Origin: Collimonas fungivorans Ter331
Lineage (GTDB): Bacteria; Pseudomonadota; Gammaproteobacteria; Burkholderiales; Burkholderiaceae_D
Length of the DNA: 64,000 nt
Direction of reading: 5' to 3'
Assembly (NCBI RefSeq): GCF_000221045.1
Contig: NC_015856.1
Span: 4,174,542-4,238,541 of the forward strand
The notes below the pieces were generated by a model. It made no database searches, had not been told where the DNA came from, and saw only the letters and a program-made list of their open reading frames with translations. This document shows positions 1-64,000 of the stretch, one piece after another. Numbering within the stretch: position 1 is the first letter of the stretch; each line of letters opens with the position of its first letter. Both the position numbers and the translations under genes were made by a program.

Positions 1-2
1 CC

Positions 3-1064
3 GCCACCTTCGGCCAGTTGACCACCACCAACAACAACGTTGCAGCACTGGACGGCCGGGTCGGCATCGCCGAAACCAATATCACCGCCATCAACACCAC
101 GCTGGCCGACCTCGGTGCGGGACTTAACGGCGCAGTGGTCTACAACGCCGACAAATCGGCCGTCGCCCTGGGCGGCGTCAACGGTACATTGATCAACAAC
201 CTGGCAGCCGGCCTGGTCGGCGCCGGCAGCATGCAAGCCGTCAACGGCGGCCAGCTGTTCAGCATGAAGGCAGACCTGGATGCGCAGCTGCAAAACATTA
301 TTGACAACGCCGATGCCGCGATCGGCATCATCGGCGACAGGCTCGATGGCCTGACCGGCGTGGTCGGCGAACAAGGCGACAAGCTCAATGACCTCGATGA
401 CCGTGTCGGCACGATTGAAACCGGCATCGCCGACGGCACGATCGGCGGCGGTGGCGGTGGCGTCAATCCGGCTGGCAACGCGCAAGTCGGCGTTGGCGCG
501 GACGCTTCGGGCAAAAACTCGTCGGCCATTGGCAGCGGCGCCGTCGCTTCCGGCGAGAACAGCACCGCAGTCGGCGCCAACTCGTCGGCCACGGCCAAGG
601 ACAGCACCGCACTCGGCGCTGATTCGAAGGCTACCGGCAGCAACTCGGTGGCCATCGGCGCCGGCTCCGTTGCCGACCGCGACAACAGCGTCTCCTTCGG
701 CTCAGCCGGCAATGAGCGTCAGCTGACCAACATCGCCGACGGCACCGCGCCTACCGATGCCGTCAACAAGCGTCAGCTGGACGGCGCGATTGCCGGCGTC
801 AACGACCGAATCGACCGCCTCGACACCCGTGTCGACGAAATGGGCGCGATGAGCTCGGCCCAGGCGCAGATGGCGATGAGCACCGCCGGCCTGCTGGGCA
901 ATAACCGCCTCGGCGTCGGCATCGGCGCCCAGAACGGCCAGTCGGCCCTGGCGCTGGGTTACCAGCGTGTGTATGGCCAGGGTACCCGTACCTTGAGCTT
1001 CGGCGGCGCGGCTTCGACACGCGGCACGGTGTCGTTTGGCGCCGGCGCAGGGTTCGCCTGGTAA
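3..1064 (+). CDS. Trimeric autotransporter adhesin (YadA family), C-terminal part, 5' end outside window
   Basis: The frame is open from the left edge, so only the C-terminal ~353 residues are present. They contain a coiled-coil/stalk region, a short Gly-rich linker (GGGGGG near base 450), a block of YadA head repeats of the type NSxAxGxxSxA (bases ~480-700), a neck-like NERQLTNIADGT motif, and a C-terminal YadA membrane anchor ending in an aromatic residue (GFAW). In this family the anchor trimerises to form a 12-stranded outer-membrane barrel that exports the stalk and head. The gene is followed by an inverted repeat and an intrinsic terminator. A complete relative lies at 58956-61871. The family call is firm; the ligand is unknown. 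Confidence 0.93.
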   Translation, partial: ATFGQLTTTNNNVAALDGRVGIAETNITAINTTLADLGAGLNGAVVYNADKSAVALGGVNGTLINNLAAGLVGAGSMQAVNGGQLFSMKADLDAQLQNIIDNADAAIGIIGDRLDGLTGVVGEQGDKLNDLDDRVGTIETGIADGTIGGGGGGVNPAGNAQVGVGADASGKNSSAIGSGAVASGENSTAVGANSSATAKDSTALGADSKATGSNSVAIGAGSVADRDNSVSFGSAGNERQLTNIADGTAPTDAVNKRQLDGAIAGVNDRIDRLDTRVDEMGAMSSAQAQMAMSTAGLLGNNRLGVGIGAQNGQSALALGYQRVYGQGTRTLSFGGAASTRGTVSFGAGAGFAW

Positions 1065-1074
1065 CAGCTGCCGC

Positions 1075-1103
1075 GGTCCTTTTCCCATCATGGGAAAGGG
1101 ACC
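1075..1103. repeat. Inverted repeat downstream of the autotransporter
   Basis: A near-perfect inverted repeat (GGTCC...TTTCCCAT / ATGGGAAA...GGACC) begins 11 bases after the stop codon. It has no following T-run, so it may protect the mRNA 3' end or be half of a double terminator. Confidence 0.5.
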
Positions 1104-1132
1104 GATGGTTTCAGATTTACTCTCTCCGTTTG

Positions 1133-1164
1133 GCCTTCCTCAGTTTCTGGGGAAGGCTTTTTTT
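1133..1164 (+). terminator. Intrinsic terminator of the autotransporter gene
   Basis: A GCCTTCC stem pairs with GGAAGGC and is followed directly by a run of T residues. It sits 70 bases after the stop codon. Confidence 0.8.
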
Positions 1165-1248
1165 ATTTGGATCACCGATCTTCATCCATTTCTTAAAATG
1201 AGAAATGACGGATCGATTCTGAAGGTAATTGCAGTACAGTCAGGAACT

Positions 1249-1329
1249 GCGTGGGCACAGGTGCCCACCCTACAACAGCCGGCCCGCGTATATTGGACAT
1301 AGGGTGGGCAGGTTTTTCTGCCCACGCTG
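1249..1329. repeat. REP pair upstream of the RAYT gene (inverted then direct copy)
   Basis: A reverse copy (GCGTGGGCA ... TGCCCACCCTAC, 1249-1273) is followed by a forward copy (AGGGTGGGCA ... TGCCCACGCT, 1300-1329). Each copy is itself a small hairpin. They directly precede the RAYT start at 1359, the usual arrangement for a REP family and its own transposase. Confidence 0.85.
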
Positions 1330-1358
1330 CTGCGGCCATCCACCAATCCACTGAAACC

Positions 1359-1898
1359 ATGTCCCGTTACCGTCGCTCACAAGCTGCTGGAAGCACCTTC
1401 TTTTTTACCGTAGTGAGTTACCGCAGGCAACCGATCTTGTGCGATGAAACATTGCGCTCTGCCCTGCGCGAAAGCGTCGCAATGGTCAGGGCAAAACGTC
1501 CATTCAAGATCGATGCCTGGGTATTGCTGCCGGACCATTTGCATTGCATCAGGGCTCTGCCAGCCGGCGATGCCGATTTCTCGACTCGATGGGGCATGAT
1601 TAAACGAACAGTATCAAGAGCCTGCCGCAATGTGTATCGTCGATCTAAATGGCTTGAACCCACAAAATCATCACATAGAGAATCGACTATCTGGCAGAGG
1701 CGGTTCTGGGAGCATCAAATTCGCGATGACACTGATTTTGCTCGCCATGTTGACTATCTCCACATGAATCCGGTCAAGCACGGCCATGTGCAACGCGCCG
1801 TTGACTGGCCGTACTCAACGTTTCATCGTTATCTTCGGCAAGGTTTGCTTGCCGCGGATTGGGCTGGCGATGCCGATTTCGACATGGGATGCGAGTGA
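1359..1898 (+). CDS. REP-associated tyrosine transposase (RAYT, TnpA-REP type)
   Basis: A 179-residue protein of the single-domain Y1 HUH transposase family that mobilises or processes REP/REPIN sequences. The HUH metal-binding motif is visible as PDHLHCI, and the single catalytic Tyr lies in the helix VDYLHMNPVKHG. The C-terminal WPYSTFHRY resembles the family's usual WPxSSxxxY ending. The ATG at 1359 was chosen because it gives the usual family start (MSRYRR...); the open frame reaches further upstream only through REP sequence. REP copies of the window-wide family flank it at 1249-1329 and 1936-2064. RAYTs are normally single-copy, chromosomal and not flanked by transposon ends, as here. 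Confidence 0.9.
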   Translation: MSRYRRSQAAGSTFFFTVVSYRRQPILCDETLRSALRESVAMVRAKRPFKIDAWVLLPDHLHCIRALPAGDADFSTRWGMIKRTVSRACRNVYRRSKWLEPTKSSHRESTIWQRRFWEHQIRDDTDFARHVDYLHMNPVKHGHVQRAVDWPYSTFHRYLRQGLLAADWAGDADFDMGCE

Positions 1899-1935
1899 AT
1901 ACCGGTTCCGCATCGCCGGCGTGTGCATATTGGCC

Positions 1936-2064
1936 GTAGGGTGGGCAGGTTTTTCTGCCCACGCTGAATTGGATACCTGACGCGTGGTTCCGCGTGGGCA
2001 CGGGGTGCCCACCCTACCTTGAATACGGGACGCGCGGTTCCGCTTGGGCATGAGTACCCACCCA
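1936..2064. repeat. REP cluster downstream of the RAYT gene (three copies)
   Basis: A forward copy lies at 1936-1966 (GTAGGGTGGGCA ... TGCCCACGCTG), a reverse copy at 1991-2017 and a degenerate reverse copy at 2040-2064 (TTGGGCATGAGTACCCACCC). The last abuts the end of the YceI remnant. Confidence 0.8.
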
Positions 2065-2067
2065 ACA

Positions 2068-2346
2068 TCAATCGGCCTTCACGCCTTCGACCTGGATCTG
2101 CAACTTGGTCAGCATGCTGAAACCTTCCGACTTGCCGTAATCGACGCCGAAATCGGCACGGTTGAATTCGGCGGTGGCGTTGGCGCCGCAGACTTCGCGC
2201 TTGAGCATGGGATCCATGGCGCAGGCGTCGATCTTGAGGTTGAGCGGCTTGGTGACACCATGCAGGGTGAAAGTGCCGATGACCTCGGCCGGCTGTTCGC
2301 CGTTGAAGCGGATCGATTTGCCTTGGTACACGGCGCCGGGGAACAG
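2068..2346 (-). pseudogene. YceI-family protein remnant (C-terminal half only)
   Basis: The reading frame encodes about 92 residues matching the C-terminal half of the YceI lipocalin-like family: FPGAVYQGKSIRF, then TLHGVTKPLNLKI, MLKREVCGANATAEFNRADFG and LQIQVEGVKAD. Full YceI proteins are about 190 residues with a signal peptide. Here the signal peptide and the first four or so strands are missing, and similarity stops abruptly at about base 2346, although the frame stays open upstream as unrelated sequence. A GTG at 2331 is the first possible start, but the product would not fold as a YceI barrel. It sits between REP elements and a regulatory-box-like palindrome (2390), consistent with a deletion. 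Confidence 0.65.
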
Positions 2347-2389
2347 TGAATGAAACAGTACCTGAAGCAGGAGATGGCTTAAAAGCCTG

Positions 2390-2404
2390 TAGGAAAAATC
2401 CCTA
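2390..2404. promoter_or_regulatory. Orphan regulatory box (TAGGAAAAATCCCTA)
   Basis: This palindrome is one base longer than the 14-bp box found upstream of the adhesin and secretion genes. It lies between the YceI remnant and the glycosyltransferase gene. A CATAAT hexamer (2442-2447) could be a -10 for the plus strand, but the spacing differs from the 33/55/77 geometry seen elsewhere. Confidence 0.4.
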
Positions 2405-2583
2405 TCATCGTTTCTTTGTCAGTTTCACCCGATTCTTTCTTCATAATGACGGCTTGACTCAATGCGCCGGCAATGTGGCTTCCCGACCGGACGCAAAACC
2501 TCTCCTCGCACGCAACAGATAGGTGAACTCGCAGCGACCGCATGCTGGTTTTCACGGAGGAGCAATCCGCAGAAAGAAGACAC

Positions 2584-3855
2584 ATGGCAAAGAACAGAAT
2601 ACCGGCCCGGCGCGGCAATCCGCAGCCGGCACAGATGCAAGCACGCCTGCAAAAGCTGGCGGCCGATTTCCGCATGGCGTTGGCCAATGGCGACCACGCC
2701 GCCGGCCGCAGCCTGGCGGAGCAAGCGCTGGCCATCGTGCCGGGCAACATGACGGTGCTCGGCGATTATGCGCTGTGCCTGATGCGCACCGGCGCCTACC
2801 AGCAGGCCTACCAGGTCTACATGCAGATCCACGACGCCCCTGCCGCACAGCGGCAGCAGGCGTCAGCTACCTGGCTCGACGGCCTGGCGGAAGTCTGCGG
2901 CTGGCTAGGAAAAAGCGACGAGTTGCGTACCTACGGCAAGCGTTCATTGACCGAGGCCGACGCCCGATTCAGCCAGGGCCATCAATGGCCGCTGCCGCCA
3001 GGCAAACCGCCGGCGTTCGATCCTTCCCTGCCGCAGCAAAATGTCATTGCCTACAGTCTGTACGGCGCCAATCCGCGTTATTGCGAGAGCGCGGTAGTCA
3101 ACATCCAGGCCGCCAGCGAGCTGTTCCCCGGCTGGAGCTGCCGCATCTACCTCGACGACAGCGTGCCGCAGCACGTGCAGCAGCGGCTGCAGCAGGCCGG
3201 CGCACAGGTAATGCCAATGGGCTTCGGCCCCGGCATGCCGCCGGTAATGTGGCGCTTCCTGGTGATGGACGATCCCTCGGTGCGGCACTTCCTGGTGCGC
3301 GACGCCGATTCCCTGCTGTCCGAGCGCGAACCCGCTGCGGTGCAAGAGTGGCTGGACAGCGGATGCTGGTTCCACCACATGCGCGATTACTTCACCCATA
3401 CCGAACTGCTGCTGGCCGGCATGTGGGGCGGCAGCAATGGCGTGTTTCCGGCAATCGCGCCGCTGATACAGCAATACATCGCCAGCTACCAAGGGCCGGC
3501 GCGCTTTGTCGATCAGTATTTTCTGCGCGAAGCCCTGTGGCCCACAGTACGCCAGTCGCTGCTGTGCCACGATGAACTGTTCGATTTCCACGACGCCCGG
3601 CCGTTTCCCCCGCACCAGCCGATCCGCTGGAACACTGATAAATTCCATGTCGGCAGCAACACCAGCTACCAGCAGATTGGCGGCGCCAGCACGCTGGCCG
3701 ACGGCGCACTACAGCCGCTGCTGCTGTGGCGGCAAGGACTGTCGCAGGCGCTGGCTTACACGGCCGTCGTGCGCAATGGACAATGGAGTCTCCACCTGCC
3801 GTTTTTCCTGGTCGATGCATTCGCTGCCGGCAGCCTGCGAGTGGAGATTGCCTGA
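2584..3855 (+). CDS. TPR-containing glycosyltransferase-like protein
   Basis: A 423-residue protein. Residues ~20-130 are helical, with TPR-like repeats (ALANGDHAAGRSLAEQAL; YALCLMRTGAYQQAYQVY). The rest resembles a GT-A type glycosyltransferase: NVIAYSLYGANPRYCESAVVN, FPGWSCRIYLDD, and an acidic DADS motif in HFLVRDADSLLSERE that could hold the metal. No signal peptide or membrane segment is seen, so it is probably cytosolic. The ATG at 2584 is preferred over 2542 because AGAAAGA lies upstream and residues before it look non-conserved. The stop overlaps the next start (TGATG at 3853-3857), indicating translational coupling with the GT41 gene. Donor and acceptor cannot be told from the sequence. 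Confidence 0.7.
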   Translation: MAKNRIPARRGNPQPAQMQARLQKLAADFRMALANGDHAAGRSLAEQALAIVPGNMTVLGDYALCLMRTGAYQQAYQVYMQIHDAPAAQRQQASATWLDGLAEVCGWLGKSDELRTYGKRSLTEADARFSQGHQWPLPPGKPPAFDPSLPQQNVIAYSLYGANPRYCESAVVNIQAASELFPGWSCRIYLDDSVPQHVQQRLQQAGAQVMPMGFGPGMPPVMWRFLVMDDPSVRHFLVRDADSLLSEREPAAVQEWLDSGCWFHHMRDYFTHTELLLAGMWGGSNGVFPAIAPLIQQYIASYQGPARFVDQYFLREALWPTVRQSLLCHDELFDFHDARPFPPHQPIRWNTDKFHVGSNTSYQQIGGASTLADGALQPLLLWRQGLSQALAYTAVVRNGQWSLHLPFFLVDAFAAGSLRVEIA

Positions 3856-5918
3856 TGAAACATCGACACGCTCAAGTAAAAAAGCTTTCTCCCCACCAGC
3901 AGGCGGACGAAAATCTTTACAACCGTGCGCTGCAAAGCTACCAGCAGGGCAATTACGACAGTGCCCTCAAGGATTGCCAGCGCCTGCTGGCGCGGCCGCT
4001 GATGGCGGGCCGGGTGATCTTGCTGGTCGGCGTGATCCAGTACCTGCAGGACGATCTGGCGGCAGCGGAGATATCGCTGCGCGAAGCGGTCAAGAAAAAT
4101 GGCAACTCGGAAGCTTACTTCAATCTGGCGCTCACCCTCGGCGCACAGCACAAATCGCAGGAAGCCGAAGCGGCCTACCGTAAAACGCTCACGATGAATC
4201 CCGCGCAGGCGCAAGCCTGGAACAATCTCGGCAATATCTTAAGGCACGGCCATGATCCGCTGCGCTTCCAGGAGGCGGTGGACTGCTATCAGCGCGCCTT
4301 GCAGATCCGTCCGGACTATACGCGCGCGCATACCAATCTTGGCTTGACCTATGTGCAGCTGGAAGACCGGGAAAACGCCGAACGCCATTACCGCAAGGCG
4401 CTGGAACTGGAGCCGCATTTTGTCCCGGCGCTGACCAATATGGCGGCGTTCCAGGAGGCTGGATCGCAGCCTGAGCTGGCGCTACCGTATTATCAAGAAG
4501 CCCTGCGGCAGCACCCCGAGAGCATCAGGTTGATGGCGAACGTCATTTCGCGGCGCCGGCAACTGGCCGACTGGTCCGACCAGAACGGTCCGCAACCGGC
4601 CGACCTGGTGCAACGCATGTCAGCCGGCGACGACGAGGCGTTCGGCCCTCTTCACATGCTGGCCTGGCCGGAATTTTCCGCAACCTCGCAGCGCGAAGCA
4701 GGGCGCCGCTTCGCGCGCTCGCACCTGACGCGCGAACTGGCCGAGCCCCCCCTGGTATCCGCAGTCTCGCCCTACGCAGGACGGCGCATCAGGCTGGGCT
4801 ACCTGTCCGCCGATTTTCGCAACCATCCGGTGACGCATCTGATCACTGACGTCATAGCCCACCATGACCGTGAAAACTTCGAAGTTTTCCTGTATGCCTA
4901 TGGCCCCGTGGTGGAAGATGCACAGCGCAAGGCCCTCCGGCAGGCGGCCGAGCATTTCATCGATGTCAGCGGCATCTCGGACAGCGACGCCGCCCATCGC
5001 ATCAGGGACGACGGCATCGACGTCCTGGTCGATCTGACCGGATACACTACCTTCGCCCGCCTCGGCATCACCGCAAGGCGGCCGGCGGCGGTGATCGCAT
5101 CCTGGCTGGGTTATATCGGTTCATTGGGCGAGCCGCGCCTGGCCGACTATGTGATCGGCGACGCCGTCGCCACGCCGCCGGAACATGCGGATGATTTCAG
5201 CGAATCGCTGGCGCTCATGCCGCACTGCTACCAGCCCAACCAGACGCTGGCGCCCATCGCAGCGCCGCCCGACAGGCAGTCGGAAGGATTGCCCAACGAT
5301 GCTTTTGTCTTCTGCAGTTTCAACCAGTGCTTCAAGCTCACACCAAGCCTGTGGGACGACTGGTGCCAGATCTTGAACGCCGTGCCGCACAGCGTGTTAT
5401 GGCTGGCGCCGATGAACGCTGCAGCATGCAGCAACCTGCGCCGCGAAGCGCAGCAGCGCGGCGTGGCGCCCGAGCGCCTGGTGTTTGCGGCGCGGCGCCC
5501 GCTGGCGCAGCATCAGTCGCGCCTGGCGCTGGCCGACCTGGCGCTGGACACCATGCCCTACAACTCCGGCACCACCGCCAGCGACGCCTTGCGCGCCGGC
5601 GTGCCGCTGGTGACGGCGGCGGGCAGCACCTTTGTCAGCCGCATGGCCGCGAGCCTGTTGCATAACCTGGGGATGGACGGATTGATTGCAGCCGACCGGC
5701 GCAGCTATGTTGACCTGGCCATCGCGCTGGCCAGCGATCCCCTGCGCTTGCAGGAATGCCGCAGCACTCTGGAAAATGCCTTGCAGGCTTCCAAACTGTT
5801 TAATCCAGAAATTTTTTCCACCGACCTGGAAAACCTGTTCCGAGCAATGCTGGCCCAACGTGCGCGCGGCCAACGCGGCGTCGTGACAACAAACGATGCG
5901 CTAAACAAACGCAGCTAA
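3855..5918 (+). CDS. TPR protein with O-GlcNAc transferase-like (GT41, SPINDLY-type) catalytic domain
   Basis: A 687-residue protein. Residues ~15-270 hold TPR units (EAYFNLALTLGAQHKSQEAE, AWNNLGNIL, YTRAHTNLGLTYVQLEDREN). Residues ~305-680 are a GT41 domain: RIRLGYLSADFRNHPVTHL near 310, SFNQCFKLTPSLWDDW near 487, and LDTMPYNSGTTASDALRAG near 565, the usual UDP-sugar binding segment. GT41 enzymes transfer a sugar to Ser/Thr or, in the HMW1C branch, Asn of proteins. The ATG at 3855 overlaps the previous stop. The last codons (NKRS, stop) and the downstream bases are shared with an inverted repeat copy at 25212-25395, so the C-terminus may have been altered by a repeat. A trimeric autotransporter is encoded just upstream, and glycosylation of an adhesin is a reasonable but unproven role. 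Confidence 0.85.
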   Translation: MKHRHAQVKKLSPHQQADENLYNRALQSYQQGNYDSALKDCQRLLARPLMAGRVILLVGVIQYLQDDLAAAEISLREAVKKNGNSEAYFNLALTLGAQHKSQEAEAAYRKTLTMNPAQAQAWNNLGNILRHGHDPLRFQEAVDCYQRALQIRPDYTRAHTNLGLTYVQLEDRENAERHYRKALELEPHFVPALTNMAAFQEAGSQPELALPYYQEALRQHPESIRLMANVISRRRQLADWSDQNGPQPADLVQRMSAGDDEAFGPLHMLAWPEFSATSQREAGRRFARSHLTRELAEPPLVSAVSPYAGRRIRLGYLSADFRNHPVTHLITDVIAHHDRENFEVFLYAYGPVVEDAQRKALRQAAEHFIDVSGISDSDAAHRIRDDGIDVLVDLTGYTTFARLGITARRPAAVIASWLGYIGSLGEPRLADYVIGDAVATPPEHADDFSESLALMPHCYQPNQTLAPIAAPPDRQSEGLPNDAFVFCSFNQCFKLTPSLWDDWCQILNAVPHSVLWLAPMNAAACSNLRREAQQRGVAPERLVFAARRPLAQHQSRLALADLALDTMPYNSGTTASDALRAGVPLVTAAGSTFVSRMAASLLHNLGMDGLIAADRRSYVDLAIALASDPLRLQECRSTLENALQASKLFNPEIFSTDLENLFRAMLAQRARGQRGVVTTNDALNKRS

Positions 5919-6060
5919 CTGGGGTCGGAGTGAACTTTCTGCGCGCTTTTTGCAGAAACTTCACTCTGACCCCACTTAGCGGGCCAAGAAGTACATGCTT
6001 CAACGTTAAAAGAAAAAAACTGCGTCACGCATCCTTTCTTTCTCCGAATCCGTCATGTGG
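5893..6060. repeat. Dispersed repeat with GGGGTC palindrome, copy 1
   Basis: The core (5920-5974) is an inverted repeat, TGGGGTCGGAGTGAA ... TTCACTCTGACCCCA. It is followed by a module ending in TTTCTCCGAATCCGTCATG. The whole segment, including AACAAACGCAGCTAACTGG at the end of the GT41 gene, recurs in inverse orientation at 25212-25395. A recombined version lies at 7525-7634. Confidence 0.85.
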
Positions 6061-6187
6061 GTCTGAAAGCCCTGGCGGCACATTCACACTCGCCGGTATT
6101 TTCCAATTACATCGTCGCCAAGCCGGCGTATTGGATAAAAAAATCGGGGCGAACACTATCTACGGCTCGGCAGCACATGAAGCGCCG

Positions 6188-6442
6188 ATGAAGACATTCA
6201 TACAGGAAAGGATTGCCACGCTGGTGCTTGCGCAGAATGATCTTGAAGTCGCAACAATGGACTTCGGCGTACATGGCGGCATCTTCACCAGGATATTCAG
6301 CAATGATCAGCGCACACGCCGCTTGCTTCAAACCTGCGATTTACTCAAGCAATTGTATTGCGCGAGCGGCGATGAGGAATATTTATCGACATTCAGGAAA
6401 ACCCGGGCGCTGGTTCCGACAAAATTCAACTTGCTGTCCTGA
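6188..6442 (+). CDS. Small hypothetical protein
   Basis: A possible 84-residue protein beginning MKTFIQERIATLV. It is soluble and mixed in composition, with no signal peptide or motif I recognise, and lies alone between the dispersed repeat and a REP copy. The frame extends upstream through repeat sequence, but the ATG at 6188 is the first start outside it. No convincing ribosome binding site is visible. It could be a remnant of a longer gene broken by the repeat. Confidence 0.3.
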   Translation: MKTFIQERIATLVLAQNDLEVATMDFGVHGGIFTRIFSNDQRTRRLLQTCDLLKQLYCASGDEEYLSTFRKTRALVPTKFNLLS

Positions 6443-6522
6443 CGTCTGCGCAACGACACTTTTATTTACGAGGATTGGTAGTGTAGGCATCCGTGCCCGC
6501 GTGCAACGTCGAGGAGGCATTC

Positions 6523-6550
6523 AGCGTGGGCAGAAATCTGCCCACCCTAC
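6523..6550. repeat. REP element abutting the GT2 stop codon
   Basis: GCGTGGGCAGAAATCTGCCCACCCTAC lies one base beyond the stop codon of the minus-strand glycosyltransferase gene, the usual REP position. Confidence 0.8.
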
Positions 6551-6551
6551 C

Positions 6552-7469
6552 TCAACTTGACTGCGGCAAAGCCGCTAGAGCCTTGCTCCATCTTTGCTCA
6601 CAGGCGTTCAGGAAATGATGCACTACCGCACGGTCCTCCCCCAGTACGCTTTTTTTAAGGGATTGCGCTTTAGGGATCAAGGCCAAACCTGCCTGCACCT
6701 CGGCGCTTGCCAAATCTGGCGGCATGGCCCATTGCAGCAGCGGCTCCAGCAGAACGCGCTCATCTGCGCTCAACTGTGGGAACAGCGGCGCCATGAGGCG
6801 TAACCGTATCGCCGCCAAGGTGGTGCGGAGACTGCCCTGGTCCCTGGACTGCTGCCCTTCATGGATCCTGTAGTGAATCAGCGTATCCGGCAGGTTGGCA
6901 AATCTTGCACCCAGTTTCGCCGCTTCGACGAAAAATCCCCAATCAAAGGCGCTCTTGTCGGCGGCTTGCCACCTGATGCCGTGCCGTACCAGAAAATCGC
7001 GCCGCATCATCACTGTCGGGTTGTACATATTGCCTGCGCCTGACAGCAGCCTGGCCTTGATGCCGGCATCATCCAGTGGCACTTTGGCTTCGACGTCGGC
7101 AGCCCCAAAACATATCATCTGGCCGCCGGCAATCGTAATGCGAGGTTGTCCGTTCAGGAAACGCACCTGCTTTTCAAGCCGCTGCGGCAGCGCGATATCG
7201 TCCTGGTCGAGCAAGGCGATGAATTTGCTTGCCGACGCCTCCAACCCGGTGCAAGTCGCTGCGGCTGTACCACGATTTTCTGCATGCGCCAGGTAGCGCA
7301 AGCGTCCATCCTTGATCGCCAGGATCTGCTCTTTCGAAGTGTCGGTCGAGGCATCGTCCACCACGATCAGTTCGAAGTCCGTGAACGATTGCGCAAGCAC
7401 GGAAGAAATGCTTTCTTCAATGTATTTCGCTCCGTTGTAGACGGGCATGATGATGGAAACTTGTGGCAT
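6552..7469 (-). CDS. Glycosyltransferase family 2
   Basis: A 305-residue GT-A fold enzyme. The N-terminus SIIMPVYNGAKYIEESI is typical of GT2, followed by VVDDASTDTS (nucleotide binding) and LLDQDD (DxD-like metal site, residues ~90). GT2 enzymes transfer a sugar from a nucleotide donor to a growing polysaccharide at the cytosolic face. It lies downstream of and in the same direction as the Wzz-like gene, separated by a dispersed repeat, so a role in the same surface polysaccharide is likely. It is complete at both ends. Its acceptor is unknown. Confidence 0.85.
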   Translation of the reverse strand: MPQVSIIMPVYNGAKYIEESISSVLAQSFTDFELIVVDDASTDTSKEQILAIKDGRLRYLAHAENRGTAAATCTGLEASASKFIALLDQDDIALPQRLEKQVRFLNGQPRITIAGGQMICFGAADVEAKVPLDDAGIKARLLSGAGNMYNPTVMMRRDFLVRHGIRWQAADKSAFDWGFFVEAAKLGARFANLPDTLIHYRIHEGQQSRDQGSLRTTLAAIRLRLMAPLFPQLSADERVLLEPLLQWAMPPDLASAEVQAGLALIPKAQSLKKSVLGEDRAVVHHFLNACEQRWSKALAALPQSS

Positions 7470-7524
7470 AGCAGGTCAGGTTAGTGGCGATTGTGGAAAA
7501 AATTCATTAAGCGAGTCAATATCC

Positions 7525-7634
7525 ATCGTTAAAGAACAAAGCGCGTGATGCGCCTTATCTTTCTCCGAATCCGTCATGTGGGGTCAGAGTCAAGTTTCGC
7601 GATAAAGCGCCGCGAAAGTTGACTCTGACCCCAG
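7525..7634. repeat. Dispersed repeat with GGGGTC palindrome, copy 2 (rearranged)
   Basis: The TTTCTCCGAATCCGTCATG module (7559-7577) directly precedes the palindrome TGGGGTCAGAGTC ... GACTCTGACCCCA (7577-7632). In copies 1 and 3 the two modules are arranged the other way round. It lies between the Wzz-like and GT2 genes. Confidence 0.75.
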
Positions 7635-7677
7635 ATGACTATTTCAGTGTAACGCCAGGTTTGCCAAATGCAATGGT

Positions 7678-8523
7678 TCAGGTTTGTTCCTGGAATGTCT
7701 TGGCAATCGTGCTGCGCAGTTCCTTGTCTCTCGCCAGCACGTATAGGCCGGAAAGAAGCAGCCCAAGGAAGAATCCGATCACCGCCGCGATACTCTTTTT
7801 AGGATAGACCGCATGCTGCGGCACATACGCCGGGGCGACTGCCTTGGTGTTGAAGGTGCGGTAAGGGCTGAGCTGTTCGTCGAGGTTATTGATCTGTTCG
7901 CGGAACACGCGGATTTCCGATTCGCTCGATTTCAGCATGGACGCCAGCAGGATGCTTTCGGAAAATTTCCGTTCTATAGTGCCGTCGCGGTTGAATTTTT
8001 TTATCGGCTCCAGGATGGCGCTGCGCTCATCTTCCATTTTCTGCAGCGCGGCCTTGGCGTCGGCAAGGTTCTTTTCCAGCTTGGTGACGGTCGGTTTCAA
8101 CAGCTTTTCATGCTCGGCCTGCAGCACCTGGAATGCAGCCAGGAGATTCTCCTTCGCCTCTTCCGGCGAGCGGCCCAGGACACGCATCTCCAGCAGGTTG
8201 CCGCCTTTGGCGATGCTGGCCGCCAGTGTTTTCCTGATCATTGCGCTGCGTGCATCGAGCGACGCTTCCAGCGGCAGTTGCTCTGCCTGCAGCACCTGGT
8301 CGATAAAACCCGGGAACTTGATGCGTTGGACGACATTGTTCGGATCCGTCAGCAAGCTGCCGGCGGAGCCGATCTGGCCGACCTGGAACAGCATGGTGGC
8401 GGGCCATTGTTTCGGAATCAGGAAGGCGATGCCGACGGCCATCAGTGTGCCCAGGACGGCCCATGCCAGCAGCAGCCTGAGATGGCGTCTGGCGGCGCCG
8501 AACAGGGTTGGTGGCGACGTCAT
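7678..8523 (-). CDS. Wzz/chain-length determinant-like polysaccharide co-polymerase
   Basis: A 281-residue inner-membrane protein with the Wzz architecture: one N-terminal membrane segment (LLLAWAVLGTLMAVGIAFLI, ~residues 16-35), a long periplasmic helical region (~100-215, EHEKLLKPTVTKLEKNLADAKAAL), and a C-terminal membrane segment (AAVIGFFLGLLLSGLYVLA) after the Pro-containing YVPQHAVYPKK. Such proteins set the length of, or aid export of, polysaccharides. There is no cytosolic kinase domain. The ATG at 8523 overlaps the stop of the upstream gene (TGATG), so translation is coupled to the transposase-like DNA-binding protein. Confidence 0.85.
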   Translation of the reverse strand: MTSPPTLFGAARRHLRLLLAWAVLGTLMAVGIAFLIPKQWPATMLFQVGQIGSAGSLLTDPNNVVQRIKFPGFIDQVLQAEQLPLEASLDARSAMIRKTLAASIAKGGNLLEMRVLGRSPEEAKENLLAAFQVLQAEHEKLLKPTVTKLEKNLADAKAALQKMEDERSAILEPIKKFNRDGTIERKFSESILLASMLKSSESEIRVFREQINNLDEQLSPYRTFNTKAVAPAYVPQHAVYPKKSIAAVIGFFLGLLLSGLYVLARDKELRSTIAKTFQEQT

Positions 8524-8987
8524 CAGGAACTGAGCAAACCGACCCAGTGCGAGGTCGACTCGTCCACCGTCGGCGCCCGCGCCGGAACGGCGGCGGTGCC
8601 AGTCATCGCCCGGTATGAAGCTTTCTTGGCCTTGCGGCTGAGACGCTGTTCGAGGCGACTGGTATACAAATCGCCATAACTGACGATGGTGTCCAGCATG
8701 GCTTGCAGTCCGGCGTCGCCGACCTTGCTGCCAGCCAGCTGGCGCCAGAAATCGCATTCGTTCCAGCGCCGGAAGCGCATGTAAGCCGTGCTCGAGCGGC
8801 CGAACTCGGGCGGCAGCTTGGACCACGGAGCGTGATTCAATACTACCCACAACAAGGCTTCGATAAACCTGCGGTTGTCCTTGGCGCTGACGCCGGGGTC
8901 GCCGGCGCGGCCGATCAGCAACGGCTCCAGCATCTGCCATTGTGCATCGCTGAGCTTCATCTCGTATTCAGGTGTGTCGTTCATCAT
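8523..8987 (-). CDS. IS5-type transposase N-terminal domain protein (DUF4096-like), no catalytic domain
   Basis: A 154-residue protein. Residues ~10-85 match the N-terminal DNA-binding part of IS5-group transposases: LSDAQWQMLEPLL, RRFIEALLWVVLNHAPWSKLPPEFG, YMRFRRWNECDFW. The DDE catalytic domain is absent. Instead there is a ~70-residue tail (DTIVSYGDLYTSRLEQRLSRKAKK) ending normally. No terminal inverted repeats or target duplications are visible, and the stop overlaps the wzz-like ATG by TGATG. This looks like a domesticated DNA-binding protein, perhaps regulating the polysaccharide operon, rather than a broken insertion sequence. A perfect regulatory palindrome lies upstream at 9070-9083. 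Confidence 0.65.
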   Translation of the reverse strand: MMNDTPEYEMKLSDAQWQMLEPLLIGRAGDPGVSAKDNRRFIEALLWVVLNHAPWSKLPPEFGRSSTAYMRFRRWNECDFWRQLAGSKVGDAGLQAMLDTIVSYGDLYTSRLEQRLSRKAKKASYRAMTGTAAVPARAPTVDESTSHWVGLLSS

Positions 8988-9069
8988 GAGGTCATGTTTT
9001 TCTTTGTAGACCAGTGTAATGATGAGGTACTTTGCAGTGGGCAGATAGCGGATTTGGCGTCAATTATTG

Positions 9070-9083
9070 TAGGAAAAATCCTA
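9070..9083. promoter_or_regulatory. Perfect palindromic regulatory box TAGGAAAAATCCTA
   Basis: A perfect copy of the box found upstream of the adhesin and secretion genes, 83 bp upstream of the transposase-like gene of the polysaccharide operon. No -10 at the 33/55/77-bp spacing is evident here. Confidence 0.5.
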
Positions 9084-9125
9084 TAAAAACGCTGGCGCCT
9101 ATGCCTATCATTGCCGCGGCACATC

Positions 9126-9191
9126 CGCGTGGGCACAGGTGCCCACCCTACAAGTTGCTCGTAGGGTGGGCAAGGTTTTCTGCCCACGCGG
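9126..9191. repeat. REP pair at the 3' end of the BvgS-like gene
   Basis: A reverse copy (9126-9151) and a forward copy (9161-9191) lie 10 bases apart. The forward copy ends six bases before the stop codon of the sensor kinase gene (9197). Confidence 0.85.
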
Positions 9192-9196
9192 TGCGC

Positions 9197-12100
9197 TCAG
9201 GTTTCGCCCGCCTCTTCCAGCAGCCAGCTTTCCAGCGACTGTTCCAGGTGCGTGATTTCAGCCAGCACCACCGATGCCGCCTGGCGCAGGTCGCCGTCGG
9301 CGGCGCCGTCGCGGCACAAGCTCTCCAGCTCTGCCGCAGCTTCCGACAGCACCTGGGCGCCGACAATGGTCGAAGCGCCCTTGATGGAATGGGCGACATC
9401 GCCTGCCGCCAGCCAGTCGGCGGCGGTGACGCGCTGTATCAGCAGCAGGCTGTCGTTGCGGTTGGAATTGATCAGCTCCTTCGCCAGCCTGGAGACCAGG
9501 GTGAAATTGCCGCCCGTCATGGCTTCCAGCGAACTGGCGTCGAACAGCGAATCGGCCGGCTTGGGCTTGGCGTCGACGACATTGTGCGGCAGGCCGACCG
9601 TCAGCCGCCTCTGCAGATCATCGAGTCCGATCGGCTTGAACAGGCAATCGTCCATGCCGGCCGCCTTGCAGCGCTGGATTTCCTCCGGCTGGGCATTGGC
9701 GGTATAACCCCAGATCACGCAGCGCGGTGTCTCAGTTTCATTGCGGATTTCACGCGCCAGCTGGTAGCCGCTCATCACTGGCATGTTGCAATCCGTCATG
9801 ACCAGATCGAAGCTGCCGGCACGCCAGATCTGCAGCGCTTCCCGGCCGTCTTCCGCCGATTCGACGTCATGCCCGAGGTATTGCAACTGCTGGCACAGCA
9901 CCAGGCGGTTGGCGACATTGTCGTCAGCCACCAGTACGCGCAGGCGGCCCAGCTTGGGCGCTACCGTCGTCGCTTGCAGCTGCGGCGTGTCGAGCGGCTC
10001 GACAGTGGCCACGGTAAACTTGACCAGGATCTGCGTCCCCACTCCCAGCTCGCTCTGCAGCGCGATGTCGCCGCCCATCATCTGCGCCAGCCGGCGGCTG
10101 ATGGCCAGCCCGAGGCCGGTGCCGTTTTCGGCCGAACGCGGACGCGTAGCGCTAGCCTGGACAAACGGCGCGAACAGCTTGGCCTGTTCATCCTGCGCGA
10201 TGCCGGAGCCGGTATCGCTGACCTGCAGCTGCAGCGCCAGGCGGCCGTCCTTTTCCTCCTGCACATCGAGGCGGATGGTGACCTCGCCTTCCTGCGTGAA
10301 CTTGATGGCGTTGCTGACCAGGTTGGACAAGATCTGCTTGAAGCGCATCGGGTCGACCAGCACCTCGACGCCGGCATTGGCGTCGATGAAAGTGCGCAGG
10401 GTCAAGCCCTTTTGCCGCGCCAGGCCGTCGAACACACGCGCCACGGCTTCCACCAGCTCGCGCAGGTTGGCGCGTTCCGGCACCAGCTCCAGCTTGCCGG
10501 ATTCGATCTTGGCGATGTCGAGGATGTCGCCGATCAGGCCCAGCAGGGTCTTGGCGGAATCGTAGGCGACCTTGATCGAAGGCCGGTCCCACAAGCCGTT
10601 CTCGCCGCGCTTGAGCACCAGCTCCAGCATGCCGATGATGGCGTTCATCGGGGTCCGTATTTCGTGGCTCATGGTGGCCAGGAAAGTCGATTTGGCGCGG
10701 CTGGCTTCATCCGCTTCTTCCTTGGCCAGCTGCAGCGCGCCGATCAGCTGTTCGCGTTCGGAGATGTCGATCCAGCCGCCGATCAGGCCGGCCGGCTTGC
10801 CCCGGGTATCCTTGAACGGCAAGGTCCAGTGATAGATCCTGAGATGGCGCTCGCCGAAGGTCATGTCGCGGTCGGCGAACACCGGTATGCCATCCTGCAT
10901 GGTCCGCAGGTACATGGCATGGAATTCCTGCGCCGTTTCCGGCGGGAACACGGTCGATTCCGGCAACAGCTTGCCGATCACCTCGCTGCGCTCGCCGCCC
11001 ATGGCTTCCAGGTAGCTGCGGTTGCATTCGATCAGGCGGGCATTGAGGTCGCGCACATAGATCGGGTGCGGCGTGTCGTCGATCATGGCGCGCATGAAGG
11101 CGAGCTGGTCGCCCAGCGCCCGCTCGGCCAGTTTGCGTTTGGCGATCTGGCGGCGCAGGTAGGCGATCCAGAACAGGCTGGCCAGGATCAGCAGCAGCGC
11201 GCCGGCGCCGATCTGGTAGATCTCCCAGCGGTAGGTATTCCAGGAACTTGGCGCGGCATCGTTCTTCTCGCGCCAACGGTTGGTCAGCATGATGGCGTCG
11301 TTGGGCGGTATACTGCGCAGCACCTTGTTGAGGATGTCGCGCAGCTCCGGCTCGCTGCGCCGCACGCCCATCGCCAGCCGCGCCATGTCCTCGCCGACCG
11401 GCGCCGCGATGCGCAGCTTGCCGCGGAACGGTCCCTCGATAAAATAACTGGTGGCGATCTGGGTCTGGATGGTGCCGTCCACCTGGCCTTGCGCCAGTTT
11501 TTCAAATGCCGATATCGCCTGGTCTACCAGCACCAGCTCGATGCCGGGATACTGCTTGCGCAGCTGCGGCACCATGGGATTGCCGCCCTGGATCGCCAGT
11601 TTTTTGCCGTTCATCTGAGCCAGATCGGTGATCGCCGTGTCGCTGCTGCGCGCCACCAGCACCAGGTTGTTGAGCAGGAAGGGCTGCGTAAACGCCAGGT
11701 CGGCCTGGCGCTCGGGACTCATCAGCAAGGCGCCCACCATGTGCGCCTTGCCCTCACGCACCGCATTGATCATGTCTGGAATCGAATCGATGCGCACCAC
11801 CTCGAAGTCAAGGCCGGTACGCAATTCGATCAGGCGCAGGTAATCCGACACCAGGCCGTCGAACTGGCCGCTTTGGGTGTAGAAGGTCAGCGGCGCGAAC
11901 AAGCCGTTGACCGCCACCCGGACTTTCGGATGCTGGGCGATCCACTTGCGCTCGGCGTCGGTCAAGACCAGCGGCGTCGCGGTGATCCGGAAATCCAGGC
12001 CCACGCCCCAGCGCTGCAGCATGCTGCGGTGCAGCGATTCCGGAATCGCCTTGAGCAAGGTATCAAGCACCCGCAGCAAGACTGTGTTCTGTTTCTGTAC

Positions 12101-12856
12101 GGCGAAGCCGACGTCGCGGTTGCTCACCGGCGCAAAACCATCCGTCCGCAGCACGCTGAAATAACCCTTGTGGATCAGGAAGCTGGCGCCGATGGCGTCG
12201 CCCAGGAAAATGTCGGCCTCGTTATGAAGCACGCCCAGAATCGCCCTGCGGACGTCGGGATAGGGCTTGAAGGTGGCGAGCGGATACAGATTGTGCAGCT
12301 CCTGCTCGGACAGGTAGCCGGGCACGACTGCCATGCGCAGGGCGGCGTCAGGCTTGCTGGCGATTTTATGTTTGCCGATCGGCAGCACGATCGCGGTGCG
12401 GTTGACAGCATACGGGCGCGACAGGACGAAATCCTGGCCGGCCAGCTCGTTCTGGATGGTGTTGCCCAAGATGTCGATATTACCCTTGGCCAGCGCCATG
12501 TTGGCGGCCTCGCGCGTCGGGTAGCGCACGACTTCGACGATCAGCCCCATCTGCTTCGCCAGCAGCGCCACATAGTCTGCCGTCAGGCCATCGAAATCCT
12601 GATGGCTGTCGCTGAAATCGAAGGGCGGATGGTCCGGGGCGACCGTGCCGAGCCGCAGCACGCGTTTTTTGCCGAGCCAGCGCCAGTCGTCTCCGGATAA
12701 ATTGAAAACCAGGTTCTGTTCAAGCGGCCGCTCGATGATTTGCAAGCGCTCGGCTGCCGGATCGGTATCCAGCGCCAGCACCGCTGTCGCGCTGCAATAC
12801 AGCACGGATAGGAGCAGAATCCGGAACAGAAACCGGAGCAACTGCCGGCGCAACAT
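9197..12856 (-). CDS. BvgS-like hybrid sensor histidine kinase
   Basis: A 1219-residue inner-membrane kinase. In order: signal peptide (~1-30), two tandem periplasmic SBP_bac_3 (Venus flytrap) domains (~65-285 and ~310-530), one membrane helix (IGAGALLLILASLFWIAYL, ~550), PAS (~590-690), HisKA with phospho-His in FLATMSHEIRTPMNAIIG, HATPase (SNLVSNAIKF; GTGLGLAISRRLAQMMGG), receiver (VADDN, TDCNMPVMSGYQ) and an HPt domain with HSIKGAS. This is the Bordetella BvgS/E. coli EvgS layout, a four-step phosphorelay. The ATG at 12856 is chosen because it gives a clean signal peptide and follows the regulator's stop by four bases; a start at 12886 would overlap that gene. The partner is the adjacent BvgA-like regulator. 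The ligand is unknown. Confidence 0.93.
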   Translation of the reverse strand: MLRRQLLRFLFRILLLSVLYCSATAVLALDTDPAAERLQIIERPLEQNLVFNLSGDDWRWLGKKRVLRLGTVAPDHPPFDFSDSHQDFDGLTADYVALLAKQMGLIVEVVRYPTREAANMALAKGNIDILGNTIQNELAGQDFVLSRPYAVNRTAIVLPIGKHKIASKPDAALRMAVVPGYLSEQELHNLYPLATFKPYPDVRRAILGVLHNEADIFLGDAIGASFLIHKGYFSVLRTDGFAPVSNRDVGFAVQKQNTVLLRVLDTLLKAIPESLHRSMLQRWGVGLDFRITATPLVLTDAERKWIAQHPKVRVAVNGLFAPLTFYTQSGQFDGLVSDYLRLIELRTGLDFEVVRIDSIPDMINAVREGKAHMVGALLMSPERQADLAFTQPFLLNNLVLVARSSDTAITDLAQMNGKKLAIQGGNPMVPQLRKQYPGIELVLVDQAISAFEKLAQGQVDGTIQTQIATSYFIEGPFRGKLRIAAPVGEDMARLAMGVRRSEPELRDILNKVLRSIPPNDAIMLTNRWREKNDAAPSSWNTYRWEIYQIGAGALLLILASLFWIAYLRRQIAKRKLAERALGDQLAFMRAMIDDTPHPIYVRDLNARLIECNRSYLEAMGGERSEVIGKLLPESTVFPPETAQEFHAMYLRTMQDGIPVFADRDMTFGERHLRIYHWTLPFKDTRGKPAGLIGGWIDISEREQLIGALQLAKEEADEASRAKSTFLATMSHEIRTPMNAIIGMLELVLKRGENGLWDRPSIKVAYDSAKTLLGLIGDILDIAKIESGKLELVPERANLRELVEAVARVFDGLARQKGLTLRTFIDANAGVEVLVDPMRFKQILSNLVSNAIKFTQEGEVTIRLDVQEEKDGRLALQLQVSDTGSGIAQDEQAKLFAPFVQASATRPRSAENGTGLGLAISRRLAQMMGGDIALQSELGVGTQILVKFTVATVEPLDTPQLQATTVAPKLGRLRVLVADDNVANRLVLCQQLQYLGHDVESAEDGREALQIWRAGSFDLVMTDCNMPVMSGYQLAREIRNETETPRCVIWGYTANAQPEEIQRCKAAGMDDCLFKPIGLDDLQRRLTVGLPHNVVDAKPKPADSLFDASSLEAMTGGNFTLVSRLAKELINSNRNDSLLLIQRVTAADWLAAGDVAHSIKGASTIVGAQVLSEAAAELESLCRDGAADGDLRQAASVVLAEITHLEQSLESWLLEEAGET

Positions 12857-12860
12857 GGTT

Positions 12861-13487
12861 TCAGACCAGGCCATTGCGTCGCGCAATGTCGATCAGCTCC
12901 ACCAGCGACTGGGCATGCAGTTTTTCCTGCAGGCGCGTCTTGTAAGTACTTACGGTTTTCGGGCTGATCAGCATGCTGACCGCGATATCTTTGCTCGGCA
13001 CGCCGTTGGCCAGCTGCTGCAGCACGTCCAGCTCGCGGTCCGAGAGACGCTCGATCAGCTCGTCTTCGCTAGTCTGCAGGCCGCGCTTGCGCTTGCCCTG
13101 GAACGCCAGGTCCGGGAAATAGCGGTAGCCGCCGAGGATGGCGTAGGTAGCGTTCTGCAATTCGGCCAGCTGCTGCTGCTTGCTGATGAAACCGGCGGCG
13201 CCGGCTTCCATGCAGCGGTAAGCGAAATGCTGGGCGCTTTGCGAGGTCAGGATCAGGATGCGGCTGGGGAAATCCAGCGCTTCCAGCCGTGCAATCACTT
13301 CCAGGCCGTTCAGGCGCGGGATGTTGATATCGAGCACGATCATGTCCGGCTTGTGTTCACGCGCCAGCTGCACCGCATCCACTCCATTATTGGCTTCCGC
13401 CACGATTTCATGGCCCGCCGCTTCCAGCAGGCCCCTCACGGCCATGCAAATCACTGGATGGTCGTCAACAATCATAATTCTACTCAC
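12861..13487 (-). CDS. BvgA/EvgA-like response regulator (NarL/FixJ family)
   Basis: A 208-residue DNA-binding regulator. It has an N-terminal receiver with the acidic pocket in MIVDDHP, the phospho-acceptor Asp in DMIVLDINIPRLNG, the conserved Thr/Ser in ILILTSQ and Lys in GFISKQQ. Its C-terminal LuxR-type HTH (~145-208) shows LSDRELDVLQQLANG and KDIAVSMLISPKTVSTYKTRLQEKL. It is first in a two-gene operon with the BvgS-like kinase, four bases apart. It diverges from the receiver/EAL gene over a 230-bp gap that holds two copies of the TAGGAAAAATCC-type box, so autoregulation is likely. NarL-family dimers recognise just such near-palindromes. Confidence 0.92.
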   Translation of the reverse strand: MSRIMIVDDHPVICMAVRGLLEAAGHEIVAEANNGVDAVQLAREHKPDMIVLDINIPRLNGLEVIARLEALDFPSRILILTSQSAQHFAYRCMEAGAAGFISKQQQLAELQNATYAILGGYRYFPDLAFQGKRKRGLQTSEDELIERLSDRELDVLQQLANGVPSKDIAVSMLISPKTVSTYKTRLQEKLHAQSLVELIDIARRNGLV

Positions 13488-13549
13488 GTATTACTCCGTC
13501 AAGAAAACAAAACAACAATACCCCTCTCGCCGCTATCTTGCTCTCGGAT

Positions 13550-13675
13550 TAAGACAAATCCTACATGCAATTCGGCAACTTGTGGGGACCATGGCATAGC
13601 GACAATATTTCAGGAAAAATCCGACACACTGAATCGCGCCTCCCTACATCGTTTCTGCCGCAACAGCCGGACAAT
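13550..13675. promoter_or_regulatory. Shared regulatory region of the BvgA-like operon and the EAL gene
   Basis: Two box-like sequences are present: TAAGACAAATCCTA (13550-13563) and CAGGAAAAATCCGA (13611-13624). A GACAAT hexamer at 13670-13675, facing the EAL gene, is centred exactly 55 bp from the second box, the spacing found at the four adhesin and secretion promoters. For the BvgA-like gene a TATTGT hexamer (13515-13520, minus strand) is the best -10 seen. Confidence 0.5.
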
Positions 13676-13717
13676 CGATTTCTCGAAATCCACCTGTCAA
13701 TACCCAACACCATCGTG

Positions 13718-14902
13718 ATGAACCAACAGCAATCCATCCTCGTCCTCGACGACAATCCGGCCCAGCGCATGGCGATGCTGCTGCAGCTCGGCATGCTGGG
13801 CTACCACAACACCTGCGAAGCCGCCAACGGCGCCGCCGCGCTGGCCCAGATCGACCGCCTCGAGCAGCTCGACGTCGTCATCTGCGATATCCGCATGTCG
13901 CAGATGGACGGCATCGAATTCCTGCGGCGCCTGGCTGCGCACCGCCTGCGGCCGGCGATCCTGATCTGCAGCGCAGTCGAAGAAAGCCTGCGCCGCTCGG
14001 TGCTGTTCCTGGCCGCGCAGTCGGGCTTGCCGGTGCTGGGCGATATCGGCAAGCCGATACCCACGCCCCTGCTCGGCAAACTGCTGCAGCGCCAGCCGCC
14101 CGCAGTGTCTCCCGCAGCCCTGCAACCGACGGAGCTGCACGACGCCCTCGGCGGCCATGTATTCCTGGGCGACTTCAGCGCCTATTACCAGCCACAGTAC
14201 GCCTTGCACACGCTGGACATGACCGGTTTCGAGATCCAGTGCCGCTGGCAGCATCCGCTGCACGGCCTGCTGTCGCCCGCGCTGTTCATGCCGCAGCTCA
14301 GTGCCGACCAGCGCTACACCGTCAACCGGCACATCACCGAACAGGGCTTGCGCTTCATCTCCACCCTGCAGCGGCGCGACCTGACGCTGAACGTCTCGGT
14401 GCCGCTGGCGGATGTGCAGCTGCAGTCGGCCGGCCTGCCCGATATGGTGCAGGACTACCTGGAACGCTACCGTCTGTCGCCGGCTTCCTTGTCGCTGGAA
14501 GTCAACGCTGCCGATTTCGCCGAGGCGCCGCTGGTGACCATGGAAAACCTGGTGCGCCTGCGCCTTACCGGCTGCCACTTGACGCTGCAGGCCGATCCAG
14601 CCAACCTGCCGTCCCTGCAACGCCTGCATGAGCTGCCTTTCGACCAGCTCAAGCTGGATGCGCGGCATACCCGGCCAAGCCGCGATCACGAAGACTGCCG
14701 CGCTGCCATGACCGCCGCGATTGCCAGCGCAGCGTCGCTGGGGATCCAGGTCATCATCGACGGCGTCCATAACTGGCAGGAAAACCAGGTGCTGCTGCAC
14801 CTGGGATGCCAGCTGGGCAGCGGCGACTGGTATGCCGAAGCCATGGACGAGCAGGCGTTTTCGCAATGGATACAGCCTGCCCTGCGCCAGCGCCTGGGCT
14901 GA
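13718..14902 (+). CDS. Receiver protein with degenerate EAL domain (BvgR/RocR-like)
   Basis: A 394-residue protein. Residues 1-125 are a receiver (ILVLDDNPAQR, VVICDIRMSQMDG, SGLPVLGDIGKP). Residues ~140-390 are an EAL fold with altered catalytic motifs: EIQ replaces EAL (FEIQCRWQHP), the Asn of LNVSV and the Lys of DQLKLD remain, but the metal-binding DDFG segment reads LQADP and the late Glu of EGVE is replaced (DGVHN). Active cyclic di-GMP phosphodiesterases need these, so it probably binds rather than hydrolyses the nucleotide, or acts by protein contact. It diverges from the BvgAS-like operon; Bordetella BvgR is likewise an EAL protein beside bvgAS. The ATG at 13718 starts the receiver directly. 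Confidence 0.85.
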   Translation: MNQQQSILVLDDNPAQRMAMLLQLGMLGYHNTCEAANGAAALAQIDRLEQLDVVICDIRMSQMDGIEFLRRLAAHRLRPAILICSAVEESLRRSVLFLAAQSGLPVLGDIGKPIPTPLLGKLLQRQPPAVSPAALQPTELHDALGGHVFLGDFSAYYQPQYALHTLDMTGFEIQCRWQHPLHGLLSPALFMPQLSADQRYTVNRHITEQGLRFISTLQRRDLTLNVSVPLADVQLQSAGLPDMVQDYLERYRLSPASLSLEVNAADFAEAPLVTMENLVRLRLTGCHLTLQADPANLPSLQRLHELPFDQLKLDARHTRPSRDHEDCRAAMTAAIASAASLGIQVIIDGVHNWQENQVLLHLGCQLGSGDWYAEAMDEQAFSQWIQPALRQRLG

Positions 14903-14918
14903 ACTGCCGCAGCTTTCT

Positions 14919-15551
14919 TCAGTTTGCCGGGCCGTGCACGCCCGACAGCTGAGACTCCAGCTGCCGGATATTGCGCTGCAGCTGGTCCAGCTGGATCTGG
15001 TATGCCCGCCGTTCGATTTCCGAAGCCCTGGCCTGGCTCTGCGCCGCCTGCCGCCCTTGCTGGATGCGCGCCTGCTCGCTCTGCATGATCTGCATGTCCG
15101 TATTCAAGGCCGCCAGGCGCGCTTCGCTTTCCAGCTTCGAGCGTTCCAGCGCCTGGCTCTGCGCATTCAGGACCTGCAGCCGGATTTCTTCGCCGGCCCA
15201 GTCGGCGCTGCGCTGCGACAATTGCGCGTAGCTGCGTTCGGCCAGCGCCAGGTTGTCGAAGCGCAGCACGCGCCACAAGCTTTTCTGGTTCAGCAACGCC
15301 ACGTAAAACACAGGGGCGTTGTCGGCCATCAGCAGCGTTGTGCCGTATTCGCCGCTGTAGCTGGTGCGCAATTCCCGCACCGACTTGTTGCTCAATCTCT
15401 GCTTCAGCTCCGCCAGCGAGCCGGGGCTGGCGCCAGGAACGCCACTGGCAGGCGCCATGGCTGGCATCGCGCCTGCCGCCAGGGCGGCGCCGCTTAACGG
15501 CGCCAGCCCGAGCAGGGCAAGGCCGATAATCTTGTGCATGGAAAACTTCAT
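14919..15551 (-). CDS. Secreted coiled-coil protein (DUF2968-like)
   Basis: A 210-residue protein starting MKFSMHKIIGLALLGLAPL, with a signal peptide cut near ALAAGA. Residues ~45-110 form a conserved region (LKQRLSNKSVRELRTSYSGEYG, LLMADNAPVFYVALLNQKSLW) and ~110-200 a long helix rich in Gln, Glu and Arg that should form a coiled coil. It resembles the DUF2968 family of Burkholderiales envelope proteins; I recall this from memory, so the family name is less certain than the description. It is the last gene of the type I secretion group, separated from the TolC-like gene by a REPIN, and converges on the EAL gene with only 16 bp between stops. Confidence 0.7.
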   Translation of the reverse strand: MKFSMHKIIGLALLGLAPLSGAALAAGAMPAMAPASGVPGASPGSLAELKQRLSNKSVRELRTSYSGEYGTTLLMADNAPVFYVALLNQKSLWRVLRFDNLALAERSYAQLSQRSADWAGEEIRLQVLNAQSQALERSKLESEARLAALNTDMQIMQSEQARIQQGRQAAQSQARASEIERRAYQIQLDQLQRNIRQLESQLSGVHGPAN

Positions 15552-15635
15552 CGCTGGCCTGGATCGCATTCTTATCTCCGGAAATCAGTTGATACAACTA
15601 TTCGTTTTTGCATAGATGCATTTCGTTCATTACCC

Positions 15636-15706
15636 GTAGGGTGGGCACCTGTGCCCACGCGGATGTGACGCACACCGCGTGGGCAAGAAAACCTTGCCCA
15701 CCCTAC
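15636..15706. repeat. REPIN (forward plus reverse REP) between TolC-like and DUF2968-like genes
   Basis: A forward copy (15636-15662) and a reverse copy (15677-15706) form a potential long hairpin, 23 bases beyond the TolC-like stop. Confidence 0.85.
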
Positions 15707-15729
15707 GCCGCACCCTGAGCCATCACCTA

Positions 15730-18421
15730 TCATTTAGGCTGCGGTCCGCGCAGCCAGCTGGCCAGCTGGCCAGCGCCGGTATATTCCTGCAAGATCGACT
15801 GGTAGCCGTCGAAACGGCTGGCGATCTCGCTGACCCGGTTGTTGTAGTGGTCGCTCTCGGCCGACAGCACGTCGAGCAAAGTGCGTTTGCCAAGGTGGTA
15901 CCACTGCTCGAAGAAGGCCTTGCGCACGCCGTCGGTTTCGCCGGTCAGGTTGTGATACAGGTCGGCGCGCTGCAGCGACGTCCTGGCATTCTGGTCGGCG
16001 TTGCGCACCTTATATTCCAGGTCCAGCAGCTGCTGGCCTTTCTTTTCGCGGCTGGCGGCGGCGCGCTGCGAAGCTGCTGCCTGCTGCGCGCGTCCCGAAC
16101 CGCCGCGGAAGGCGGCCCAGTTGATCGACAGCATGGTCTGCACCGGCTGCTCGCGGCCCAGCGTATCGCGCGCCGTGCTCTTGTTGACCACCCAGTTCAG
16201 GGCCGGCTTGGAAGAAGCCTTGATGGCGTCGACATTGAGGTCGGCGGCATCGGCTTCGGCTTCGGCCTGCTTGATCGACGGATGGTCGTTGATGGTCGCC
16301 AGCATGGCAGGCAGGTCAGCGGGCTGCAGCGGCCACACGCGGCCCGGCAGCGCCGGGATAGGCGCATCGCCGATCAGCTTGCGGATGTTCAGTTCGAATT
16401 CCTGCACCTTGGCCGCCACGCTGTCGCGGTTCGATTCCGCCTGCAGCAAGGCGCGCCTTGGCCTGGGTCAGTTCGCTCCCGCGGCCGCGGTCGACCTCGA
16501 CGATTTCCTTGAGCATGCTGACCAGCATGCCCATGCGTTCCACGTATTGCTGGCTGATGTCGACGGTCAGGCGGTTTTTCGCCAGTTCGGTCAGGTTGCT
16601 GGCCACCGTGAACGCCGAATTCTCAAGCTCCGCCTCGTAGCGCTGGCGCGTAGCCACGGCCAGCTGTTCGCGGCTGGCGATGGTTTTCTTGTTCTGGCCC
16701 CAGTCGAATACCGTGGTAGTCAGGCTCAGGTTGACGCCAGCGCTGCTGTTATCGTTGTTGGCGCTGCCGCCGCCAAGCGCGACTGCCTTGGAATTGGTGC
16801 CGACATTCAATTGCGGCCAGCGCTGTCCCTTGGTCTCGTCGACGTCGGCCAGCGCGGCTTCGTATTCTGCATAAGCCTGGCGCACCAGCGGGCTGTTCTG
16901 CGCCGCCTGTTCGACTGCGCGGTACATCACCTGGCGCAAGCCGGCTTCGTTCATGGTCGGCACCAGTTTTTCATTGTCGGTATCGCCAGCAGCCGTCAGC
17001 CATTGCGCAAAGCGCGAGCTGGCTGCATCGGCGACCTTGGTCTGCGTCGCATTCAAGGGTTTGACCGGCATAGGTTTGCCTGTCACGGCAACCGGACTTG
17101 CGCTTGCAGTATGCATCGTGAGATCTTCGTCGTTGCCTGACGCCAGGCGCGACGGCATCGTCAGGTTGAGCGGCGCACGGCCAGCCGGCTTCGACGGCGC
17201 AGGCACCATTTGGGCTGCTTTCGTTGCCAGAGCCAGCGTCGCGGCTTCAGCCTGCTCGTCCAATGCAGCTTGCTTCGCCATTTCAGCTTGCTTTACTGTT
17301 TCAGCGTGCTTTGCCTGCTTCGCCAATTCGGCTTGCTTTGCCATTTCGGCTTGCTTTGCCATTTCAGCTTGCTTTGCCATTTCAGCTTGCTTCGCCAATT
17401 CAGCTTGCTTCGCCAATTCAGCTTGCTTCGCCATTTCAGCTTGCTTTGCCAATTCAGCTTGCTTTGCCAATTCAGCTTGCTTTGCCAATTCAGCTTGCTT
17501 CGCCAATTCAGCTTGCTTCGCCAATTCAGCTTGCTTCGCCAATTCAGCTTGCTTCGCCATTTCAGCTTGCTTCGCCAATTCAGCTTGCTTCGCCATTTCA
17601 GCTTGCTTCGCCATTTCAGCTTGCTTCGCCATTTCAGCTTGCTTCGCCATTTCAGCTTGCTTCGCCATTTCGGCCTGCTTTGCCATTTCGGCTTGCTTTG
17701 CTGCTTGAGCATCCCTCGCCGCCTGGGCTTTCTGGGCTGCTTGGGCTGCCTTGATAGATGCTGCCGACGGCGGGGCGGCCGGGATCAGCGTCACGAAAGA
17801 CGGCGCTGGTGGCGTTTCAGGCACCGGTGGAGAAATCGACGGTGTTGCTACTACCGGTGTAGCGACCTGCCGTGCCGGCGCCGGAGCGGCCGCCACGGTC
17901 GGGGCTGGCGGTGTAACCGGTGCGGGCAGCGGCACTGGCTTGTTTTTACTCAATGCAGCACGAGCGAAACTCTTTTCCGGCGGCGCGCTGGCGGGAATCA
18001 GGGTCACCAGCGTCGGCGCTCCAGGTGCCGGAGACGGCGCTGCCGGCGCCATGACTGCCGGCGCGGCGGCTGGCCGTACCGGCAACGGCAGGGCCGAAAC
18101 ATTTTCAGCCATGCGCATCGGTTCCAGCGGCGCAGGTTTTTTCTGCGCCGTCACCGCGACGGTGCGGGCTGGCGCTGGAGCGGCAACATGGACCTGCGGC
18201 GCAGGCGCAGCAGCAACCGGCTGGCTGGCGCGCAGGACGGGCGCCGGAGCGGCCGCTGCAACGGGCTGGGGCGCGGCGACGACAGGCGTCGCCACCTGCA
18301 CTTCGCTGGCCCACTCCAGCAGCGGACGCTGTATCGTCAGCTGCTGCGCATGCAAGGGCTCCAGGCCGGCGACCGCACTCAGGCAGCCGCCAATCGCCAG
18401 GCAAATTGGACGGAGTTTCAT
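15730..18421 (-). pseudogene. TolC-family outer-membrane export protein with long repeat extension, frameshifted
   Basis: Read with one frame change, this encodes ~897 residues. There is a signal peptide (MKLRPICLAIGGCLSAVAG), a Pro/Ala-rich segment (~30-235), 21 hexapeptide units AKQAE(M/L) plus degenerate ones (~238-377), a second linker, and a TolC/OEP domain (~490-895). The frame breaks near 16448-16451, where LTQAKARL should continue LQAESNRDSVAAKVQEFEL in the next frame, and one extra base in the CCTTG context explains it. Without correction the protein loses the last ~240 residues of the barrel/tunnel. The start at 18421 has the strong site GAGAGGTGAG, which overlaps the HlyD-type stop. 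Homology and position make it the outer-membrane partner of the ABC/HlyD pair. Real mutation, assembly error or slippage cannot be told apart here. Confidence 0.8.
17290..17705. repeat. 18-bp tandem repeat array coding for AKQAE(M/L)
   Basis: About 21 clean 18-bp units (plus-strand unit GCTTGCTTCGCCATTTCA) plus degenerate edges lie inside the TolC-like gene. Units differ mainly by CCATT/CCAAT (Met/Leu) and CTTCG/CTTTG (silent). Unit length is a multiple of three, so copy-number change keeps the frame. Confidence 0.95.
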
Positions 18422-18425
18422 GATC

Positions 18426-19673
18426 TCACCTCTCCCGGAAGGCTTCACGCGCCTTGAACACCGGTTTCAGCAGGTAATCCAGGATGGTTTTCTCGCCAGT
18501 GCGGATTTCCATCGTGGCCGTCATGCCGGGAATGATCGGCAAGCGCTTGCCGCCTGCCTCCAGGTAGCTGCTGTCGGTCAGCACCTGCACCCGGTAATAG
18601 GTGGCATCGCGGCCGGCCGCGGCCTTGGCGTCGTCCGTCAGCGTATCGGGGCTGATCAGTTCCACGGTGCCCTTGAGGCCGCCGTACACGCCGTATTCAT
18701 AGGCCGAGACTTTCACGGTGGCGGGCAGGCCCGGCCGCAGGAAGGCGACGTCGGCCGGCTTGATCTTGCCTTCGACCAGAAGCTGGTCTTCCAGCGGCAC
18801 GATTTCCATGATGTGCTCGCCCGGCTGGATCACGCCGCCTATGGTATTGACCTTGATGTTCTTGATAGTGCCGCGCACCGGCGCCAGCACCGTGGTGCGC
18901 TCGACGATATCGGCGCGCCCGACCAGGTTCTCTGTGGTCTGCGACAGTTCCTGTTCCAGCTTGCTCAGCTCGGAATTGGCGTCGGCCTGGTACTTGTTGC
19001 GCCGTTCCACCATCTGCGATTTCAGTTCGTTGGCCTGGCGCCGCATGCGCAGGATTTCCACTTCCGACACCAGGCCCTTGGCTGCCAACGGCTCGGCCAG
19101 GCCGATTTCCCTGGCGCTCAGGTTGTAGCTGTTCTGCAGCGACGACAAACTGTCGTCCAAGGCGTGGCGACGGGCGTTATAGGCCAGCGTTTCCTGCTGC
19201 ACCACGGCCGGATCTTTCTTGACGATGTCCGGGAACGCCAGCGGTTGCTGGTAAGCCTCGGCGCGCAAACGGGCGATCGAGCCTTCCAGGCCGATCTGCT
19301 TGGAGAGCGCTTCGCGATAGCTGGCCTGGGCCCGGGTCGGATCGATCTTGAGCAGGATCTGCCCCTTCTCGACGATGCCGCCTTCGCGCACGTCCATCGC
19401 CGCCAGGATGCCGCCTTCCAGGCTCTGGATCACCTGTTCGCGGCTCTTGGAAATGATCTTGGCTTCGCCCTGGGTGATCTCCTCGACCTTGGCGAATTTC
19501 GCCCAGGTCAGGCCCACTACCATGACTACCGCGATCAGGTACAGGACGGCTTTCGAACCCGGCGTAGTCTGGGTCAGCAGCGATTCCCGCAGATCGTTCA
19601 TGAACGCCGCGTCGCCCGGCTGCAGCTGGGCAGCATCGGGCTTGCTTCGTCGAATCCATTGCATCCATTTCAT
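18426..19673 (-). CDS. Type I secretion periplasmic adaptor (HlyD/LapC family)
   Basis: A 415-residue membrane fusion protein. It has a short cytosolic N-terminus, one membrane helix (AVLYLIAVVMVVGLTWAKF, ~42-60), a lipoyl/barrel segment (KIISKSREQVIQSLEGGILAAMDVREGGIVEKGQ split around the hairpin), a long helical hairpin (~110-260) and a C-terminal beta region ending in TGEKTILDYLLKPV, the typical HlyD finish. It links the ABC exporter in the inner membrane to the TolC-type channel. It lies between these two genes. Its stop is immediately followed by the TolC-like start, with the ribosome binding site overlapping its last codons. Confidence 0.93.
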   Translation of the reverse strand: MKWMQWIRRSKPDAAQLQPGDAAFMNDLRESLLTQTTPGSKAVLYLIAVVMVVGLTWAKFAKVEEITQGEAKIISKSREQVIQSLEGGILAAMDVREGGIVEKGQILLKIDPTRAQASYREALSKQIGLEGSIARLRAEAYQQPLAFPDIVKKDPAVVQQETLAYNARRHALDDSLSSLQNSYNLSAREIGLAEPLAAKGLVSEVEILRMRRQANELKSQMVERRNKYQADANSELSKLEQELSQTTENLVGRADIVERTTVLAPVRGTIKNIKVNTIGGVIQPGEHIMEIVPLEDQLLVEGKIKPADVAFLRPGLPATVKVSAYEYGVYGGLKGTVELISPDTLTDDAKAAAGRDATYYRVQVLTDSSYLEAGGKRLPIIPGMTATMEIRTGEKTILDYLLKPVFKAREAFRER

Positions 19674-19749
19674 AACTACACCTTTTGTCCAAATATTCCG
19701 TTAATTGATTGCGCGGCAGCCGCCGCTTTTTCTTGTTCGTCCAATGCCT

Positions 19750-19840
19750 CGTAGGGTGGGCACAACATGCCCACGCGGAAATTTTCTATATATCCATTTC
19801 GTGAGCACGAGAGACGGCGCTCCGGTTATCGTGGTCACGC
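19750..19840. repeat. Partial REPIN at the 3' end of the ABC exporter gene
   Basis: A forward REP (19750-19778) is followed by spacer sequence ending CTCCGGTTATCGTGGTCACGCGG. The same spacer (CTCCGGTTATCGCGGTCACGCG) precedes the second REP of the pdxA REPIN. The ABC exporter stop codon (TCA on this strand, 19835-19837) lies inside this shared sequence. Confidence 0.75.
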
Positions 19841-22057
19841 GGCCAGCGGCGTCTTTTCTTCTGCGCTCTTGGCTGCAGCACTGTTGCCGCTGAGGGCTGC
19901 CATGATTTTCTGTTTCGGTCCGTCGGCGACCACCTTGCCATCGTCGACCACCACGATGCGTTCGATCATCGACAGCAGCGACGGACGATGGGTCACGATC
20001 ACCACGGTATGGCCCTCGGTAGCGCGCGCCAGATGCTGCATGAAGATCGCTTCGGTCTGGGTATCCATGGCGCTGGTCGGTTCGTCCAACAGGATCAGCT
20101 GCGGATTGACCAGCAGGCAGCGCGCCAGCGCCACCAGCTGCCGCTGGCCGCCCGACAGGCCCTCGCCCATTTCACCGATCGGCAGGTTGATGCCCATCGG
20201 ATGCTTGCTGGCGACGGCGTCGAGGCCGGTCAGGCGCAGCACGTTCAGGAATTCTTCGGCCGGCGCGTCGGGACGGCCGATCATGATGTTTTCACGCAGG
20301 GTGCCGTAGAACAGGCGTGCTTCCTGGCCGACGTAACCGACCGCCTTGCGCCAGTCGGCCGGATCGATCTGCGCCACGTCCAGGCCGTCGGTGAACATCT
20401 GGCCGCCGACCGGCATGTAGAGTCGCGCCATCATGCGCAGCAGCGTCGATTTGCCGCTACCGATACGGCCCAGGATGGCGACCCGCTCGCCGGCCTTGAT
20501 CGACAGGTTGATTTTCTTGAGCACCTGCGGATTCGGCTTCATCGGCGGCGCCGGGTAAGCGAAGCTGACATCTTTCAGCGTCAGCTGGCCGTTCAGCGGC
20601 GGCTTGGCCAGGTATTCCATTTTCGGATCGCGGTCGATCGGCATCGCCATCAGGCGGTTCAGCGACTGCAGGGCAGCCTTGGCCTGCTGGAAACGCACGG
20701 CCAGGCCGGCCACCTGGTTCAGCGGCGCCACGGCGCGGCCGGCCAGCATCACGGTGCCGATCAGCGCGCCCTGGGTCAGGGTGCCGTCGCCGATCAGGTA
20801 GACGCCGAAGACGATCAGCACCACGGTCTGCACCTGCTGCAGGGAAGTCATCACGTTCATCGCCAGGCTGGAAATCATGCGCGATTTCATGCTAGTGGCC
20901 GACTGGGCAGCGCTGAAGGTTTCCCAGCGGCGCTGCATGTAACCTTCGCCGCCGACCGATTTCAGGGTTTCCAGGCCCTCTACCGATTCAATCAGAACGC
21001 CCTGCTTGAGCGAGGATTCGCGCAGGTTCTCGCGCATGGTGCGGGCCAGCGGCCACTGCACGAAAATGCTGATGCCGATGATCAGCGGGATCAGCGTCAG
21101 GGGTACGAAACCGAGCCAGCCGCCGACCGAAAAGATGACAGCGACAAACAGCAATACAAACGGCAGGTCGGAAATCGCCGACAAGGTGGCCGACGTGGCG
21201 AAATCGCGCACCGATTCGAATTCGCGCAACTGGTTGGCGAACGAACCGGAAGAAGCCGGCTTGTGCTCCATCTGCACCGACAGCGCCTGGCGGAACAGCA
21301 TGGTGCCCATCACCAGGTCGGCTTTCTTGCCGGCCATGTCGAGCAAGTGCGCTCGCACATAACGCGATACCGCTTCGAAAATCATGGCGATGACAACGCC
21401 GATGGCGAGCGACCACAAGGTGGCGTAAGCCTGGTTCGGCACCACACGGTCATACACATTCATGGTAAAGAAGATGCTGGCCAGTCCCAGCACATTGATC
21501 AGCAGCGCGCCGAGGGCGGCGCTGTAGTAGTAACGGCGGTAGCGCCACAGCGTGGTGAACAGCCAGTGGCCTTCGCTGCGCGCGGTTTCTTCGCCGGCGC
21601 GGGCATCGATCTTGGCTTGCGGCTTGACCAGGATGGCGTGGCCGGCATACCACTCATTGAGCTCTTCCTGGTTGACTTCGACGATCTCGTTGCTGACTTC
21701 AGGCATCACTATCTGATAGATGGGCTTGCGCTCTTCGTTCAGGCGGCGGCCAGTCAGGATCACCGCGCCGCGGTCCTGGCGCAGCAGGATCAGCGGCATC
21801 AGGTGCGGCGACAGCTCTTGCACGCGGCGCTTCACCAAGCCGCCGCTGAGGCCGGCATTGGTCAGCGCGGTCAAGGCCAGCGCCGGCTCCAGCAGGCGGC
21901 CCTTGGGCAGGCCGGCGCACATGGCTTCGGCGCTGCGGCCGACGCCGTAGTAATCGCAGATCAGCATGGTGCATGCCAGCATGGTGTCGACCACGCTGGT
22001 CGTCACCGGAATATCAGCTTGCTCGACGGGCGCTGCAGGAGTTGTTTCTGTTGACAT
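19835..22057 (-). CDS. Type I secretion ABC exporter (HlyB/LapB-like)
   Basis: A 740-residue fused permease-ATPase. Residues ~20-150 are a C39-like domain with no catalytic Cys at the expected place (VDTMLACTMLICDYYGVGRSAEA lacks the family's QxECG-type site), so it recognises rather than cuts substrates. Residues ~170-450 form the six-helix permease. Residues ~500-720 form the ATPase with Walker A GRIGSGKST, signature LSGGQRQ, Walker B LILLDEPTSAMD and a downstream H-loop VTHRP. It should export large repeat adhesins without N-terminal cleavage. It is first in an ABC-HlyD-TolC unit and is preceded by a three-box promoter (22246-22332). Its stop codon lies in REPIN-like sequence. Confidence 0.95.
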   Translation of the reverse strand: MSTETTPAAPVEQADIPVTTSVVDTMLACTMLICDYYGVGRSAEAMCAGLPKGRLLEPALALTALTNAGLSGGLVKRRVQELSPHLMPLILLRQDRGAVILTGRRLNEERKPIYQIVMPEVSNEIVEVNQEELNEWYAGHAILVKPQAKIDARAGEETARSEGHWLFTTLWRYRRYYYSAALGALLINVLGLASIFFTMNVYDRVVPNQAYATLWSLAIGVVIAMIFEAVSRYVRAHLLDMAGKKADLVMGTMLFRQALSVQMEHKPASSGSFANQLREFESVRDFATSATLSAISDLPFVLLFVAVIFSVGGWLGFVPLTLIPLIIGISIFVQWPLARTMRENLRESSLKQGVLIESVEGLETLKSVGGEGYMQRRWETFSAAQSATSMKSRMISSLAMNVMTSLQQVQTVVLIVFGVYLIGDGTLTQGALIGTVMLAGRAVAPLNQVAGLAVRFQQAKAALQSLNRLMAMPIDRDPKMEYLAKPPLNGQLTLKDVSFAYPAPPMKPNPQVLKKINLSIKAGERVAILGRIGSGKSTLLRMMARLYMPVGGQMFTDGLDVAQIDPADWRKAVGYVGQEARLFYGTLRENIMIGRPDAPAEEFLNVLRLTGLDAVASKHPMGINLPIGEMGEGLSGGQRQLVALARCLLVNPQLILLDEPTSAMDTQTEAIFMQHLARATEGHTVVIVTHRPSLLSMIERIVVVDDGKVVADGPKQKIMAALSGNSAAAKSAEEKTPLAA

Positions 22058-22245
22058 GATGGGTTGTACTTTTCAAGGTAACTTTTATTTATCCGGACCG
22101 GCCTGATGCACACAAAGCTGTCCAGCCGAAAGAATCCATTTGCGAGCGCCGATCCGGCATATCAGCTGCGGAGGAACACCTCAGCGCTTTCAAGCCCGGT
22201 CGCCGGAAAAACCTTACGTGATTGCGGCGTCTCGACACAGAGCGG

Positions 22246-22332
22246 ATTTTAGAGGGGGGATGACGTTAGGTCTGTAGGGGGCGGCGGGCGCCGTTGGGGA
22301 AAATATCCGTCATGTATGTAGGAAAAATCTGA
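22246..22332 (-). promoter_or_regulatory. Three-box promoter of the type I exporter operon
   Basis: The -10 hexamer TAAAAT (minus strand, 22246-22251) is preceded by boxes centred 33 bp (22275-22288, weak), 55 bp (GGGAAAATATCCGT, 22297-22310) and 77 bp (TAGGAAAAATCTGA, 22319-22332) upstream. The geometry is identical in three other promoters in this window. The leader to the start codon is about 180 bases. Confidence 0.7.
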
Positions 22333-22405
22333 TGCCAGGAAATATGGCTGACGGGCATGGTCTGGCGTATGTCACATGCGTTGCCGTCGCCCATTCAAGC
22401 GCCCC

Positions 22406-22586
22406 GTAGGGTGGGCACCCCGTGCCCACGCGGTACCGCCGGCATTCGTATCACGGACGTCGTGTCCCGGAACTCCGCGTGGGCACAGGTGCCCACCCTA
22501 CGAAAGGCATGCCGAGGACATTCGCATCCCGGCGCGCCCACATGGACACCGGCGCCCATGGTAGGGTGGGCACCTGTGCCCACGCT
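22406..22586. repeat. REP cluster (three copies)
   Basis: A forward copy (22406-22433), a reverse copy (22475-22502) and a forward copy (22561-22586) lie between the exporter promoter and the stop of the 510-residue secreted protein gene. The last copy ends 14 bases from that stop. Confidence 0.85.
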
Positions 22587-22600
22587 GTACTGACGGCCAT

Positions 22601-24133
22601 TTAAGCCGGCTGGTTCTCGGCGCCGTATTGTTGCAGCCAATCGAGGCCCTGCGCTGCTGGCTGGTAAGCGCTGTAGGCCTGGCCGCCAAGCGCGTCTGCG
22701 GCATGCGCCCAGTCGCTGCTGTCGGCCAGCAGGTCTTCCAGGACTAGCGTAGCGCCGGCATGGTCATGGCTCGTTGTGGTATCGGCGGCGAACAGATCCT
22801 TGGCGCCCGGCTCCAGCACGTCGCCGAGTGCCAGAGTCAACGGACTGCCGCCCGCCTCCGCCACTGCAGGCGCCTGCAGGCCATGGAACAGCGCGCTCAG
22901 ATCGAACACCTGGCTGGCGCTATCCAGTTTCAGGACGCTGCTGTCGTCGGCGCCTTCGACCTGCATCTGGCCATCGTCCGGTAGCGAGAATGCGGCATAT
23001 TCCGACACTGCGCTCGGGTGCGCGAGATCATCCGCAGACGCACCGGCTGCCGACAGCATCGCCGAGAGAGCGTCGAAATCAGCCGCAAAACCATGGCCTT
23101 GCAGCGCCTCCGGCACCAGGCCGGCATTGAAACCATCGGCTGTCGCAAGGGAGGCATTGTCGGCCTGCGGTTCCGCCTGTTCGGCCACCACTATCGTCAG
23201 ATTCGACGCCACCGTCTGGTTGCCTGCGGCGTCGGCCGCCATGGCGGTGAGCTGGTGCGCACCTTCACCCAGCTGCGGCGAGGCGCCCCAGTTGCCGTCG
23301 GCGTCGGCCTGCACGGTATCGACCAGCGCGCCGTTGTCGTACAGGGACACCCTGGCGCCCGGCTCGACCTTGCCGCCCAGGGTTGAGCCGGTGTCCGCGG
23401 GGTCGCTGGCCGACGGCTCGGCCGGCACAGGTTCCGGCATCGACTGGACCGGCGCCGCGACAGCGCCGAGGCTGTCGCGGCCGGCAAACAGCTGCCCGCC
23501 AGTCTCGCTGACCGTAATCTCATGTGCGCTGTCGACGATGGGGGCAATCTTGTGCACGCCTTCCGGGTGCGGGATTTCATGGATGAAGTCCCACGTGTGT
23601 TGCTCGTCAGCTATCGCCGGCGTGGCGTGGTGGCCGCTGTCGGCCGCCGGCTCCGTCCTGATCGCCACTTCGATTTCGTGGTGCAGCGCCGACCAGCTCT
23701 CCTCCTTTCCGTGGTTGTTGGCTGCCACGCCCGGTTTCTTTTCCGTGTTGTCAGCAGCGCCGCCGAGCGCCAGGTGGCCGACCCCGCTGTCGCCGGCTTC
23801 ATGGTGCTCGCCCTCGCCCAGCATGGCCCCGGCCGTGCTCAGCACACCATGGTTGAACTGGCCCAGGCCGTGGCGGCCGGCTGCATGGCCCTGCCCTTGC
23901 GCCTGCCTCTGGCCTTGCGCCTGCGCCGCACCCAGGGCATCGCCCATCATGCCGCTGTCGTAATCGCTTCTGGCGTCGACAGCCGTGTATTCATGGTGGG
24001 CGCCGGCGTCAGCCTCGCCCGCCGGCCGCGCATGCGCGCTGTCCGGGCTCAGGGCGGCAAACACCGCATCTTCCAGAGAGGCGTGCGGATCGTTGCCGGC
24101 GAGTGATGTGTCTGCGTTCATTGCCCTGTCCAT
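22601..24133 (-). CDS. Probable type I-secreted protein with one Ig-like (Big) domain and adhesin-type C-terminus
   Basis: A 510-residue acidic protein without an N-terminal signal peptide. Residues 1-200 are low complexity, rich in His, Ala, Gly and Gln. Residues ~245-320 form one Big-type domain (STLGGKVEPGARVSLYDNG, VDTVQADADGNW, HQLTAMAADAAGNQT) of the kind repeated 15 times in the giant adhesin. The C-terminal ~130 residues parallel the adhesin's end: VLKLDSASQVFDLSAL, LTLALGDVLEPGAKDLF, LVLEDLLADSSDW, AYSAYQ. That region should be the type I secretion signal. It is transcribed from its own three-box promoter, next to the exporter operon. ATG at 24121 is an alternative start. It may be a second substrate or an accessory matrix protein. 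Confidence 0.75.
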   Translation of the reverse strand: MDRAMNADTSLAGNDPHASLEDAVFAALSPDSAHARPAGEADAGAHHEYTAVDARSDYDSGMMGDALGAAQAQGQRQAQGQGHAAGRHGLGQFNHGVLSTAGAMLGEGEHHEAGDSGVGHLALGGAADNTEKKPGVAANNHGKEESWSALHHEIEVAIRTEPAADSGHHATPAIADEQHTWDFIHEIPHPEGVHKIAPIVDSAHEITVSETGGQLFAGRDSLGAVAAPVQSMPEPVPAEPSASDPADTGSTLGGKVEPGARVSLYDNGALVDTVQADADGNWGASPQLGEGAHQLTAMAADAAGNQTVASNLTIVVAEQAEPQADNASLATADGFNAGLVPEALQGHGFAADFDALSAMLSAAGASADDLAHPSAVSEYAAFSLPDDGQMQVEGADDSSVLKLDSASQVFDLSALFHGLQAPAVAEAGGSPLTLALGDVLEPGAKDLFAADTTTSHDHAGATLVLEDLLADSSDWAHAADALGGQAYSAYQPAAQGLDWLQQYGAENQPA

Positions 24134-24256
24134 TCCTTAGGTAAGCCGATAAGGCTGCTGCCTGGCCGGGATATCCGGGCGCACGGCAGCCGCTTGTGGC
24201 GCGATCCCTTGCTGGCGAAACACGTTCTTCGCTCACCATAGATCGATATACAGGAG

Positions 24257-24343
24257 ATTTTAGAGAGGGGATGAGGTGCGGTCTGTAGGGAGTGGCGTCC
24301 GTCGGCCGAGGATAAATCCGACATGATTGTAGGAAAAATTCTC
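24257..24343 (-). promoter_or_regulatory. Three-box promoter of the 510-residue secreted protein gene
   Basis: The -10 TAAAAT (24257-24262, minus strand) has boxes centred 33 bp (TAGGGAGTGGCGTC, 24286-24299), 55 bp (GAGGATAAATCCGA, 24308-24321) and 77 bp (TAGGAAAAATTCTC, 24330-24343) upstream. The leader is about 115-130 bases. Confidence 0.7.
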
Positions 24344-24514
24344 TTGAACGAATGGACATCCAGGTATGCCTCTAGCATCAGGGCAAGTCCGCCGGGCCAC
24401 AAGTCGGATCGGCACACTGTGACGCGAAAGTACTCCTGAAATCCGTGGGCAAGATTCCTTGCCAGCGCTAGCGGTCAGCTTTATGGGAAGCAGAAGCTAT
24501 GCTGGCAAACAGCG

Positions 24515-24826
24515 TTACACCAGATGCACTTCGAGGCGTTTTCCAAGCGCTGCCGCATATTTGCGTAATGTATTGATGCTAGGAGAGTGCTTACCCGAAG
24601 CTAATGAACTTTCCAGGCGCGCCACGGCTGGCGCCTTGGTTCCCATACGTTCGGCAATCTGTGCCTGGGTGAGTCCAGCCGCTTTGCGTGCCGCTAAAAT
24701 TTCGTCAAGAATGGCAAACTCCTCGCGATTCAAGCGTTCGTATTCAGCCTGGACAACGGGATTCTGCAGCATCCGAGCCTGCATTTCTTCATGCGTCATG
24801 GTCGGGGGAATACGTTTAGCGCTCAT
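24515..24826 (-). CDS. XRE-family antitoxin (HigA-like)
   Basis: A 103-residue protein with a central/C-terminal helix-turn-helix: ILDEILAARKAAGLTQAQIAERMGTKAPAVARLE, then SPSINTLRKYAAALGKRLEV, typical of HigA/XRE antitoxins encoded after their toxin. Its ATG overlaps the toxin's last codons (stop at 24816), so the two are cotranslated. The N-terminal ~35 residues (MTHEEMQARMLQNPVVQAEYERL) probably contact the toxin. Such antitoxins bind their own promoter. Confidence 0.88.
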   Translation of the reverse strand: MSAKRIPPTMTHEEMQARMLQNPVVQAEYERLNREEFAILDEILAARKAAGLTQAQIAERMGTKAPAVARLESSLASGKHSPSINTLRKYAAALGKRLEVHLV

Positions 24827-25190
24827 TTTTAACTTCCCTCATGCGAATTTCTGCAATCCGTTTTTCCTTAAAAGGAATTTTTTGTGTCTTCTTGACGAAA
24901 CTGTGCAGCATGACAATCTGCTTCCCGACCATCGTGCAATAAAAAACACGGGCAATGCCTTCCGCGCCCTTCAAGCGTAACTCAAGCAAGCCATTGCCAA
25001 GCACCTTGGTATGAGGCTCCCCCAAATGAGGGCCGTAAATCTTCATTCTGGCGGTCAAGCTGAGATAGCGTGCCTGCAGCGTTGCCGGCAAGGACATAAT
25101 GTCTGCCTGGATCTGTTGGCTATAGTAACTAACCTGATATTCGATAATAACATATTTGTTACAATTTGACGTGTATTTCTGTAACCTCAT
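24816..25190 (-). CDS. HigB/Gp49-like toxin (RelE superfamily)
   Basis: Up to 124 residues. The conserved part runs SLPATLQARYLSLTARM, GEPHTKVLGNGLLELRLKG, ARVFYCTMVGKQIVMLHSFVKKTQKIP, with the family's C-terminal basic KEKRIAEIRMREV. HigB-type toxins are mRNA interferases active on translating ribosomes. The start is uncertain: ATG 25190 gives a long N-terminus, while the family normally begins about 20 residues before SLPA, where only rare start codons exist in frame. A TAACA-TATT-TGTTA palindrome at 25148-25161 lies within this doubtful region and may be the operator, favouring a later start. The adjacent XRE antitoxin completes the pair. Confidence 0.82.
   Translation of the reverse strand: MRLQKYTSNCNKYVIIEYQVSYYSQQIQADIMSLPATLQARYLSLTARMKIYGPHLGEPHTKVLGNGLLELRLKGAEGIARVFYCTMVGKQIVMLHSFVKKTQKIPFKEKRIAEIRMREVKNER
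25148..25161. promoter_or_regulatory. Candidate operator palindrome of the toxin-antitoxin pair
   Basis: TAACATATTTGTTA is an inverted repeat (TAACA/TGTTA) in an AT-rich stretch at the 5' end of the toxin gene, the place expected for autoregulation by an XRE antitoxin. Confidence 0.4.
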
Positions 25191-25211
25191 GACTACACAA
25201 ATACTTATCTC

Positions 25212-25395
25212 GTGGCACCACTCCGACCTCGCATGACGGATTCGGAGAACGACACAGCGTGTTACGCGGTTTTGTTCTTTTTAGGATGAAGCATGTACTC
25301 CGTAGGCCGCTAAGTGGGGTCGGAGTGAAGTTTCTGCAAAAAGCACTGCGAAAGTTCACTCCGACCCCAGTTAGCTGCGTTTGTTGAGCGCAACG
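25212..25395. repeat. Dispersed repeat with GGGGTC palindrome, copy 3 (inverse of copy 1)
   Basis: The reverse complement matches 5893-6060 closely: it contains AACAAACGCAGCTAACTGG, the palindrome TGGGGTCGGAGTGAA ... TTCACTCCGACCCCA (25315-25369), the GAAGCATGTACTCCG segment and the module ending CATGACGGATTCGGAGAA when read on the plus strand. It lies between the toxin and the small gene at 25443. Confidence 0.85.
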
Positions 25396-25442
25396 AAAAA
25401 CCGGGGTTGGGCGTTGCCGTTCTATGAATTTCTCGATAGTGG

Positions 25443-25805
25443 TCACGTTGCCCTTTCGTGTATACCTTGACTCGCCCGTTCTGTATGCCGTTGATTGAGA
25501 ACGTCGATACGTCTTCCGGCCTGTTCCGCCAGCATGCCGGCGGCGGCCATCGTCAGGCGCGTCAGGCATTCGGTATCGGCGGCATTGAGCGTCGGCGGGC
25601 TGGCGGGATCGCCTTCCTCGCGTGCCTGGTTGCTGGCATGGATCAGGCCCAGGCAGGTTTGCATGCCTTGCGCCATGTCCAGTGTGTGCGCCAGGAATTG
25701 CATCGCGGCGTCGACGCGTAGTTCTTCAGCCAGCCATGAGAATGGCTGGTGATCGGCTTTGATTGAGGGGTGGGGAAATTGTGCAGACGTGTCGAGGCTA
25801 GCCAT
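25443..25805 (-). CDS. Small hypothetical protein (possibly DUF3077-like)
   Basis: A 120-residue soluble, mostly helical protein. The conserved-looking part is FSWLAEELRVDAAMQFLAHTLDMAQGM, which resembles small pseudomonad/Burkholderiales proteins of the DUF3077 type (memory only). The ATG at 25805 has GGAG six bases upstream; the ATG at 25817 lacks a site. It follows a strongly structured leader (25845-25930). No function is known. Confidence 0.5.
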   Translation of the reverse strand: MASLDTSAQFPHPSIKADHQPFSWLAEELRVDAAMQFLAHTLDMAQGMQTCLGLIHASNQAREEGDPASPPTLNAADTECLTRLTMAAAGMLAEQAGRRIDVLNQRHTERASQGIHERAT

Positions 25806-25844
25806 GATGAGCTCCATAATTGCGGTTAAGCCGGCTCTCGCTGC

Positions 25845-25930
25845 TAAACGGGAGGACGGCAGATGGCGGGGTTAGCAGACCGGTGCAAAAAGGAAAACCG
25901 GCAGCCCGAAGGCTCCCTACCATTGCCGTC
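25845..25930 (-). ncRNA. Candidate structured RNA leader
   Basis: Three nested helices can be drawn by eye: an outer helix GACGGCA(G)ATGG with CCATTGCCGTC, a hairpin CCGGT/ACCGG and a hairpin AGCC-CGAA-GGCT. They fit either strand. On the minus strand the element would be the 5' leader of the small gene at 25443-25805; on the plus strand it would be a short RNA ending at the terminator at 25956-25984. I could not assign it to a known riboswitch class. Confidence 0.45.
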
Positions 25931-25955
25931 CATTGAGACGTACAAAGGTTACACA

Positions 25956-25984
25956 CAAAAAAACCGCACGGCGCGGTTTTTTGT
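25956..25984. terminator. Bidirectional intrinsic terminator
   Basis: AAACCGC pairs with GCGGTTT, with A-run and T-run flanks on both sides, so it can work in both directions. It can end the DUF475 transcript (minus) or a plus-strand RNA from the structured element. Confidence 0.8.
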
Positions 25985-26094
25985 GCGCTTTTTGCATTCC
26001 AGGCTGCTAAACCTGATCCCCATTTTTTTCAGGGACAACCAACCATAAACGCGATTCTTTCCTTCGACAATACGCATTTGACCTAAACAGTTCG

Positions 26095-26197
26095 CGTAGG
26101 GTGGGCACCTGTGCCCACACGGACGTGACAAGATACAAAGCTCCGTTACACGAATATCCACGGCACCGCGTGGGCAAAAAAACCTTGCCCACCCTAC
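26095..26197. repeat. REPIN downstream of the DUF475 gene
   Basis: A forward copy (26095-26122) and a reverse copy (26167-26197) are separated by a 44-base spacer. The pair begins 35 bases beyond the DUF475 stop. Confidence 0.85.
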
Positions 26198-26232
26198 CAA
26201 GCTGTCAGCGGAAGAAGAAGCTTGCCGCGCGA

Positions 26233-27243
26233 TCAGGCCACGGCGCATTTTTCGTCATTTTTCCTGGCAATCATCGAACTTACTATAGCCAGTCCGATCA
26301 ACGCAGCGCCGGCCAGGCCAGTGACGACAGCAGGAACGTGGTAGCTGACATTGACAAACATGATGGCGCCCAGCACGCCGATGGCCCAGAAGGCGCCGTG
26401 CTCAAGGTATTTGTATTCGACCAGAGTGTTCTTGCGCAGCAGCACCAGGGTCATGCTGCGGATGTAAGCCGCGCCCACGCCCAGGCCGAGGGCGATCACG
26501 ACAATATTGTTGGACAAGGCAAAAGCGCCGATCACGCCATCGAAGCTGAACGAGGCATCGAGCACTTCCAGGTACAGGAAACCGGCGGCGCCTTCGCGCA
26601 CCACGCGGTCGCCGCTGCCGTCGCCCAGCAGGCTGCCGATGCCGTGGGCAACCACGAAACCGATCACGCCGGCGATACCGGCCAGCAGGAAAGCCACCTG
26701 CTCCGCAGCCGCCACCTGGTAAGACGCCAGCACCACCACGCCCAGGGTCAGCGCGACATCGATGGCGGCGACGCGGCCCAGCCATGCCAGCGGCGCTTCC
26801 AGCCAGCCCAGCCAGTGCGCCTCCTTGTCCCGGTCCAGCATGAACTGGAAGAACACCATCAGCAAGAATGCGCCGCCGAAAGCGGCGACCTGGTGATGCG
26901 CCGATTGCAGGATAGCCGCGTATTGGGCAGGCGATTCCAGCGCCAGGGTGAGCGCCGACCAGAAATCCATATTGGCCAGGATCGCCACGATCAGCAGGGG
27001 AAAGATGAAGCGCATGCCGAACACGGCCACCGGCAGGCCGTAGGTCATGAAACGGTCCTGCCATTTTTTCGACCAGTTTTTCAGTACCGAGGCGTTGACC
27101 ACGGCATTGTCCAGCGACAGCGAAATTTCCAGCACCAGCAGGATGGCGACGATCAGCATGTCTTCCACGCCGCCCATCAGGTAAGCGATCAGCAAGGCCA
27201 GCAAGGTCAGGGACAGCGGGATTTTGAAATTTTGCAGCAGCAT
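26233..27243 (-). CDS. DUF475/TerC-superfamily integral membrane protein
   Basis: A 336-residue protein with about nine membrane helices. The family's acidic intramembrane motifs are visible: VLEISLSLDNAVVNASVL (~38-55) and, in the second half, LEVLDASFSFDGVIGAFAL. TerC-like proteins are proposed metal (Mn2+/Ca2+) transporters, some of which help metallate exported proteins. The ATG at 27243 starts MLLQNFKIP. Upstream is a three-box promoter with the same geometry as the adhesin and secretion promoters, so it appears co-regulated with them. No tellurite genes are near. Confidence 0.9.
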   Translation of the reverse strand: MLLQNFKIPLSLTLLALLIAYLMGGVEDMLIVAILLVLEISLSLDNAVVNASVLKNWSKKWQDRFMTYGLPVAVFGMRFIFPLLIVAILANMDFWSALTLALESPAQYAAILQSAHHQVAAFGGAFLLMVFFQFMLDRDKEAHWLGWLEAPLAWLGRVAAIDVALTLGVVVLASYQVAAAEQVAFLLAGIAGVIGFVVAHGIGSLLGDGSGDRVVREGAAGFLYLEVLDASFSFDGVIGAFALSNNIVVIALGLGVGAAYIRSMTLVLLRKNTLVEYKYLEHGAFWAIGVLGAIMFVNVSYHVPAVVTGLAGAALIGLAIVSSMIARKNDEKCAVA

Positions 27244-27382
27244 AGGATTTCTTTCACAAGGAGACAGGACGCATGCGTCATCGTCGCGGCAGTCGCTGCC
27301 CCGAACCTCCAACGCTGCCGTGCCGGCAGATATCGATGGCCGGCCACACTGCCATCCGCAGATCCAGTGTGTTGAAGAGGCG

Positions 27383-27469
27383 ATTGTAGGGAGGGCGCGA
27401 TGTGGGGTCTGTCGGGAAAGATTGGCATCGCCAGGAAATAAATCCGAAGGATGTGCAGGAAAAATCCTA
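27383..27469 (-). promoter_or_regulatory. Three-box promoter of the DUF475 gene
   Basis: The -10 TACAAT (27383-27388, minus strand) has boxes centred 33 bp (TCGGGAAAGATTGG, 27412-27425), 55 bp (GGAAATAAATCCGA, 27434-27447) and 77 bp (CAGGAAAAATCCTA, 27456-27469) upstream. The leader is about 130 bases. Confidence 0.7.
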
Positions 27470-27532
27470 TGTTGCACGTTGCTTGTCCTTGGCCGCCTGC
27501 GAGCCCGCCCACATTACTGATGCTTGCCTGAC

Positions 27533-27574
27533 CAAAAAATGAGGGCCGCTTAGCATATGGTGCTAAGCGGCCCT
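27533..27574 (-). terminator. Terminator of the OmpA-like gene
   Basis: AGGGCCGCTTAGCA pairs with TGCTAAGCGGCCCT. On the minus strand it is followed by a run of T residues (ATTTTTT). It ends transcription coming from the OmpA-like gene. Confidence 0.85.
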
Positions 27575-27592
27575 GACTACATGCATCCAGAG

Positions 27593-27623
27593 GTAGGGTG
27601 GGCAGATTTCTGCCCACCCTACG
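27593..27623. repeat. Symmetric REP element
   Basis: GTAGGGTGGGCA followed by TGCCCACCCTAC makes a perfectly symmetric version of the repeat, six bases beyond the OmpA-like stop. Confidence 0.8.
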
Positions 27624-27628
27624 GCCAA

Positions 27629-28585
27629 TCAGTTCTTGCGCTGTCCTTCAACCCGCACCACCACGCGCCGGTTCGGCTCGTTGCAGGCGATGTTGGCTGG
27701 CGTGGCTGTCTTGCGGCAGCTGTCGTCGACCGGTTCGGTATTGCCGCGGCTTTCGGTCTGGATCAGCTGGGCCGGGATACCGTTCTCGGCCAGGGATTGC
27801 TTGACCGTCGCTGCGCGGGCTGCACCCAGGCGTTGTGCTGCATCGGCTTTACCGATCAAGTCGGCATGGCCGATCACGGTGATGTGCTTGATGCCTTCAG
27901 GCTGCGCCTGCAGGGTCTGCGCCAGCTTGGCCAATTCGGTACGGCCGGCGGCGCTGATGTCGCGGTAGCCGGATTTGCCGAAGGCGAACAAGACGTCGCT
28001 GCTCAGGGTGTAGTCTTTATAGGCCGGCGCTGCTACCGGGGCAGCATAGGCGGCGCCGTTGTTGCAAGCCTGCACCGCAGAAGCGCGCGACAAGGCGTGG
28101 ATCTGGTCACGGGAATTGGCGAGTTCACGCTCGGCAACATCACGCGCAACCGGCACCGGGGCGCCGCTGCTGCCGTCTTCCGTCGCTTTCAGGAAGTAGG
28201 TGGCGCCGTCAGCCAGATTGGCCTTGAACAGATCCACGGTCTTGCCCTTGTACAGCGGCTGGTCGTTCAGATAAGCGCCCAGGGTGTGGGAGCCGGGAGC
28301 GACACAGAACACTGAGTAGCCGCCTGGCAGCAGCGAGGTCTGGAATTCGCCGTCCACGTACACGTGGGCGCCGCCTGCTGTGCGCTGGCCGGCCGGGATG
28401 GCGCGGTAGTACACCACCTGGGCCTGGCCTGGCTTGACGGTCGGCACCGGGCTGTAGGTGGCGCCGAAAATCTGGCGCTCCGCCTTGCCGGCTTGCGCTT
28501 CTTGCGCCGCGGCCGGCATGGCGGCGGCGAACAGCAGCGCACCGCTCAATGCCGCGCTAAAGATAAATTTCGAATGTTTCAACAT
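27629..28585 (-). CDS. OmpA-family outer-membrane/peptidoglycan-associated protein
   Basis: A 318-residue protein with a signal peptide (MLKHSKFIFSAALSGALLFAAAMPAAAQ). A first domain (~40-150) has GGAHVYVDGEFQTSLLPGGYS. A C-terminal OmpA-like domain (~195-315) has DVLFAFGKSGYRDISAAGRTEL, ITVIGHAD, LGAARAATVKQSL and CNEPNRRVVV; it should bind peptidoglycan. It lies downstream of the giant adhesin in the same direction, with a REPIN in the 175-bp gap. OmpA-like proteins commonly accompany type I adhesins (as LapE-associated or anchoring factors), so an accessory role is likely. It ends at a strong terminator. Confidence 0.88.
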   Translation of the reverse strand: MLKHSKFIFSAALSGALLFAAAMPAAAQEAQAGKAERQIFGATYSPVPTVKPGQAQVVYYRAIPAGQRTAGGAHVYVDGEFQTSLLPGGYSVFCVAPGSHTLGAYLNDQPLYKGKTVDLFKANLADGATYFLKATEDGSSGAPVPVARDVAERELANSRDQIHALSRASAVQACNNGAAYAAPVAAPAYKDYTLSSDVLFAFGKSGYRDISAAGRTELAKLAQTLQAQPEGIKHITVIGHADLIGKADAAQRLGAARAATVKQSLAENGIPAQLIQTESRGNTEPVDDSCRKTATPANIACNEPNRRVVVRVEGQRKN

Positions 28586-28660
28586 GGTTTAGCTCCAGTC
28601 CGGCAACATGGCCGGACGAATAAATTAAAAAAAGACTTCAATGAAGGCTGCAAGGAACTG

Positions 28661-28738
28661 CGTAGGGTGGGCAGGTTTTTCTGCCCACGCTGTATTGCTC
28701 AAGGAGCACACCGCGTGGGCACAGGTGCCCACCCTACG
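28661..28738. repeat. REPIN between the adhesin and OmpA-like genes
   Basis: A forward copy (28661-28690) and a reverse copy (28711-28738) start 22 bases after the adhesin stop. They could stabilise or attenuate the transcript between the two genes. Confidence 0.85.
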
Positions 28739-28759
28739 TCTTGCCGCAGAGAGAAAGCG

Positions 28760-31700
28760 TTAGCTCAGGTTGGTGGTGACTCCCTGCTGCACCAGCAGCT
28801 CGGCCTCGAGGCCGGTATGCTGGTACACGTTGTACGCCACGCCTTCGACTGTCACCGAGCCGGCGGCCTGGGTCCAGTCGCCTTCAGCATTGACGCCTTC
28901 CAGCAAGTCATCCAGGTTGACGACGTCGCCGGCATCGCCCTTGACCATCATCTGGGTCTTGCCGTCGTCGATGAACAAGCCCTTGCCGCCCTGCTCCAGG
29001 ACGTCGTTGAGCGACAGGTGCAGGGTGTTGTCGCCGGTGCCGGTGATGTCAATCACCTTGACGTCGGCGACCTTGGCCTGCTCGGCCGCAGTCAGCGCAG
29101 AGATATCCAGCACCTGGTTGGCGCCTTCCAGCACCAGCACAGGGCTGTCGCCTGCTTGCTCGACGTGTACCTGGACATCTTCCTGCACGGTGAACGACGC
29201 AGCCCCCTCAATCACTGGAGCCGGATCGTCAGCAGGATTGTGCGTGCTGGTCGTTGCATCGTCGTCATTCGCCGTCGCATCGTCCTGGCCTGCAGTGGCA
29301 TGCGTCAGACTGTCTACGCTGCTGGCATCCTGGGGCACTTCTTCCGTTCCAAAGGTGCCAACTGGGGGATACAGCACTCCGTTGACCACGATGTTGTCAT
29401 ATGTCCACCAGTCCATGCTTCCCGCATCCGGCCCATTGACTAAAATGCCTGGCGTCATTCTGAAACTGCTGAAATAAGAGCCCGCAGGAAGATTGAAGCT
29501 AATCTGCTGGAAACCAGTATCAAAGCCAGCATTGATTGCTTGTGTTCCTACCACAGCCCCGTTTTTATCCAGGAATTCGATCATGCCAGGGCCCATATTC
29601 GTATTGATGTTACCAATCCGGATTGAAATCCCTGTTGCCTCTCCAGCATTGTCAATAGCAACCGTAACAATGCCATTTGCGGCCAGCTTATTGCTGGTAT
29701 TTCCCGGATCGAAAGTAGGGTCGGCTGGACCGATGCCGTTAAAACTATTCGGTGTTTGTAGATTAGTAACGGAAAAACGCAATCCGTTATGGACAAACGA
29801 TTGGTCTGCCGTACCAAAATTAGCAGTAGCCATTGCGTCGAAATTCTCACTCAATGCCACCGGAGCAAACGGCACGACATTCAAACCGTAGGGGGCTGAA
29901 TCCGGACTTGTATTGCCCGCCACATCGGTTTGCGTTGCGGTATAGGTATGGCCGCCCACTGGCGCATTCACATCGATGGTCCATGTGCCGTCCGGCCGGA
30001 CTTGCGCCGAGCCGACTATGTTAGCGCCGTCAAACAGCGTCACGATAGCGCCAACCTCGCCCCTGCCGCTGATCGTCGGGGTGGAATCATCAGTCGTGCC
30101 GCCGTTGCCGATGTTGCCGGTAATCCCAACGTTATCGAGCACATTGTCAATCGTCGGTGCCGCTGGCGCCGTGGTATCCAAGATCAGATCATAGTTGTTC
30201 GACACCGGGCTAGAATTGCCCGCTGCATCTTCCGACACTGCGGTGAACGTATGGCTACCATCGCCAGCCAGTGCCGGAACGTCAAATACCCAACGATCCG
30301 TACCGCTATCGGCCGTGGCCGAGCCGATGACGTTGGCGCCGTCACGGATGAAGACGATGCTGCCGCGTTCTGCTGTACCGCTCAGCTGCGGGGTGTTGTC
30401 ATTGGTGAGGCCGCCGCTGCCGATATTGCCGGTATGTCCCAGCACATCGTCGAAGGCGTTGTCAATCGTCGGTGCCGCTGGCGCATCGGTATCGATGACG
30501 ATATCCCATGGATCGGACGGTTCGCTGGTGTTGCCGGCCGGATCTTCGACCACGATGATGAACTCATGGTCGCCAGGATTGAGCGGCGTGGTCGGGGTGA
30601 ATTCCCATCTGCCGTCGTCACCCACAATGGCAGTGCCGATCGGATCGCCGCCATCGCTGATGATGACCTTGTCGCCCGGATCGAGGCCATCGCCGACCAG
30701 GGTCGGGGTGGTGTCGTCGGTGACGCCGCCGTCGCTCGGGATGGTGCCGGTATGGTCGCCAACGTTGTCAATGACGTCGCCGATGGCTGGCTTGCCTGGC
30801 GCGGTGATGTCCACTGTCAGGTCGAACTCATTGCTGTCGCTGACCACGCCGGCGGCGTTGGTAGACGTAGCCGTGATGGTGTGCGGACCTTCGGTCAAGG
30901 TCGGAGTGAACTCCCAGTTGCCGAGGCCATCGGCCATGACTGAACCGACCGCAACCGGGTTGCCGTCGACGTAGATGTGGACCAGGCTGTTGGCGGTAGC
31001 CGTGCCGTGCACGGTCGGCGTGGTGTCGTCGGTGACGCCATGGTTGGCGATCGGTCCAGTGATGCTGCCCTCGTTGTCATCGACCTGGGTGATGGCAATC
31101 GCCACGGCGCTGGTGTCGACGATGAAGTGGGTCGGAGCCGAGACCGGGCTGGTGTTGCCAGCCTGGTCCACTACCTGGTTGCTGATGGTGTGCGGACCGT
31201 CGGCCAGCGGGGTCTCTGGCGTATAAGTCCAGTTGCCGCCGGCGTCGACCGGCACGGTCTTGACCGGCACGCCATCGACGATGACGACCACGCTGGTGCC
31301 TGGCTCGGCCTTGCCGCTGTAAGTCGGGTTGGCGTCGTCGGTGGTGTCGTTGTCGGCAATTTCGCCGGTGCGCGCACCGATGTCATCGATCAGGGTCAAG
31401 TCGGTTGCAGCAGCCGGAATACCGGTATCGATATTGATCGGGTATTGGCCGGTCGACACGCCGCCAGCGCTGGCGGTAAAGTTGTGCAAGCCGTCGGCCA
31501 GCGGGCTAGCCGCTGGTACCGGGAAGCTCCAGTTGCCGTCCGCATCGGAAGTCGCTGAACCCAGTGGCGCCGGGTTACCGTCGACATAAACCATGACCAC
31601 AGAACCGGCCGGTGCAGTACCGACTACTACCGGGGTATTGTCGTTGGTGAAGCCGTTCTGGGCAACATTGACCGGGCTGGCGCCGTCGTCGTCGATCACG

Positions 31701-34700
31701 CCGATGATGGCGGGCGCCGTCGGCACGCCGCCGGTGGCCACATCCAGGTCAAACTGGTTGCTTGGATCGCTGACGTTGCCGGCAGCGTCGGTGGCCTTGG
31801 CGGTCAGGTTATGCGCACCCAGGTCGAGCGGGAAGTCTGGCGTGATGGTCCAGTCGCCGCTGGCGTTTGCCTGGGTGGAACCGACGGCTTTGTCGCCATC
31901 GTACAAGGTGACGATGCTGCCAGGTTCAGCCTTGCCGCTGACGGTCGGTTGCGCATCGTCGGTGGCTGGGCCGCCCGAAGTCAGCGGGCCGGTCGAAGCG
32001 CCCTGGTCGTCGATGACCAGGTCGATGGTCGGCGCATCCGGCACACCGGTATCGATGACGATATCCCATGGATCGGACGGATCGCTGGTGTTGCCGGCCG
32101 GATCTTCCACCACAATGGTGAACTCATGGTCGCCCGGGTTCAACGGCGTGGTGGGGGTGAATTCCCACTTGCCGTCGTCACCCACGATCGCGGTGCCGAT
32201 AGGATTGCCGCCATCGCTGATGATGACCTTGTCGCCCGGAGTGAGACCGCCGCCGACCAGGGTCGGGGTGGTGTCGTCGGTGACGCCGCCGTCGCTCGGG
32301 ATGCTGCCGGTCTGGGTGCCAACGTCGTCGATAACGTCGCCGATTTCCGGCTTGGCTGGGGCAGTGGTGTCGACCGTCAGGTCGAACTCATTGCTGTCGC
32401 TGACCACGCCGGCGGCGTTGGTCGAGGTTGCCGTGATGGTGTGCGGACCTTCGGTCAGGGTTGGGGTAAATACCCAATCGCCGTTGCCATCGGCCATCAC
32501 TGAACCGACTGCAACCGGGTTGCCGTCGACGTAGATGTGCACCAGGCTGTTGGCGGTGGCTGTGCCGTGTACGGTCGGTGTGGTGTCGTCAGTGACGCCA
32601 TGGTTGCTGATCGGACCGGTGATGCTGCCTTCATTGTCATCGACCTGGGTGATGGCAATCGTTACGGCGCCGGTGTCGACGATGAAATGGGTCGGGGCAG
32701 AGACCGGGCTGCTGTTGCCAGCCTGGTCCACTACCTGGTTGCTGATGGTGTGCGCACCGTCGGCCAGTGGGGTCTCTGGCGTATAAGTCCAGTTGCCACC
32801 GGCGTCGACCGGCACGGTCTTGACCGGCACGCCATCAACGATGACAACCACGCTGGTGCCTGGCTCGGCCTTGCCGCTGTAAGTCGGGTTGGCGTCGTCG
32901 GTGGTGTCGTTGTCGGCAATTTCGCCGGTGCGCGCACCGACGTCATCGATCAGCGACAGATCGGTCGAGGCGCCTGGCGCCGTGGTATCGATGTTGATCG
33001 GATATTGACCGGTCGACACGCCGCCAGCGCTGGCGGTAAAGTTGTGCAAGCCGTCTGTCAGCGGGTTAGCCGCCGGCACCGGGAAGCTCCAGTTGCCGTC
33101 AGCATCGGACGTGGCCGAACCCAGTGCGACCGGGTTGCCGTCGACATAGATCATGACCACGGAACCGGCAGGTGCAGTACCGATTACCACCGGGGTATTG
33201 TCGTTGGTGAAGCCGTTCTCGGCAACAGGGACAGGCGTTGCGCCGTTGTCGTCGTTCACGCCGATGATGGCGGGCGCCGTCGGCACGCCGCCGGTAGCCA
33301 CATCCAGGTCGAACTGGTTGCTTGGATCGCTGATATTGCCGGCAGCATCGCTGGCCTTGGCGGTCAGGTTATGCTCACCCAGGGACAGCGGGAAGTCTGG
33401 CGTGATGGTCCAGTTACCGCTGGCGTCCGCCTTGGTGGAGCCGACAGCTTTGTCGCCGTCGTACAAGGTGACGATGCTGTTCGGTTCGGCCTTGCCGCTG
33501 ACGGTCGGTTGCGCATCGTCGGTGGCTGGGCCGCCCGAGGTCAGCGGGCCGGTCGAAGCGCCCTGGTCGTCGATGACCAGGTCGATGGTCGGTGCATCCG
33601 GCGCCAGGGTGTCGATGTTCACGGTCCATGGATCGGACGGATCGCTGGTGTTGCCAGCCGGATCGGTAACAACGACGGTGAAGTCATGCTTGCCGTCATC
33701 CAGCGGCGGCGGGGTGAATTCCCACTTGCCGTCGTCGCCCACGATCGCGGTGCCGATAGGATTGCCGCCATCGCTGATGACCACGGTGCTGCCAGGCGTC
33801 AGGCCGCCACCGCCGCCGCCGCTCAGGGTCGGGGTGTTATCGTCGGTATCACCGCCGTTAGGGATGGTGCCGGTCTTGCTGCCGACGTCGTCAGTGACGT
33901 CGCCGATGGCTGGCTTGCCTTCCATGGTGTCGACCACGACCACCCAGTCTGCCGATGGCAGGCCGACATTGCCGGCGGCGTCAGTCGCCGTGGCGGTGAA
34001 TTTGTGCGGGCCGTCAGGCAGTTCGCTGGAGGTGATGGTCCAGTTGCCGTCAGCGTCGGCGACAATGCTGCCAACCTCGTTGCCGTCGGCGTACAGCTTG
34101 ACCAGCGAACCGGCTTCAGCCTTGCCGCTCAGGGTCGGGGTCTTGTCGTCGGTCATGGCGCCGTTGTCGAGGAAGCCAGTGCTGCTGCCGGCGTCGTCCA
34201 AGGCCGATTCGATCAGGACCTGGGCTGGCGCGACCGTGTCGATGATGATATCGCGGCCGTCCGATGGCGGTTTGCCGTCTTCGATCACGACGATCTCATG
34301 CGGGCCGTCGTCCAGAGGATTGTCAGGGGTAAATGTCCACTTGCCGTCGTCGTCGACGATGGTCGAGCCGATCGGCTTGCCGTTGTCGATGATGGTGATG
34401 ACTTTACCCGGGGTGCCGCCGTCGCCGATGATGGTTGGGGTGTTGTCGTCAGTGCTGCCGCCGGGAGGAATCGAGCCGGTGGTGGTGCCGACGTTGTCGG
34501 TGATGTCGCCGATGGTCAGCTTGCCGTCGCCAGGATTGCCTGGGTTGCCGCCGTCGCCGGGATTGCCTGGGTTGCCGCCGTTGCCGCCGCCGTTATCGCC
34601 AGCAAGCGCCGCGCCGATCAGGCCCAGCGCGCCCAGGCCGAACAGGCCAAGGCCAAGCCAGCTCATGCCGGCTGCAGGCACCAGGCCGCTGCCGAAGCCG

Positions 34701-35104
34701 ACCAGCGGGTTGCGGCCGAGCACCAGCGGGGAACTCACGCCTTCGCCCAGCATGCCGGCTTCATGGTTAGCTTCCGCATCGGAAGCGATGTATTCGTAAT
34801 ATGCGCCGTCTTCGGCCACGCCGACCAGCTCTTCGCCCTGCCCGTCTGCGCTGTAGAAACCTTCGATGATCAGCTCAGGATCTTCGTAACCGGTACCTTC
34901 CAGGGACACGTGCAGGTCGTTGCCGACGCGGTGTACGGTGATGTTTTCCGGGGCTGCGCCGGTGTCGGCATCGGCCAGGATGAATTTGCCGCCCTTGATG
35001 GCTTTCACCTTGGTGGCGGAACCTTGCTTGGTCGTGCGGAGGTCCACGCTCTGCGTGATTTCCTTGCCATCGACCACGATTACTTTAACTGCGCTTGCTG
35101 CCAT
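28760..35104 (-). CDS. Giant BapA-like type I-secreted adhesin with 15 Ig-like (Big) repeats
   Basis: A 2114-residue protein without an N-terminal signal peptide. Residues 1-~130 match the BapA-prefix type domain (VIVVDGKEITQSVDLR, FILADADTGAAPENITV). A hydrophobic Gly-rich segment (~147-168) and a GGNPGNPGDG linker follow. Then come 15 Big domains of ~104 residues (typical start IGDVTDDVGSKTGTIPNGG), a jelly-roll-like domain (~1760-1910, ENFDAMATANFG ... WWTYDNIVVNG), and the secretion C-terminus (VLVLEGANQVLDISALTA, LHLSLNDVLEQGGKGLF). It should be exported by the ABC/HlyD/TolC set and held at the surface for biofilm or attachment. Domains 4-8 and 9-13 are a 1560-bp tandem duplication. It is transcribed from a three-box promoter. 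Confidence 0.93.
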   Translation of the reverse strand: MAASAVKVIVVDGKEITQSVDLRTTKQGSATKVKAIKGGKFILADADTGAAPENITVHRVGNDLHVSLEGTGYEDPELIIEGFYSADGQGEELVGVAEDGAYYEYIASDAEANHEAGMLGEGVSSPLVLGRNPLVGFGSGLVPAAGMSWLGLGLFGLGALGLIGAALAGDNGGGNGGNPGNPGDGGNPGNPGDGKLTIGDITDNVGTTTGSIPPGGSTDDNTPTIIGDGGTPGKVITIIDNGKPIGSTIVDDDGKWTFTPDNPLDDGPHEIVVIEDGKPPSDGRDIIIDTVAPAQVLIESALDDAGSSTGFLDNGAMTDDKTPTLSGKAEAGSLVKLYADGNEVGSIVADADGNWTITSSELPDGPHKFTATATDAAGNVGLPSADWVVVVDTMEGKPAIGDVTDDVGSKTGTIPNGGDTDDNTPTLSGGGGGGLTPGSTVVISDGGNPIGTAIVGDDGKWEFTPPPLDDGKHDFTVVVTDPAGNTSDPSDPWTVNIDTLAPDAPTIDLVIDDQGASTGPLTSGGPATDDAQPTVSGKAEPNSIVTLYDGDKAVGSTKADASGNWTITPDFPLSLGEHNLTAKASDAAGNISDPSNQFDLDVATGGVPTAPAIIGVNDDNGATPVPVAENGFTNDNTPVVIGTAPAGSVVMIYVDGNPVALGSATSDADGNWSFPVPAANPLTDGLHNFTASAGGVSTGQYPINIDTTAPGASTDLSLIDDVGARTGEIADNDTTDDANPTYSGKAEPGTSVVVIVDGVPVKTVPVDAGGNWTYTPETPLADGAHTISNQVVDQAGNSSPVSAPTHFIVDTGAVTIAITQVDDNEGSITGPISNHGVTDDTTPTVHGTATANSLVHIYVDGNPVAVGSVMADGNGDWVFTPTLTEGPHTITATSTNAAGVVSDSNEFDLTVDTTAPAKPEIGDVIDDVGTQTGSIPSDGGVTDDTTPTLVGGGLTPGDKVIISDGGNPIGTAIVGDDGKWEFTPTTPLNPGDHEFTIVVEDPAGNTSDPSDPWDIVIDTGVPDAPTIDLVIDDQGASTGPLTSGGPATDDAQPTVSGKAEPGSIVTLYDGDKAVGSTQANASGDWTITPDFPLDLGAHNLTAKATDAAGNVSDPSNQFDLDVATGGVPTAPAIIGVIDDDGASPVNVAQNGFTNDNTPVVVGTAPAGSVVMVYVDGNPAPLGSATSDADGNWSFPVPAASPLADGLHNFTASAGGVSTGQYPINIDTGIPAAATDLTLIDDIGARTGEIADNDTTDDANPTYSGKAEPGTSVVVIVDGVPVKTVPVDAGGNWTYTPETPLADGPHTISNQVVDQAGNTSPVSAPTHFIVDTSAVAIAITQVDDNEGSITGPIANHGVTDDTTPTVHGTATANSLVHIYVDGNPVAVGSVMADGLGNWEFTPTLTEGPHTITATSTNAAGVVSDSNEFDLTVDITAPGKPAIGDVIDNVGDHTGTIPSDGGVTDDTTPTLVGDGLDPGDKVIISDGGDPIGTAIVGDDGRWEFTPTTPLNPGDHEFIIVVEDPAGNTSEPSDPWDIVIDTDAPAAPTIDNAFDDVLGHTGNIGSGGLTNDNTPQLSGTAERGSIVFIRDGANVIGSATADSGTDRWVFDVPALAGDGSHTFTAVSEDAAGNSSPVSNNYDLILDTTAPAAPTIDNVLDNVGITGNIGNGGTTDDSTPTISGRGEVGAIVTLFDGANIVGSAQVRPDGTWTIDVNAPVGGHTYTATQTDVAGNTSPDSAPYGLNVVPFAPVALSENFDAMATANFGTADQSFVHNGLRFSVTNLQTPNSFNGIGPADPTFDPGNTSNKLAANGIVTVAIDNAGEATGISIRIGNINTNMGPGMIEFLDKNGAVVGTQAINAGFDTGFQQISFNLPAGSYFSSFRMTPGILVNGPDAGSMDWWTYDNIVVNGVLYPPVGTFGTEEVPQDASSVDSLTHATAGQDDATANDDDATTSTHNPADDPAPVIEGAASFTVQEDVQVHVEQAGDSPVLVLEGANQVLDISALTAAEQAKVADVKVIDITGTGDNTLHLSLNDVLEQGGKGLFIDDGKTQMMVKGDAGDVVNLDDLLEGVNAEGDWTQAAGSVTVEGVAYNVYQHTGLEAELLVQQGVTTNLS
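30481..33600. repeat. Tandem duplication of a 1560-bp five-domain block in the adhesin gene
   Basis: Copies 30481-32040 and 32041-33600 align at a constant 1560-bp offset (520 codons, five Big domains each) with only scattered differences, for example the line starting TCAGCGGGCC at both 31981 and 33541. High identity suggests recent unequal crossing-over. Confidence 0.9.
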
Positions 35105-35300
35105 GATAATAATTCCTTAAAAGACTGAATTGCTTAATGTGAACGGTGGTAGCGACGGTACGCCACAACACGGTTGTGCCGCTTGAGACTGCGGTCTTGC
35201 GCGTGCCGGCGTGTCCGATAAAATCAGCTACACCCCATGCGCAGTAAAACCCGGCCGTGAAAGACATCTTTCGTGGTTGCCGAGCTTCGACGTAGAGCGG

Positions 35301-35387
35301 ATTTTAGAGATGAGACAACTTGCGGTCTGTAGGCTCGAATTGACTTCGGCAGAGGAAAAATCCGCAAAGAAAGTAGGACAAGTCCGA
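35301..35387 (-). promoter_or_regulatory. Three-box promoter of the giant adhesin gene
   Basis: The -10 TAAAAT (35301-35306, minus strand) has boxes centred 33 bp (35330-35343, weak), 55 bp (GAGGAAAAATCCGC, 35352-35365) and 77 bp (TAGGACAAGTCCGA, 35374-35387) upstream. The ~190-base leader begins CCGCTCT..GTCGA..., closely like the leader of the exporter operon. Confidence 0.72.
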
Positions 35388-35709
35388 GCGTCGTCAGACC
35401 GTCGTTTTAGCGTGATAGCGCTGGGAGCCAGTACCTGTCTATGAGACAGCTATCGCGGCGATAGCCACGGCCGGGGAAATTGATTGTTCTATTGCTGAAG
35501 AGCGGCGGCGTCATTGCGGATTCAGGTATTTACAACGCGCAGAAATTGTGCAAAACATTGTTAAATCCATGTCACACAATTGCCTGGTGGCGATGACGAC
35601 ATGAGGTACCGATGGACGATTCATTTGCGCCCCTCTGATCCAACACGTGGGTGCCGAGAAACTAGAATAGGGGCAATCTGACGTCTGAAAACAACGACAG
35701 TTATGCACC
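35388..35709. other. Intergenic region without recognisable features
   Basis: Upstream of the adhesin promoter I see no gene, repeat or structured element that I can support. Short open frames here have no start sites or composition that suggest coding. Confidence 0.5.
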
Positions 35710-35844
35710 ATGCCGGTTTTTATCGATTATCCAAATCCGCTCAAACCATTACCGTACCTGTACGAAGTCAGGCTGGCCAGCCACGGGATCTGGAACGACA
35801 AGATGCTGCTACTGGCGGGGCGCAGGATAAAGGACGTGATTTGA
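35710..35844 (+). CDS. Possible small protein or gene remnant
   Basis: A 44-residue frame starting MPVFIDYPNPLKPLPY with protein-like composition but no good ribosome binding site. It may be the 5' remnant of a larger gene cut off by the arrival of the EpsG-like gene, which converges on it 25 bases away. I do not recognise a family. Confidence 0.25.
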   Translation: MPVFIDYPNPLKPLPYLYEVRLASHGIWNDKMLLLAGRRIKDVI

Positions 35845-35869
35845 GGGAGGCAAGCCAGATTTGGCGCAC

Positions 35870-37072
35870 TCATTGATATCGAATAGCGGGATGACATCTC
35901 GATTTAGGGCAGACCTTTTTATCAATCATGATGTTGTAGTCTTCCAATCTTTTACGTCCGTCGCCTGAATCAGTCGTATAGATAAAACGCATACTTGACT
36001 GATATGGCAGATATGGGCGAGCTGACTCATTCAGCAGTGGTTTTATCAGTGCAGCGATGCTCAATGTGAAAACAAGCGCTATTTGAATGGTTTTATGTAA
36101 TGGCCCTACGGTTTCCCATGCCTTGTATAACAAGATTCCTTGAGCTACCACTACAAAATATTGGGTTCGATTCCAAAGCAGGGGAAATTGCCAGAAAACT
36201 GCTTCTACAATGATCATCAAAAGAAGCGACAGCATCAGTGATTTTTCTAGGCGAGAATTGACATCGACAATTTTTGAAAAATAAAAAAAAGTAAAAATAT
36301 TAACCAGAAAATATGCTGTTGCACCCAAACTTTTGGGAGCAGGTCCGATGCTCTGATAGTCCTGAATTTTTTTTGCGATAAAGCTGAAATGAATATGCTC
36401 AGCTATTATTCCCAAAACATCGAACAAACCGAATCCGGAAAAGAAAAAGGCTGCCAGACCCAACAAAATTGGAATTTTGAATTCAATGATTTTCTTATAG
36501 CCAAAAGTGAGAAATATCGGGGCTAGCATTACGCTGGAATACTGAAAACACATCCCAATCAAGAACAGTACTAATGTAGAAAAATATCTTGATTTGTCGA
36601 ACCTGATAAGGGCAAGCATGATGAATGACAGTGCGATCGACTGCCTGACAATCCCCATCTGAACCAGCAGATATACCCAGCAAAAATAAATGGCAAATGA
36701 AAAAATAATGTTCGCCCGGCAGTACCTGACAAAAACATAGAATGTGATGCCATTGAAAAGAGCGACGATAAAGTAAAGCGTCTGGATCGTGCCACCAAAG
36801 GTCTTTATTGTTGAAAGCAAGATGACGAATAAAGGCTCCATTGGTTTAAGCGCATCTGGCAGATGGAAAAAGGATAATCGCAAAAGCGTGGGCGCCGCAG
36901 TCACCGCTTGCTCATAAGCGATCCAATCATATCCGGTCTCCCAGCGCAAACCCGCAAGCGCCACAAAAGCGAGGATGACAATACCGGCCAGCAATGGATA
37001 CAGATCTTTACGATATTCGGCAACAAGGACAAAAAGCCAAAAAACAAGCGCTAGGGATAAGTAAAAGATCAA
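35870..37072 (-). CDS. EpsG-family membrane protein (polysaccharide polymerase-like)
   Basis: A 400-residue protein with about ten membrane helices and the EpsG/Wzy layout: MIFYLSLALVFWLFVLVAEYRKD at the start, then LRWETGYDWIAYEQAV (the family's R-x-x-x-G-x-D-W/Y motif, ~43-55), and MGIVRQSIALSFIMLAL (~138-155). EpsG/Wzy proteins polymerise exopolysaccharide repeat units on the periplasmic side. It is visibly more AT-rich than its neighbours and stands alone, away from the GT2/Wzz group, which suggests horizontal acquisition. A T/A-rich upstream region holds its likely promoter. Confidence 0.8.
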   Translation of the reverse strand: MIFYLSLALVFWLFVLVAEYRKDLYPLLAGIVILAFVALAGLRWETGYDWIAYEQAVTAAPTLLRLSFFHLPDALKPMEPLFVILLSTIKTFGGTIQTLYFIVALFNGITFYVFVRYCRANIIFSFAIYFCWVYLLVQMGIVRQSIALSFIMLALIRFDKSRYFSTLVLFLIGMCFQYSSVMLAPIFLTFGYKKIIEFKIPILLGLAAFFFSGFGLFDVLGIIAEHIHFSFIAKKIQDYQSIGPAPKSLGATAYFLVNIFTFFYFSKIVDVNSRLEKSLMLSLLLMIIVEAVFWQFPLLWNRTQYFVVVAQGILLYKAWETVGPLHKTIQIALVFTLSIAALIKPLLNESARPYLPYQSSMRFIYTTDSGDGRKRLEDYNIMIDKKVCPKSRCHPAIRYQ

Positions 37073-37176
37073 ATTTCCACCATTCTTTATCAGTCAAAAT
37101 AATATTGCTTTTAAGTAAAAATTATAACTGACGAACTCTTGCCTCCGTAGTCGACGATAGCTATACCCTGCCCGTT

Positions 37177-37214
37177 ACAAAAATGGCCTGTCTAAGACAG
37201 GCCATTTTTGTTTT
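37177..37214. terminator. Bidirectional terminator between pilin operon and EpsG-like gene
   Basis: CAAAAATGGCCTGTC pairs with GACAGGCCATTTTTG, with A/T runs on both flanks. On the minus strand it ends the minor pilin operon. Confidence 0.85.
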
Positions 37215-37238
37215 ATCACACACTAAATCCGTCAGGCA

Positions 37239-37667
37239 TCATCGTCCAGCCCAGCAATCCGCAGTGCTTGCGGCGGGTGCAGCCCCGTTCTTTGTCGTCC
37301 TCGTGCCAGTATTATCCAAAAGAAAAGTCCCGCATTTATCGTTCTTTACTGGTGCTGCCTGCAGTGTAAAAGTGCTAGCAGTCGACGCACTGATAGTAAA
37401 AGCATATTTGGGGTTGGCGCTTGCTGGCATTGCTGGCAAGGTAAGGGCCGCGCCTCCGGGCTGATAACTATTGTTAACGGTGTACTGCTGCTGCATCCAG
37501 TTGGCATACTGCAGCAATGCCGCCATCGCTCCAGCTCGATCGCCACGCTGCACGTAGGACCGATAACTAGGGACGGCAACGGCGGCAAGAATAGAGATCA
37601 CTACTACCACGATCATCAGTTCGATTAACGTAAAACCACGCTGCTTGTTTGCATTTCTGAATTTCAT
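37239..37667 (-). CDS. pilE: Type IV pilin-like protein (PilE)
   Basis: A 142-residue prepilin. The class III signal ends RGFTLIELMIVVVVISILAAVAVPSY, cut after Gly and N-methylated at Phe, with the Glu5 of mature pilins present. The globular part is short, with two C-terminal Cys (NDKCGTFLL, TADCWAGR) that can form the D-loop. It is the last gene of the fimT-pilV-pilW-pilX-pilY1-pilE cluster, whose products prime assembly of the type IV pilus; pilE here is a minor pilin. It ends at the terminator at 37177-37214. Confidence 0.9.
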   Translation of the reverse strand: MKFRNANKQRGFTLIELMIVVVVISILAAVAVPSYRSYVQRGDRAGAMAALLQYANWMQQQYTVNNSYQPGGAALTLPAMPASANPKYAFTISASTASTFTLQAAPVKNDKCGTFLLDNTGTRTTKNGAAPAASTADCWAGR

Positions 37668-37703
37668 CGATATCCCCTTGATTCAAACCTGTATCTGTAT
37701 TTC

Positions 37704-40700
37704 TTAATTTGGCTTGATCGATAATTGTCGCCAGCGGCGCACGGCTACACCAGACAGCTTCACGTCAAGACAACTGGCCACCCCATCAACACCGACCGTT
37801 CGTATGCACTGTGGCGACGGAGGCGGATTCGGCGGCCATACCCCACTACCTGTCGTACCCGGAATCGCAGCCGCACTCCAGTTGGTATCGGTTGTCGTCC
37901 CAGGCTGGGTTATCTGGTACTGCGGTGCATAAGCTCCTGTCAAGAAATTCACGCCCATGCTGAATGACACCCCGCCACCAGCACAAGGATCTGTAATATT
38001 GGGAGTAAACGAAGTCGTCAGCATAAGAATATTTTTCTGAAGCTGCAGATCGCCGACGGTGCGCTCGCCCGCGTCAAGGTAATCGATGTACCAGCCACGT
38101 TGCGATGCCCATGCAATGGGATTTTTACTCAGGGTCCGGCCTACTGCGGTTCCCCCGATCGAAACGCTCGTCAAAACTTGCGCCTGCAGTTGGCCACGGC
38201 CAGTTACGGCTGCTGCTCCAGGTTTATCCCAGATGCCATACACGCTCTGAATTGCGGTAGAGGCTAGATCTGTCGTCTCATAGAATTTCCCGGTACCGAT
38301 CATCACCATATAGCCACCCATCGGATGGACTGCCAATATCGGTTTTTGTACAATCGGCTGGATGACAGAATTCGCATTCTTCGCAACAAACAATGAACTG
38401 GCGGTCCATTTCGTAGTATCGGTAGCATTGCTTAAATCAAACTTCCAGAGATTTCCTTGCAAATCCCCCGCATACGCGCCAACCAGCTGACGGCTGGCAT
38501 TGAACAACAAGGCTGGAGCCGATAAGCCGTTCGGCGCTGTGGAGCTGCCTACCCCGGTGTCAATTTTTTGAATCAGAGCGCCTGTCTGGACATTCACCAC
38601 ATATAACACCGCATGACCATTGGCACTGTTGTAGCCATTGCCAAAAATGGCTGCCCATTGCCCATTGGCCAGCAGCACCATAGCCGGAGCACCTAGCACA
38701 TTGCCCATATCGGCGTCGGTACCGGAGTTATTGTATTCCCACATAACACTGCTCTTGCTCAAAGAGCCCGGCGCCGTGACATCTATAGCAAAAACGCTGT
38801 TCGCACCGGCTCCAGTAGTTCCCAGCAAAATATTCTTCCAGGTGCTGCCGATATAAGCGTCCCCTTCGGCCAACGGTCCATCAACAAAATAGTGATGGCC
38901 GTAATTAGGATCGCTCAAGGTTTTCAGATTCGGGTAAACACTGTTCGGTACGAAAGCGAATTTTTCAGTGCCGTCGCTTGGGGAAAACGCGTGCAACATG
39001 CCATCGTTGGCGCCCACATACAACATTGCGCTACGCGTAGCCTTGGTGCTATTGACGAAAGTTGCATAAGTGCTACCTCCATTTGCCGCCGGCAACACCG
39101 AATATCCCGAGTCGCTGGTTTGGACGTACAAAGGAGCCGAGTTGACGATATCTCCAAGTTTATACTGGCGATAACGGAAGGTCCCGGTGCCGGTACCGTC
39201 AGACGCCTGCTCCAAGGCCGAATTACCTCTCAGGTAATCCACGACGTCGCTTGATCCCAATGCGGTTTGCTGGCTGTTGGTGCCAGATGTCAAATTACCC
39301 CAGGAAAAATCAACGCCGGCTTTCGACGTAGGGTTCCAGGTAACGATGTTCCGTTTCGTATGATCCGTAGGCAGCAATGTCGCCGCATCCCACTGAAATG
39401 CCCCAGTAGATCCATCAGATGTAATAGCATTGGCCGTCAAATGCCCGATCCAGACGCCCGCATCAAAACTCGCGGTGTAAGCATACGTCGTACTTTGAGC
39501 AACACCACCCTGGTTATTCGCCTGGCCGCCGCCGGAACCGGTGCTGCGGCCTATCTCTGCCAAAATGCTGTTAAGGCCGGCCCGCAGAGCCTGAGGGCTC
39601 TTTGCGCTGAAATAGCTGCCATGGCCGTTGACTGCAGCGTGCCATAAATCATCAATTGCCGTTTTGCTGTCCGCCACAGGTTTTGGCCAGTTGGCGGCTC
39701 CGTTCTTGATGTCAAAATAAGCGCCGCTGGTTGCCGTCTTATAATCCGATCGATACGTTAGCTGGCCGTTAGCGCCAAGACCAATGGTATGGGTCGTCAT
39801 GTGCTGCCAGGTTGCAGGGTCGGTCGCCGTCGCCTTGATTTTTCCTGCCGTACTGGTAATCCCGGACCTGATGCCCACGTCGGTAACCCAATATTTCATC
39901 GCTGTATCTGCCAGCGTATTCGAATAGGCTGTCGGTCCTTGATAAAAAGGCCTTGGGAACTGGCTATTTGTCGTCAACGCGCCGCCAGAAACCGGGTCCT
40001 TAACGACCGGTGCAGGCAACGCAGGCACCTTGCCATCCTGATCGCCTATTGACGTGGGAACAGTCCCGTTCCAATAACCATCGGTGGAAAGAATTGTGAA
40101 ATTGGCCTGGCATTTCAATTGAATCGGATCCGGCGTCCCACTTGGCGCGCCGTTCATGCCGTTACCTGTGTAATATTGTCCTACCTGATTCAGGGCATCA
40201 ATGAGCGGTGTCCCACCGGAGGGTGCGATGGCGTACAGTTTGCTGTACCACTTATTTTTCTGAGTAGTATCGAAACTGTTCAGCGCCAGAAAATTGCTGG
40301 AGTTGGCGTTAATCGTCGCAAAGCCGACACGGAAGCGATTATTAATGCCGGCGAACGCCAATCCCAGCGAAGTTTTTGTCATCAGAATCCGCGTCCGATA
40401 GTAAGAAAACCAGTTGGCAAAGTTTTGAAGTTCTTCGGCATAGCTGCAACTGGTTGTGCTTGCAACGCAATCCTTGCGATCTGCACCGCGTGGATATGTG
40501 GCGCCAGAAACAATATCCACACGTTGATAGTTCGTGAGGGAATTTTGAGAATCAGAGCCATCTGGTATCCCGCTTCCAGCTACTGTCGATAGTTTGGTTC
40601 CCGTTTGGGTCCCTTTTTCCGTTCCTATCCAGTTGTAATAAAAGGCATAGCGCGCGCCAAGGGTCGGTTTACTTGAGCTCTGGCTGTTCGGGCAGTTCGT

Positions 40701-41213
40701 AGTATTTGCGGCGAAGGACTTTGCATCGTAAAGTGGGAGCGTGGTAGGTGATCCTCCGTAGTAACACTTCGCCCCCAGATCGCTCAAAGTGTTTGTGCTA
40801 TTCAGATAAGGATCAATAATGGTCGTCTTGGTGTTGGCAGGAGACATGGAACTGACGCCATCAACCTTCGATACCCCTGGGGTGTACAGAATCGCTGGAT
40901 TATAGTAAATCTGATTCCAGCTGCTGGAGTAGTAGGCGATTTTGTCTTTAAGGCCGTCAGTACTATTTGGATAAGGTGCCGTATACTCATAAGTGGCATC
41001 TTCACCGGTAACGCTTCCCCACGCCATACTGCCGGAGTTGTCCAGCATGTACATGATGTTTGGCGGCGGCGGCACCGGCAGGAATAACGGCGCTTGGGCG
41101 ATTTCGGCGAGCGCTACTCCCGAGATCGCGGCCATTCCCAGGCATGCGCAATGCGCGGCCAGCTTCAGCAGCCGGCCAAGCGGCATATGCCGCGATACAC
41201 TCATTCGTAACAT
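37704..41213 (-). CDS. pilY1: PilY1, pilus tip adhesin/assembly factor
   Basis: A 1169-residue exported protein with a signal peptide (~1-36). An N-terminal VWA-like part has the MIDAS-type DNSGSM (IMYMLDNSGSMAWG, ~residue 57). The C-terminal ~550 residues form a beta-propeller (LYVGANDGMLHAFSPSDG, ILLGTTGAGANSVFAIDVT) with calcium-loop-like acidic segments. PilY1 sits at the pilus tip and controls extension, adhesion and, in Pseudomonas, surface-sensing signalling. It lies between pilX and pilE. The length is normal for the family (1000-1200). Confidence 0.93.
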   Translation of the reverse strand: MLRMSVSRHMPLGRLLKLAAHCACLGMAAISGVALAEIAQAPLFLPVPPPPNIMYMLDNSGSMAWGSVTGEDATYEYTAPYPNSTDGLKDKIAYYSSSWNQIYYNPAILYTPGVSKVDGVSSMSPANTKTTIIDPYLNSTNTLSDLGAKCYYGGSPTTLPLYDAKSFAANTTNCPNSQSSSKPTLGARYAFYYNWIGTEKGTQTGTKLSTVAGSGIPDGSDSQNSLTNYQRVDIVSGATYPRGADRKDCVASTTSCSYAEELQNFANWFSYYRTRILMTKTSLGLAFAGINNRFRVGFATINANSSNFLALNSFDTTQKNKWYSKLYAIAPSGGTPLIDALNQVGQYYTGNGMNGAPSGTPDPIQLKCQANFTILSTDGYWNGTVPTSIGDQDGKVPALPAPVVKDPVSGGALTTNSQFPRPFYQGPTAYSNTLADTAMKYWVTDVGIRSGITSTAGKIKATATDPATWQHMTTHTIGLGANGQLTYRSDYKTATSGAYFDIKNGAANWPKPVADSKTAIDDLWHAAVNGHGSYFSAKSPQALRAGLNSILAEIGRSTGSGGGQANNQGGVAQSTTYAYTASFDAGVWIGHLTANAITSDGSTGAFQWDAATLLPTDHTKRNIVTWNPTSKAGVDFSWGNLTSGTNSQQTALGSSDVVDYLRGNSALEQASDGTGTGTFRYRQYKLGDIVNSAPLYVQTSDSGYSVLPAANGGSTYATFVNSTKATRSAMLYVGANDGMLHAFSPSDGTEKFAFVPNSVYPNLKTLSDPNYGHHYFVDGPLAEGDAYIGSTWKNILLGTTGAGANSVFAIDVTAPGSLSKSSVMWEYNNSGTDADMGNVLGAPAMVLLANGQWAAIFGNGYNSANGHAVLYVVNVQTGALIQKIDTGVGSSTAPNGLSAPALLFNASRQLVGAYAGDLQGNLWKFDLSNATDTTKWTASSLFVAKNANSVIQPIVQKPILAVHPMGGYMVMIGTGKFYETTDLASTAIQSVYGIWDKPGAAAVTGRGQLQAQVLTSVSIGGTAVGRTLSKNPIAWASQRGWYIDYLDAGERTVGDLQLQKNILMLTTSFTPNITDPCAGGGVSFSMGVNFLTGAYAPQYQITQPGTTTDTNWSAAAIPGTTGSGVWPPNPPPSPQCIRTVGVDGVASCLDVKLSGVAVRRWRQLSIKPN

Positions 41214-41229
41214 GACGTACTCCCTACAC

Positions 41230-41763
41230 TCAGAATTTTAGATAACTTTGCAGTAACACCACTGCATTATTTGTGACATCCGTGCCGCGCCCGGTTATCC
41301 GGTATACCTTGTCGGTCAAGTCGCGCTTGGGCTGCGTCGGTCCCAGCCCTATCGTGGCTGTGACATCTTCGATGATGCATTGCGGCTGCGGAGGAGTCCC
41401 GCCAGTCCAGGAAACGCCGTTAGGCAGGGTAACTGCGGGCAGCTTGGCGGTTGTCGCCGGCGCCGATGTTCCCCAGGTTGCACTGTTGTCCCATACGCTT
41501 GGACTGGTGGTCGAAGTCGTCAGCATGCTGCTCAAGGCTTTGCCGCCGATAGAATTGTTTTGCGCTCCGGCTTCGCAATACCGCAATGCCCTCTCGGCCG
41601 CCTGGAAAGCCGCCTGCTGGTTGCGTGTATTTGCCGCCATCTTTTCATCCAGTGTCACATTGCGGATAGCGACTGTGCCAATCAGCATCATGACGACCAG
41701 GAAAATCAGCACCATCGGCAGTGCAATACCTGATTGCTGGAGTTTTGTCTTTTCCATAAACAT
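41230..41763 (-). CDS. pilX: Minor pilin PilX
   Basis: A 177-residue protein with an N-terminal membrane helix (GIALPMVLIFLVVMMLIGTVAIRNVTLDEKMAANTRNQQAAFQAAERALR), the PilX_N pattern with its QxAFQAAExAL motif. The usual prepilin Glu5 is replaced, as is common in PilX. The start may be the second Met (41757). It is part of the priming complex PilVWXY1E. Confidence 0.88.
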   Translation of the reverse strand: MFMEKTKLQQSGIALPMVLIFLVVMMLIGTVAIRNVTLDEKMAANTRNQQAAFQAAERALRYCEAGAQNNSIGGKALSSMLTTSTTSPSVWDNSATWGTSAPATTAKLPAVTLPNGVSWTGGTPPQPQCIIEDVTATIGLGPTQPKRDLTDKVYRITGRGTDVTNNAVVLLQSYLKF

Positions 41764-41788
41764 GTTTGGTCAGTTGGTCCGGTGCCGG

Positions 41789-42685
41789 TTAGTTGATCAG
41801 GCTGGGAGTAGCGTTGTTACGCAAGGTAAATACCTGCGTCATGGTGGTATGCAGCAGATGATCCGATGCAGTAACCGACTGGCCGCTGCAATTGGTGTAC
41901 GTTTGGCCCGCGCTTGTCGATATCACATTGTTGGAACTGTGAATATCCAGGCATACGGTGGCCGTTATCACCGTGCCCCATCCAGCCCTGTTATTGTCAT
42001 TAAAGGCCACCGCGCCAGCAGTGCTCGCATTCACCCCCGTTTGCGTGGGTACATACTTGCTGGCGGTATCAACTCCATAAGTAACTTTCATCTGGTCGAC
42101 ATTACTTAATATCTTCTGGGGGGTGCCGCCAGGATTTCCCATGCAATACAAGATCGAGGTGGCGGCGTCGCGGTAAAAGCTATTGGTAATGAGGCCACCC
42201 TGTGTGGCCGTTGCGCCGATGGCCTTCACGCCGCTGCAATCGATTCCCGCTCCGCTGATCGGACTATTGGTCGCGTCGTATGGCTCACTGGTGTAGCTGA
42301 CAGCAAACGCCGAATCGGTGCCGGCCGCGCTAGCGCAGGCTGGTACCGCTGCAATCGGCATTGCAAAACCGTTGTCGCAACCGATCAAGCCGGTCAATGT
42401 GGGGGCGCTCACTGGCGGAAAATCCGTCGTATTGCCCGTGAGCATGTTGCCGTAGCCGGCCTGCATCAAGCTGCGGCCAATCAGATTCAGGGCGAAGCGG
42501 CCGTCTTCCTGGATGCGCGCGTTGTCATCATTCAGGCGCGAGCTGGATTTGCTATTGAAATACAGGCTGCTGAGAAATAACATAAGGATCAGCCCTATCG
42601 TCACCGACACCAGCAATTCGACCAGTGTAAAACCCCGCATGCTGCGACGCAGATTGCCTGTATTCATTTGAGAAATCATCATCAT
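41789..42685 (-). CDS. pilW: Minor pilin PilW
   Basis: A 298-residue prepilin with RGFTLVELLVSVTIGLILMLFLSSLYF as the class III signal and helix, followed by a PilW-type globular domain (DDNARIQEDGRFALNLIGRSLMQAGYG). The ATG overlaps the pilV stop (ATGA at 42682-42685), so it is translationally coupled to pilV. Confidence 0.92.
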   Translation of the reverse strand: MMMISQMNTGNLRRSMRGFTLVELLVSVTIGLILMLFLSSLYFNSKSSSRLNDDNARIQEDGRFALNLIGRSLMQAGYGNMLTGNTTDFPPVSAPTLTGLIGCDNGFAMPIAAVPACASAAGTDSAFAVSYTSEPYDATNSPISGAGIDCSGVKAIGATATQGGLITNSFYRDAATSILYCMGNPGGTPQKILSNVDQMKVTYGVDTASKYVPTQTGVNASTAGAVAFNDNNRAGWGTVITATVCLDIHSSNNVISTSAGQTYTNCSGQSVTASDHLLHTTMTQVFTLRNNATPSLIN

Positions 42686-43227
42686 GGCGTCACCACAGTC
42701 AAAAAGCAGCGCATTGCAGCTTTATCGTTAGCGCTGAACCCGCTGGGGAACACTGAACTGTCACACCCTGAGTCCGTGGCTGTTTTATCTGGTTCGCTGA
42801 AATAAACCGTCACGACAAAACCATTGGTGCTGTCGCCGGACACCGTGCCCCAGCCACCCGCCATTGCATTGCTCATGGCCAGGCGCCAGTTGTAGATATC
42901 CTGGACGGCGATCTCTGCCGGTGTGCAGGCCCCGCTCACCGCACAAGCCGCCGCGTTCGAATTGTCCGGATATGTTTTGTCGGTCGTGTACCCGCCAGCA
43001 TTGGCGCCTGCAGCATTAGCGCGTATCCGGTCGCCGATATCGGCGCTGTACTGGCTGGCCAAAGAACGGAAATTCGCTACCTTTTGATAGCGCAATGCCG
43101 CTACCTGCAAGCCAGCAAGGCCGAGCAGCGCAAATGCCGAGATCGTGATCGCAATTAATACTTCGATCATGCCGACCCCGCGTTGCCGGCCAGACCTATG
43201 CGATATTTTTTTGTTGAGAAAAGCCAT
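42682..43227 (-). CDS. pilV: Minor pilin PilV
   Basis: A 181-residue prepilin with the signal QRGVGMIEVLIAITISAFALLGLAGLQ. PilV proteins often have GxxMIEV rather than GFTLIE, as here. The next helix LRYQKVANFRSLASQYSADIGDRIRAN is typical. It overlaps pilW by four bases. Confidence 0.9.
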   Translation of the reverse strand: MAFLNKKISHRSGRQRGVGMIEVLIAITISAFALLGLAGLQVAALRYQKVANFRSLASQYSADIGDRIRANAAGANAGGYTTDKTYPDNSNAAACAVSGACTPAEIAVQDIYNWRLAMSNAMAGGWGTVSGDSTNGFVVTVYFSEPDKTATDSGCDSSVFPSGFSANDKAAMRCFLTVVTP

Positions 43228-43248
43228 GTTCCCTATCTCTCTTCCGTC

Positions 43249-43788
43249 TTAACATGCATCGCCAGGCTTGATAGCCCTGGTTCGCCCGCTTGGATCAAAA
43301 CAGACCAGTCGTGAAAATTTGGTGTTGAATGAAAATGCAAAGGAAGCAGGCGGCGCCGCTATTGGCGCGCCCATGGCGTTATAGGTGATCGAAGTCGCTG
43401 TTGTCGCAGGTACAAGGCTGGTGCCGCTGGTAAAAGCCCCTTGACGCGCCAGAATCAGATGGGCTGACCCTGCTGCAGTGGTGGGGGTATCCGACGCTGT
43501 GCCGACATACACCAGCCAGCCATCTTTCCAATCGCTGCCGCTGGTGTCGCAGACATTTGATCCGGTTTCTGCTCCAACACTGCGGCAAATAGTTACTGCG
43601 CCAGCGCGTTGAATCGCTTCGGAGCGAGTCAGCATGGTGGCGGCAATGAATTCATTTACGTTGCCGGATAAACGATTCTGGCTGATGAAATTACCCATCG
43701 CAGGCATTCCCACCGCAGCCAGGATGGCAACCACAGCGATAGTGGTGATCAATTCGAATAAGGTAAAACCTTTGCTGATATCAGGCAT
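43249..43788 (-). CDS. fimT: Minor pseudopilin FimT/GspH family
   Basis: A 179-residue protein. The prepilin signal KGFTLFELITTIAVVAILAAVGMPAMGNFI is followed by a GspH-type domain (GNVNEFIAATMLTRSEAIQRAGAVTICRS). FimT has been linked to DNA uptake in other bacteria. The ATG at 43788 gives a normal six-residue leader; an upstream ATG at 43842 would give an unusually long one. It is first in the minor pilin operon. Confidence 0.88.
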   Translation of the reverse strand: MPDISKGFTLFELITTIAVVAILAAVGMPAMGNFISQNRLSGNVNEFIAATMLTRSEAIQRAGAVTICRSVGAETGSNVCDTSGSDWKDGWLVYVGTASDTPTTAAGSAHLILARQGAFTSGTSLVPATTATSITYNAMGAPIAAPPASFAFSFNTKFSRLVCFDPSGRTRAIKPGDAC

Positions 43789-44058
43789 GGTGTACTTGCT
43801 ATTTTTTTCAAAAGATAAGGCAGTCTCAGCATTTCTTTGCACGCTACACTCCCCCCGAAAACGTCAATTGCAACCGATGCCGAATTATAGGTTTTGCATT
43901 TCCACAAAGAAACCATTTGGAGCCCCGTCCGTCGCCGCCAAAATACCACTCATCATCAATAATTACCAAAAACACAATTACATACATATTCCCTTGCATT
44001 CCCGGCCGGCTGCCGAGCGCCAGAGCCTTCCCTGACTCATCAATCCACTCGCCAAATG

Positions 44059-44220
44059 CTATAATCCGCGCTTCCCGCAAACGGGCCGACTGTCCCCCGG
44101 AACGCGGCCCGGCATCGACGCAACAAGCGGATCGCGCATGCGCGTCCGGCAATGCTGGCCACTTTGAGCTGTCCCTAAAATATTGTTTTCAACACCACGC
44201 GCAGATGCGGCGTGGTTTTC
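44059..44220 (+). ncRNA. Candidate structured transcript (leader or small RNA) upstream of the small exported protein
   Basis: A consensus -10 TATAAT (44059-44064) is followed by ~150 bases with several strong hairpins (GGGCCG...CGGCCC; GGATCGCGC-ATG-CGCGTCC; CCGGCAATGCTGG). It ends in a terminator-like hairpin, CCACGC/GCGTGG plus TTTT (44194-44220), just before the start of the 116-residue gene. This could be an attenuated leader or an independent RNA. I do not recognise its family. Confidence 0.45.
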
Positions 44221-44237
44221 ATTGAATGGAGTTTGCT

Positions 44238-44588
44238 ATGTCGGCAACAATGCGGCCAGTCCGCCTGCTCATGATGTTCCTGCTGGCGACGCTGGCCTTT
44301 TCCGCGATGGCGGTGGATCGTGATTTCCCGGCCTCGGCCTTGCGCGGAAAATTGACCATCACCGCTTACCCGATCGTCACCGTCAATGGCAATACGCTGC
44401 GGCTGTCGCCCGGTTCGCGCATCTGGAACACGCAGCAGCTGACCCAGATCCCCAGCTCTTTGGGCACAGATACTTACCAGGTGAACTACACCCTGAACAT
44501 ACAAGGCGACATCGACCGCGTCTGGATCCTGACCGCGGATGAAGCCGGCCAGAAGATAGAAGCGCAGCGCAACGGCATGAAGCGCTAG
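44238..44588 (+). CDS. Small exported protein of unknown function
   Basis: A 116-residue protein with a signal peptide (MSATMRPVRLLMMFLLATLAFSAMA) and a small beta-rich domain (LRGKLTITAYPIVTVNGNTLRLSPGSRIWN, VNYTLNIQGDIDRVWILTADE). It would act in the periplasm. The ATG at 44238 has GGAG six bases upstream, so it is preferred over 44226. It lies 26 bases before miaB and may be cotranscribed with it. Confidence 0.7.
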   Translation: MSATMRPVRLLMMFLLATLAFSAMAVDRDFPASALRGKLTITAYPIVTVNGNTLRLSPGSRIWNTQQLTQIPSSLGTDTYQVNYTLNIQGDIDRVWILTADEAGQKIEAQRNGMKR

Positions 44589-44614
44589 TTAAAAAAGGTA
44601 GTTAACAGGCAGTC

Positions 44615-45967
44615 ATGGAAAAACCGATGCAAAAGAAAGTATTTATCAAGACCTTCGGGTGCCAGATGAACGAGTACGACTCGGACAAGATGGCCGACGT
44701 CCTGAACGCCTCCGACGGCTTGATCAAGACCGATCGCCCGGAGGATGCCGATGTGATCCTGCTGAATACCTGTTCGGTGCGCGAGAAGGCGCAGGAGAAA
44801 GTGTTTTCCGACCTCGGCCGCCTGCGCGAACTGAAACGCAACAATCCCGACCTGCTGATCGGCGTCGGCGGCTGCGTGGCTTCGCAGGAAGGCGCGGCGA
44901 TCGTCAAGCGCGCGCCGTATGTCGACATGGTGTTCGGCCCGCAAACTTTGCACCGCCTGCCGGAGATGATCAGCCAGCGGCGCGCCACCGGCCATTCGCA
45001 AGTAGATATCAGCTTTCCTGAAATCGAGAAATTCGACCACATGCCGCCGGCCAAGGTCGAGGGGGCGACCGCATTCGTGTCGATCATGGAAGGCTGCAGC
45101 AAATATTGCAGCTACTGCGTGGTGCCCTACACCCGCGGCGAGGAAGTCTCGCGCCGGTTTGAAGACGTGCTGACCGAAGTGGCGGGGCTGGCCGAGCAAG
45201 GCGTCAAGGAAATCACTTTGCTGGGGCAAAACGTCAACGCCTTCCGCGGCGCCATGGCGGATGGCGAGATTGCCGATTTCGCGCTGCTGATCGAGTACAT
45301 CGCCGAGATTCCCGGCATCGAACGGATCCGCTTCGTTACCAGCCATCCCAAGGAATTCACCCAGCGCCTGATCGACACCTACGCCAAGGTGCCGAAGCTG
45401 GTTGACCATTTGTACCTGCCGGCGCAGCACGGCTCGGACCGCATCTTGTCAGCGATGAAGCGGGGCTATACCGTGCTGGAATACAAGTCGGTGATCCGCC
45501 GCCTGCGCCAGGTGCGTCCCAACATCACGATTTCCAGCGACTTCATCGTCGGCTTCCCGGGCGAGACCGATGCCGATTTCGAGGCGCTGATGAAGCTGAT
45601 CACCGACATCGGCTACGACAACAGCTTCAGTTTCATTTTCAGCCCGCGTCCCGGCACGCCGGCCGCCAACCTGGAGGACGACACGCCGCATGAAGTCAAG
45701 CTGAAGCGGCTGCAGCACTTGCAGGCGACGGTTGAAGCAAACATGGCCAAGATCAGCGCAGCGATGGTCGGCTCTGTGCAGCGCATCCTGGTGGAAGGCC
45801 CGTCCAAGAAGAATCCGGCCGAGCTGCAGGGCCGCACCGAGAACAACCGGGTGGTCAATTTCAACGCCGGCCCGAATGGCGCGCGCCTGATCGGCGAGCT
45901 GATCGATGTCACGATTACAGAAACATTGACCTATACCTTGCGCGGCGAAATCGTCGCGGCAGAATAG
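44615..45967 (+). CDS. miaB: tRNA-2-methylthio-N6-dimethylallyladenosine synthase
   Basis: A 450-residue radical SAM methylthiotransferase. The N-terminal UPF0004 domain carries three Cys for an Fe-S cluster ([34 protein letters not shown]). The radical SAM CxxxCxxC is [18 protein letters not shown] (~150). A TRAM domain ends the protein. It adds the methylthio group to i6A37 of tRNAs reading UNN codons. The length is normal. phoH-ybeY follow, the usual order in proteobacteria. Confidence 0.97.
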
Positions 45968-46018
45968 TTTGCGGCATTGCGCTCACCGACCAATCAAACA
46001 AGATAAACACAGCCCAGT

Positions 46019-47179
46019 TTGAAAACTAAAACCCCTACCCAGCCGCATTACTTCATCCCGCAGCCGCTGGACAATACGCGGCTGGCGCACCTGTGCGGAC
46101 CGCTGGATGAAAACCTGCGGCAGATTTCCGCGGCGCTGGATGTGTCGATTTTCCGGCGCGGCGACAAGTTCGTCGCCGCCGGCGGCAATGCGGAACGCGC
46201 GGTGGAAATCCTCGACCAGTTTTACGCCATCGCCAACAAAGTGATCTCGGTGGATGAAATCCAGCTGGCGCTGGTCGAGCAACGCGCCAAACTGGGCATG
46301 AAGCCGAAAGCCACGAAAGCCGCCAAGGGCAACGGCAAGGCCGCCAGCGAAGCTGGCGCCGACGCCAATGCCGACCTGGCGGATGCAGAGCTGAGCGAGA
46401 CGGATATCGAAAGTCCTGTGCTGAAAACCCGCCGCAGCGACCTGCGCGGCCGCACGCCGCACCAAAGCCAGTACATCCGTTCGATCCTGGAACATGACGT
46501 CACGCTGGGCATCGGCCCGGCCGGCACCGGCAAGACCTACCTGGCGGTTGCCTGCGCGGTAGACGCGCTGGAACGCGATGCGGTCAAGCGCATCGTGCTG
46601 ACGCGGCCGGCGGTCGAGGCCGGCGAGCGGCTGGGTTTCCTGCCTGGGGACCTGGCGCAGAAAGTCGACCCCTACCTGCGTCCCCTGTACGACGCGCTAT
46701 ACGACTTGCTGGGTTTCGACCGCACCCAGAAGATGTTCGAGAAGCAGGCGATCGAGATCGCGCCGCTGGCTTACATGCGCGGCCGCACGCTGAACCATGC
46801 TTTCATCATCCTGGACGAGGCGCAAAACACTACGCCGGAACAGATGAAGATGTTCCTGACCCGGATCGGCTTCGGCAGCAAGGCCGTGGTCACCGGCGAC
46901 GTCACCCAGATCGACTTGCAGCGGGGCCAGAAGAGCGGCCTGATCGATGCCATGAACATCCTGAAAGACGTGCGCGGCATCGCTTTTACCCGTTTCAACA
47001 GCAGCGACGTCGTGCGCCATCCCTTGGTGGCGCGCATTGTCGACGCCTATGAATCGGCGGCGCAGGCAGCGCCGGTGGCGTCCACCCATGGCGTCATCGA
47101 AGCCGCCACGCCGCAAGCCGTCAAACCCGCCAAACCGGTGCAGACCGGGATTACCAAAACAGCCCGGAATCGTAAGTAA
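46019..47179 (+). CDS. phoH: PhoH family ATPase (YbeZ)
   Basis: A 386-residue protein. An N-terminal KH-like part (~20-90) is followed by the PhoH P-loop domain: Walker [14 protein letters not shown] (~162), Walker [12 protein letters not shown] and [11 protein letters not shown]. PhoH-like YbeZ works with YbeY in RNA/ribosome metabolism. The start is a TTG at 46019; the frame closes at 46004 and no ATG lies near. A variable Ala/Lys-rich linker ([14 protein letters not shown]) separates the domains. It is six bases upstream of ybeY. Confidence 0.93.
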
Positions 47180-47184
47180 GCGCA

Positions 47185-47652
47185 ATGCCAAAAAAAAATA
47201 AACTCTCCCTGTCGGTGCAGTACCCTGATCCGCGCCTGCAAGAAAGCGTGCCGCGCCCGCAGCTGCGGCGCTGGGTGCAAGCCGCGCTGCTGGCGCCGGC
47301 CGAACTGACAATCCGTTTTGTCGACGCCGAGGAAGGGCGTGCCCTCAATCGCGACTATCGCGGCAAGGATTACGCCACCAATGTGCTGACCTTCGCTTAC
47401 TCGGAAGACCAGGAGGAAAACGACAACGGCATTACCCAGGCCGACATCATCCTGTGCACCGACGTCTTGCAGCGCGAAGCAGAAGAACAAGGCAAGACGC
47501 TGGTGGAACATGCCGCCCATCTGGTGGTGCACGGCGTCCTGCATGCGCAAGGTTATGACCACGAAGACGATGAAGAAGCGGCGGAAATGGAAAACCTGGA
47601 AATCGAGATATTGAACAGCCTGGGCTGGCCTAATCCCTACGCCGACCGATAA
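47185..47652 (+). CDS. ybeY: Endoribonuclease YbeY (16S rRNA maturation)
   Basis: A 155-residue metalloprotein with the zinc site H-x3-H-x5-H in [16 protein letters not shown] (~112-126). The Arg-containing motif [18 protein letters not shown] is also present. It takes part in 16S rRNA 3'-end processing and ribosome quality control. It lies directly after phoH and ends at a terminator. Confidence 0.96.
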
Positions 47653-47666
47653 TTTCCCCGCTCCAC

Positions 47667-47700
47667 GATAAAACGCCGCTTCTGCGGCGTTTATCATTTC
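47667..47700 (+). terminator. Terminator after ybeY
   Basis: GATAAAACGCCGC pairs with GCGGCGTTTATC, followed by a T-rich stretch, 15 bases beyond the ybeY stop. Confidence 0.8.
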
Positions 47701-47886
47701 TGCAGCCGAATTCTTATTTTCAGTTAAGAATCAATGGCTTGCGGGAATAAATATTGCCACCAAGACATTACACATCTTCGCTTATCTTTTTTATTAATAA
47801 GATTATGATGAATTCATGTAATGAACCGAGCTGGCCCGCGACTAAGCCACATGAAAACCAACATTGCTCAGTTGCCGGAGGCTATC

Positions 47887-48486
47887 GTGAACCAAATCAA
47901 GCCGCCTGTCGTTCACCCGATCTGGCTGCGCGTCACCCACTGGCTCAACGCGCTGGCCGTGATCATCATGATCCTGAGCGGCTGGCGCATTTATAACGCC
48001 TCGCCGATCTTCCCGTTCCGTATTCCCAGCGAATGGACGCTGGGCGGCTGGCTGGGCGGCGCCTTGCAATGGCATTTTGCGGCGATGTGGCTGCTGTTCT
48101 TCAACGGCCTGGTTTACCTGCTGCTGAATACCGGCAGCGGCCGCCTGTGGAAGAAATTCCTGCCGCTGCGCCCGACTGAAGTGGTGCAAGACTTCGTCAA
48201 AGCGCTGCGCGGCAAACTGCAGCACGACGCGCTCGACCACTACAACGCAGTCCAGAAACTGGCGTACGTGTCGGCCATCCTGGACTTGATCCTGCTGGTG
48301 GTGTCGGGCCTGGCGATCTGGAAGTCGGTGCAGTTCCCGGTGTTGCGCGAACTGATGGGCGGCTTCGACAACGCCCGCGTCGTGCATTTCTGCGCGATGG
48401 CTTTCCTGGTCGCATTTATCGTAGTGCACATCATCATGGTGGCGCTGGTGCCACGCACGCTGCTGGCCATGCTGCGCGGCCGTTAA
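47887..48486 (+). CDS. Cytochrome b561/b-type membrane protein
   Basis: A 199-residue protein with four or five membrane helices and His residues placed for haem b: HPIWLRVTHWLNAL (~9-22), LQWHFAAMWLLFF, RVVHFCAMAFLVAFIVVHII. It probably passes electrons from quinol to the molybdopterin enzyme encoded next. The GTG at 47887 is chosen because GGAGG stands five bases upstream; ATGs at 47821 and 47851 are in frame but have no ribosome binding site. Confidence 0.85.
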   Translation: MNQIKPPVVHPIWLRVTHWLNALAVIIMILSGWRIYNASPIFPFRIPSEWTLGGWLGGALQWHFAAMWLLFFNGLVYLLLNTGSGRLWKKFLPLRPTEVVQDFVKALRGKLQHDALDHYNAVQKLAYVSAILDLILLVVSGLAIWKSVQFPVLRELMGGFDNARVVHFCAMAFLVAFIVVHIIMVALVPRTLLAMLRGR

Positions 48487-48503
48487 GGTGAATTGAGACA
48501 ATC

Positions 48504-49277
48504 ATGTTCAAGAAAAACATTAACCCGGCGCTCGACACCGAATCGATATTGAAAGACGCCCAACGCGAACTGGCGTTGCCCTCGCGCCGCCTGTTCGCAA
48601 AACGCGCGCTGACCCTGGGCGGCCTGTCGCTGCTGACCGGCTGCAACATCACCGACGAGCCGTCCGTCAACCGCATGCTGGAACGCATCTCGCGCATGAA
48701 CGACGGCGTGCAGGGATGGCTGTTCGATCCGAAGCGCCTGGCGCCGACTTATACCCAGGCTGAAATGACCCGGCCCTTTCCCTTCAATGCGTTTTACGCC
48801 ATCGAGGAAGTACCGGAAATCGACGGCGCCGACTATCGGCTCGAAGTCAGCGGCCTGGTGAGCGACAAACGCTCCTGGACATTGCAGCAGCTGCACAAGC
48901 TGCCGCAGAACGAACAGATCACGCGCCATATCTGCGTCGAAGGCTGGAGCGCCATCGGCCGCTGGGGCGGTGTTCCGTTCTCTTATTTTCTGAAGCAGAT
49001 CGGCGCCGACCTGAGCGCCAAATATATCGACTTCCAATGCGGCGACGATTACCACACCAGCATCGACATGCCGACCGCATTGCATCCGCAGACCCAGCTG
49101 ACCCTGACTTACGACGGCCAGATCCTGCCGCCGAAATACGGTTTCCCGATGAAACTGCGGATGCCGACCAAGCTCGGCTACAAGAATCCGAAACACATCA
49201 CTTCAATTGAAGTAACAAACACGTACCCCGGCGGTTACTGGGAAGACCAGGGGTACAACTGGTTCGGCGGTGCTTAG
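48504..49277 (+). CDS. Molybdopterin-dependent oxidoreductase (sulfite oxidase/MsrP-like), TAT-exported
   Basis: A 257-residue protein. A perfect twin-arginine motif, SRRLFAK (~30-36), precedes a hydrophobic stretch, LTLGGLSLLTGCN, whose Cys could be lipidated. The sulfite-oxidase fold carries the molybdenum-binding Cys in ITRHICVEGWSAIGRWGG (~150). No haem or dimerisation domain is present. It follows the cytochrome b gene by 17 bases, so the two probably form one membrane-bound redox enzyme; the substrate is not evident. This pair and the next gene interrupt the usual ybeY-corC order. Confidence 0.88.
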   Translation: MFKKNINPALDTESILKDAQRELALPSRRLFAKRALTLGGLSLLTGCNITDEPSVNRMLERISRMNDGVQGWLFDPKRLAPTYTQAEMTRPFPFNAFYAIEEVPEIDGADYRLEVSGLVSDKRSWTLQQLHKLPQNEQITRHICVEGWSAIGRWGGVPFSYFLKQIGADLSAKYIDFQCGDDYHTSIDMPTALHPQTQLTLTYDGQILPPKYGFPMKLRMPTKLGYKNPKHITSIEVTNTYPGGYWEDQGYNWFGGA

Positions 49278-49345
49278 GCTGGCGAGCAGCCGGCAACATT
49301 CGCTGATTTTTACGGCACTTTTGCCACTTTTACCTGGAGATTCAC

Positions 49346-49660
49346 ATGAAAAAAAGCCTCACAACCCTGTTGGTTACCTGCCTGATGATGACAGCCGGCG
49401 GCGTCTATGCCCAAGATGCCATGTCGAAGGATGCCATGTCCAAAGACGCCATGTCCAAGGATGCGATGTCCAAGGATGCGATGTCCAAGGACGCCATGTC
49501 GAAAGATGCGATGAGCAAAGACGCCATGGACAAACCGGGCATGGCCAAAGATGCAATGAAAAAGAAAGCCCACACCAAAAAAGACGCGATGTCCAAGGAT
49601 GCAATGGGTAAGGACGCCATGGGCAAGGACGGCATGGCTAAAGACGGAATGAGCAAATAA
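49346..49660 (+). CDS. Pentapeptide MXKDX repeat protein
   Basis: A 104-residue exported protein. A signal peptide (MKKSLTTLLVTCLMMTAGGVYAQ) is followed by ~18 pentapeptides of the form DAM(S/G)K, the MXKDX repeat known in Burkholderiales. The mature part is almost only Asp, Ala, Met, Ser and Lys, so it is Met-rich and low in complexity. The family's function is unknown; metal or oxidant (methionine) roles are possible. It has GGAG upstream and a strong terminator downstream, and lies next to the redox pair. Confidence 0.85.
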   Translation: MKKSLTTLLVTCLMMTAGGVYAQDAMSKDAMSKDAMSKDAMSKDAMSKDAMSKDAMSKDAMDKPGMAKDAMKKKAHTKKDAMSKDAMGKDAMGKDGMAKDGMSK

Positions 49661-49679
49661 TTATCTTTATTGCCATCCT

Positions 49680-49713
49680 GCGGACCATGTTTTCGGGCAT
49701 GGTCCGCTTTTTT
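49680..49713 (+). terminator. Terminator after the MXKDX repeat gene
   Basis: GCGGACCATG pairs with CATGGTCCGC, followed by TTTTTTT. Confidence 0.9.
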
Positions 49714-49836
49714 ATGCAAAAAATTTCCGTACGGAACTGCGATCTGGGCCTGTGGGCACACGCGTTTCGTCGTCCTGTCACATATTTGTTGTATGCTATT
49801 GCTTCCAAAACAATGTGAAACCAAGGCTAACGCCAT

Positions 49837-50718
49837 ATGCCAGAGCACCCTAGTAGCGTCAAATCATTTGACGCTAAACCCCACCGGTCGTTATTCGAAC
49901 GCCTGACCGCACTGATTTCTCCCGAACCTGAAAACCGCGCCGAACTGCTCGACGTGCTGCAAGACGCACACGAACGCAACCTGATCGACGCCGACGCGCT
50001 GTCGATGATCGAAGGCGTGTTCCAGGTCTCCGACCTCTCCGCCCGCGACATCATGATCCCGCGTTCGCAAATGGACATGATCGACGTCACCAAACCGATA
50101 GAAGACTGGATGCCGGAAGTCTTGTCGACCGCCCACTCGCGCTTTCCTGCCGTCGACGGCGAGCGCGACAAGGTGATCGGCATCCTGCTGGCGAAAGACC
50201 TGCTGCGTTATTACGCCGAAGAGTCGTTCGACGTGCGCGACATGCTGCGCCCCGCCGTCTTCATCCCCGAATCGAAACGCCTCAACGTCTTGCTGCGCGA
50301 TTTCCGCGCCAACCGCAACCACATGGCTATCGTGGTCGACGAATACGGCGGCGTCGCCGGCCTGATCACGATTGAAGACGTGCTGGAACAGATCGTCGGC
50401 GATATCGAGGACGAGTACGATTTCGACGAAGAAGAAGACAATATCCTGGCCATCCGCGACGGCGACCACGGCGGCCGCTGGCGCGTCAAGGCGCTGACCG
50501 AGATCGAACAGTTCAACGAAACGCTGGAGACGGCGCTGGTCGACGAAGACGTCGACACCATCGGCGGCCTGGTCGCCAACCACCTGGGGCGCGTGCCGCG
50601 CAAGGGCGACGAGTTCACGATCGACAATGTGCGCTTTGAAGTGCTGCGCGCCGACGCGCGCCAAGTGCATGTCTTGCTGGTCGAAAAACTGTCGGAATCG
50701 GCTCAGGAAGAATCCTGA
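49837..50718 (+). CDS. corC: CorC/HlyC family CBS-domain transporter-associated protein
   Basis: A 293-residue cytosolic protein with two CBS domains (~65-190; MIPRSQMDMIDVTKPIEDW and MRPAVFIPESKRLNVLLRDFR) and a C-terminal CorC_HlyC domain (DTIGGLVANHLGRVPRKGDEF). The motif IVVDEYGGVAGLITIEDVLE is diagnostic. It is linked to Mg/Co efflux, also called YbeX. It lies directly before lnt, as in most proteobacteria. Confidence 0.95.
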   Translation: MPEHPSSVKSFDAKPHRSLFERLTALISPEPENRAELLDVLQDAHERNLIDADALSMIEGVFQVSDLSARDIMIPRSQMDMIDVTKPIEDWMPEVLSTAHSRFPAVDGERDKVIGILLAKDLLRYYAEESFDVRDMLRPAVFIPESKRLNVLLRDFRANRNHMAIVVDEYGGVAGLITIEDVLEQIVGDIEDEYDFDEEEDNILAIRDGDHGGRWRVKALTEIEQFNETLETALVDEDVDTIGGLVANHLGRVPRKGDEFTIDNVRFEVLRADARQVHVLLVEKLSESAQEES

Positions 50719-50785
50719 AAAAAATGTGGGTCGGCCCGCTTGCTGTGCCGACCCACTCCATCCAAGAGCAAGATCAACATTGCCC

Positions 50786-52333
50786 ATGAGTTTCCGCCTG
50801 ACTTCGATTCCCAAACTTCCCCTGCTGCTACCGCTGGCCGCCCTCACAGGCGCCATCAACGTGTTCGCCTTCGCGCCATACGGACTGTGGCCGATCCAGC
50901 TGCTGACGCTGGCGCTGTTCGTGTTCTGCCTCATCCGCGTCCCCACCATCAAGCATGGCGCCCTGATGGGCTGGGCCTACAGCTTCGGCTGGGTGGCGCA
51001 CGGCGTCTACTGGATTTATATTTCGCTGCACGATTTTGGCGGTTTGCCGGGCTGGCTGACGGCGCTGGCGATAGCGTTGCTGGCGGCGATCATGGGGCTG
51101 TACACGGCCATGGGCACCGCCGCCGCGCTCTGGCTGCGGCGCCGCTGGTCGGCTTCGCCGCTGCTGTTTGCGCTGGCGATTTTCCCGGCGCTGTGGACGC
51201 TGACGGAATGGCTGCGCGGCTGGCTGTTTACCGGCTTTCCCTGGCTGATTTCTGGTTATGCCCACACCGCCGGCCCGCTGGCCGGTTACGCGCCGCTGGT
51301 CGGCGTGTACGGCATAGGCGGCATTGCAGCCTTGGTCGCCGGCGGCCTGGCCTTGCTGCCGCAATATAAAAAGCCGGCGATCGCGCTCGTCCCTGTGCTG
51401 GTGCTGGCTGCGGGCCTTGGTTTACATCAGGTCAACTGGACTGCGCCGCACGGCAAGCCGATCTCCGTGCGCCTGCTGCAAGGCAATGTGCCGCAGGAAG
51501 AAAAATTCGACAACGCACAGATCGTCAATTCCCTGCGCCTGTATATCGACATGATCCGCTCCGCGCCGGCAGACCTGATCGCCACCCCCGAGACAGCGAT
51601 ACCGATCCTGCAAACCCAGCTGCCGCCGGATTATGTGCCTGCGCTGGCCGACTTCGCGCGGCAGAGCGGCAGCCACATCGCATTAGGCATTCCCTATACC
51701 GACGGCCCCGAGCGCTACGCCAACAGCGTGATCGGCATCTCGCCCCAGGCCACGGATCCTGCCTATCGCTACGACAAACAGCATCTGGTGCCGTTCGGTG
51801 AATTCGTGCCGCTCGGGTTCCGCTGGTTTGTCGACATGATGAACATCCCGCTCGGCGATTTCACCCGCGGACCGGCGGTGCAGGCGCCGTTCGCGGTGAA
51901 AGACCAGTGGGTGCTGCCCAACATCTGCTACGAAGACTTGTTCGGCGAGGAAATCGCCGGCCAGCTGGCCGCCACCCAGGCGTCCGGCAAGCCCACCGCT
52001 ACCCTGCTGCTGAACCTGTCGAATATCGCCTGGTTCGGGAACACGATTGCATTGCCGCAACATTTGCAGATATCGCAAATGCGCAGCCTGGAAACCGGCC
52101 GCCCGATGCTGCGCGCGACCAATACCGGCGCCACCGCGCTGATCGATCCTCACGGCGTCGTCAGCATCCAGCTGGTCCCGTACAGCCGCGCCACGCTGGC
52201 GGTGCCCGTGCAGGGGTATAGCGGGACAACGCCGTACATCCTTCTGGGCAATCGCCTGATGCTGGCGCTGGCGCTCTCGATGCTGGCCGGCAGCTGGTGG
52301 CGGAGCCGCCGCAAAGCGCGCCGGCAGCCCTAA
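50786..52333 (+). CDS. lnt: Apolipoprotein N-acyltransferase
   Basis: A 515-residue inner-membrane enzyme. Six or so membrane helices (~10-215) precede a nitrilase-like domain. The catalytic triad is visible: Glu in TPETAIPI, Lys in [12 protein letters not shown], Cys in [12 protein letters not shown]. It adds the third acyl chain to lipoproteins. The ATG at 50786 starts at the first helix. Confidence 0.97.
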
Positions 52334-52449
52334 AGCGGTCAAAACCCGCTAAAATCGCTGGTTTTAGCGCTCATCTTCTTGCGCCCTTTGTTATCCCTGG
52401 ATTTCGCCCGATTCGTCGGCACCTTACCGTATGGAAAAGCAACAAAACG

Positions 52450-53430
52450 ATGCTTACATTTCAACAAATCATTCTTAAATTACAAGATTACTGGGACGCC
52501 CAGGGCTGCGCCCTGCTGCAGCCCTACGACATGGAAGTCGGCGCCGGCACCTCGCATACCGCGACCTTCCTGCGCGCCATCGGCCCCGAACCCTGGCGCG
52601 CGGCCTATGTGCAACCATCGCGCCGTCCCAAGGATGGCCGTTATGGCGAGAATCCGAACCGCTTGCAGCATTACTATCAATACCAGGTAGTACTCAAGCC
52701 TGCGCCGGAAAACATCCTCGACCTGTACCTAGGCTCGCTGGCAGCGCTCGGCCTGGATCTCAAGCGCAACGACGTGCGCTTCGTCGAAGACGACTGGGAA
52801 AACCCGACCCTGGGCGCCTGGGGCCTGGGCTGGGAAGTCTGGCTGAACGGCATGGAAGTGACCCAGTTCACCTACTTCCAGCAAGTCGGCGGCCTCGATT
52901 GCAAACCGGTGCTGGGTGAGATCACCTATGGCATCGAGCGCCTGGCGATGTACTTGCAGGGCGTGGAAAATGTCTACGACCTGGTGTGGACCGAATGGGT
53001 CGAGAATGGCGTGACCAAGAAGCTCAGCTACGGCGACGTCTTCCACCAGAACGAAGTCGAACAGTCGACTTATAACTTCGAACACGCCAACACGGAATTC
53101 CTGTTCCCGCTGTTCGGCAACTACGAAGCCGAAGCCAAACGTCTGCTGGCGGTGCCGCTGGCGTTGCCAGCTTACGAGATGGTACTGAAAGCCGCGCATA
53201 CTTTCAACCTGCTGGATGCGCGCGGCGCGATCTCGGTCACCGAACGCGCCGCCTACATGGGCCGGATCCGTAACCTGTCGCGCGCGGTGGCGCAGGCATA
53301 TTACGATTCACGGGCAAAACTGGGTTTCCCGATGTGGGAGATCACCAAGGAAAACGGCGATCTGTTGTTGCAAGAATTTGGAGATGAATACATGGCGGCT
53401 GTAGCGCAGCGTGCGGGAGAAGCAGTATGA
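52450..53430 (+). CDS. glyQ: Glycyl-tRNA synthetase alpha subunit
   Basis: A 326-residue class II synthetase catalytic subunit. [20 protein letters not shown] and [22 protein letters not shown] are near-invariant in the family, and motif 2 is [19 protein letters not shown]. It charges tRNA-Gly together with GlyS, and overlaps glyS by four bases. Confidence 0.98.
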
Positions 53431-55562
53431 AGGACACGCTTTTGAACCAGACCCTGCTGATTGAAATTTTCACGGAAGAACTGCCGCCGAAAGCATTGGC
53501 GAAACTCGGCGATGCTTTTGCCAGCGGTATTTTCAACGGCTTGAAGTCACGCGATTTCCTGGACGACGGCGCCGTCGCCACTGCCTTCGCCACGCCGCGC
53601 CGGCTGGCGGTCGCCATCAGCAATGTGCGCGCCACCTCACTCGATAAAACCATGCGCGAAAAAGTGCTGCCGGTATCGGTGGCGCTGGATGCCGAAGGCC
53701 GCGCCACGGCGCCGCTGGTCAAGAAACTGGCGGCACTGGCCGCACAATGCCGCCAGGCGGTGATTACCCCGGCCGAACTGGAACGCGCACCTGACGGCAA
53801 GGCCGAAAGTTTTTTCTACAGCTATACCGCCAAAGGTGTGGCGCTGCCTGCCGGTTTGCAAGTGGTGCTGGAAGATACCGTGGCAAAATTGCCGATCCCG
53901 AAAGTGATGAGCTACCAGCGCCAGCACGGCCACGCGGCCGGCCATACCGTTCGTTTTGTGCGGCCGGCGCACAGCCTGGTGGCGCTGCACGGCGAACAGG
54001 TACTGCCTTTGACCCTGCTCGGCCTGGATGCGGACCGCCTGACCGAAGGCCATCGTTTCCTGTCGCCAGGCCGCATCACCCTGGCCGACGCCGACAGCTA
54101 CGCAGTAACGCTGGCCGAACAAGGCAAAGTCATCGCCAGCTTCAGCGAACGCAAGGAAAAAATCCGCAAGGACCTGTTGGAAGGGGCAAAAAAGTCTGCG
54201 GCCGACGACCAGGTGCTGATGCCGGAAGCGCTGCTGGACGAAGTTACGGCGCTGGTTGAATGGCCGGTGGTGTATGCCTGCAAATTCGAAGACGAATTCC
54301 TCAGCGTCCCGCAGGAATGCCTGATCCTGACGATGCAGACCAACCAGAAGTATTTTGCCCTGACAGATAGCGCCGGCAAGCTGCGCTCGCGTTTCCTGAT
54401 TGTCTCCAACCTGCAGACCAGTGAACCGCACTACATTATCGAAGGCAATGAGCGCGTGGTGCGCCCGCGCCTGTCCGACGCCAAGTTCTTCTTCGAGCAG
54501 GACCAGAAAAAGAAACTGGCCGAACGCGTACCTCTGCTGGCCAATGTGGTCTATCACAACAAGCTCGGCAACCAGCTGCAGCGCACAGAACGGGTCAAGA
54601 CCCTAGCCGCGGCGATTGCGTCGCTGCTCGGCAGCGATGCCGCACTGGCCGAACGCGCGGCGCTGCTGGCCAAGGCCGACCTGCTGACTGACATGGTCGG
54701 CGAGTTCCCTGAACTGCAAGGCATCATGGGCAATTATTACGCACGCCACGACGGCGAAGCGGACGACGTCGCCCTGGCCATTTCGGAACACTACCAGCCG
54801 CGCTTTGCCGGCGACGCCCTGCCCACTACCGACACCAGCGTTGCAGTGGCGCTGGCGGACAAGCTGGAAACCCTGGTCGGGATCTGGGGCATCGGCTTGC
54901 AGCCGACCGGCGACAAGGATCCGTTCGCCCTGCGCCGTCATGCGCTGGGCATCCTGCGCATGCTGCTGGAAAAACGCCTGCCGATATCGCTCACGCAGTT
55001 GCTAAGCAATGCCGCCCAGCAGTTCGCCGGCAACAGCAACTTCAAGGATCCAGGCAGCGACGTACTGCCGTTCCTGTACGACCGCCTGCGCGGCCTGCTG
55101 CGCGAACGCGGTTATGCGCCGAACGAAATTGAAGCGGTAGTGGCGCAGCAGCCAGAGCGGCTCGACAACATCATCGAACGCCTGGATGCGGTGCAAGCGT
55201 TTGCCGCCTTGCCAGAGGCGGAAGCGCTGGCCGCGGCCAACAAGCGCATCACCAACATCCTGAAAAAGACCGAAGGCGTCGGCAGCACGGTGCAGCAAGA
55301 CCTGCTGCGCGACAGCGCCGAACAATCGCTGTTCGCGGCGATGAATGCGCTCAAGCCGGAGGTCGATGCCGCCTTTGCCAAGGGCGATTTCAGCACCGCC
55401 TTGAAAGCACTGGCGCGGCTGCGGGAAAACGTCGACGGTTTCTTCAACGATGTGATGGTGATGGCCGACGACGAGCAATTGCGCAACAACCGCCTGGCGT
55501 TGCTGGCGAACCTGCATGTAATGCTGAACCAGGTCGCCGACATTTCCAAACTGGCTGCTTAA
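53427..55562 (+). CDS. glyS: Glycyl-tRNA synthetase beta subunit
   Basis: A 711-residue subunit with the family's N-terminal [15 protein letters not shown], an HD-like core ([22 protein letters not shown]) and the C-terminal DALR-type anticodon-binding region ([29 protein letters not shown]). The length is normal. The ATG overlaps the end of glyQ. Confidence 0.98.
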
Positions 55563-55606
55563 ACATTGTTTGCTTCGCGATTTAACCGTGCTGTCTAATC
55601 AGTTGA

Positions 55607-55651
55607 GGACAGAGTAATTCGCCACGCTGCGGTGGCTCTTAAACTCTGTCC
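55607..55651. repeat. Palindromic element (GGACAGAG ... CTCTGTCC)
   Basis: The outer arms GGACAGAG/CTCTGTCC and inner arms GCCAC/GTGGC make a 45-bp imperfect palindrome in the glyS-gmhB gap. It is similar in design to, but different in sequence from, the GGGGTC palindromes. Confidence 0.7.
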
Positions 55652-55672
55652 CGCAAATGGATACAATGCACC

Positions 55673-56230
55673 ATGAAATTAATCATCCTCGACCGCGACG
55701 GCGTCATCAACCACGACTCGGATGCCTTCATCAAATCACCGGATGAATGGATCCCGATCAAAGGTTCGCTGGAAGCCATAGCCCGCCTGAACCAGGCAGG
55801 CTATCGGGTGGTGGTGGCGACCAACCAGTCGGGCATCGCGCGCGGCTTGTTCGACATGCCGACCCTGATGGCCATCCATCAGAAAATGCATGAAGCAGCG
55901 CAGCTGGTCGGCGCCGAAATCGACGCCATCTTTTTTTGCCCGCATGCCGCCGACGACAACTGCGATTGCCGCAAGCCCAAGGCTGGCATGTTCCACGACA
56001 TCGGCAAGCGCTTCGAGATCAGCCTGCGCGGCGGCGTGGCGACGGTAGGCGATTCGCTGCGCGACCTGCAGGCAGGTTTTGTCGCCGGCTGCGCACCTTA
56101 CCTGGTGCTCACCGGCAAAGGCGAAAAGACCCGCGACAAAGGCGGCCTGCCGCCCGGCACTCTGATTTTTCCTGACCTGGCGGCGGTGGTTGAATTCCTG
56201 CTGAAGAAACCGGTGGAGCTGGCGGTTTGA
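55673..56230 (+). CDS. gmhB: D-glycero-beta-D-manno-heptose 1,7-bisphosphate 7-phosphatase
   Basis: A 185-residue HAD phosphatase of the histidinol-phosphatase/GmhB type. Catalytic Asps are in LIILDRDGVIN, Thr/Ser in VVVATNQSGIARG, a structural zinc loop in FFCPHAADDNCDCRKPKAGM, and the late acidic motif is VGDSLRDLQAG. It makes the LPS heptose precursor. It is followed by plsC. Confidence 0.93.
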   Translation: MKLIILDRDGVINHDSDAFIKSPDEWIPIKGSLEAIARLNQAGYRVVVATNQSGIARGLFDMPTLMAIHQKMHEAAQLVGAEIDAIFFCPHAADDNCDCRKPKAGMFHDIGKRFEISLRGGVATVGDSLRDLQAGFVAGCAPYLVLTGKGEKTRDKGGLPPGTLIFPDLAAVVEFLLKKPVELAV

Positions 56231-56288
56231 TGAACGGACGGCTCTGTCCTGCAAAAAGATAGCTTATTTAAAAATACCTGGAGTCTGC

Positions 56289-57032
56289 ATGTCGCGTTTT
56301 TTCCTGTTTTTACGTTCCCTACTGTTTTTCCTGCTGATGACGATCCTGACAGTGGTCTGGTCGATGGCTTGCCTCTTATTCGCTCCCTTTCCTTACGCCC
56401 GGCGCTATTACCTGACGGCGCGCTGGAATGTCATCGTGGTCTGGATGGCCAAAGTGATCTGCGGGATCCGTTACGAGGTCAAGGGTTTTGAAAACTTCCC
56501 CGACGCCCCTGCCGTGGTGCTGAGCAAACATCAGTCGGCATGGGAAACGATTTTCCTGCTGCAGATGACGCCGCGCCCGCTGGTGTTCGTGTTCAAGAAA
56601 TCGCTGACCTATATCCCGTTTTTCGGCTGGGGCATCGCCTTGCTGCGCATGATTCCAATCGACCGCAGCAAGGGCCGCGACGCCTTCGCCCAAGTGGTGG
56701 TGCAAGGACGCAAGCGGCTGGCCGACGGCCAATGGATCATCATGTTCCCGGAAGGCACGCGGATTCCGGTTGGCCAGACCGGCAAATACAAGAACGGCGG
56801 CACGCGCCTGGCGGTGGAAACCAACACCGTGGTGGTGCCGATCGCGCACAACGCCGGCGAGTGCTGGCCAAAGAATTCCTTCATCAAGAAACCGGGCCTG
56901 ATCACGGTCTCGATCGGCAAGCCGATTTCACCGGAAGGCCTGGATAGCAGCGAGCTGATGGCGAAAGTCGAAAATTGGATAGAATCTGAAATGCGCGTGA
57001 TTTCACCGCATGTTTATTCCAAGCAGCAATAA
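56289..57032 (+). CDS. plsC: 1-acyl-sn-glycerol-3-phosphate acyltransferase
   Basis: A 247-residue membrane acyltransferase with an N-terminal hydrophobic segment (~5-35). The acyltransferase motif is KHQSAWETIF (the H-x4-E variant of HX4D), and the substrate motif is MFPEGTRIPVG. It makes phosphatidic acid. Its gene sits between gmhB and the M48-like gene. Confidence 0.92.
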   Translation: MSRFFLFLRSLLFFLLMTILTVVWSMACLLFAPFPYARRYYLTARWNVIVVWMAKVICGIRYEVKGFENFPDAPAVVLSKHQSAWETIFLLQMTPRPLVFVFKKSLTYIPFFGWGIALLRMIPIDRSKGRDAFAQVVVQGRKRLADGQWIIMFPEGTRIPVGQTGKYKNGGTRLAVETNTVVVPIAHNAGECWPKNSFIKKPGLITVSIGKPISPEGLDSSELMAKVENWIESEMRVISPHVYSKQQ

Positions 57033-57052
57033 CCCCTCCAGTTTGGACACCA

Positions 57053-58018
57053 TTGAAATTATTGCATCAAAAGCCAGCAAAGCCGCGCCTGGGACCGCAT
57101 GGTCGGCCCCAGGGCAAGGCACAGCAGCAGCAAGCGCTGCAACTGGACTTGTTTGCCGACGGGTTTGCCAGCGACGCGATCGCCAGCACGCCGCCTGTGG
57201 AGGCGCCGCCTGCCAATTCACAGCCGGGGTTGCAGCCACGCTTGCAGCCAAAACCGCAAGCCCTCGCACCTGACGAACCGACGGCCCTGGCGCCCGGCAA
57301 GCGCCGCCTGCGCTTCGGCGAACATGTGCTCGACTACACCCTGCTGCGTTCCAAACGGCGTTCCATCGGCTTCCTGATCAGCGATGACGGCCTGCGCGTC
57401 ACTGCTCCCAAGTGGGTGACCCTGGGCGATATCGAAATCGCCATACGCGAAAAGAAACGTTGGATTTTTACCAAGCTGAGCGAATACCGCGACCGCTCGA
57501 CGCGCCGCATGCAGCCGCAAATGCAATGGCGCGACGGTGAGACCCTGCCGTATATGGGACGCAGCATCACCCTGCGTATCCATGCCACCCAGAAGGCCGG
57601 CATCCACTTCGACGACACCAGCGACCAGCTGATCGTCTGCCTGCCGGCCGACGCCGGCGAGCAGCAGCTCAAGGACCGCGTGCTGGGCTGGCTGCAGCTG
57701 GAAGCCAAGCGCGTATTTGCCGAACGGCTGCCGATCTATGCCCAGAAACTCGGCGTCACCTACCAGTCGTTCGCGCTGTCGTCGGCGACTACCCAGTGGG
57801 GATCCTGCACTTCGGAAGGCAAGATCCGGCTGAACTGGCGGCTGATGCATTTTGCGCTGCCGCTGATCGACTATGTGATTGCACATGAGCTGTCGCATCT
57901 GCGCGAGATGAACCATAGCCCGCGTTTCTGGGCCACCGTGCAATCGATTTTCCCTGAATTCGAAACCGCCAGGAAAACCCTGCGCGACAGCGCCCAGGAA
58001 ACCCTGCCGGTTTTCTAG
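57053..58018 (+). CDS. YgjP-like M48-family metal-dependent hydrolase
   Basis: A 321-residue protein. An N-terminal low-complexity stretch (~1-85, Pro/Gln/Ala-rich) is followed by the YgjP/WLM-type domain (RRSIGFLISDDGLRVTAPKWV), and the zinc motif HELSHLREMNHSPRFW (HExxH ... H, ~275). Also TQWGSCTSEGKIRLNWRL, highly conserved in the family. The start is taken as TTG at 57053, 20 bases after plsC; no ATG is available before the domain. The substrate is unknown. Confidence 0.85.
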   Translation: MKLLHQKPAKPRLGPHGRPQGKAQQQQALQLDLFADGFASDAIASTPPVEAPPANSQPGLQPRLQPKPQALAPDEPTALAPGKRRLRFGEHVLDYTLLRSKRRSIGFLISDDGLRVTAPKWVTLGDIEIAIREKKRWIFTKLSEYRDRSTRRMQPQMQWRDGETLPYMGRSITLRIHATQKAGIHFDDTSDQLIVCLPADAGEQQLKDRVLGWLQLEAKRVFAERLPIYAQKLGVTYQSFALSSATTQWGSCTSEGKIRLNWRLMHFALPLIDYVIAHELSHLREMNHSPRFWATVQSIFPEFETARKTLRDSAQETLPVF

Positions 58019-58105
58019 GGCAAGCTCTGCCCGATTTGTTCCCACGATTTAAAATATCGGCGTAAGTCTAAGCATTACCTCTCTTCCCAACCATCGAGAA
58101 CAACC

Positions 58106-58516
58106 ATGCGAATCCTCCATACCATGCTGCGCGTCGGCAACCTGCAACGCTCCATCGATTTCTACACCAAGGTGCTGGGCATGAAACTGCTGCGCACCAA
58201 CGACAATCCGGAGTACAAATACACATTGGCGTTCGTCGGCTACGGCAGCAATCCCGATCATGCAGAACTCGAACTGACGTATAACTATGGCGTCGAAAGC
58301 TACGATCAGGGCACAGCTTTCGGCCACCTGGCGGTGGCGGTTGAGGATGCCTACAAGGCCTGCGCCGACGTCAAGGCGCAAGGCGGCAACGTGACGCGCG
58401 AAGCTGGTCCGGTCAAGGGAGGCAGTACCGTCATTGCCTTTGTGCAGGATCCCGACGGCTACAAAGTCGAATTGATCGAACGCAAGGATGGCATTTCCGC
58501 CAGCGCTACTTTATAA
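58106..58516 (+). CDS. gloA: Lactoylglutathione lyase (glyoxalase I)
   Basis: A 136-residue VOC-fold enzyme. [29 protein letters not shown] is typical. The metal ligands are His5, Glu in HAELELTYN, His in FGHLAVAV and Glu in YKVELIE. It converts the methylglyoxal-glutathione hemithioacetal to S-lactoylglutathione. It ends at a terminator. Confidence 0.96.
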
Positions 58517-58532
58517 GCTCCGACAGCAATCA

Positions 58533-58560
58533 TCATCCGCCGCCTGGCGGATGTATTTTA
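58533..58560 (+). terminator. Terminator after gloA
   Basis: CATCCGCC pairs with GGCGGATG, followed by a T-rich stretch, 16 bases after the stop. Confidence 0.75.
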
Positions 58561-58850
58561 TGCACCATGCACACACGTGTTGTAGCATCAGCTTTGCAGC
58601 ACATCATTCATCGACGGCGCCCCATCTCCCGGACTGACCGCATCCTGCTGCCAGCCTGATCCAGACAAGAACCATGCGCGGCTTTGCCCTGCCGCCTCCT
58701 CATCGATCCCACCTCCGCCGCACTCTCTCTCCAGCCGTAGTGCTGGTCAACCCGCGTCTCTGCAATTTCTGCCGCATTGCATTTTAAAAACGCAAAGCTC
58801 AAGCCGATCCGGCCAGCTCTGACATCGCTCCTTCGCCGCCTGGTCCGGCC
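58561..58850. other. Intergenic region without recognisable features
   Basis: I see no gene, repeat or RNA here that I can support. It forms the upstream part of the ~440-bp gap before the second trimeric autotransporter. Confidence 0.5.
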
Positions 58851-58908
58851 GTGGAAACAACCTACAGAAATCTCGGAATTTTCCTATTCACGGGGGAAAA
58901 AATACATT
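58851..58908 (+). promoter_or_regulatory. Tandem regulatory boxes upstream of the trimeric autotransporter
   Basis: TCGGAATTTTCCTA (58873-58886) matches the box of the adhesin promoters in the same orientation relative to its gene. Exactly 22 bp upstream, GTGGAAACAACCTA (58851-58864) matches TAGGAAAAATCCTA at 10 of 14 positions. A G/A-rich sequence follows 22 bp downstream. A -10 at the 33/55/77 spacing is not clear; TACATT (58903-58908) is the best candidate seen. Confidence 0.5.
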
Positions 58909-58955
58909 CCATGCTTCAACTGTAGTTATCAAAAAAACATACAAAAGGAGTCATC

Positions 58956-61871
58956 ATGAATCAGTCATATCGCGTGGTTTGGCAAGCATCTACGAATATC
59001 TTCCGTGTCGTCCCGGAACTGGCAAAATCAAAAGGGAAATCCACATCCCGCAAGACAGGACGCGCCAAAATGCTGATCCGTATCGCCGCCGTCAGCCTCG
59101 GCATGCTGGGAGCGGACGCCGCGCTGGCCAATGCCGAAACCACAGAAGAGATAGGCGCCGGCAGCCAGTTTCGAGGCAGTTGCCTTGGCCCGGACGAGCG
59201 TACACAACGCCACCGCAACGCCGACGATAAGAATGACTGCAAGGACAGCACTGCCAAAATCAATCCTGACAGCTCTGCAGTTGCGCGGCAAGAGCAGATC
59301 GCCACCTCGCCGACTCCTTACGCCAGCGAGCAAGCCGGTACACGGTTTGCCACACCTTCCCCTGCTGCCGGCATCGAGCTGGCCGCCGAGGCCACTGGCG
59401 CGCGCACTACAACCGGAAGCAACGCGATGCCCGACGCCGTCGACAGCATCTCCGCAGGCAAAGCCGGCAGCGAACGGCAGATCACCAATCTTGCCGCCGG
59501 AACCAGAGACACTGATGCGGTCAATCTCGGGCAAGTGAAGCTATTGGCAGGCGACGGCAGCAGCCAGCGCTACCTCCAGGTCAACGGCAAGAACGACGGT
59601 AGCGACAATGCCCTGGCCAGCGGCTACAACGCCGCCGCAATCGGCGTCCAGGCAGCAGCCACCGGGGCCGGCGCAGCGGCGCTCGGTTCTCAAAGCCATG
59701 CCCTGGGCGATTACAGCATCTCCAGCGGTTACGGCTCAGTCGCCAGGGGTGACAACAGCATTGCCTCCGGTTATTCGGCTGTGGCCAACGACGAAGCAGC
59801 CGTTGCCATAGGAAAATTCAGCACAGCCAAAAGCGCCCGTAGCGTCGCTATAGGCGCCAATAGCATGGCAAGCAATGTCGATGCCTCAGCGGCAGGCGCA
59901 TTTAGCAGCGCAGCAGGGATTGGCGCATCGGCATTCGGCGCCCACGCCCTGGCCGGAGGCAACTATAGCATCGCGGCAGGCAGCAACGCTCAGGCGCTGG
60001 GAGAGGCGAGCAGCGCTTTTGGCGGCGACGCAAATGCGACTGCCTACGGCAGTAGCGCCATCGGTGCCAGCGCTCGGGCCGCCGGCATCGGTTCGGTCGC
60101 GGTCGGCATTAACGCCAACGCCATGGCCCTGGAAAGCAGTGCCTTGGGTGCCGACAGCGTCGCCAAAGCTTACCGCTCTACTTCCGTCGGTTCACAGTCC
60201 TATGCCGCTGAAGATCACAGTGCCGCTTTCGGCGCAAGTGCTGCAGCGCTGGCGATCAACAGCAGCGCAATCGGCGCCGCCAGCCGGGCCGAAGCCAACA
60301 ATAGTGTCGCGCTGGGGGTCGATTCCGTGGCTGACCGCGCCAACTCGGTGTCGGTCGGCAGTGCCGGCAACCAGCGTCAGATTGCCAATGTCGCAGCGGG
60401 TACGGAAGCTGGCGATGCCATCAACAAGGCGCAATTGGATGCCATGGCTGACAGCGTGAGCAGCGCCAGTCATTATTTTGCGGTCAGCGGCAGCAACGAT
60501 GGCAGCAACAATGCCACGGCCTCAGGCGACAACAGCATGGCGGCGGGCTCGTCGGCATCAGCAGTGGGTGACGGTGCCAGCGCATTCGGCACCAGCACCT
60601 TGGCCGCCGGAACGGGTTCGCTGGCGTTGGGTGCCGGCGCCACCGCCGTTTCAGATCCTGACAGCGACGCCAATATCGCCATCGGCGCCAACGCGCGCGC
60701 GATGCATCCTGCCGGCGGCGGCATCGCCATTGGCACCGACGCCGCAACCCAAGCCAGCGGCATTGCCATGGGTACTTCTGCATTAGCCTATGGCAGCGGC
60801 AGCCTCGCCTTGGGAGCGGCAACCGTGGCCGAAGGCAATAGCTCGGTAGCGATTGGCGGCAGCTATCAATTTATAGACGGCGACGACCCCGGGGTGATTG
60901 AGAGCACCACTGCCGTTGGCCGGAACAGCATTGCCTTGGGAGCCAGCGCGCGCGCCAACGGCGACAACAGTGTCGCCATCGGCCCACGTGCGACCGCCAG
61001 CGGCAATGGCTCGGTGGCCCTGGGACTGCTCTCCTACGCAGACCGCGACAATACCGTATCGGTCGGCAACAGCCTGACCGGGAGCACGCGCCAGATCACC
61101 AACGTGCAAGCCGGGACGGAAGATTATGACGCCGTCAACGTACAGCAAATGAACAGCGCCGTTGGCAGCCTCAGCGGCAGTCTCGACAGCGTTGCCAGCA
61201 TCCTGGGCGGCGGCGCGATGATGGGAGCAAACGGGTTTACCGGTCCGATTTTCGCTATCCAGGGCGGCAACTACCACACTGTCGGCGATGCGTTCGGCGC
61301 CCTGGACGGCGCCCTGGACTCTCTCGGCAATCGCGTCAGCGATCTGGAAAGCGGCCACACGCCGGCAGCGGCACAAGACAGCAAGCCAGTTGCGAAAATG
61401 TCGCGTGAGGCTGCGCCAGCGGCCAGCGGCGTCAAAGCGGAGGCTGACAGCGGCAAGGATATCGCCACCCAGGATCAAATCGAAGAAGTCCGGGACTATG
61501 CCGATGCCGGCGATAAACAGACTTTAAGCAGCGCTAATCAATATACCGATAGCAAGATGGCGGACAAGGTTAGTCAGAGCGACTTCAACGAGTTCAAGGG
61601 CAATGTCGACCAGCGCTTTGACAAGGTCAACAAGCGGATCAGCCGGATCGGCGCCATGGCCAGCGCGATGGCCGGCATGGCGGGCGCCATCGCCGCAGCT
61701 CCCGCCAACGAAAACCGCGTCAGTGCGGCGCTCGGCGGTTATGGCGGACAAACGGCACTATCGTTAGGTTACGCCAAACGCATCTCCAACAGGGGCGCGC
61801 TGCTGATCGGCGGCTCGATTGCCAGCGGCGGCGAATCGAGCGGTACGGTCGGCGTCAGTTTCGGCTGGTAA
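58956..61871 (+). CDS. Trimeric autotransporter adhesin (YadA family), complete
   Basis: A 971-residue protein. Residues 1-~30 are an extended signal peptide region (MNQSYRVVWQASTNIFRVVPEL), then the signal core (~38-58, cut after ALANA). The passenger has ~30 YadA-head type repeats (SxAxGxxSxA, residues ~200-470 and ~520-700). Neck motifs are RQITNLAAGTRDTDAVNLGQ, NQRQIANVAAGTEAGDAINKAQ and RQITNVQAGTEDYDAVNVQQ. A stalk follows and the C-terminal anchor ends VGVSFGW. It trimerises and attaches the cell to surfaces or hosts. AAAGGAG lies eight bases before the ATG. Box-like sequences upstream suggest BvgA-like control, and a terminator follows. Confidence 0.95.
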   Translation: MNQSYRVVWQASTNIFRVVPELAKSKGKSTSRKTGRAKMLIRIAAVSLGMLGADAALANAETTEEIGAGSQFRGSCLGPDERTQRHRNADDKNDCKDSTAKINPDSSAVARQEQIATSPTPYASEQAGTRFATPSPAAGIELAAEATGARTTTGSNAMPDAVDSISAGKAGSERQITNLAAGTRDTDAVNLGQVKLLAGDGSSQRYLQVNGKNDGSDNALASGYNAAAIGVQAAATGAGAAALGSQSHALGDYSISSGYGSVARGDNSIASGYSAVANDEAAVAIGKFSTAKSARSVAIGANSMASNVDASAAGAFSSAAGIGASAFGAHALAGGNYSIAAGSNAQALGEASSAFGGDANATAYGSSAIGASARAAGIGSVAVGINANAMALESSALGADSVAKAYRSTSVGSQSYAAEDHSAAFGASAAALAINSSAIGAASRAEANNSVALGVDSVADRANSVSVGSAGNQRQIANVAAGTEAGDAINKAQLDAMADSVSSASHYFAVSGSNDGSNNATASGDNSMAAGSSASAVGDGASAFGTSTLAAGTGSLALGAGATAVSDPDSDANIAIGANARAMHPAGGGIAIGTDAATQASGIAMGTSALAYGSGSLALGAATVAEGNSSVAIGGSYQFIDGDDPGVIESTTAVGRNSIALGASARANGDNSVAIGPRATASGNGSVALGLLSYADRDNTVSVGNSLTGSTRQITNVQAGTEDYDAVNVQQMNSAVGSLSGSLDSVASILGGGAMMGANGFTGPIFAIQGGNYHTVGDAFGALDGALDSLGNRVSDLESGHTPAAAQDSKPVAKMSREAAPAASGVKAEADSGKDIATQDQIEEVRDYADAGDKQTLSSANQYTDSKMADKVSQSDFNEFKGNVDQRFDKVNKRISRIGAMASAMAGMAGAIAAAPANENRVSAALGGYGGQTALSLGYAKRISNRGALLIGGSIASGGESSGTVGVSFGW

Positions 61872-61882
61872 GGCAGGAACGT

Positions 61883-61914
61883 ATCCCGTCTCTCGCCAGC
61901 GAGAGACGGGATCT
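61883..61914. terminator. Strong hairpin terminator between autotransporter and rsmA
   Basis: ATCCCGTCTCTCG pairs with CGAGAGACGGGAT around a short loop, between two convergent genes. It begins 11 bases after the autotransporter stop. Confidence 0.8.
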
Positions 61915-62688
61915 TCACGGCAGGCGGTTAGCTAACGCTACAAACAATTCCATCGCTATGGTTTCCGGCCGCGCTTGCGGATCGACGCCAGCATCGATCA
62001 GCTCGTTCTCGGTAAACATGCCGGCCAGGCAGTTCCTGATCACCTTGCGCCTTTGCGTGAAAGCTTTCAGCACCACGTCTTCCAGTTTCTTCTGGTCGCA
62101 AGCCAGCGGCTGGGCAATAGGGATCATCCGTACGATGGCCGATTCCACTCGCGGCGGCGGATCAAATGCCGTCGGCGGCACGATGAACATCAGCTGCATG
62201 GTATAGCGCCATTGCAGCATCACCGACAAACGGCCAAAAGCCTTGCTGCCCGGCGCGGCGACCATGCGTTCCACCACTTCCTTTTGCAGCATGAAGTGCT
62301 GGTCTTGCACTTGCGGCGCGATTTCCGCCAGATGAAACAGCAAGGGACTGGAGATGTTGTAAGGCAGATTGCCGACCACGCGCAATTTTTTGCCGCCGTT
62401 CAGCGGAATGCTGTTGAAATCGAATTTCAGCGCATCGGCGGAATGCACATGCAGGCGCGCCGGATCGAAATTCTTTTGCAGGCGCGCCACCAGGTCGCGA
62501 TCCAGTTCGACCACATGCAACTGCCGCAGCGATTCCAGCAGCAAACGCGTCATCGCTGCCAGGCCTGGCCCAATCTCGACCATGTTGTCGTCGGCTTGCG
62601 GATCTATCGCGCTGATGATGTTGTACAGCACGGTGTCGTCGGTCAGGAAGTTCTGGCCGAAGCGCTTGCGGGGAATGTGATTCTTCAT
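61915..62688 (-). CDS. rsmA: 16S rRNA (adenine(1518)-N(6)/adenine(1519)-N(6))-dimethyltransferase
   Basis: A 257-residue methyltransferase. RKRFGQNFL starts the family, motif I is MVEIGPGLAAMT, the acidic motif is LHVVELDRDL and motif IV is VVGNLPYNISSPLLFHL. It dimethylates two adjacent adenines near the 3' end of 16S rRNA. The ATG at 62688 gives the standard start MKNHIPRKRFGQ; a frame upstream runs into REP sequence. It is in the classical surA-pdxA-rsmA order. Confidence 0.97.
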   Translation of the reverse strand: MKNHIPRKRFGQNFLTDDTVLYNIISAIDPQADDNMVEIGPGLAAMTRLLLESLRQLHVVELDRDLVARLQKNFDPARLHVHSADALKFDFNSIPLNGGKKLRVVGNLPYNISSPLLFHLAEIAPQVQDQHFMLQKEVVERMVAAPGSKAFGRLSVMLQWRYTMQLMFIVPPTAFDPPPRVESAIVRMIPIAQPLACDQKKLEDVVLKAFTQRRKVIRNCLAGMFTENELIDAGVDPQARPETIAMELFVALANRLP

Positions 62689-62702
62689 ATTTTTCTTTAA
62701 TT

Positions 62703-62825
62703 GGTAGGGTGGGCACACCGTGCCCACGCGTGAATTCACGCCACGTACATACCTGTTTCGGCGCTGCTTGGGACCGCTCTCCGGTTATCGCGGTCACGCG
62801 TGGGCACGATGTGCCCACCCTACGC
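62703..62825. repeat. REPIN overlapping the 3' end of pdxA
   Basis: A forward copy (62703-62730) and a reverse copy (62797-62825) are separated by a 66-base spacer containing CTCCGGTTATCGCGGTCACGCG. The pdxA frame reads through the reverse REP and stops at its inner edge. Confidence 0.88.
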
Positions 62826-63864
62826 GCACCATCTGCGCTGCAACGCTCAGCGCCGCCAGCATGCTGCCGTGGTCGGCGCGGCCCAGGCCGGCTGCAGCGA
62901 GATCCAGCGCCGTGCCATGATCCACCGAAGTGCGGATGAACGGTAAGCCCAGCGTGATGTTGATGCCGTGTCCAAAACTGGCGTATTTCAGTACCGGCAA
63001 GCCCTGGTCATGATACATCGCTAGCACGCAATCGGCGTCCGCCAGGTATTTTTGCTGGAACAGGGTATCAGCCGGATAAGGGCCGCTGACGGCGATGCCG
63101 CGCGCTTTTGCGGCTTCCAGCGCCGGCGCGATGATATCGATTTCTTCGCGTCCCAGGTAACCGCCCTCGCCGGCATGCGGATTCAGGCCCGTCACCAGGA
63201 TGCGCGGCTGCGCCAGGCCGAATTTTTTCTGCAGGTCGGCGTGCAGGATGTCGATAGTGTGGCTGAGGCTGTCAAAAGTGAGCGCCGCCGCCACGTCTTT
63301 CAGGGCCAGGTGAGTAGTCGCCAACGCCACCCGCAACGGCGGTGTGGTGCGGTCGGTGGCCAGCATCATGACCACCTGCGCCGTTGCGCTCTTCTCGGCG
63401 AGGTATTCGGTATGGCCGGTGAACGGCACGCCGGCGTCATTGATCGTGCTTTTCTGCAGCGGTGCGGTGACCATGCCGTCGAAAATTCCCTGCTGCGCGC
63501 CGTTGATGGCGATATCCAGCGTGCGCAACACGGCGCGGCCGTTGCGTGCATTCAGCAGGCCCGGCTGCACATGCGCATCGAGCGGACAATCGATCACTGC
63601 GATCTGGCCAGGAGGAAAATTCGGCAAACCGTTGTTGCGCAAGGCCTGCTGCGACAACGCTACGAGCCGGATCTGCGGGTCGATCTCGGCCGCGATCATC
63701 GCCAGGAAAGCGGCGTCGCCGATCAGCACGCTGTTGATTTCATCGCGCAACTGCCAGGCCGCCCTGATCGATACCTCAGGGCCGATGCCCGCCGGTTCGC
63801 CGCAAGTGACGGCCAGTATCGGCCGCCTTTGCGGTTTCAGCAGAACGGCGGATGATTCAGACAT
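62794..63864 (-). CDS. pdxA: 4-hydroxythreonine-4-phosphate dehydrogenase
   Basis: A 356-residue enzyme of pyridoxal phosphate synthesis. [16 protein letters not shown] starts the family. Metal-binding His residues are in [23 protein letters not shown] and [13 protein letters not shown]. It ends ...[15 protein letters not shown]: the last ten residues are encoded by a REP element, giving a tail not expected in other PdxA proteins. The stop TGA lies at the inner edge of that REP. Confidence 0.96.
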
Positions 63865-63897
63865 GCACTACTCTCAAGGCTGGCTGGTGCGCCGCAA

Positions 63898-63999
63898 TCA
63901 ACGGTCGTCGCCGCGGTATTCCACATAGGTCCGGTCGCGCAGTTGGCGCAGCCAGTCGTTAGTAGCTTCTTCGGTCTTACGTTCACGAATCGCCAACCG
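63898..63999 (-). CDS. surA: SurA periplasmic peptidyl-prolyl isomerase, C-terminal end only
   Basis: Thirty-four codons in frame from the right edge: RLAIRERKTEEATNDW, then LRQLRDRTYVEYRGDDR and stop. This is the typical SurA C-terminal helix and strand. SurA helps outer-membrane proteins fold, including autotransporter barrels. The position before pdxA and rsmA is the conserved one. The rest lies beyond the window. Confidence 0.85.
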   Translation of the reverse strand, partial: RLAIRERKTEEATNDWLRQLRDRTYVEYRGDDR

Positions 64000-64000
64000 C

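Follow-up and report, generated by a model that had tools for sequence, protein, structure and literature searches.

Why should four promoters, standing before an adhesin unit, a secretion operon and two further genes, share exactly one geometry, and which protein would make use of it? The question is raised by a window of 64,000 nucleotides (the whole stretch of DNA that was analysed) from a soil bacterium, kin of known fungus-feeders, which to judge from its sequence appears to turn on a giant adhesin, its exporter and partner genes jointly through four near-identical promoters.

Four promoters with one geometry

All four promoters are read on the minus strand and have a common layout, consisting of a 14-bp box, 8 bp, a second 14-bp box, 8 bp, a half-kept third box, the hexamer CAGACC, 17 bp and a -10 (Table 1). 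The coordinates that a preliminary description had given for them are exact in every case, as are its -10 hexamers (TAAAAT three times, TACAAT once) and its distances of 33, 55 and 77 bp between the -10 and the box centres. Its promoter anatomy holds for the boxes and the -10 but overlooked CAGACC, which is identical in all four promoters, abuts box 3, lies exactly 17 bp from the -10 and agrees with TTGACA at GAC only, being a non-consensus -35. Likewise, the two upstream boxes stand as described, whereas the third is no more than a half-site: against the matrix it scores between -17.6 and -3.3, and its kept part is the downstream half CC(T/G)A alone.

Table 1. Genes, promoters and boxes of the window (positions count from its first base)
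Feature	Position	Strand	Elements and remarks
BvgS/RocS-like hybrid sensor	9197..12886	-	two SBP_bac_3 stretches, PAS, HisKA, HATPase, receiver, Hpt
BvgA/RocA-like NarL-family response regulator	12861..13487	-	208 aa
Receiver-EAL protein (PvrR/RocR-like)	13718..14902	+	EAL catalytic motifs apparently degenerate
Type I secretion operon	16316..22057	-	LssB-type ABC exporter 19835-22057, HlyD-type adaptor 18426-19673, OEP-domain outer-membrane protein 16316-18448
Its promoter	22246..22332	-	box1 22319-22332, box2 22297-22310, half-box3 22275-22288, CAGACC 22269-22274, TAAAAT 22246-22251; predicted transcription start ~22239; orthologues in G012 and G003
510-aa protein, one Ig-like domain	22601..24133	-	
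Its promoter	24257..24343	-	box1 24330-24343, box2 24308-24321, half-box3 24286-24299, CAGACC 24280-24285, TAAAAT 24257-24262; predicted transcription start ~24250; orthologues in G012 and G003
DUF475/TerC-family membrane protein	26233..27243	-	start 27243 predicted from NCBIfam match
Its promoter	27383..27469	-	box1 27456-27469, box2 27434-27447, half-box3 27412-27425, CAGACC 27406-27411, TACAAT 27383-27388; predicted transcription start ~27376; orthologue in G012
Adhesin unit	27629..35104	-	giant Ig-repeat adhesin 28760-35104 (2114 aa), then OmpA-family gene 27629-28585
Its promoter	35301..35387	-	box1 35374-35387, box2 35352-35365, half-box3 35330-35343, CAGACC 35324-35329, TAAAAT 35301-35306; predicted transcription start ~35294; orthologues in G012 and G003
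Likely fifth promoter, divergent receiver-EAL gene	13611..13675	+	box 13611-13624, half-box 13633-13646, CATCGT 13647-13652, 17 bp, GACAAT 13670-13675; from alignment, offset 55 also from hexamer scan
Single strong box	13550..13563		centred 69 bp ahead of regulator gene; candidate autoregulation; off canonical geometry
Perfect box TAGGAAAAATCCTA	9070..9083		directly after sensor gene; candidate target; equivalent in G003
Box before YadA-type trimeric autotransporter gene	58873..58886		~70 bp ahead of gene; conserved in G012 and G003; without canonical geometry

The genes below these promoters resemble BapA/LapA/SiiE-type type I secretion (T1SS) systems in their Ig-repeat giant protein, LssB-type exporter, HlyD adaptor and OEP protein. 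Unlike those systems, the genome has no match to the LapG-family protease (PF06035), a family found in one of 14 control genomes, and LapG-type control of the adhesin by c-di-GMP was set aside on this ground; we infer instead that control lies at the promoter. The 510-residue protein, earlier called secreted, has no classical signal peptide visible by eye; a substrate or accessory of type I secretion seems the better description. No chaperone-usher genes were seen among the part of the window's ORFs that was scanned, and two such operons lie beside the relative of the regulator in G010. A terminator-like hairpin (27542-27574) stands between the adhesin/OmpA unit and the DUF475 promoter.

The geometry exceeds chance

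The four-promoter geometry is real, above chance and stronger than first described. With a matrix built independently from six boxes of G003 (another Collimonas genome) and no box of the window, the top four pair sums at spacing 22 in the 64 kb are exactly these four promoters. Among the 4,220,073 pairs with spacings of 14-79, their box pairs take ranks 2, 3, 4 and 5, behind a 61-bp pair (13550/13611) adjoining the regulator, and none of 200 Markov-simulated windows held a spacing-22 pair scoring as high as the weakest of the four. A matrix that included the window's boxes and used 26 relative loci (L079, on the same contig as L069, and the partial match L088 being excluded) gave four spacing-22 pairs where 100 simulations averaged 0.03, a partly circular comparison. 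The strict pattern TMGGANWWNTCCKA, at one mismatch or fewer, occurs nine times in the window against 0.60 expected; one occurrence, at 21168, is inside the exporter gene.

Over the whole genome TAGGAAAAATCCTA has 36 matches at up to two mismatches, against 18 for a reversed control, and eight of the 36 fall in the window, which makes up 1.2% of the genome. Six of the 28 others (L002, L004-L008) are single boxes with no strong partner at 21-23, 43-45 or 66 bp. At E ≤ 10, a model of the four promoters returned these four and no others from its own genome in a search that scored 150 of 879 candidates, and a second search did the same (150 of 1915), so that weaker targets may have been missed among the first-look candidates beyond the 150 scored.

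The neighbouring regulator

The sensor and the regulator are encoded 9-22 kb from the promoters, and boxes are present between the regulator and receiver-EAL genes. The preliminary label 'BvgA-like' fits the BvgS-type sensor, the NarL-type regulator and the 22-bp phasing, yet it is half the description, because the genes of the locus are arranged as in the Roc/Sad trio of Pseudomonas. EvgA/EvgS are the top NCBIfam match for regulator and sensor, but at 172.8 of 251 bits and 545.1 of 1995 bits the scores lie under the curated cut-offs and we therefore do not call them EvgAS. The HTH segment KTVSTYKTRL is identical across five aligned regulators. In the receiver-EAL protein, the paired aspartates and EGVE-type glutamates, which we take to be catalytic, are replaced and the motifs look degenerate; the domain still scores above the Pfam EAL threshold, at 133 bits. 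The earlier proposal that this regulator drives the four units through phased dimers would seem to be supported, largely or at least in part.

The arrays could instead be true activator sites of another NarL/LuxR-family regulator, with the BvgA-like neighbour a bystander or one of several, which we consider rather improbable. Response regulators are indeed numerous in the genome (a first look gave 73 candidates, some of them not NarL-type), and according to the main text of a Pseudomonas study the motifs of RocA1, RocA2 and RocA3 are very much alike and their in vitro targets overlap (PMC12051241). Nevertheless, in a search that scored 52 of the 73 candidates a single protein of this genome reached E ≤ 1e-40 against the regulator, and the boxes lie both between the regulator and receiver-EAL genes and beside a 58%-identical regulator in G010. 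Strong promoter matches, moreover, occur only where a close orthologue is present: of 15 genomes of the genus, the present one among them, three encode a regulator of 95-100% identity, and the same three give the strong matches. The regulator and the adhesin island are co-inherited, so that the association is confounded and this could also account for it. Weak matches of one promoter model (R1) in G005 (E 0.008) and G013 (E 0.016) disappeared with a second (R2) and were taken as chance.

Conservation in Collimonas genomes

Every spacing is kept in the three orthologous promoters found in the diverged G003, and the boxes are 22 bp apart centre to centre in all four promoters of the window and in these three, site 3 being a half-site. 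In this fragmented assembly the model search returned no match for the DUF475 promoter. Between the three pairs, the 30 bp just upstream are identical at 23 of 90 positions, the hexamer at 17 of 18, the boxes at 31 and 29 of 42 and the 8-bp spacers at 13 and 10 of 24; conservation is not limited to the proposed sites, since the 30 bp below the -10 (64 of 90) are level with the boxes. In an alignment of ten promoters that are not independent (four from the window, three from G012 and three from G003, the G012 promoter of the 510-aa gene being left out as a near-copy), all ten have a non-consensus -35 that adjoins the nearest site and stands 17 bp from the -10.

That the likeness comes from recent duplication of the promoters with their genes, the geometry being history and not function, has very little probability in our judgement. 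Similarity does extend past the boxes (in the four-promoter alignment of 456 columns, column identity averages 59%), and the exporter and adhesin promoters are also alike in their early transcribed sequence. Against this, the four downstream genes belong to separate families, even if Ig-like domains occur in both the adhesin and the 510-aa protein; the G003 orthologues have diverged just upstream while keeping their spacings and hexamer; and the geometry is seen again at the receiver-EAL and FimA genes with other sequence between the elements.

Further boxes and candidate targets

The preliminary description named all four units correctly but took them as the total, and the regulon probably extends to the receiver-EAL gene and YadA-type adhesins. 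Promoters outside the matrix set have the geometry at the receiver-EAL gene, at a YadA-type adhesin of G003 and at two FimA genes beside the G010 regulator, where two fimbrial operons appear to use one promoter grammar with other cargo. The receiver-EAL layout is the same in G012 and has one base more between the two boxes in G003. A -10-like hexamer is found at offset 55 for six of 25 unused strong boxes, three of the six (GACAAT, CATCAT, GATCAT) being weak -10s, and offset 21 is likewise over-represented, with eight matches.

Box 9070 is joined at +22 by another box, a weak one, and at offset 55 by CATCAT; it stands before a DUF4096 ORF and a gene that matches Wzz/GNVR weakly. For box 13550 the sole -10-like hexamer at a canonical offset (77) falls within the start of the regulator gene. 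This promoter of the regulator and the 58873 box, both off the canonical geometry, count against our reading. Examination by eye of the regulators' own promoters (the window, L072, L087, L089 and L103) gave no convincing -10 at the expected place. As a signature, the best box pair upstream of regulators proved unspecific, with five and six of 19 loci at 21-22 bp against 1-9 at other spacings; the 19 were drawn from 22 after dropping L104 and L105 (genus and boxes as L103) and L085 (species as L084), L080 lying outside the set with its regulator at a contig end. Pair strength alone favours that spacing, and we place no weight on it: among the eight best pairs listed with summed scores of at least 22, five are at 21-22 bp, and boxes of L070 and L072 serve again in the remaining three. 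In G012 one similar two-box match stands upstream of a carbonic anhydrase gene.

It is scarcely credible that the boxes serve a repressor or nucleoid protein. Such proteins can bind to palindromes rich in AT, and the 58873 box is close to its gene start and lacks the geometry, but the promoter boxes occupy activator positions upstream of a poor -35 and not over the promoter core. The -35 itself, with only GAC of TTGACA, is of the kind seen in activator-requiring promoters in an excerpt of PMC7250471.

A model for the regulon

Taking these results together, we think it probable that the four are 22-bp-phased, activator-dependent promoters of the BvgA/RocA-like regulator, co-expressing an adhesion module with feedback from the receiver-EAL protein. 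They would be sigma-70-type promoters with a poor -35, on which the regulator, phosphorylated as the neighbouring sensor dictates, may bind as dimers placed every 22 bp along one face of the helix. Nucleation would occur at the two strong boxes (centres ~-64.5 and -86.5), followed by cooperative spreading to the half-kept box at ~-42.5, where the regulator would touch the -35 and recruit RNA polymerase. The module would comprise the adhesin with its OmpA-family partner, the type I secretion apparatus, the Ig-domain accessory and the DUF475 membrane protein. The receiver-EAL protein, expressed from a shortened form of this promoter, would feed back, probably through competition for phosphate and not through c-di-GMP hydrolysis.

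The four units would constitute a new regulon with a kind of mechanism already known. If so, the promoter plan of the whooping-cough bacterium exists also in a soil genus with a different adhesin secretion route, which would provide a non-pathogen model for cooperative multi-dimer activation and predict genes switched together for surface or fungal attachment. BvgA/RocA-type regulons could then be read from genomes by a rule of strong box, 8 bp, half-site, hexamer, 17 bp and -10.

Comparison with known systems

In Bordetella, BvgA half-sites are of the TAGGAAA/TTTCCTA type, and BvgR is also an EAL protein. Excerpts of two studies (PMC7250471, PMC8087692) describe FeBABE mapping of BvgA with 22-bp phasing and the nearest site against the -35, dimer sites each 22 bp on one face, of which the most upstream is the strongest at fha and fim3, and at ptx a non-consensus -35 lying 17 bp from TAAAAT. 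The promoters of the window are like fha, fim3 and ptx in their 22-bp steps, in their type of half-site, in the nearest site abutting a poor -35 and in their adhesin targets, and the locus is like the BvgAS family in placing a hybrid sensor (tandem SBP_bac_3, PAS, HisKA, receiver, Hpt) beside a NarL-type regulator. Unlike in Bordetella, the targets form a type I secretion adhesin island, with no FHA-type (two-partner) adhesin among the four units and an Ig-repeat protein beside the T1SS in its place; the hexamer at the -35 is one fixed sequence, CAGACC; and the receiver-EAL gene is divergent to the regulator.

This last arrangement, with a sensor, a regulator and a receiver-EAL protein, is that of Pseudomonas Roc/Sad (RocS1-RocA1-RocR), which drives cup fimbriae, lepBA and efflux genes where here the target is a T1SS adhesin island. 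The EAL domain here also differs in having apparently lost catalytic motif residues. Identity to a plasmid-borne Roc copy of P. aeruginosa is 52% for the regulator, 43% for the sensor and 31% for the receiver-EAL protein. Excerpts of the published work on Roc show no 22-bp promoter plan. We suggest only tentatively, leaning slightly against it, that the 22-bp-step promoter is a grammar of the BvgA/RocA group and not an invention of Bordetella, into which any type of adhesin could be plugged, and that the Collimonas receiver-EAL protein is a pseudo-enzyme competing for phosphate under the same array. The adhesin types named for such a shared scaffold are chaperone-usher fimbriae, T1SS Ig-repeat adhesins and trimeric autotransporters. 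A 22-bp-spaced box pair is present upstream of the plasmid-borne P. aeruginosa regulator too.

Architecture of the four promoters

Re-checking of the coordinates confirmed the four promoter stretches of the preliminary description exactly, and in the sense of transcription all four have the same order: box1, 8 bp, box2, 8 bp, box3 (each box being 14 bp long), the hexamer CAGACC, 17 bp and TAAAAT or TACAAT. The hexamer, identical in the four promoters and missing from that description, has GAC alone in common with the TTGACA consensus. The proposal of three boxes held for box1 and box2 but not for box3, whose matrix scores (-17.6 to -3.3) amount to no site and of which no more than the downstream half, CC(T/G)A, is retained. 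In an alignment of ten promoters, read by eye, box1 is followed by C in all ten and by CA in nine, and box3 by CA in all ten. This shared flank suggests a half-site extending to TCCTACA, and a box3 whose downstream half genuinely serves the protein that binds boxes 1 and 2.

Features of the adhesin island and of further candidate sites (window coordinates)
Feature	Coordinates	Strand	Remarks
Exporter promoter	22246-22332	minus	
510-aa protein promoter	24257-24343	minus	
DUF475 promoter	27383-27469	minus	
Giant adhesin promoter	35301-35387	minus	
Giant Ig-repeat adhesin	28760-35104	minus	OmpA-family protein gene next, toward lower coordinates
DUF475/TerC-family membrane protein	26233-27243 (start 27243)	minus	
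510-aa protein, one Ig-like domain		minus	between DUF475 gene and exporter operon
LssB-type ABC exporter, HlyD adaptor, OEP protein		minus	below 510-aa gene
BvgS-like hybrid sensor	9197-12886	minus	
NarL-family regulator	12861-13487	minus	
Receiver-EAL gene	13718-14902	plus	divergent from regulator
Candidate receiver-EAL promoter	13611-13624 (box)		box, half-box ATCGCGCCTCCCTA, CATCGT, 17 bp, GACAAT; offsets as in the four promoters
Perfect box	9070-9083		accompanied at 22 bp by a weak box; counterpart in G003; full geometry absent
Box before YadA-type gene	58873-58886		kept in G012 and G003; full geometry absent
DUF4096 ORF	8523-8987	minus	
HTH_3 and Gp49-family genes	24515-25190	minus	just upstream of 510-aa promoter
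C4 antisense RNA (RF01695), isrK (RF01394)	25848-26036	minus	adjacent; between 510-aa and DUF475 genes
GC-rich repeat copies	9100-9190, 22477-22585, 26090-26200		matched by eye

Rarity and conservation

With a matrix built only from six boxes of G003, a Collimonas fungivorans MAG, and pairs scored at spacings of 14-79, the four promoter pairs ranked 2-5 among 4,220,073 pairs in the window, and at spacing 22 they were its top four; the weakest of them was matched at that spacing in none of 200 Markov-simulated windows. The first-ranked pair has a 61-bp spacing and lies in the regulator/receiver-EAL intergenic region. Profile searches of the whole genome (5,186,898 bp, single contig) returned the same four promoters and nothing else at E<=10 with the four-promoter model (best 150 of 879 candidates), and again the same four with a wider ten-promoter model (best 150 of 1915 candidates).

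Among 15 Collimonas genomes, this one included, the regulator is 95-100% identical in three, namely this genome, G012 and G003 (95%), and strong promoter matches occur in the same three (four in G012; three in G003, a fragmented assembly). Every spacing is unchanged in the three promoter pairs orthologous with G003, where identity is 31/42 in box1, 29/42 in box2, 15/21 in the downstream half of box3, 17/18 in the hexamer, 15/18 in the -10, 13/24, 10/24 and 28/51 in the successive spacers and 23/90 in the upstream 30 bp. Since the 30 bp downstream are likewise kept (64/90), the boxes do not stand out by conservation alone.

The probable binding protein and the comparison with BvgA

The regulator matched a single protein in its own genome at E<=1e-40 (best 52 of 73 candidates scored), and the KTVSTYKTRL segment of its HTH domain is identical in all five aligned regulators. 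At 22 loci with a relative of the regulator, the 500 bp preceding its gene were examined for their best pair at 21 or 22 bp; this pair was strong at seven loci (L070, L072, L087 (Paraburkholderia), L089 (a P. aeruginosa plasmid) and L103-L105 (one genus)) and weak at the other 15, the window included. Over 26 loci, eight pairs were counted at 21 bp, three of them from L103-L105, and eleven at 22 bp, eight of them from the Collimonas genomes G010 and G002, with at most six at any other spacing; a stricter control, which counted the loci that have their best pair upstream of the regulator, showed no spacing specificity.

In Bordetella, FeBABE mapping placed BvgA dimers every 22 bp, three of them at fha; the nearest site abuts the -35, and at fha the strong site is the furthest upstream. 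The ptx promoter has a non-consensus -35 placed 17 bp from a TAAAAT -10, and its regulation requires that poor -35 (PMC7250471, PMC8087692). The Collimonas promoters agree element by element with this plan as there described, and from this match we infer that the neighbouring regulator would activate the four promoters cooperatively. The promoters make up a real and well-supported candidate regulon, whose binding and regulation are predicted from sequence; its kind of mechanism is already known, and what is new is the cargo and the host genus.

Further candidate members

The layout of the candidate receiver-EAL promoter is unchanged in G012 and has one additional base between the boxes in G003. 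In G003, a gene for a YadA-type adhesin that is transcribed divergently from the giant adhesin carries box, 8, box3, CAGATC, 17 and TACACT. In G010, beside a regulator 58% identical to that of the window, two FimA genes have promoters reading box, 8, half-box, CATCTT, 17, TAGACT; chaperone and usher genes come after each of the two. When 25 strong boxes outside the matrix were scanned on both strands, a -10-like hexamer lay 55 bp from the box centre in six. An orthologous pair and a paralogous pair are among these six, and three of the hexamers are weak -10s. At 21 bp there were eight hits, orthologues of the 58873 box accounting for three, and we tentatively read these as AT-rich flanks, not promoters.

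The DUF4096 ORF (IS4/5-type transposase N-terminal) is flanked by the sensor gene on one side and, on the other, by a gene whose Wzz/GNVR matches are weak and below the cut-off; by eye, a similar ORF stands in the equivalent place in G003 (locus L069, 4896-5405, minus), behind the conserved box, and it is possibly a domesticated gene. In G012 only, the promoter model matched two boxes (E 0.009) ahead of a gene for a eukaryotic-type carbonic anhydrase (L133, G012:C1:3371425).

The receiver-EAL protein and the island

The sensor, regulator and receiver-EAL trio has the same composition as Roc/Sad of Pseudomonas, in which RocR is a receiver-EAL phosphodiesterase antagonizing RocA1 (PMC3083521, PMC12051241). 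A P. aeruginosa plasmid has such a trio, its receiver-EAL gene being annotated rocR. Among the papers listed in a literature search, none pointed to a 22-bp promoter plan for RocA, and one, on mycophagy in Burkholderia gladioli, mentions both Collimonas and BvgA. Aligned with P. aeruginosa RocR, the receiver-EAL protein of this genome, G012 and G003 no longer has the paired aspartates or the EGVE-type glutamates, although its EAL domain still passes the Pfam cut-off; we would not expect it to act as a hydrolase and suggest that it competes for phosphate.

The DUF475/TerC gene has the same promoter type as the adhesin, and our guess is that its product might supply metal to a calcium-stabilised adhesin. 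The overlapping small HTH_3 and Gp49-family genes, the latter HigB-like, look like a toxin-antitoxin pair. The C4 antisense RNA and isrK, identified with Rfam and of types that occur in phages, are possibly a prophage remnant within the adhesin island. A GC-rich repeat around GTAGGGTGGGCAC, with GTGCCCAC, recurs at several intergenic places, partly as inverted repeats.
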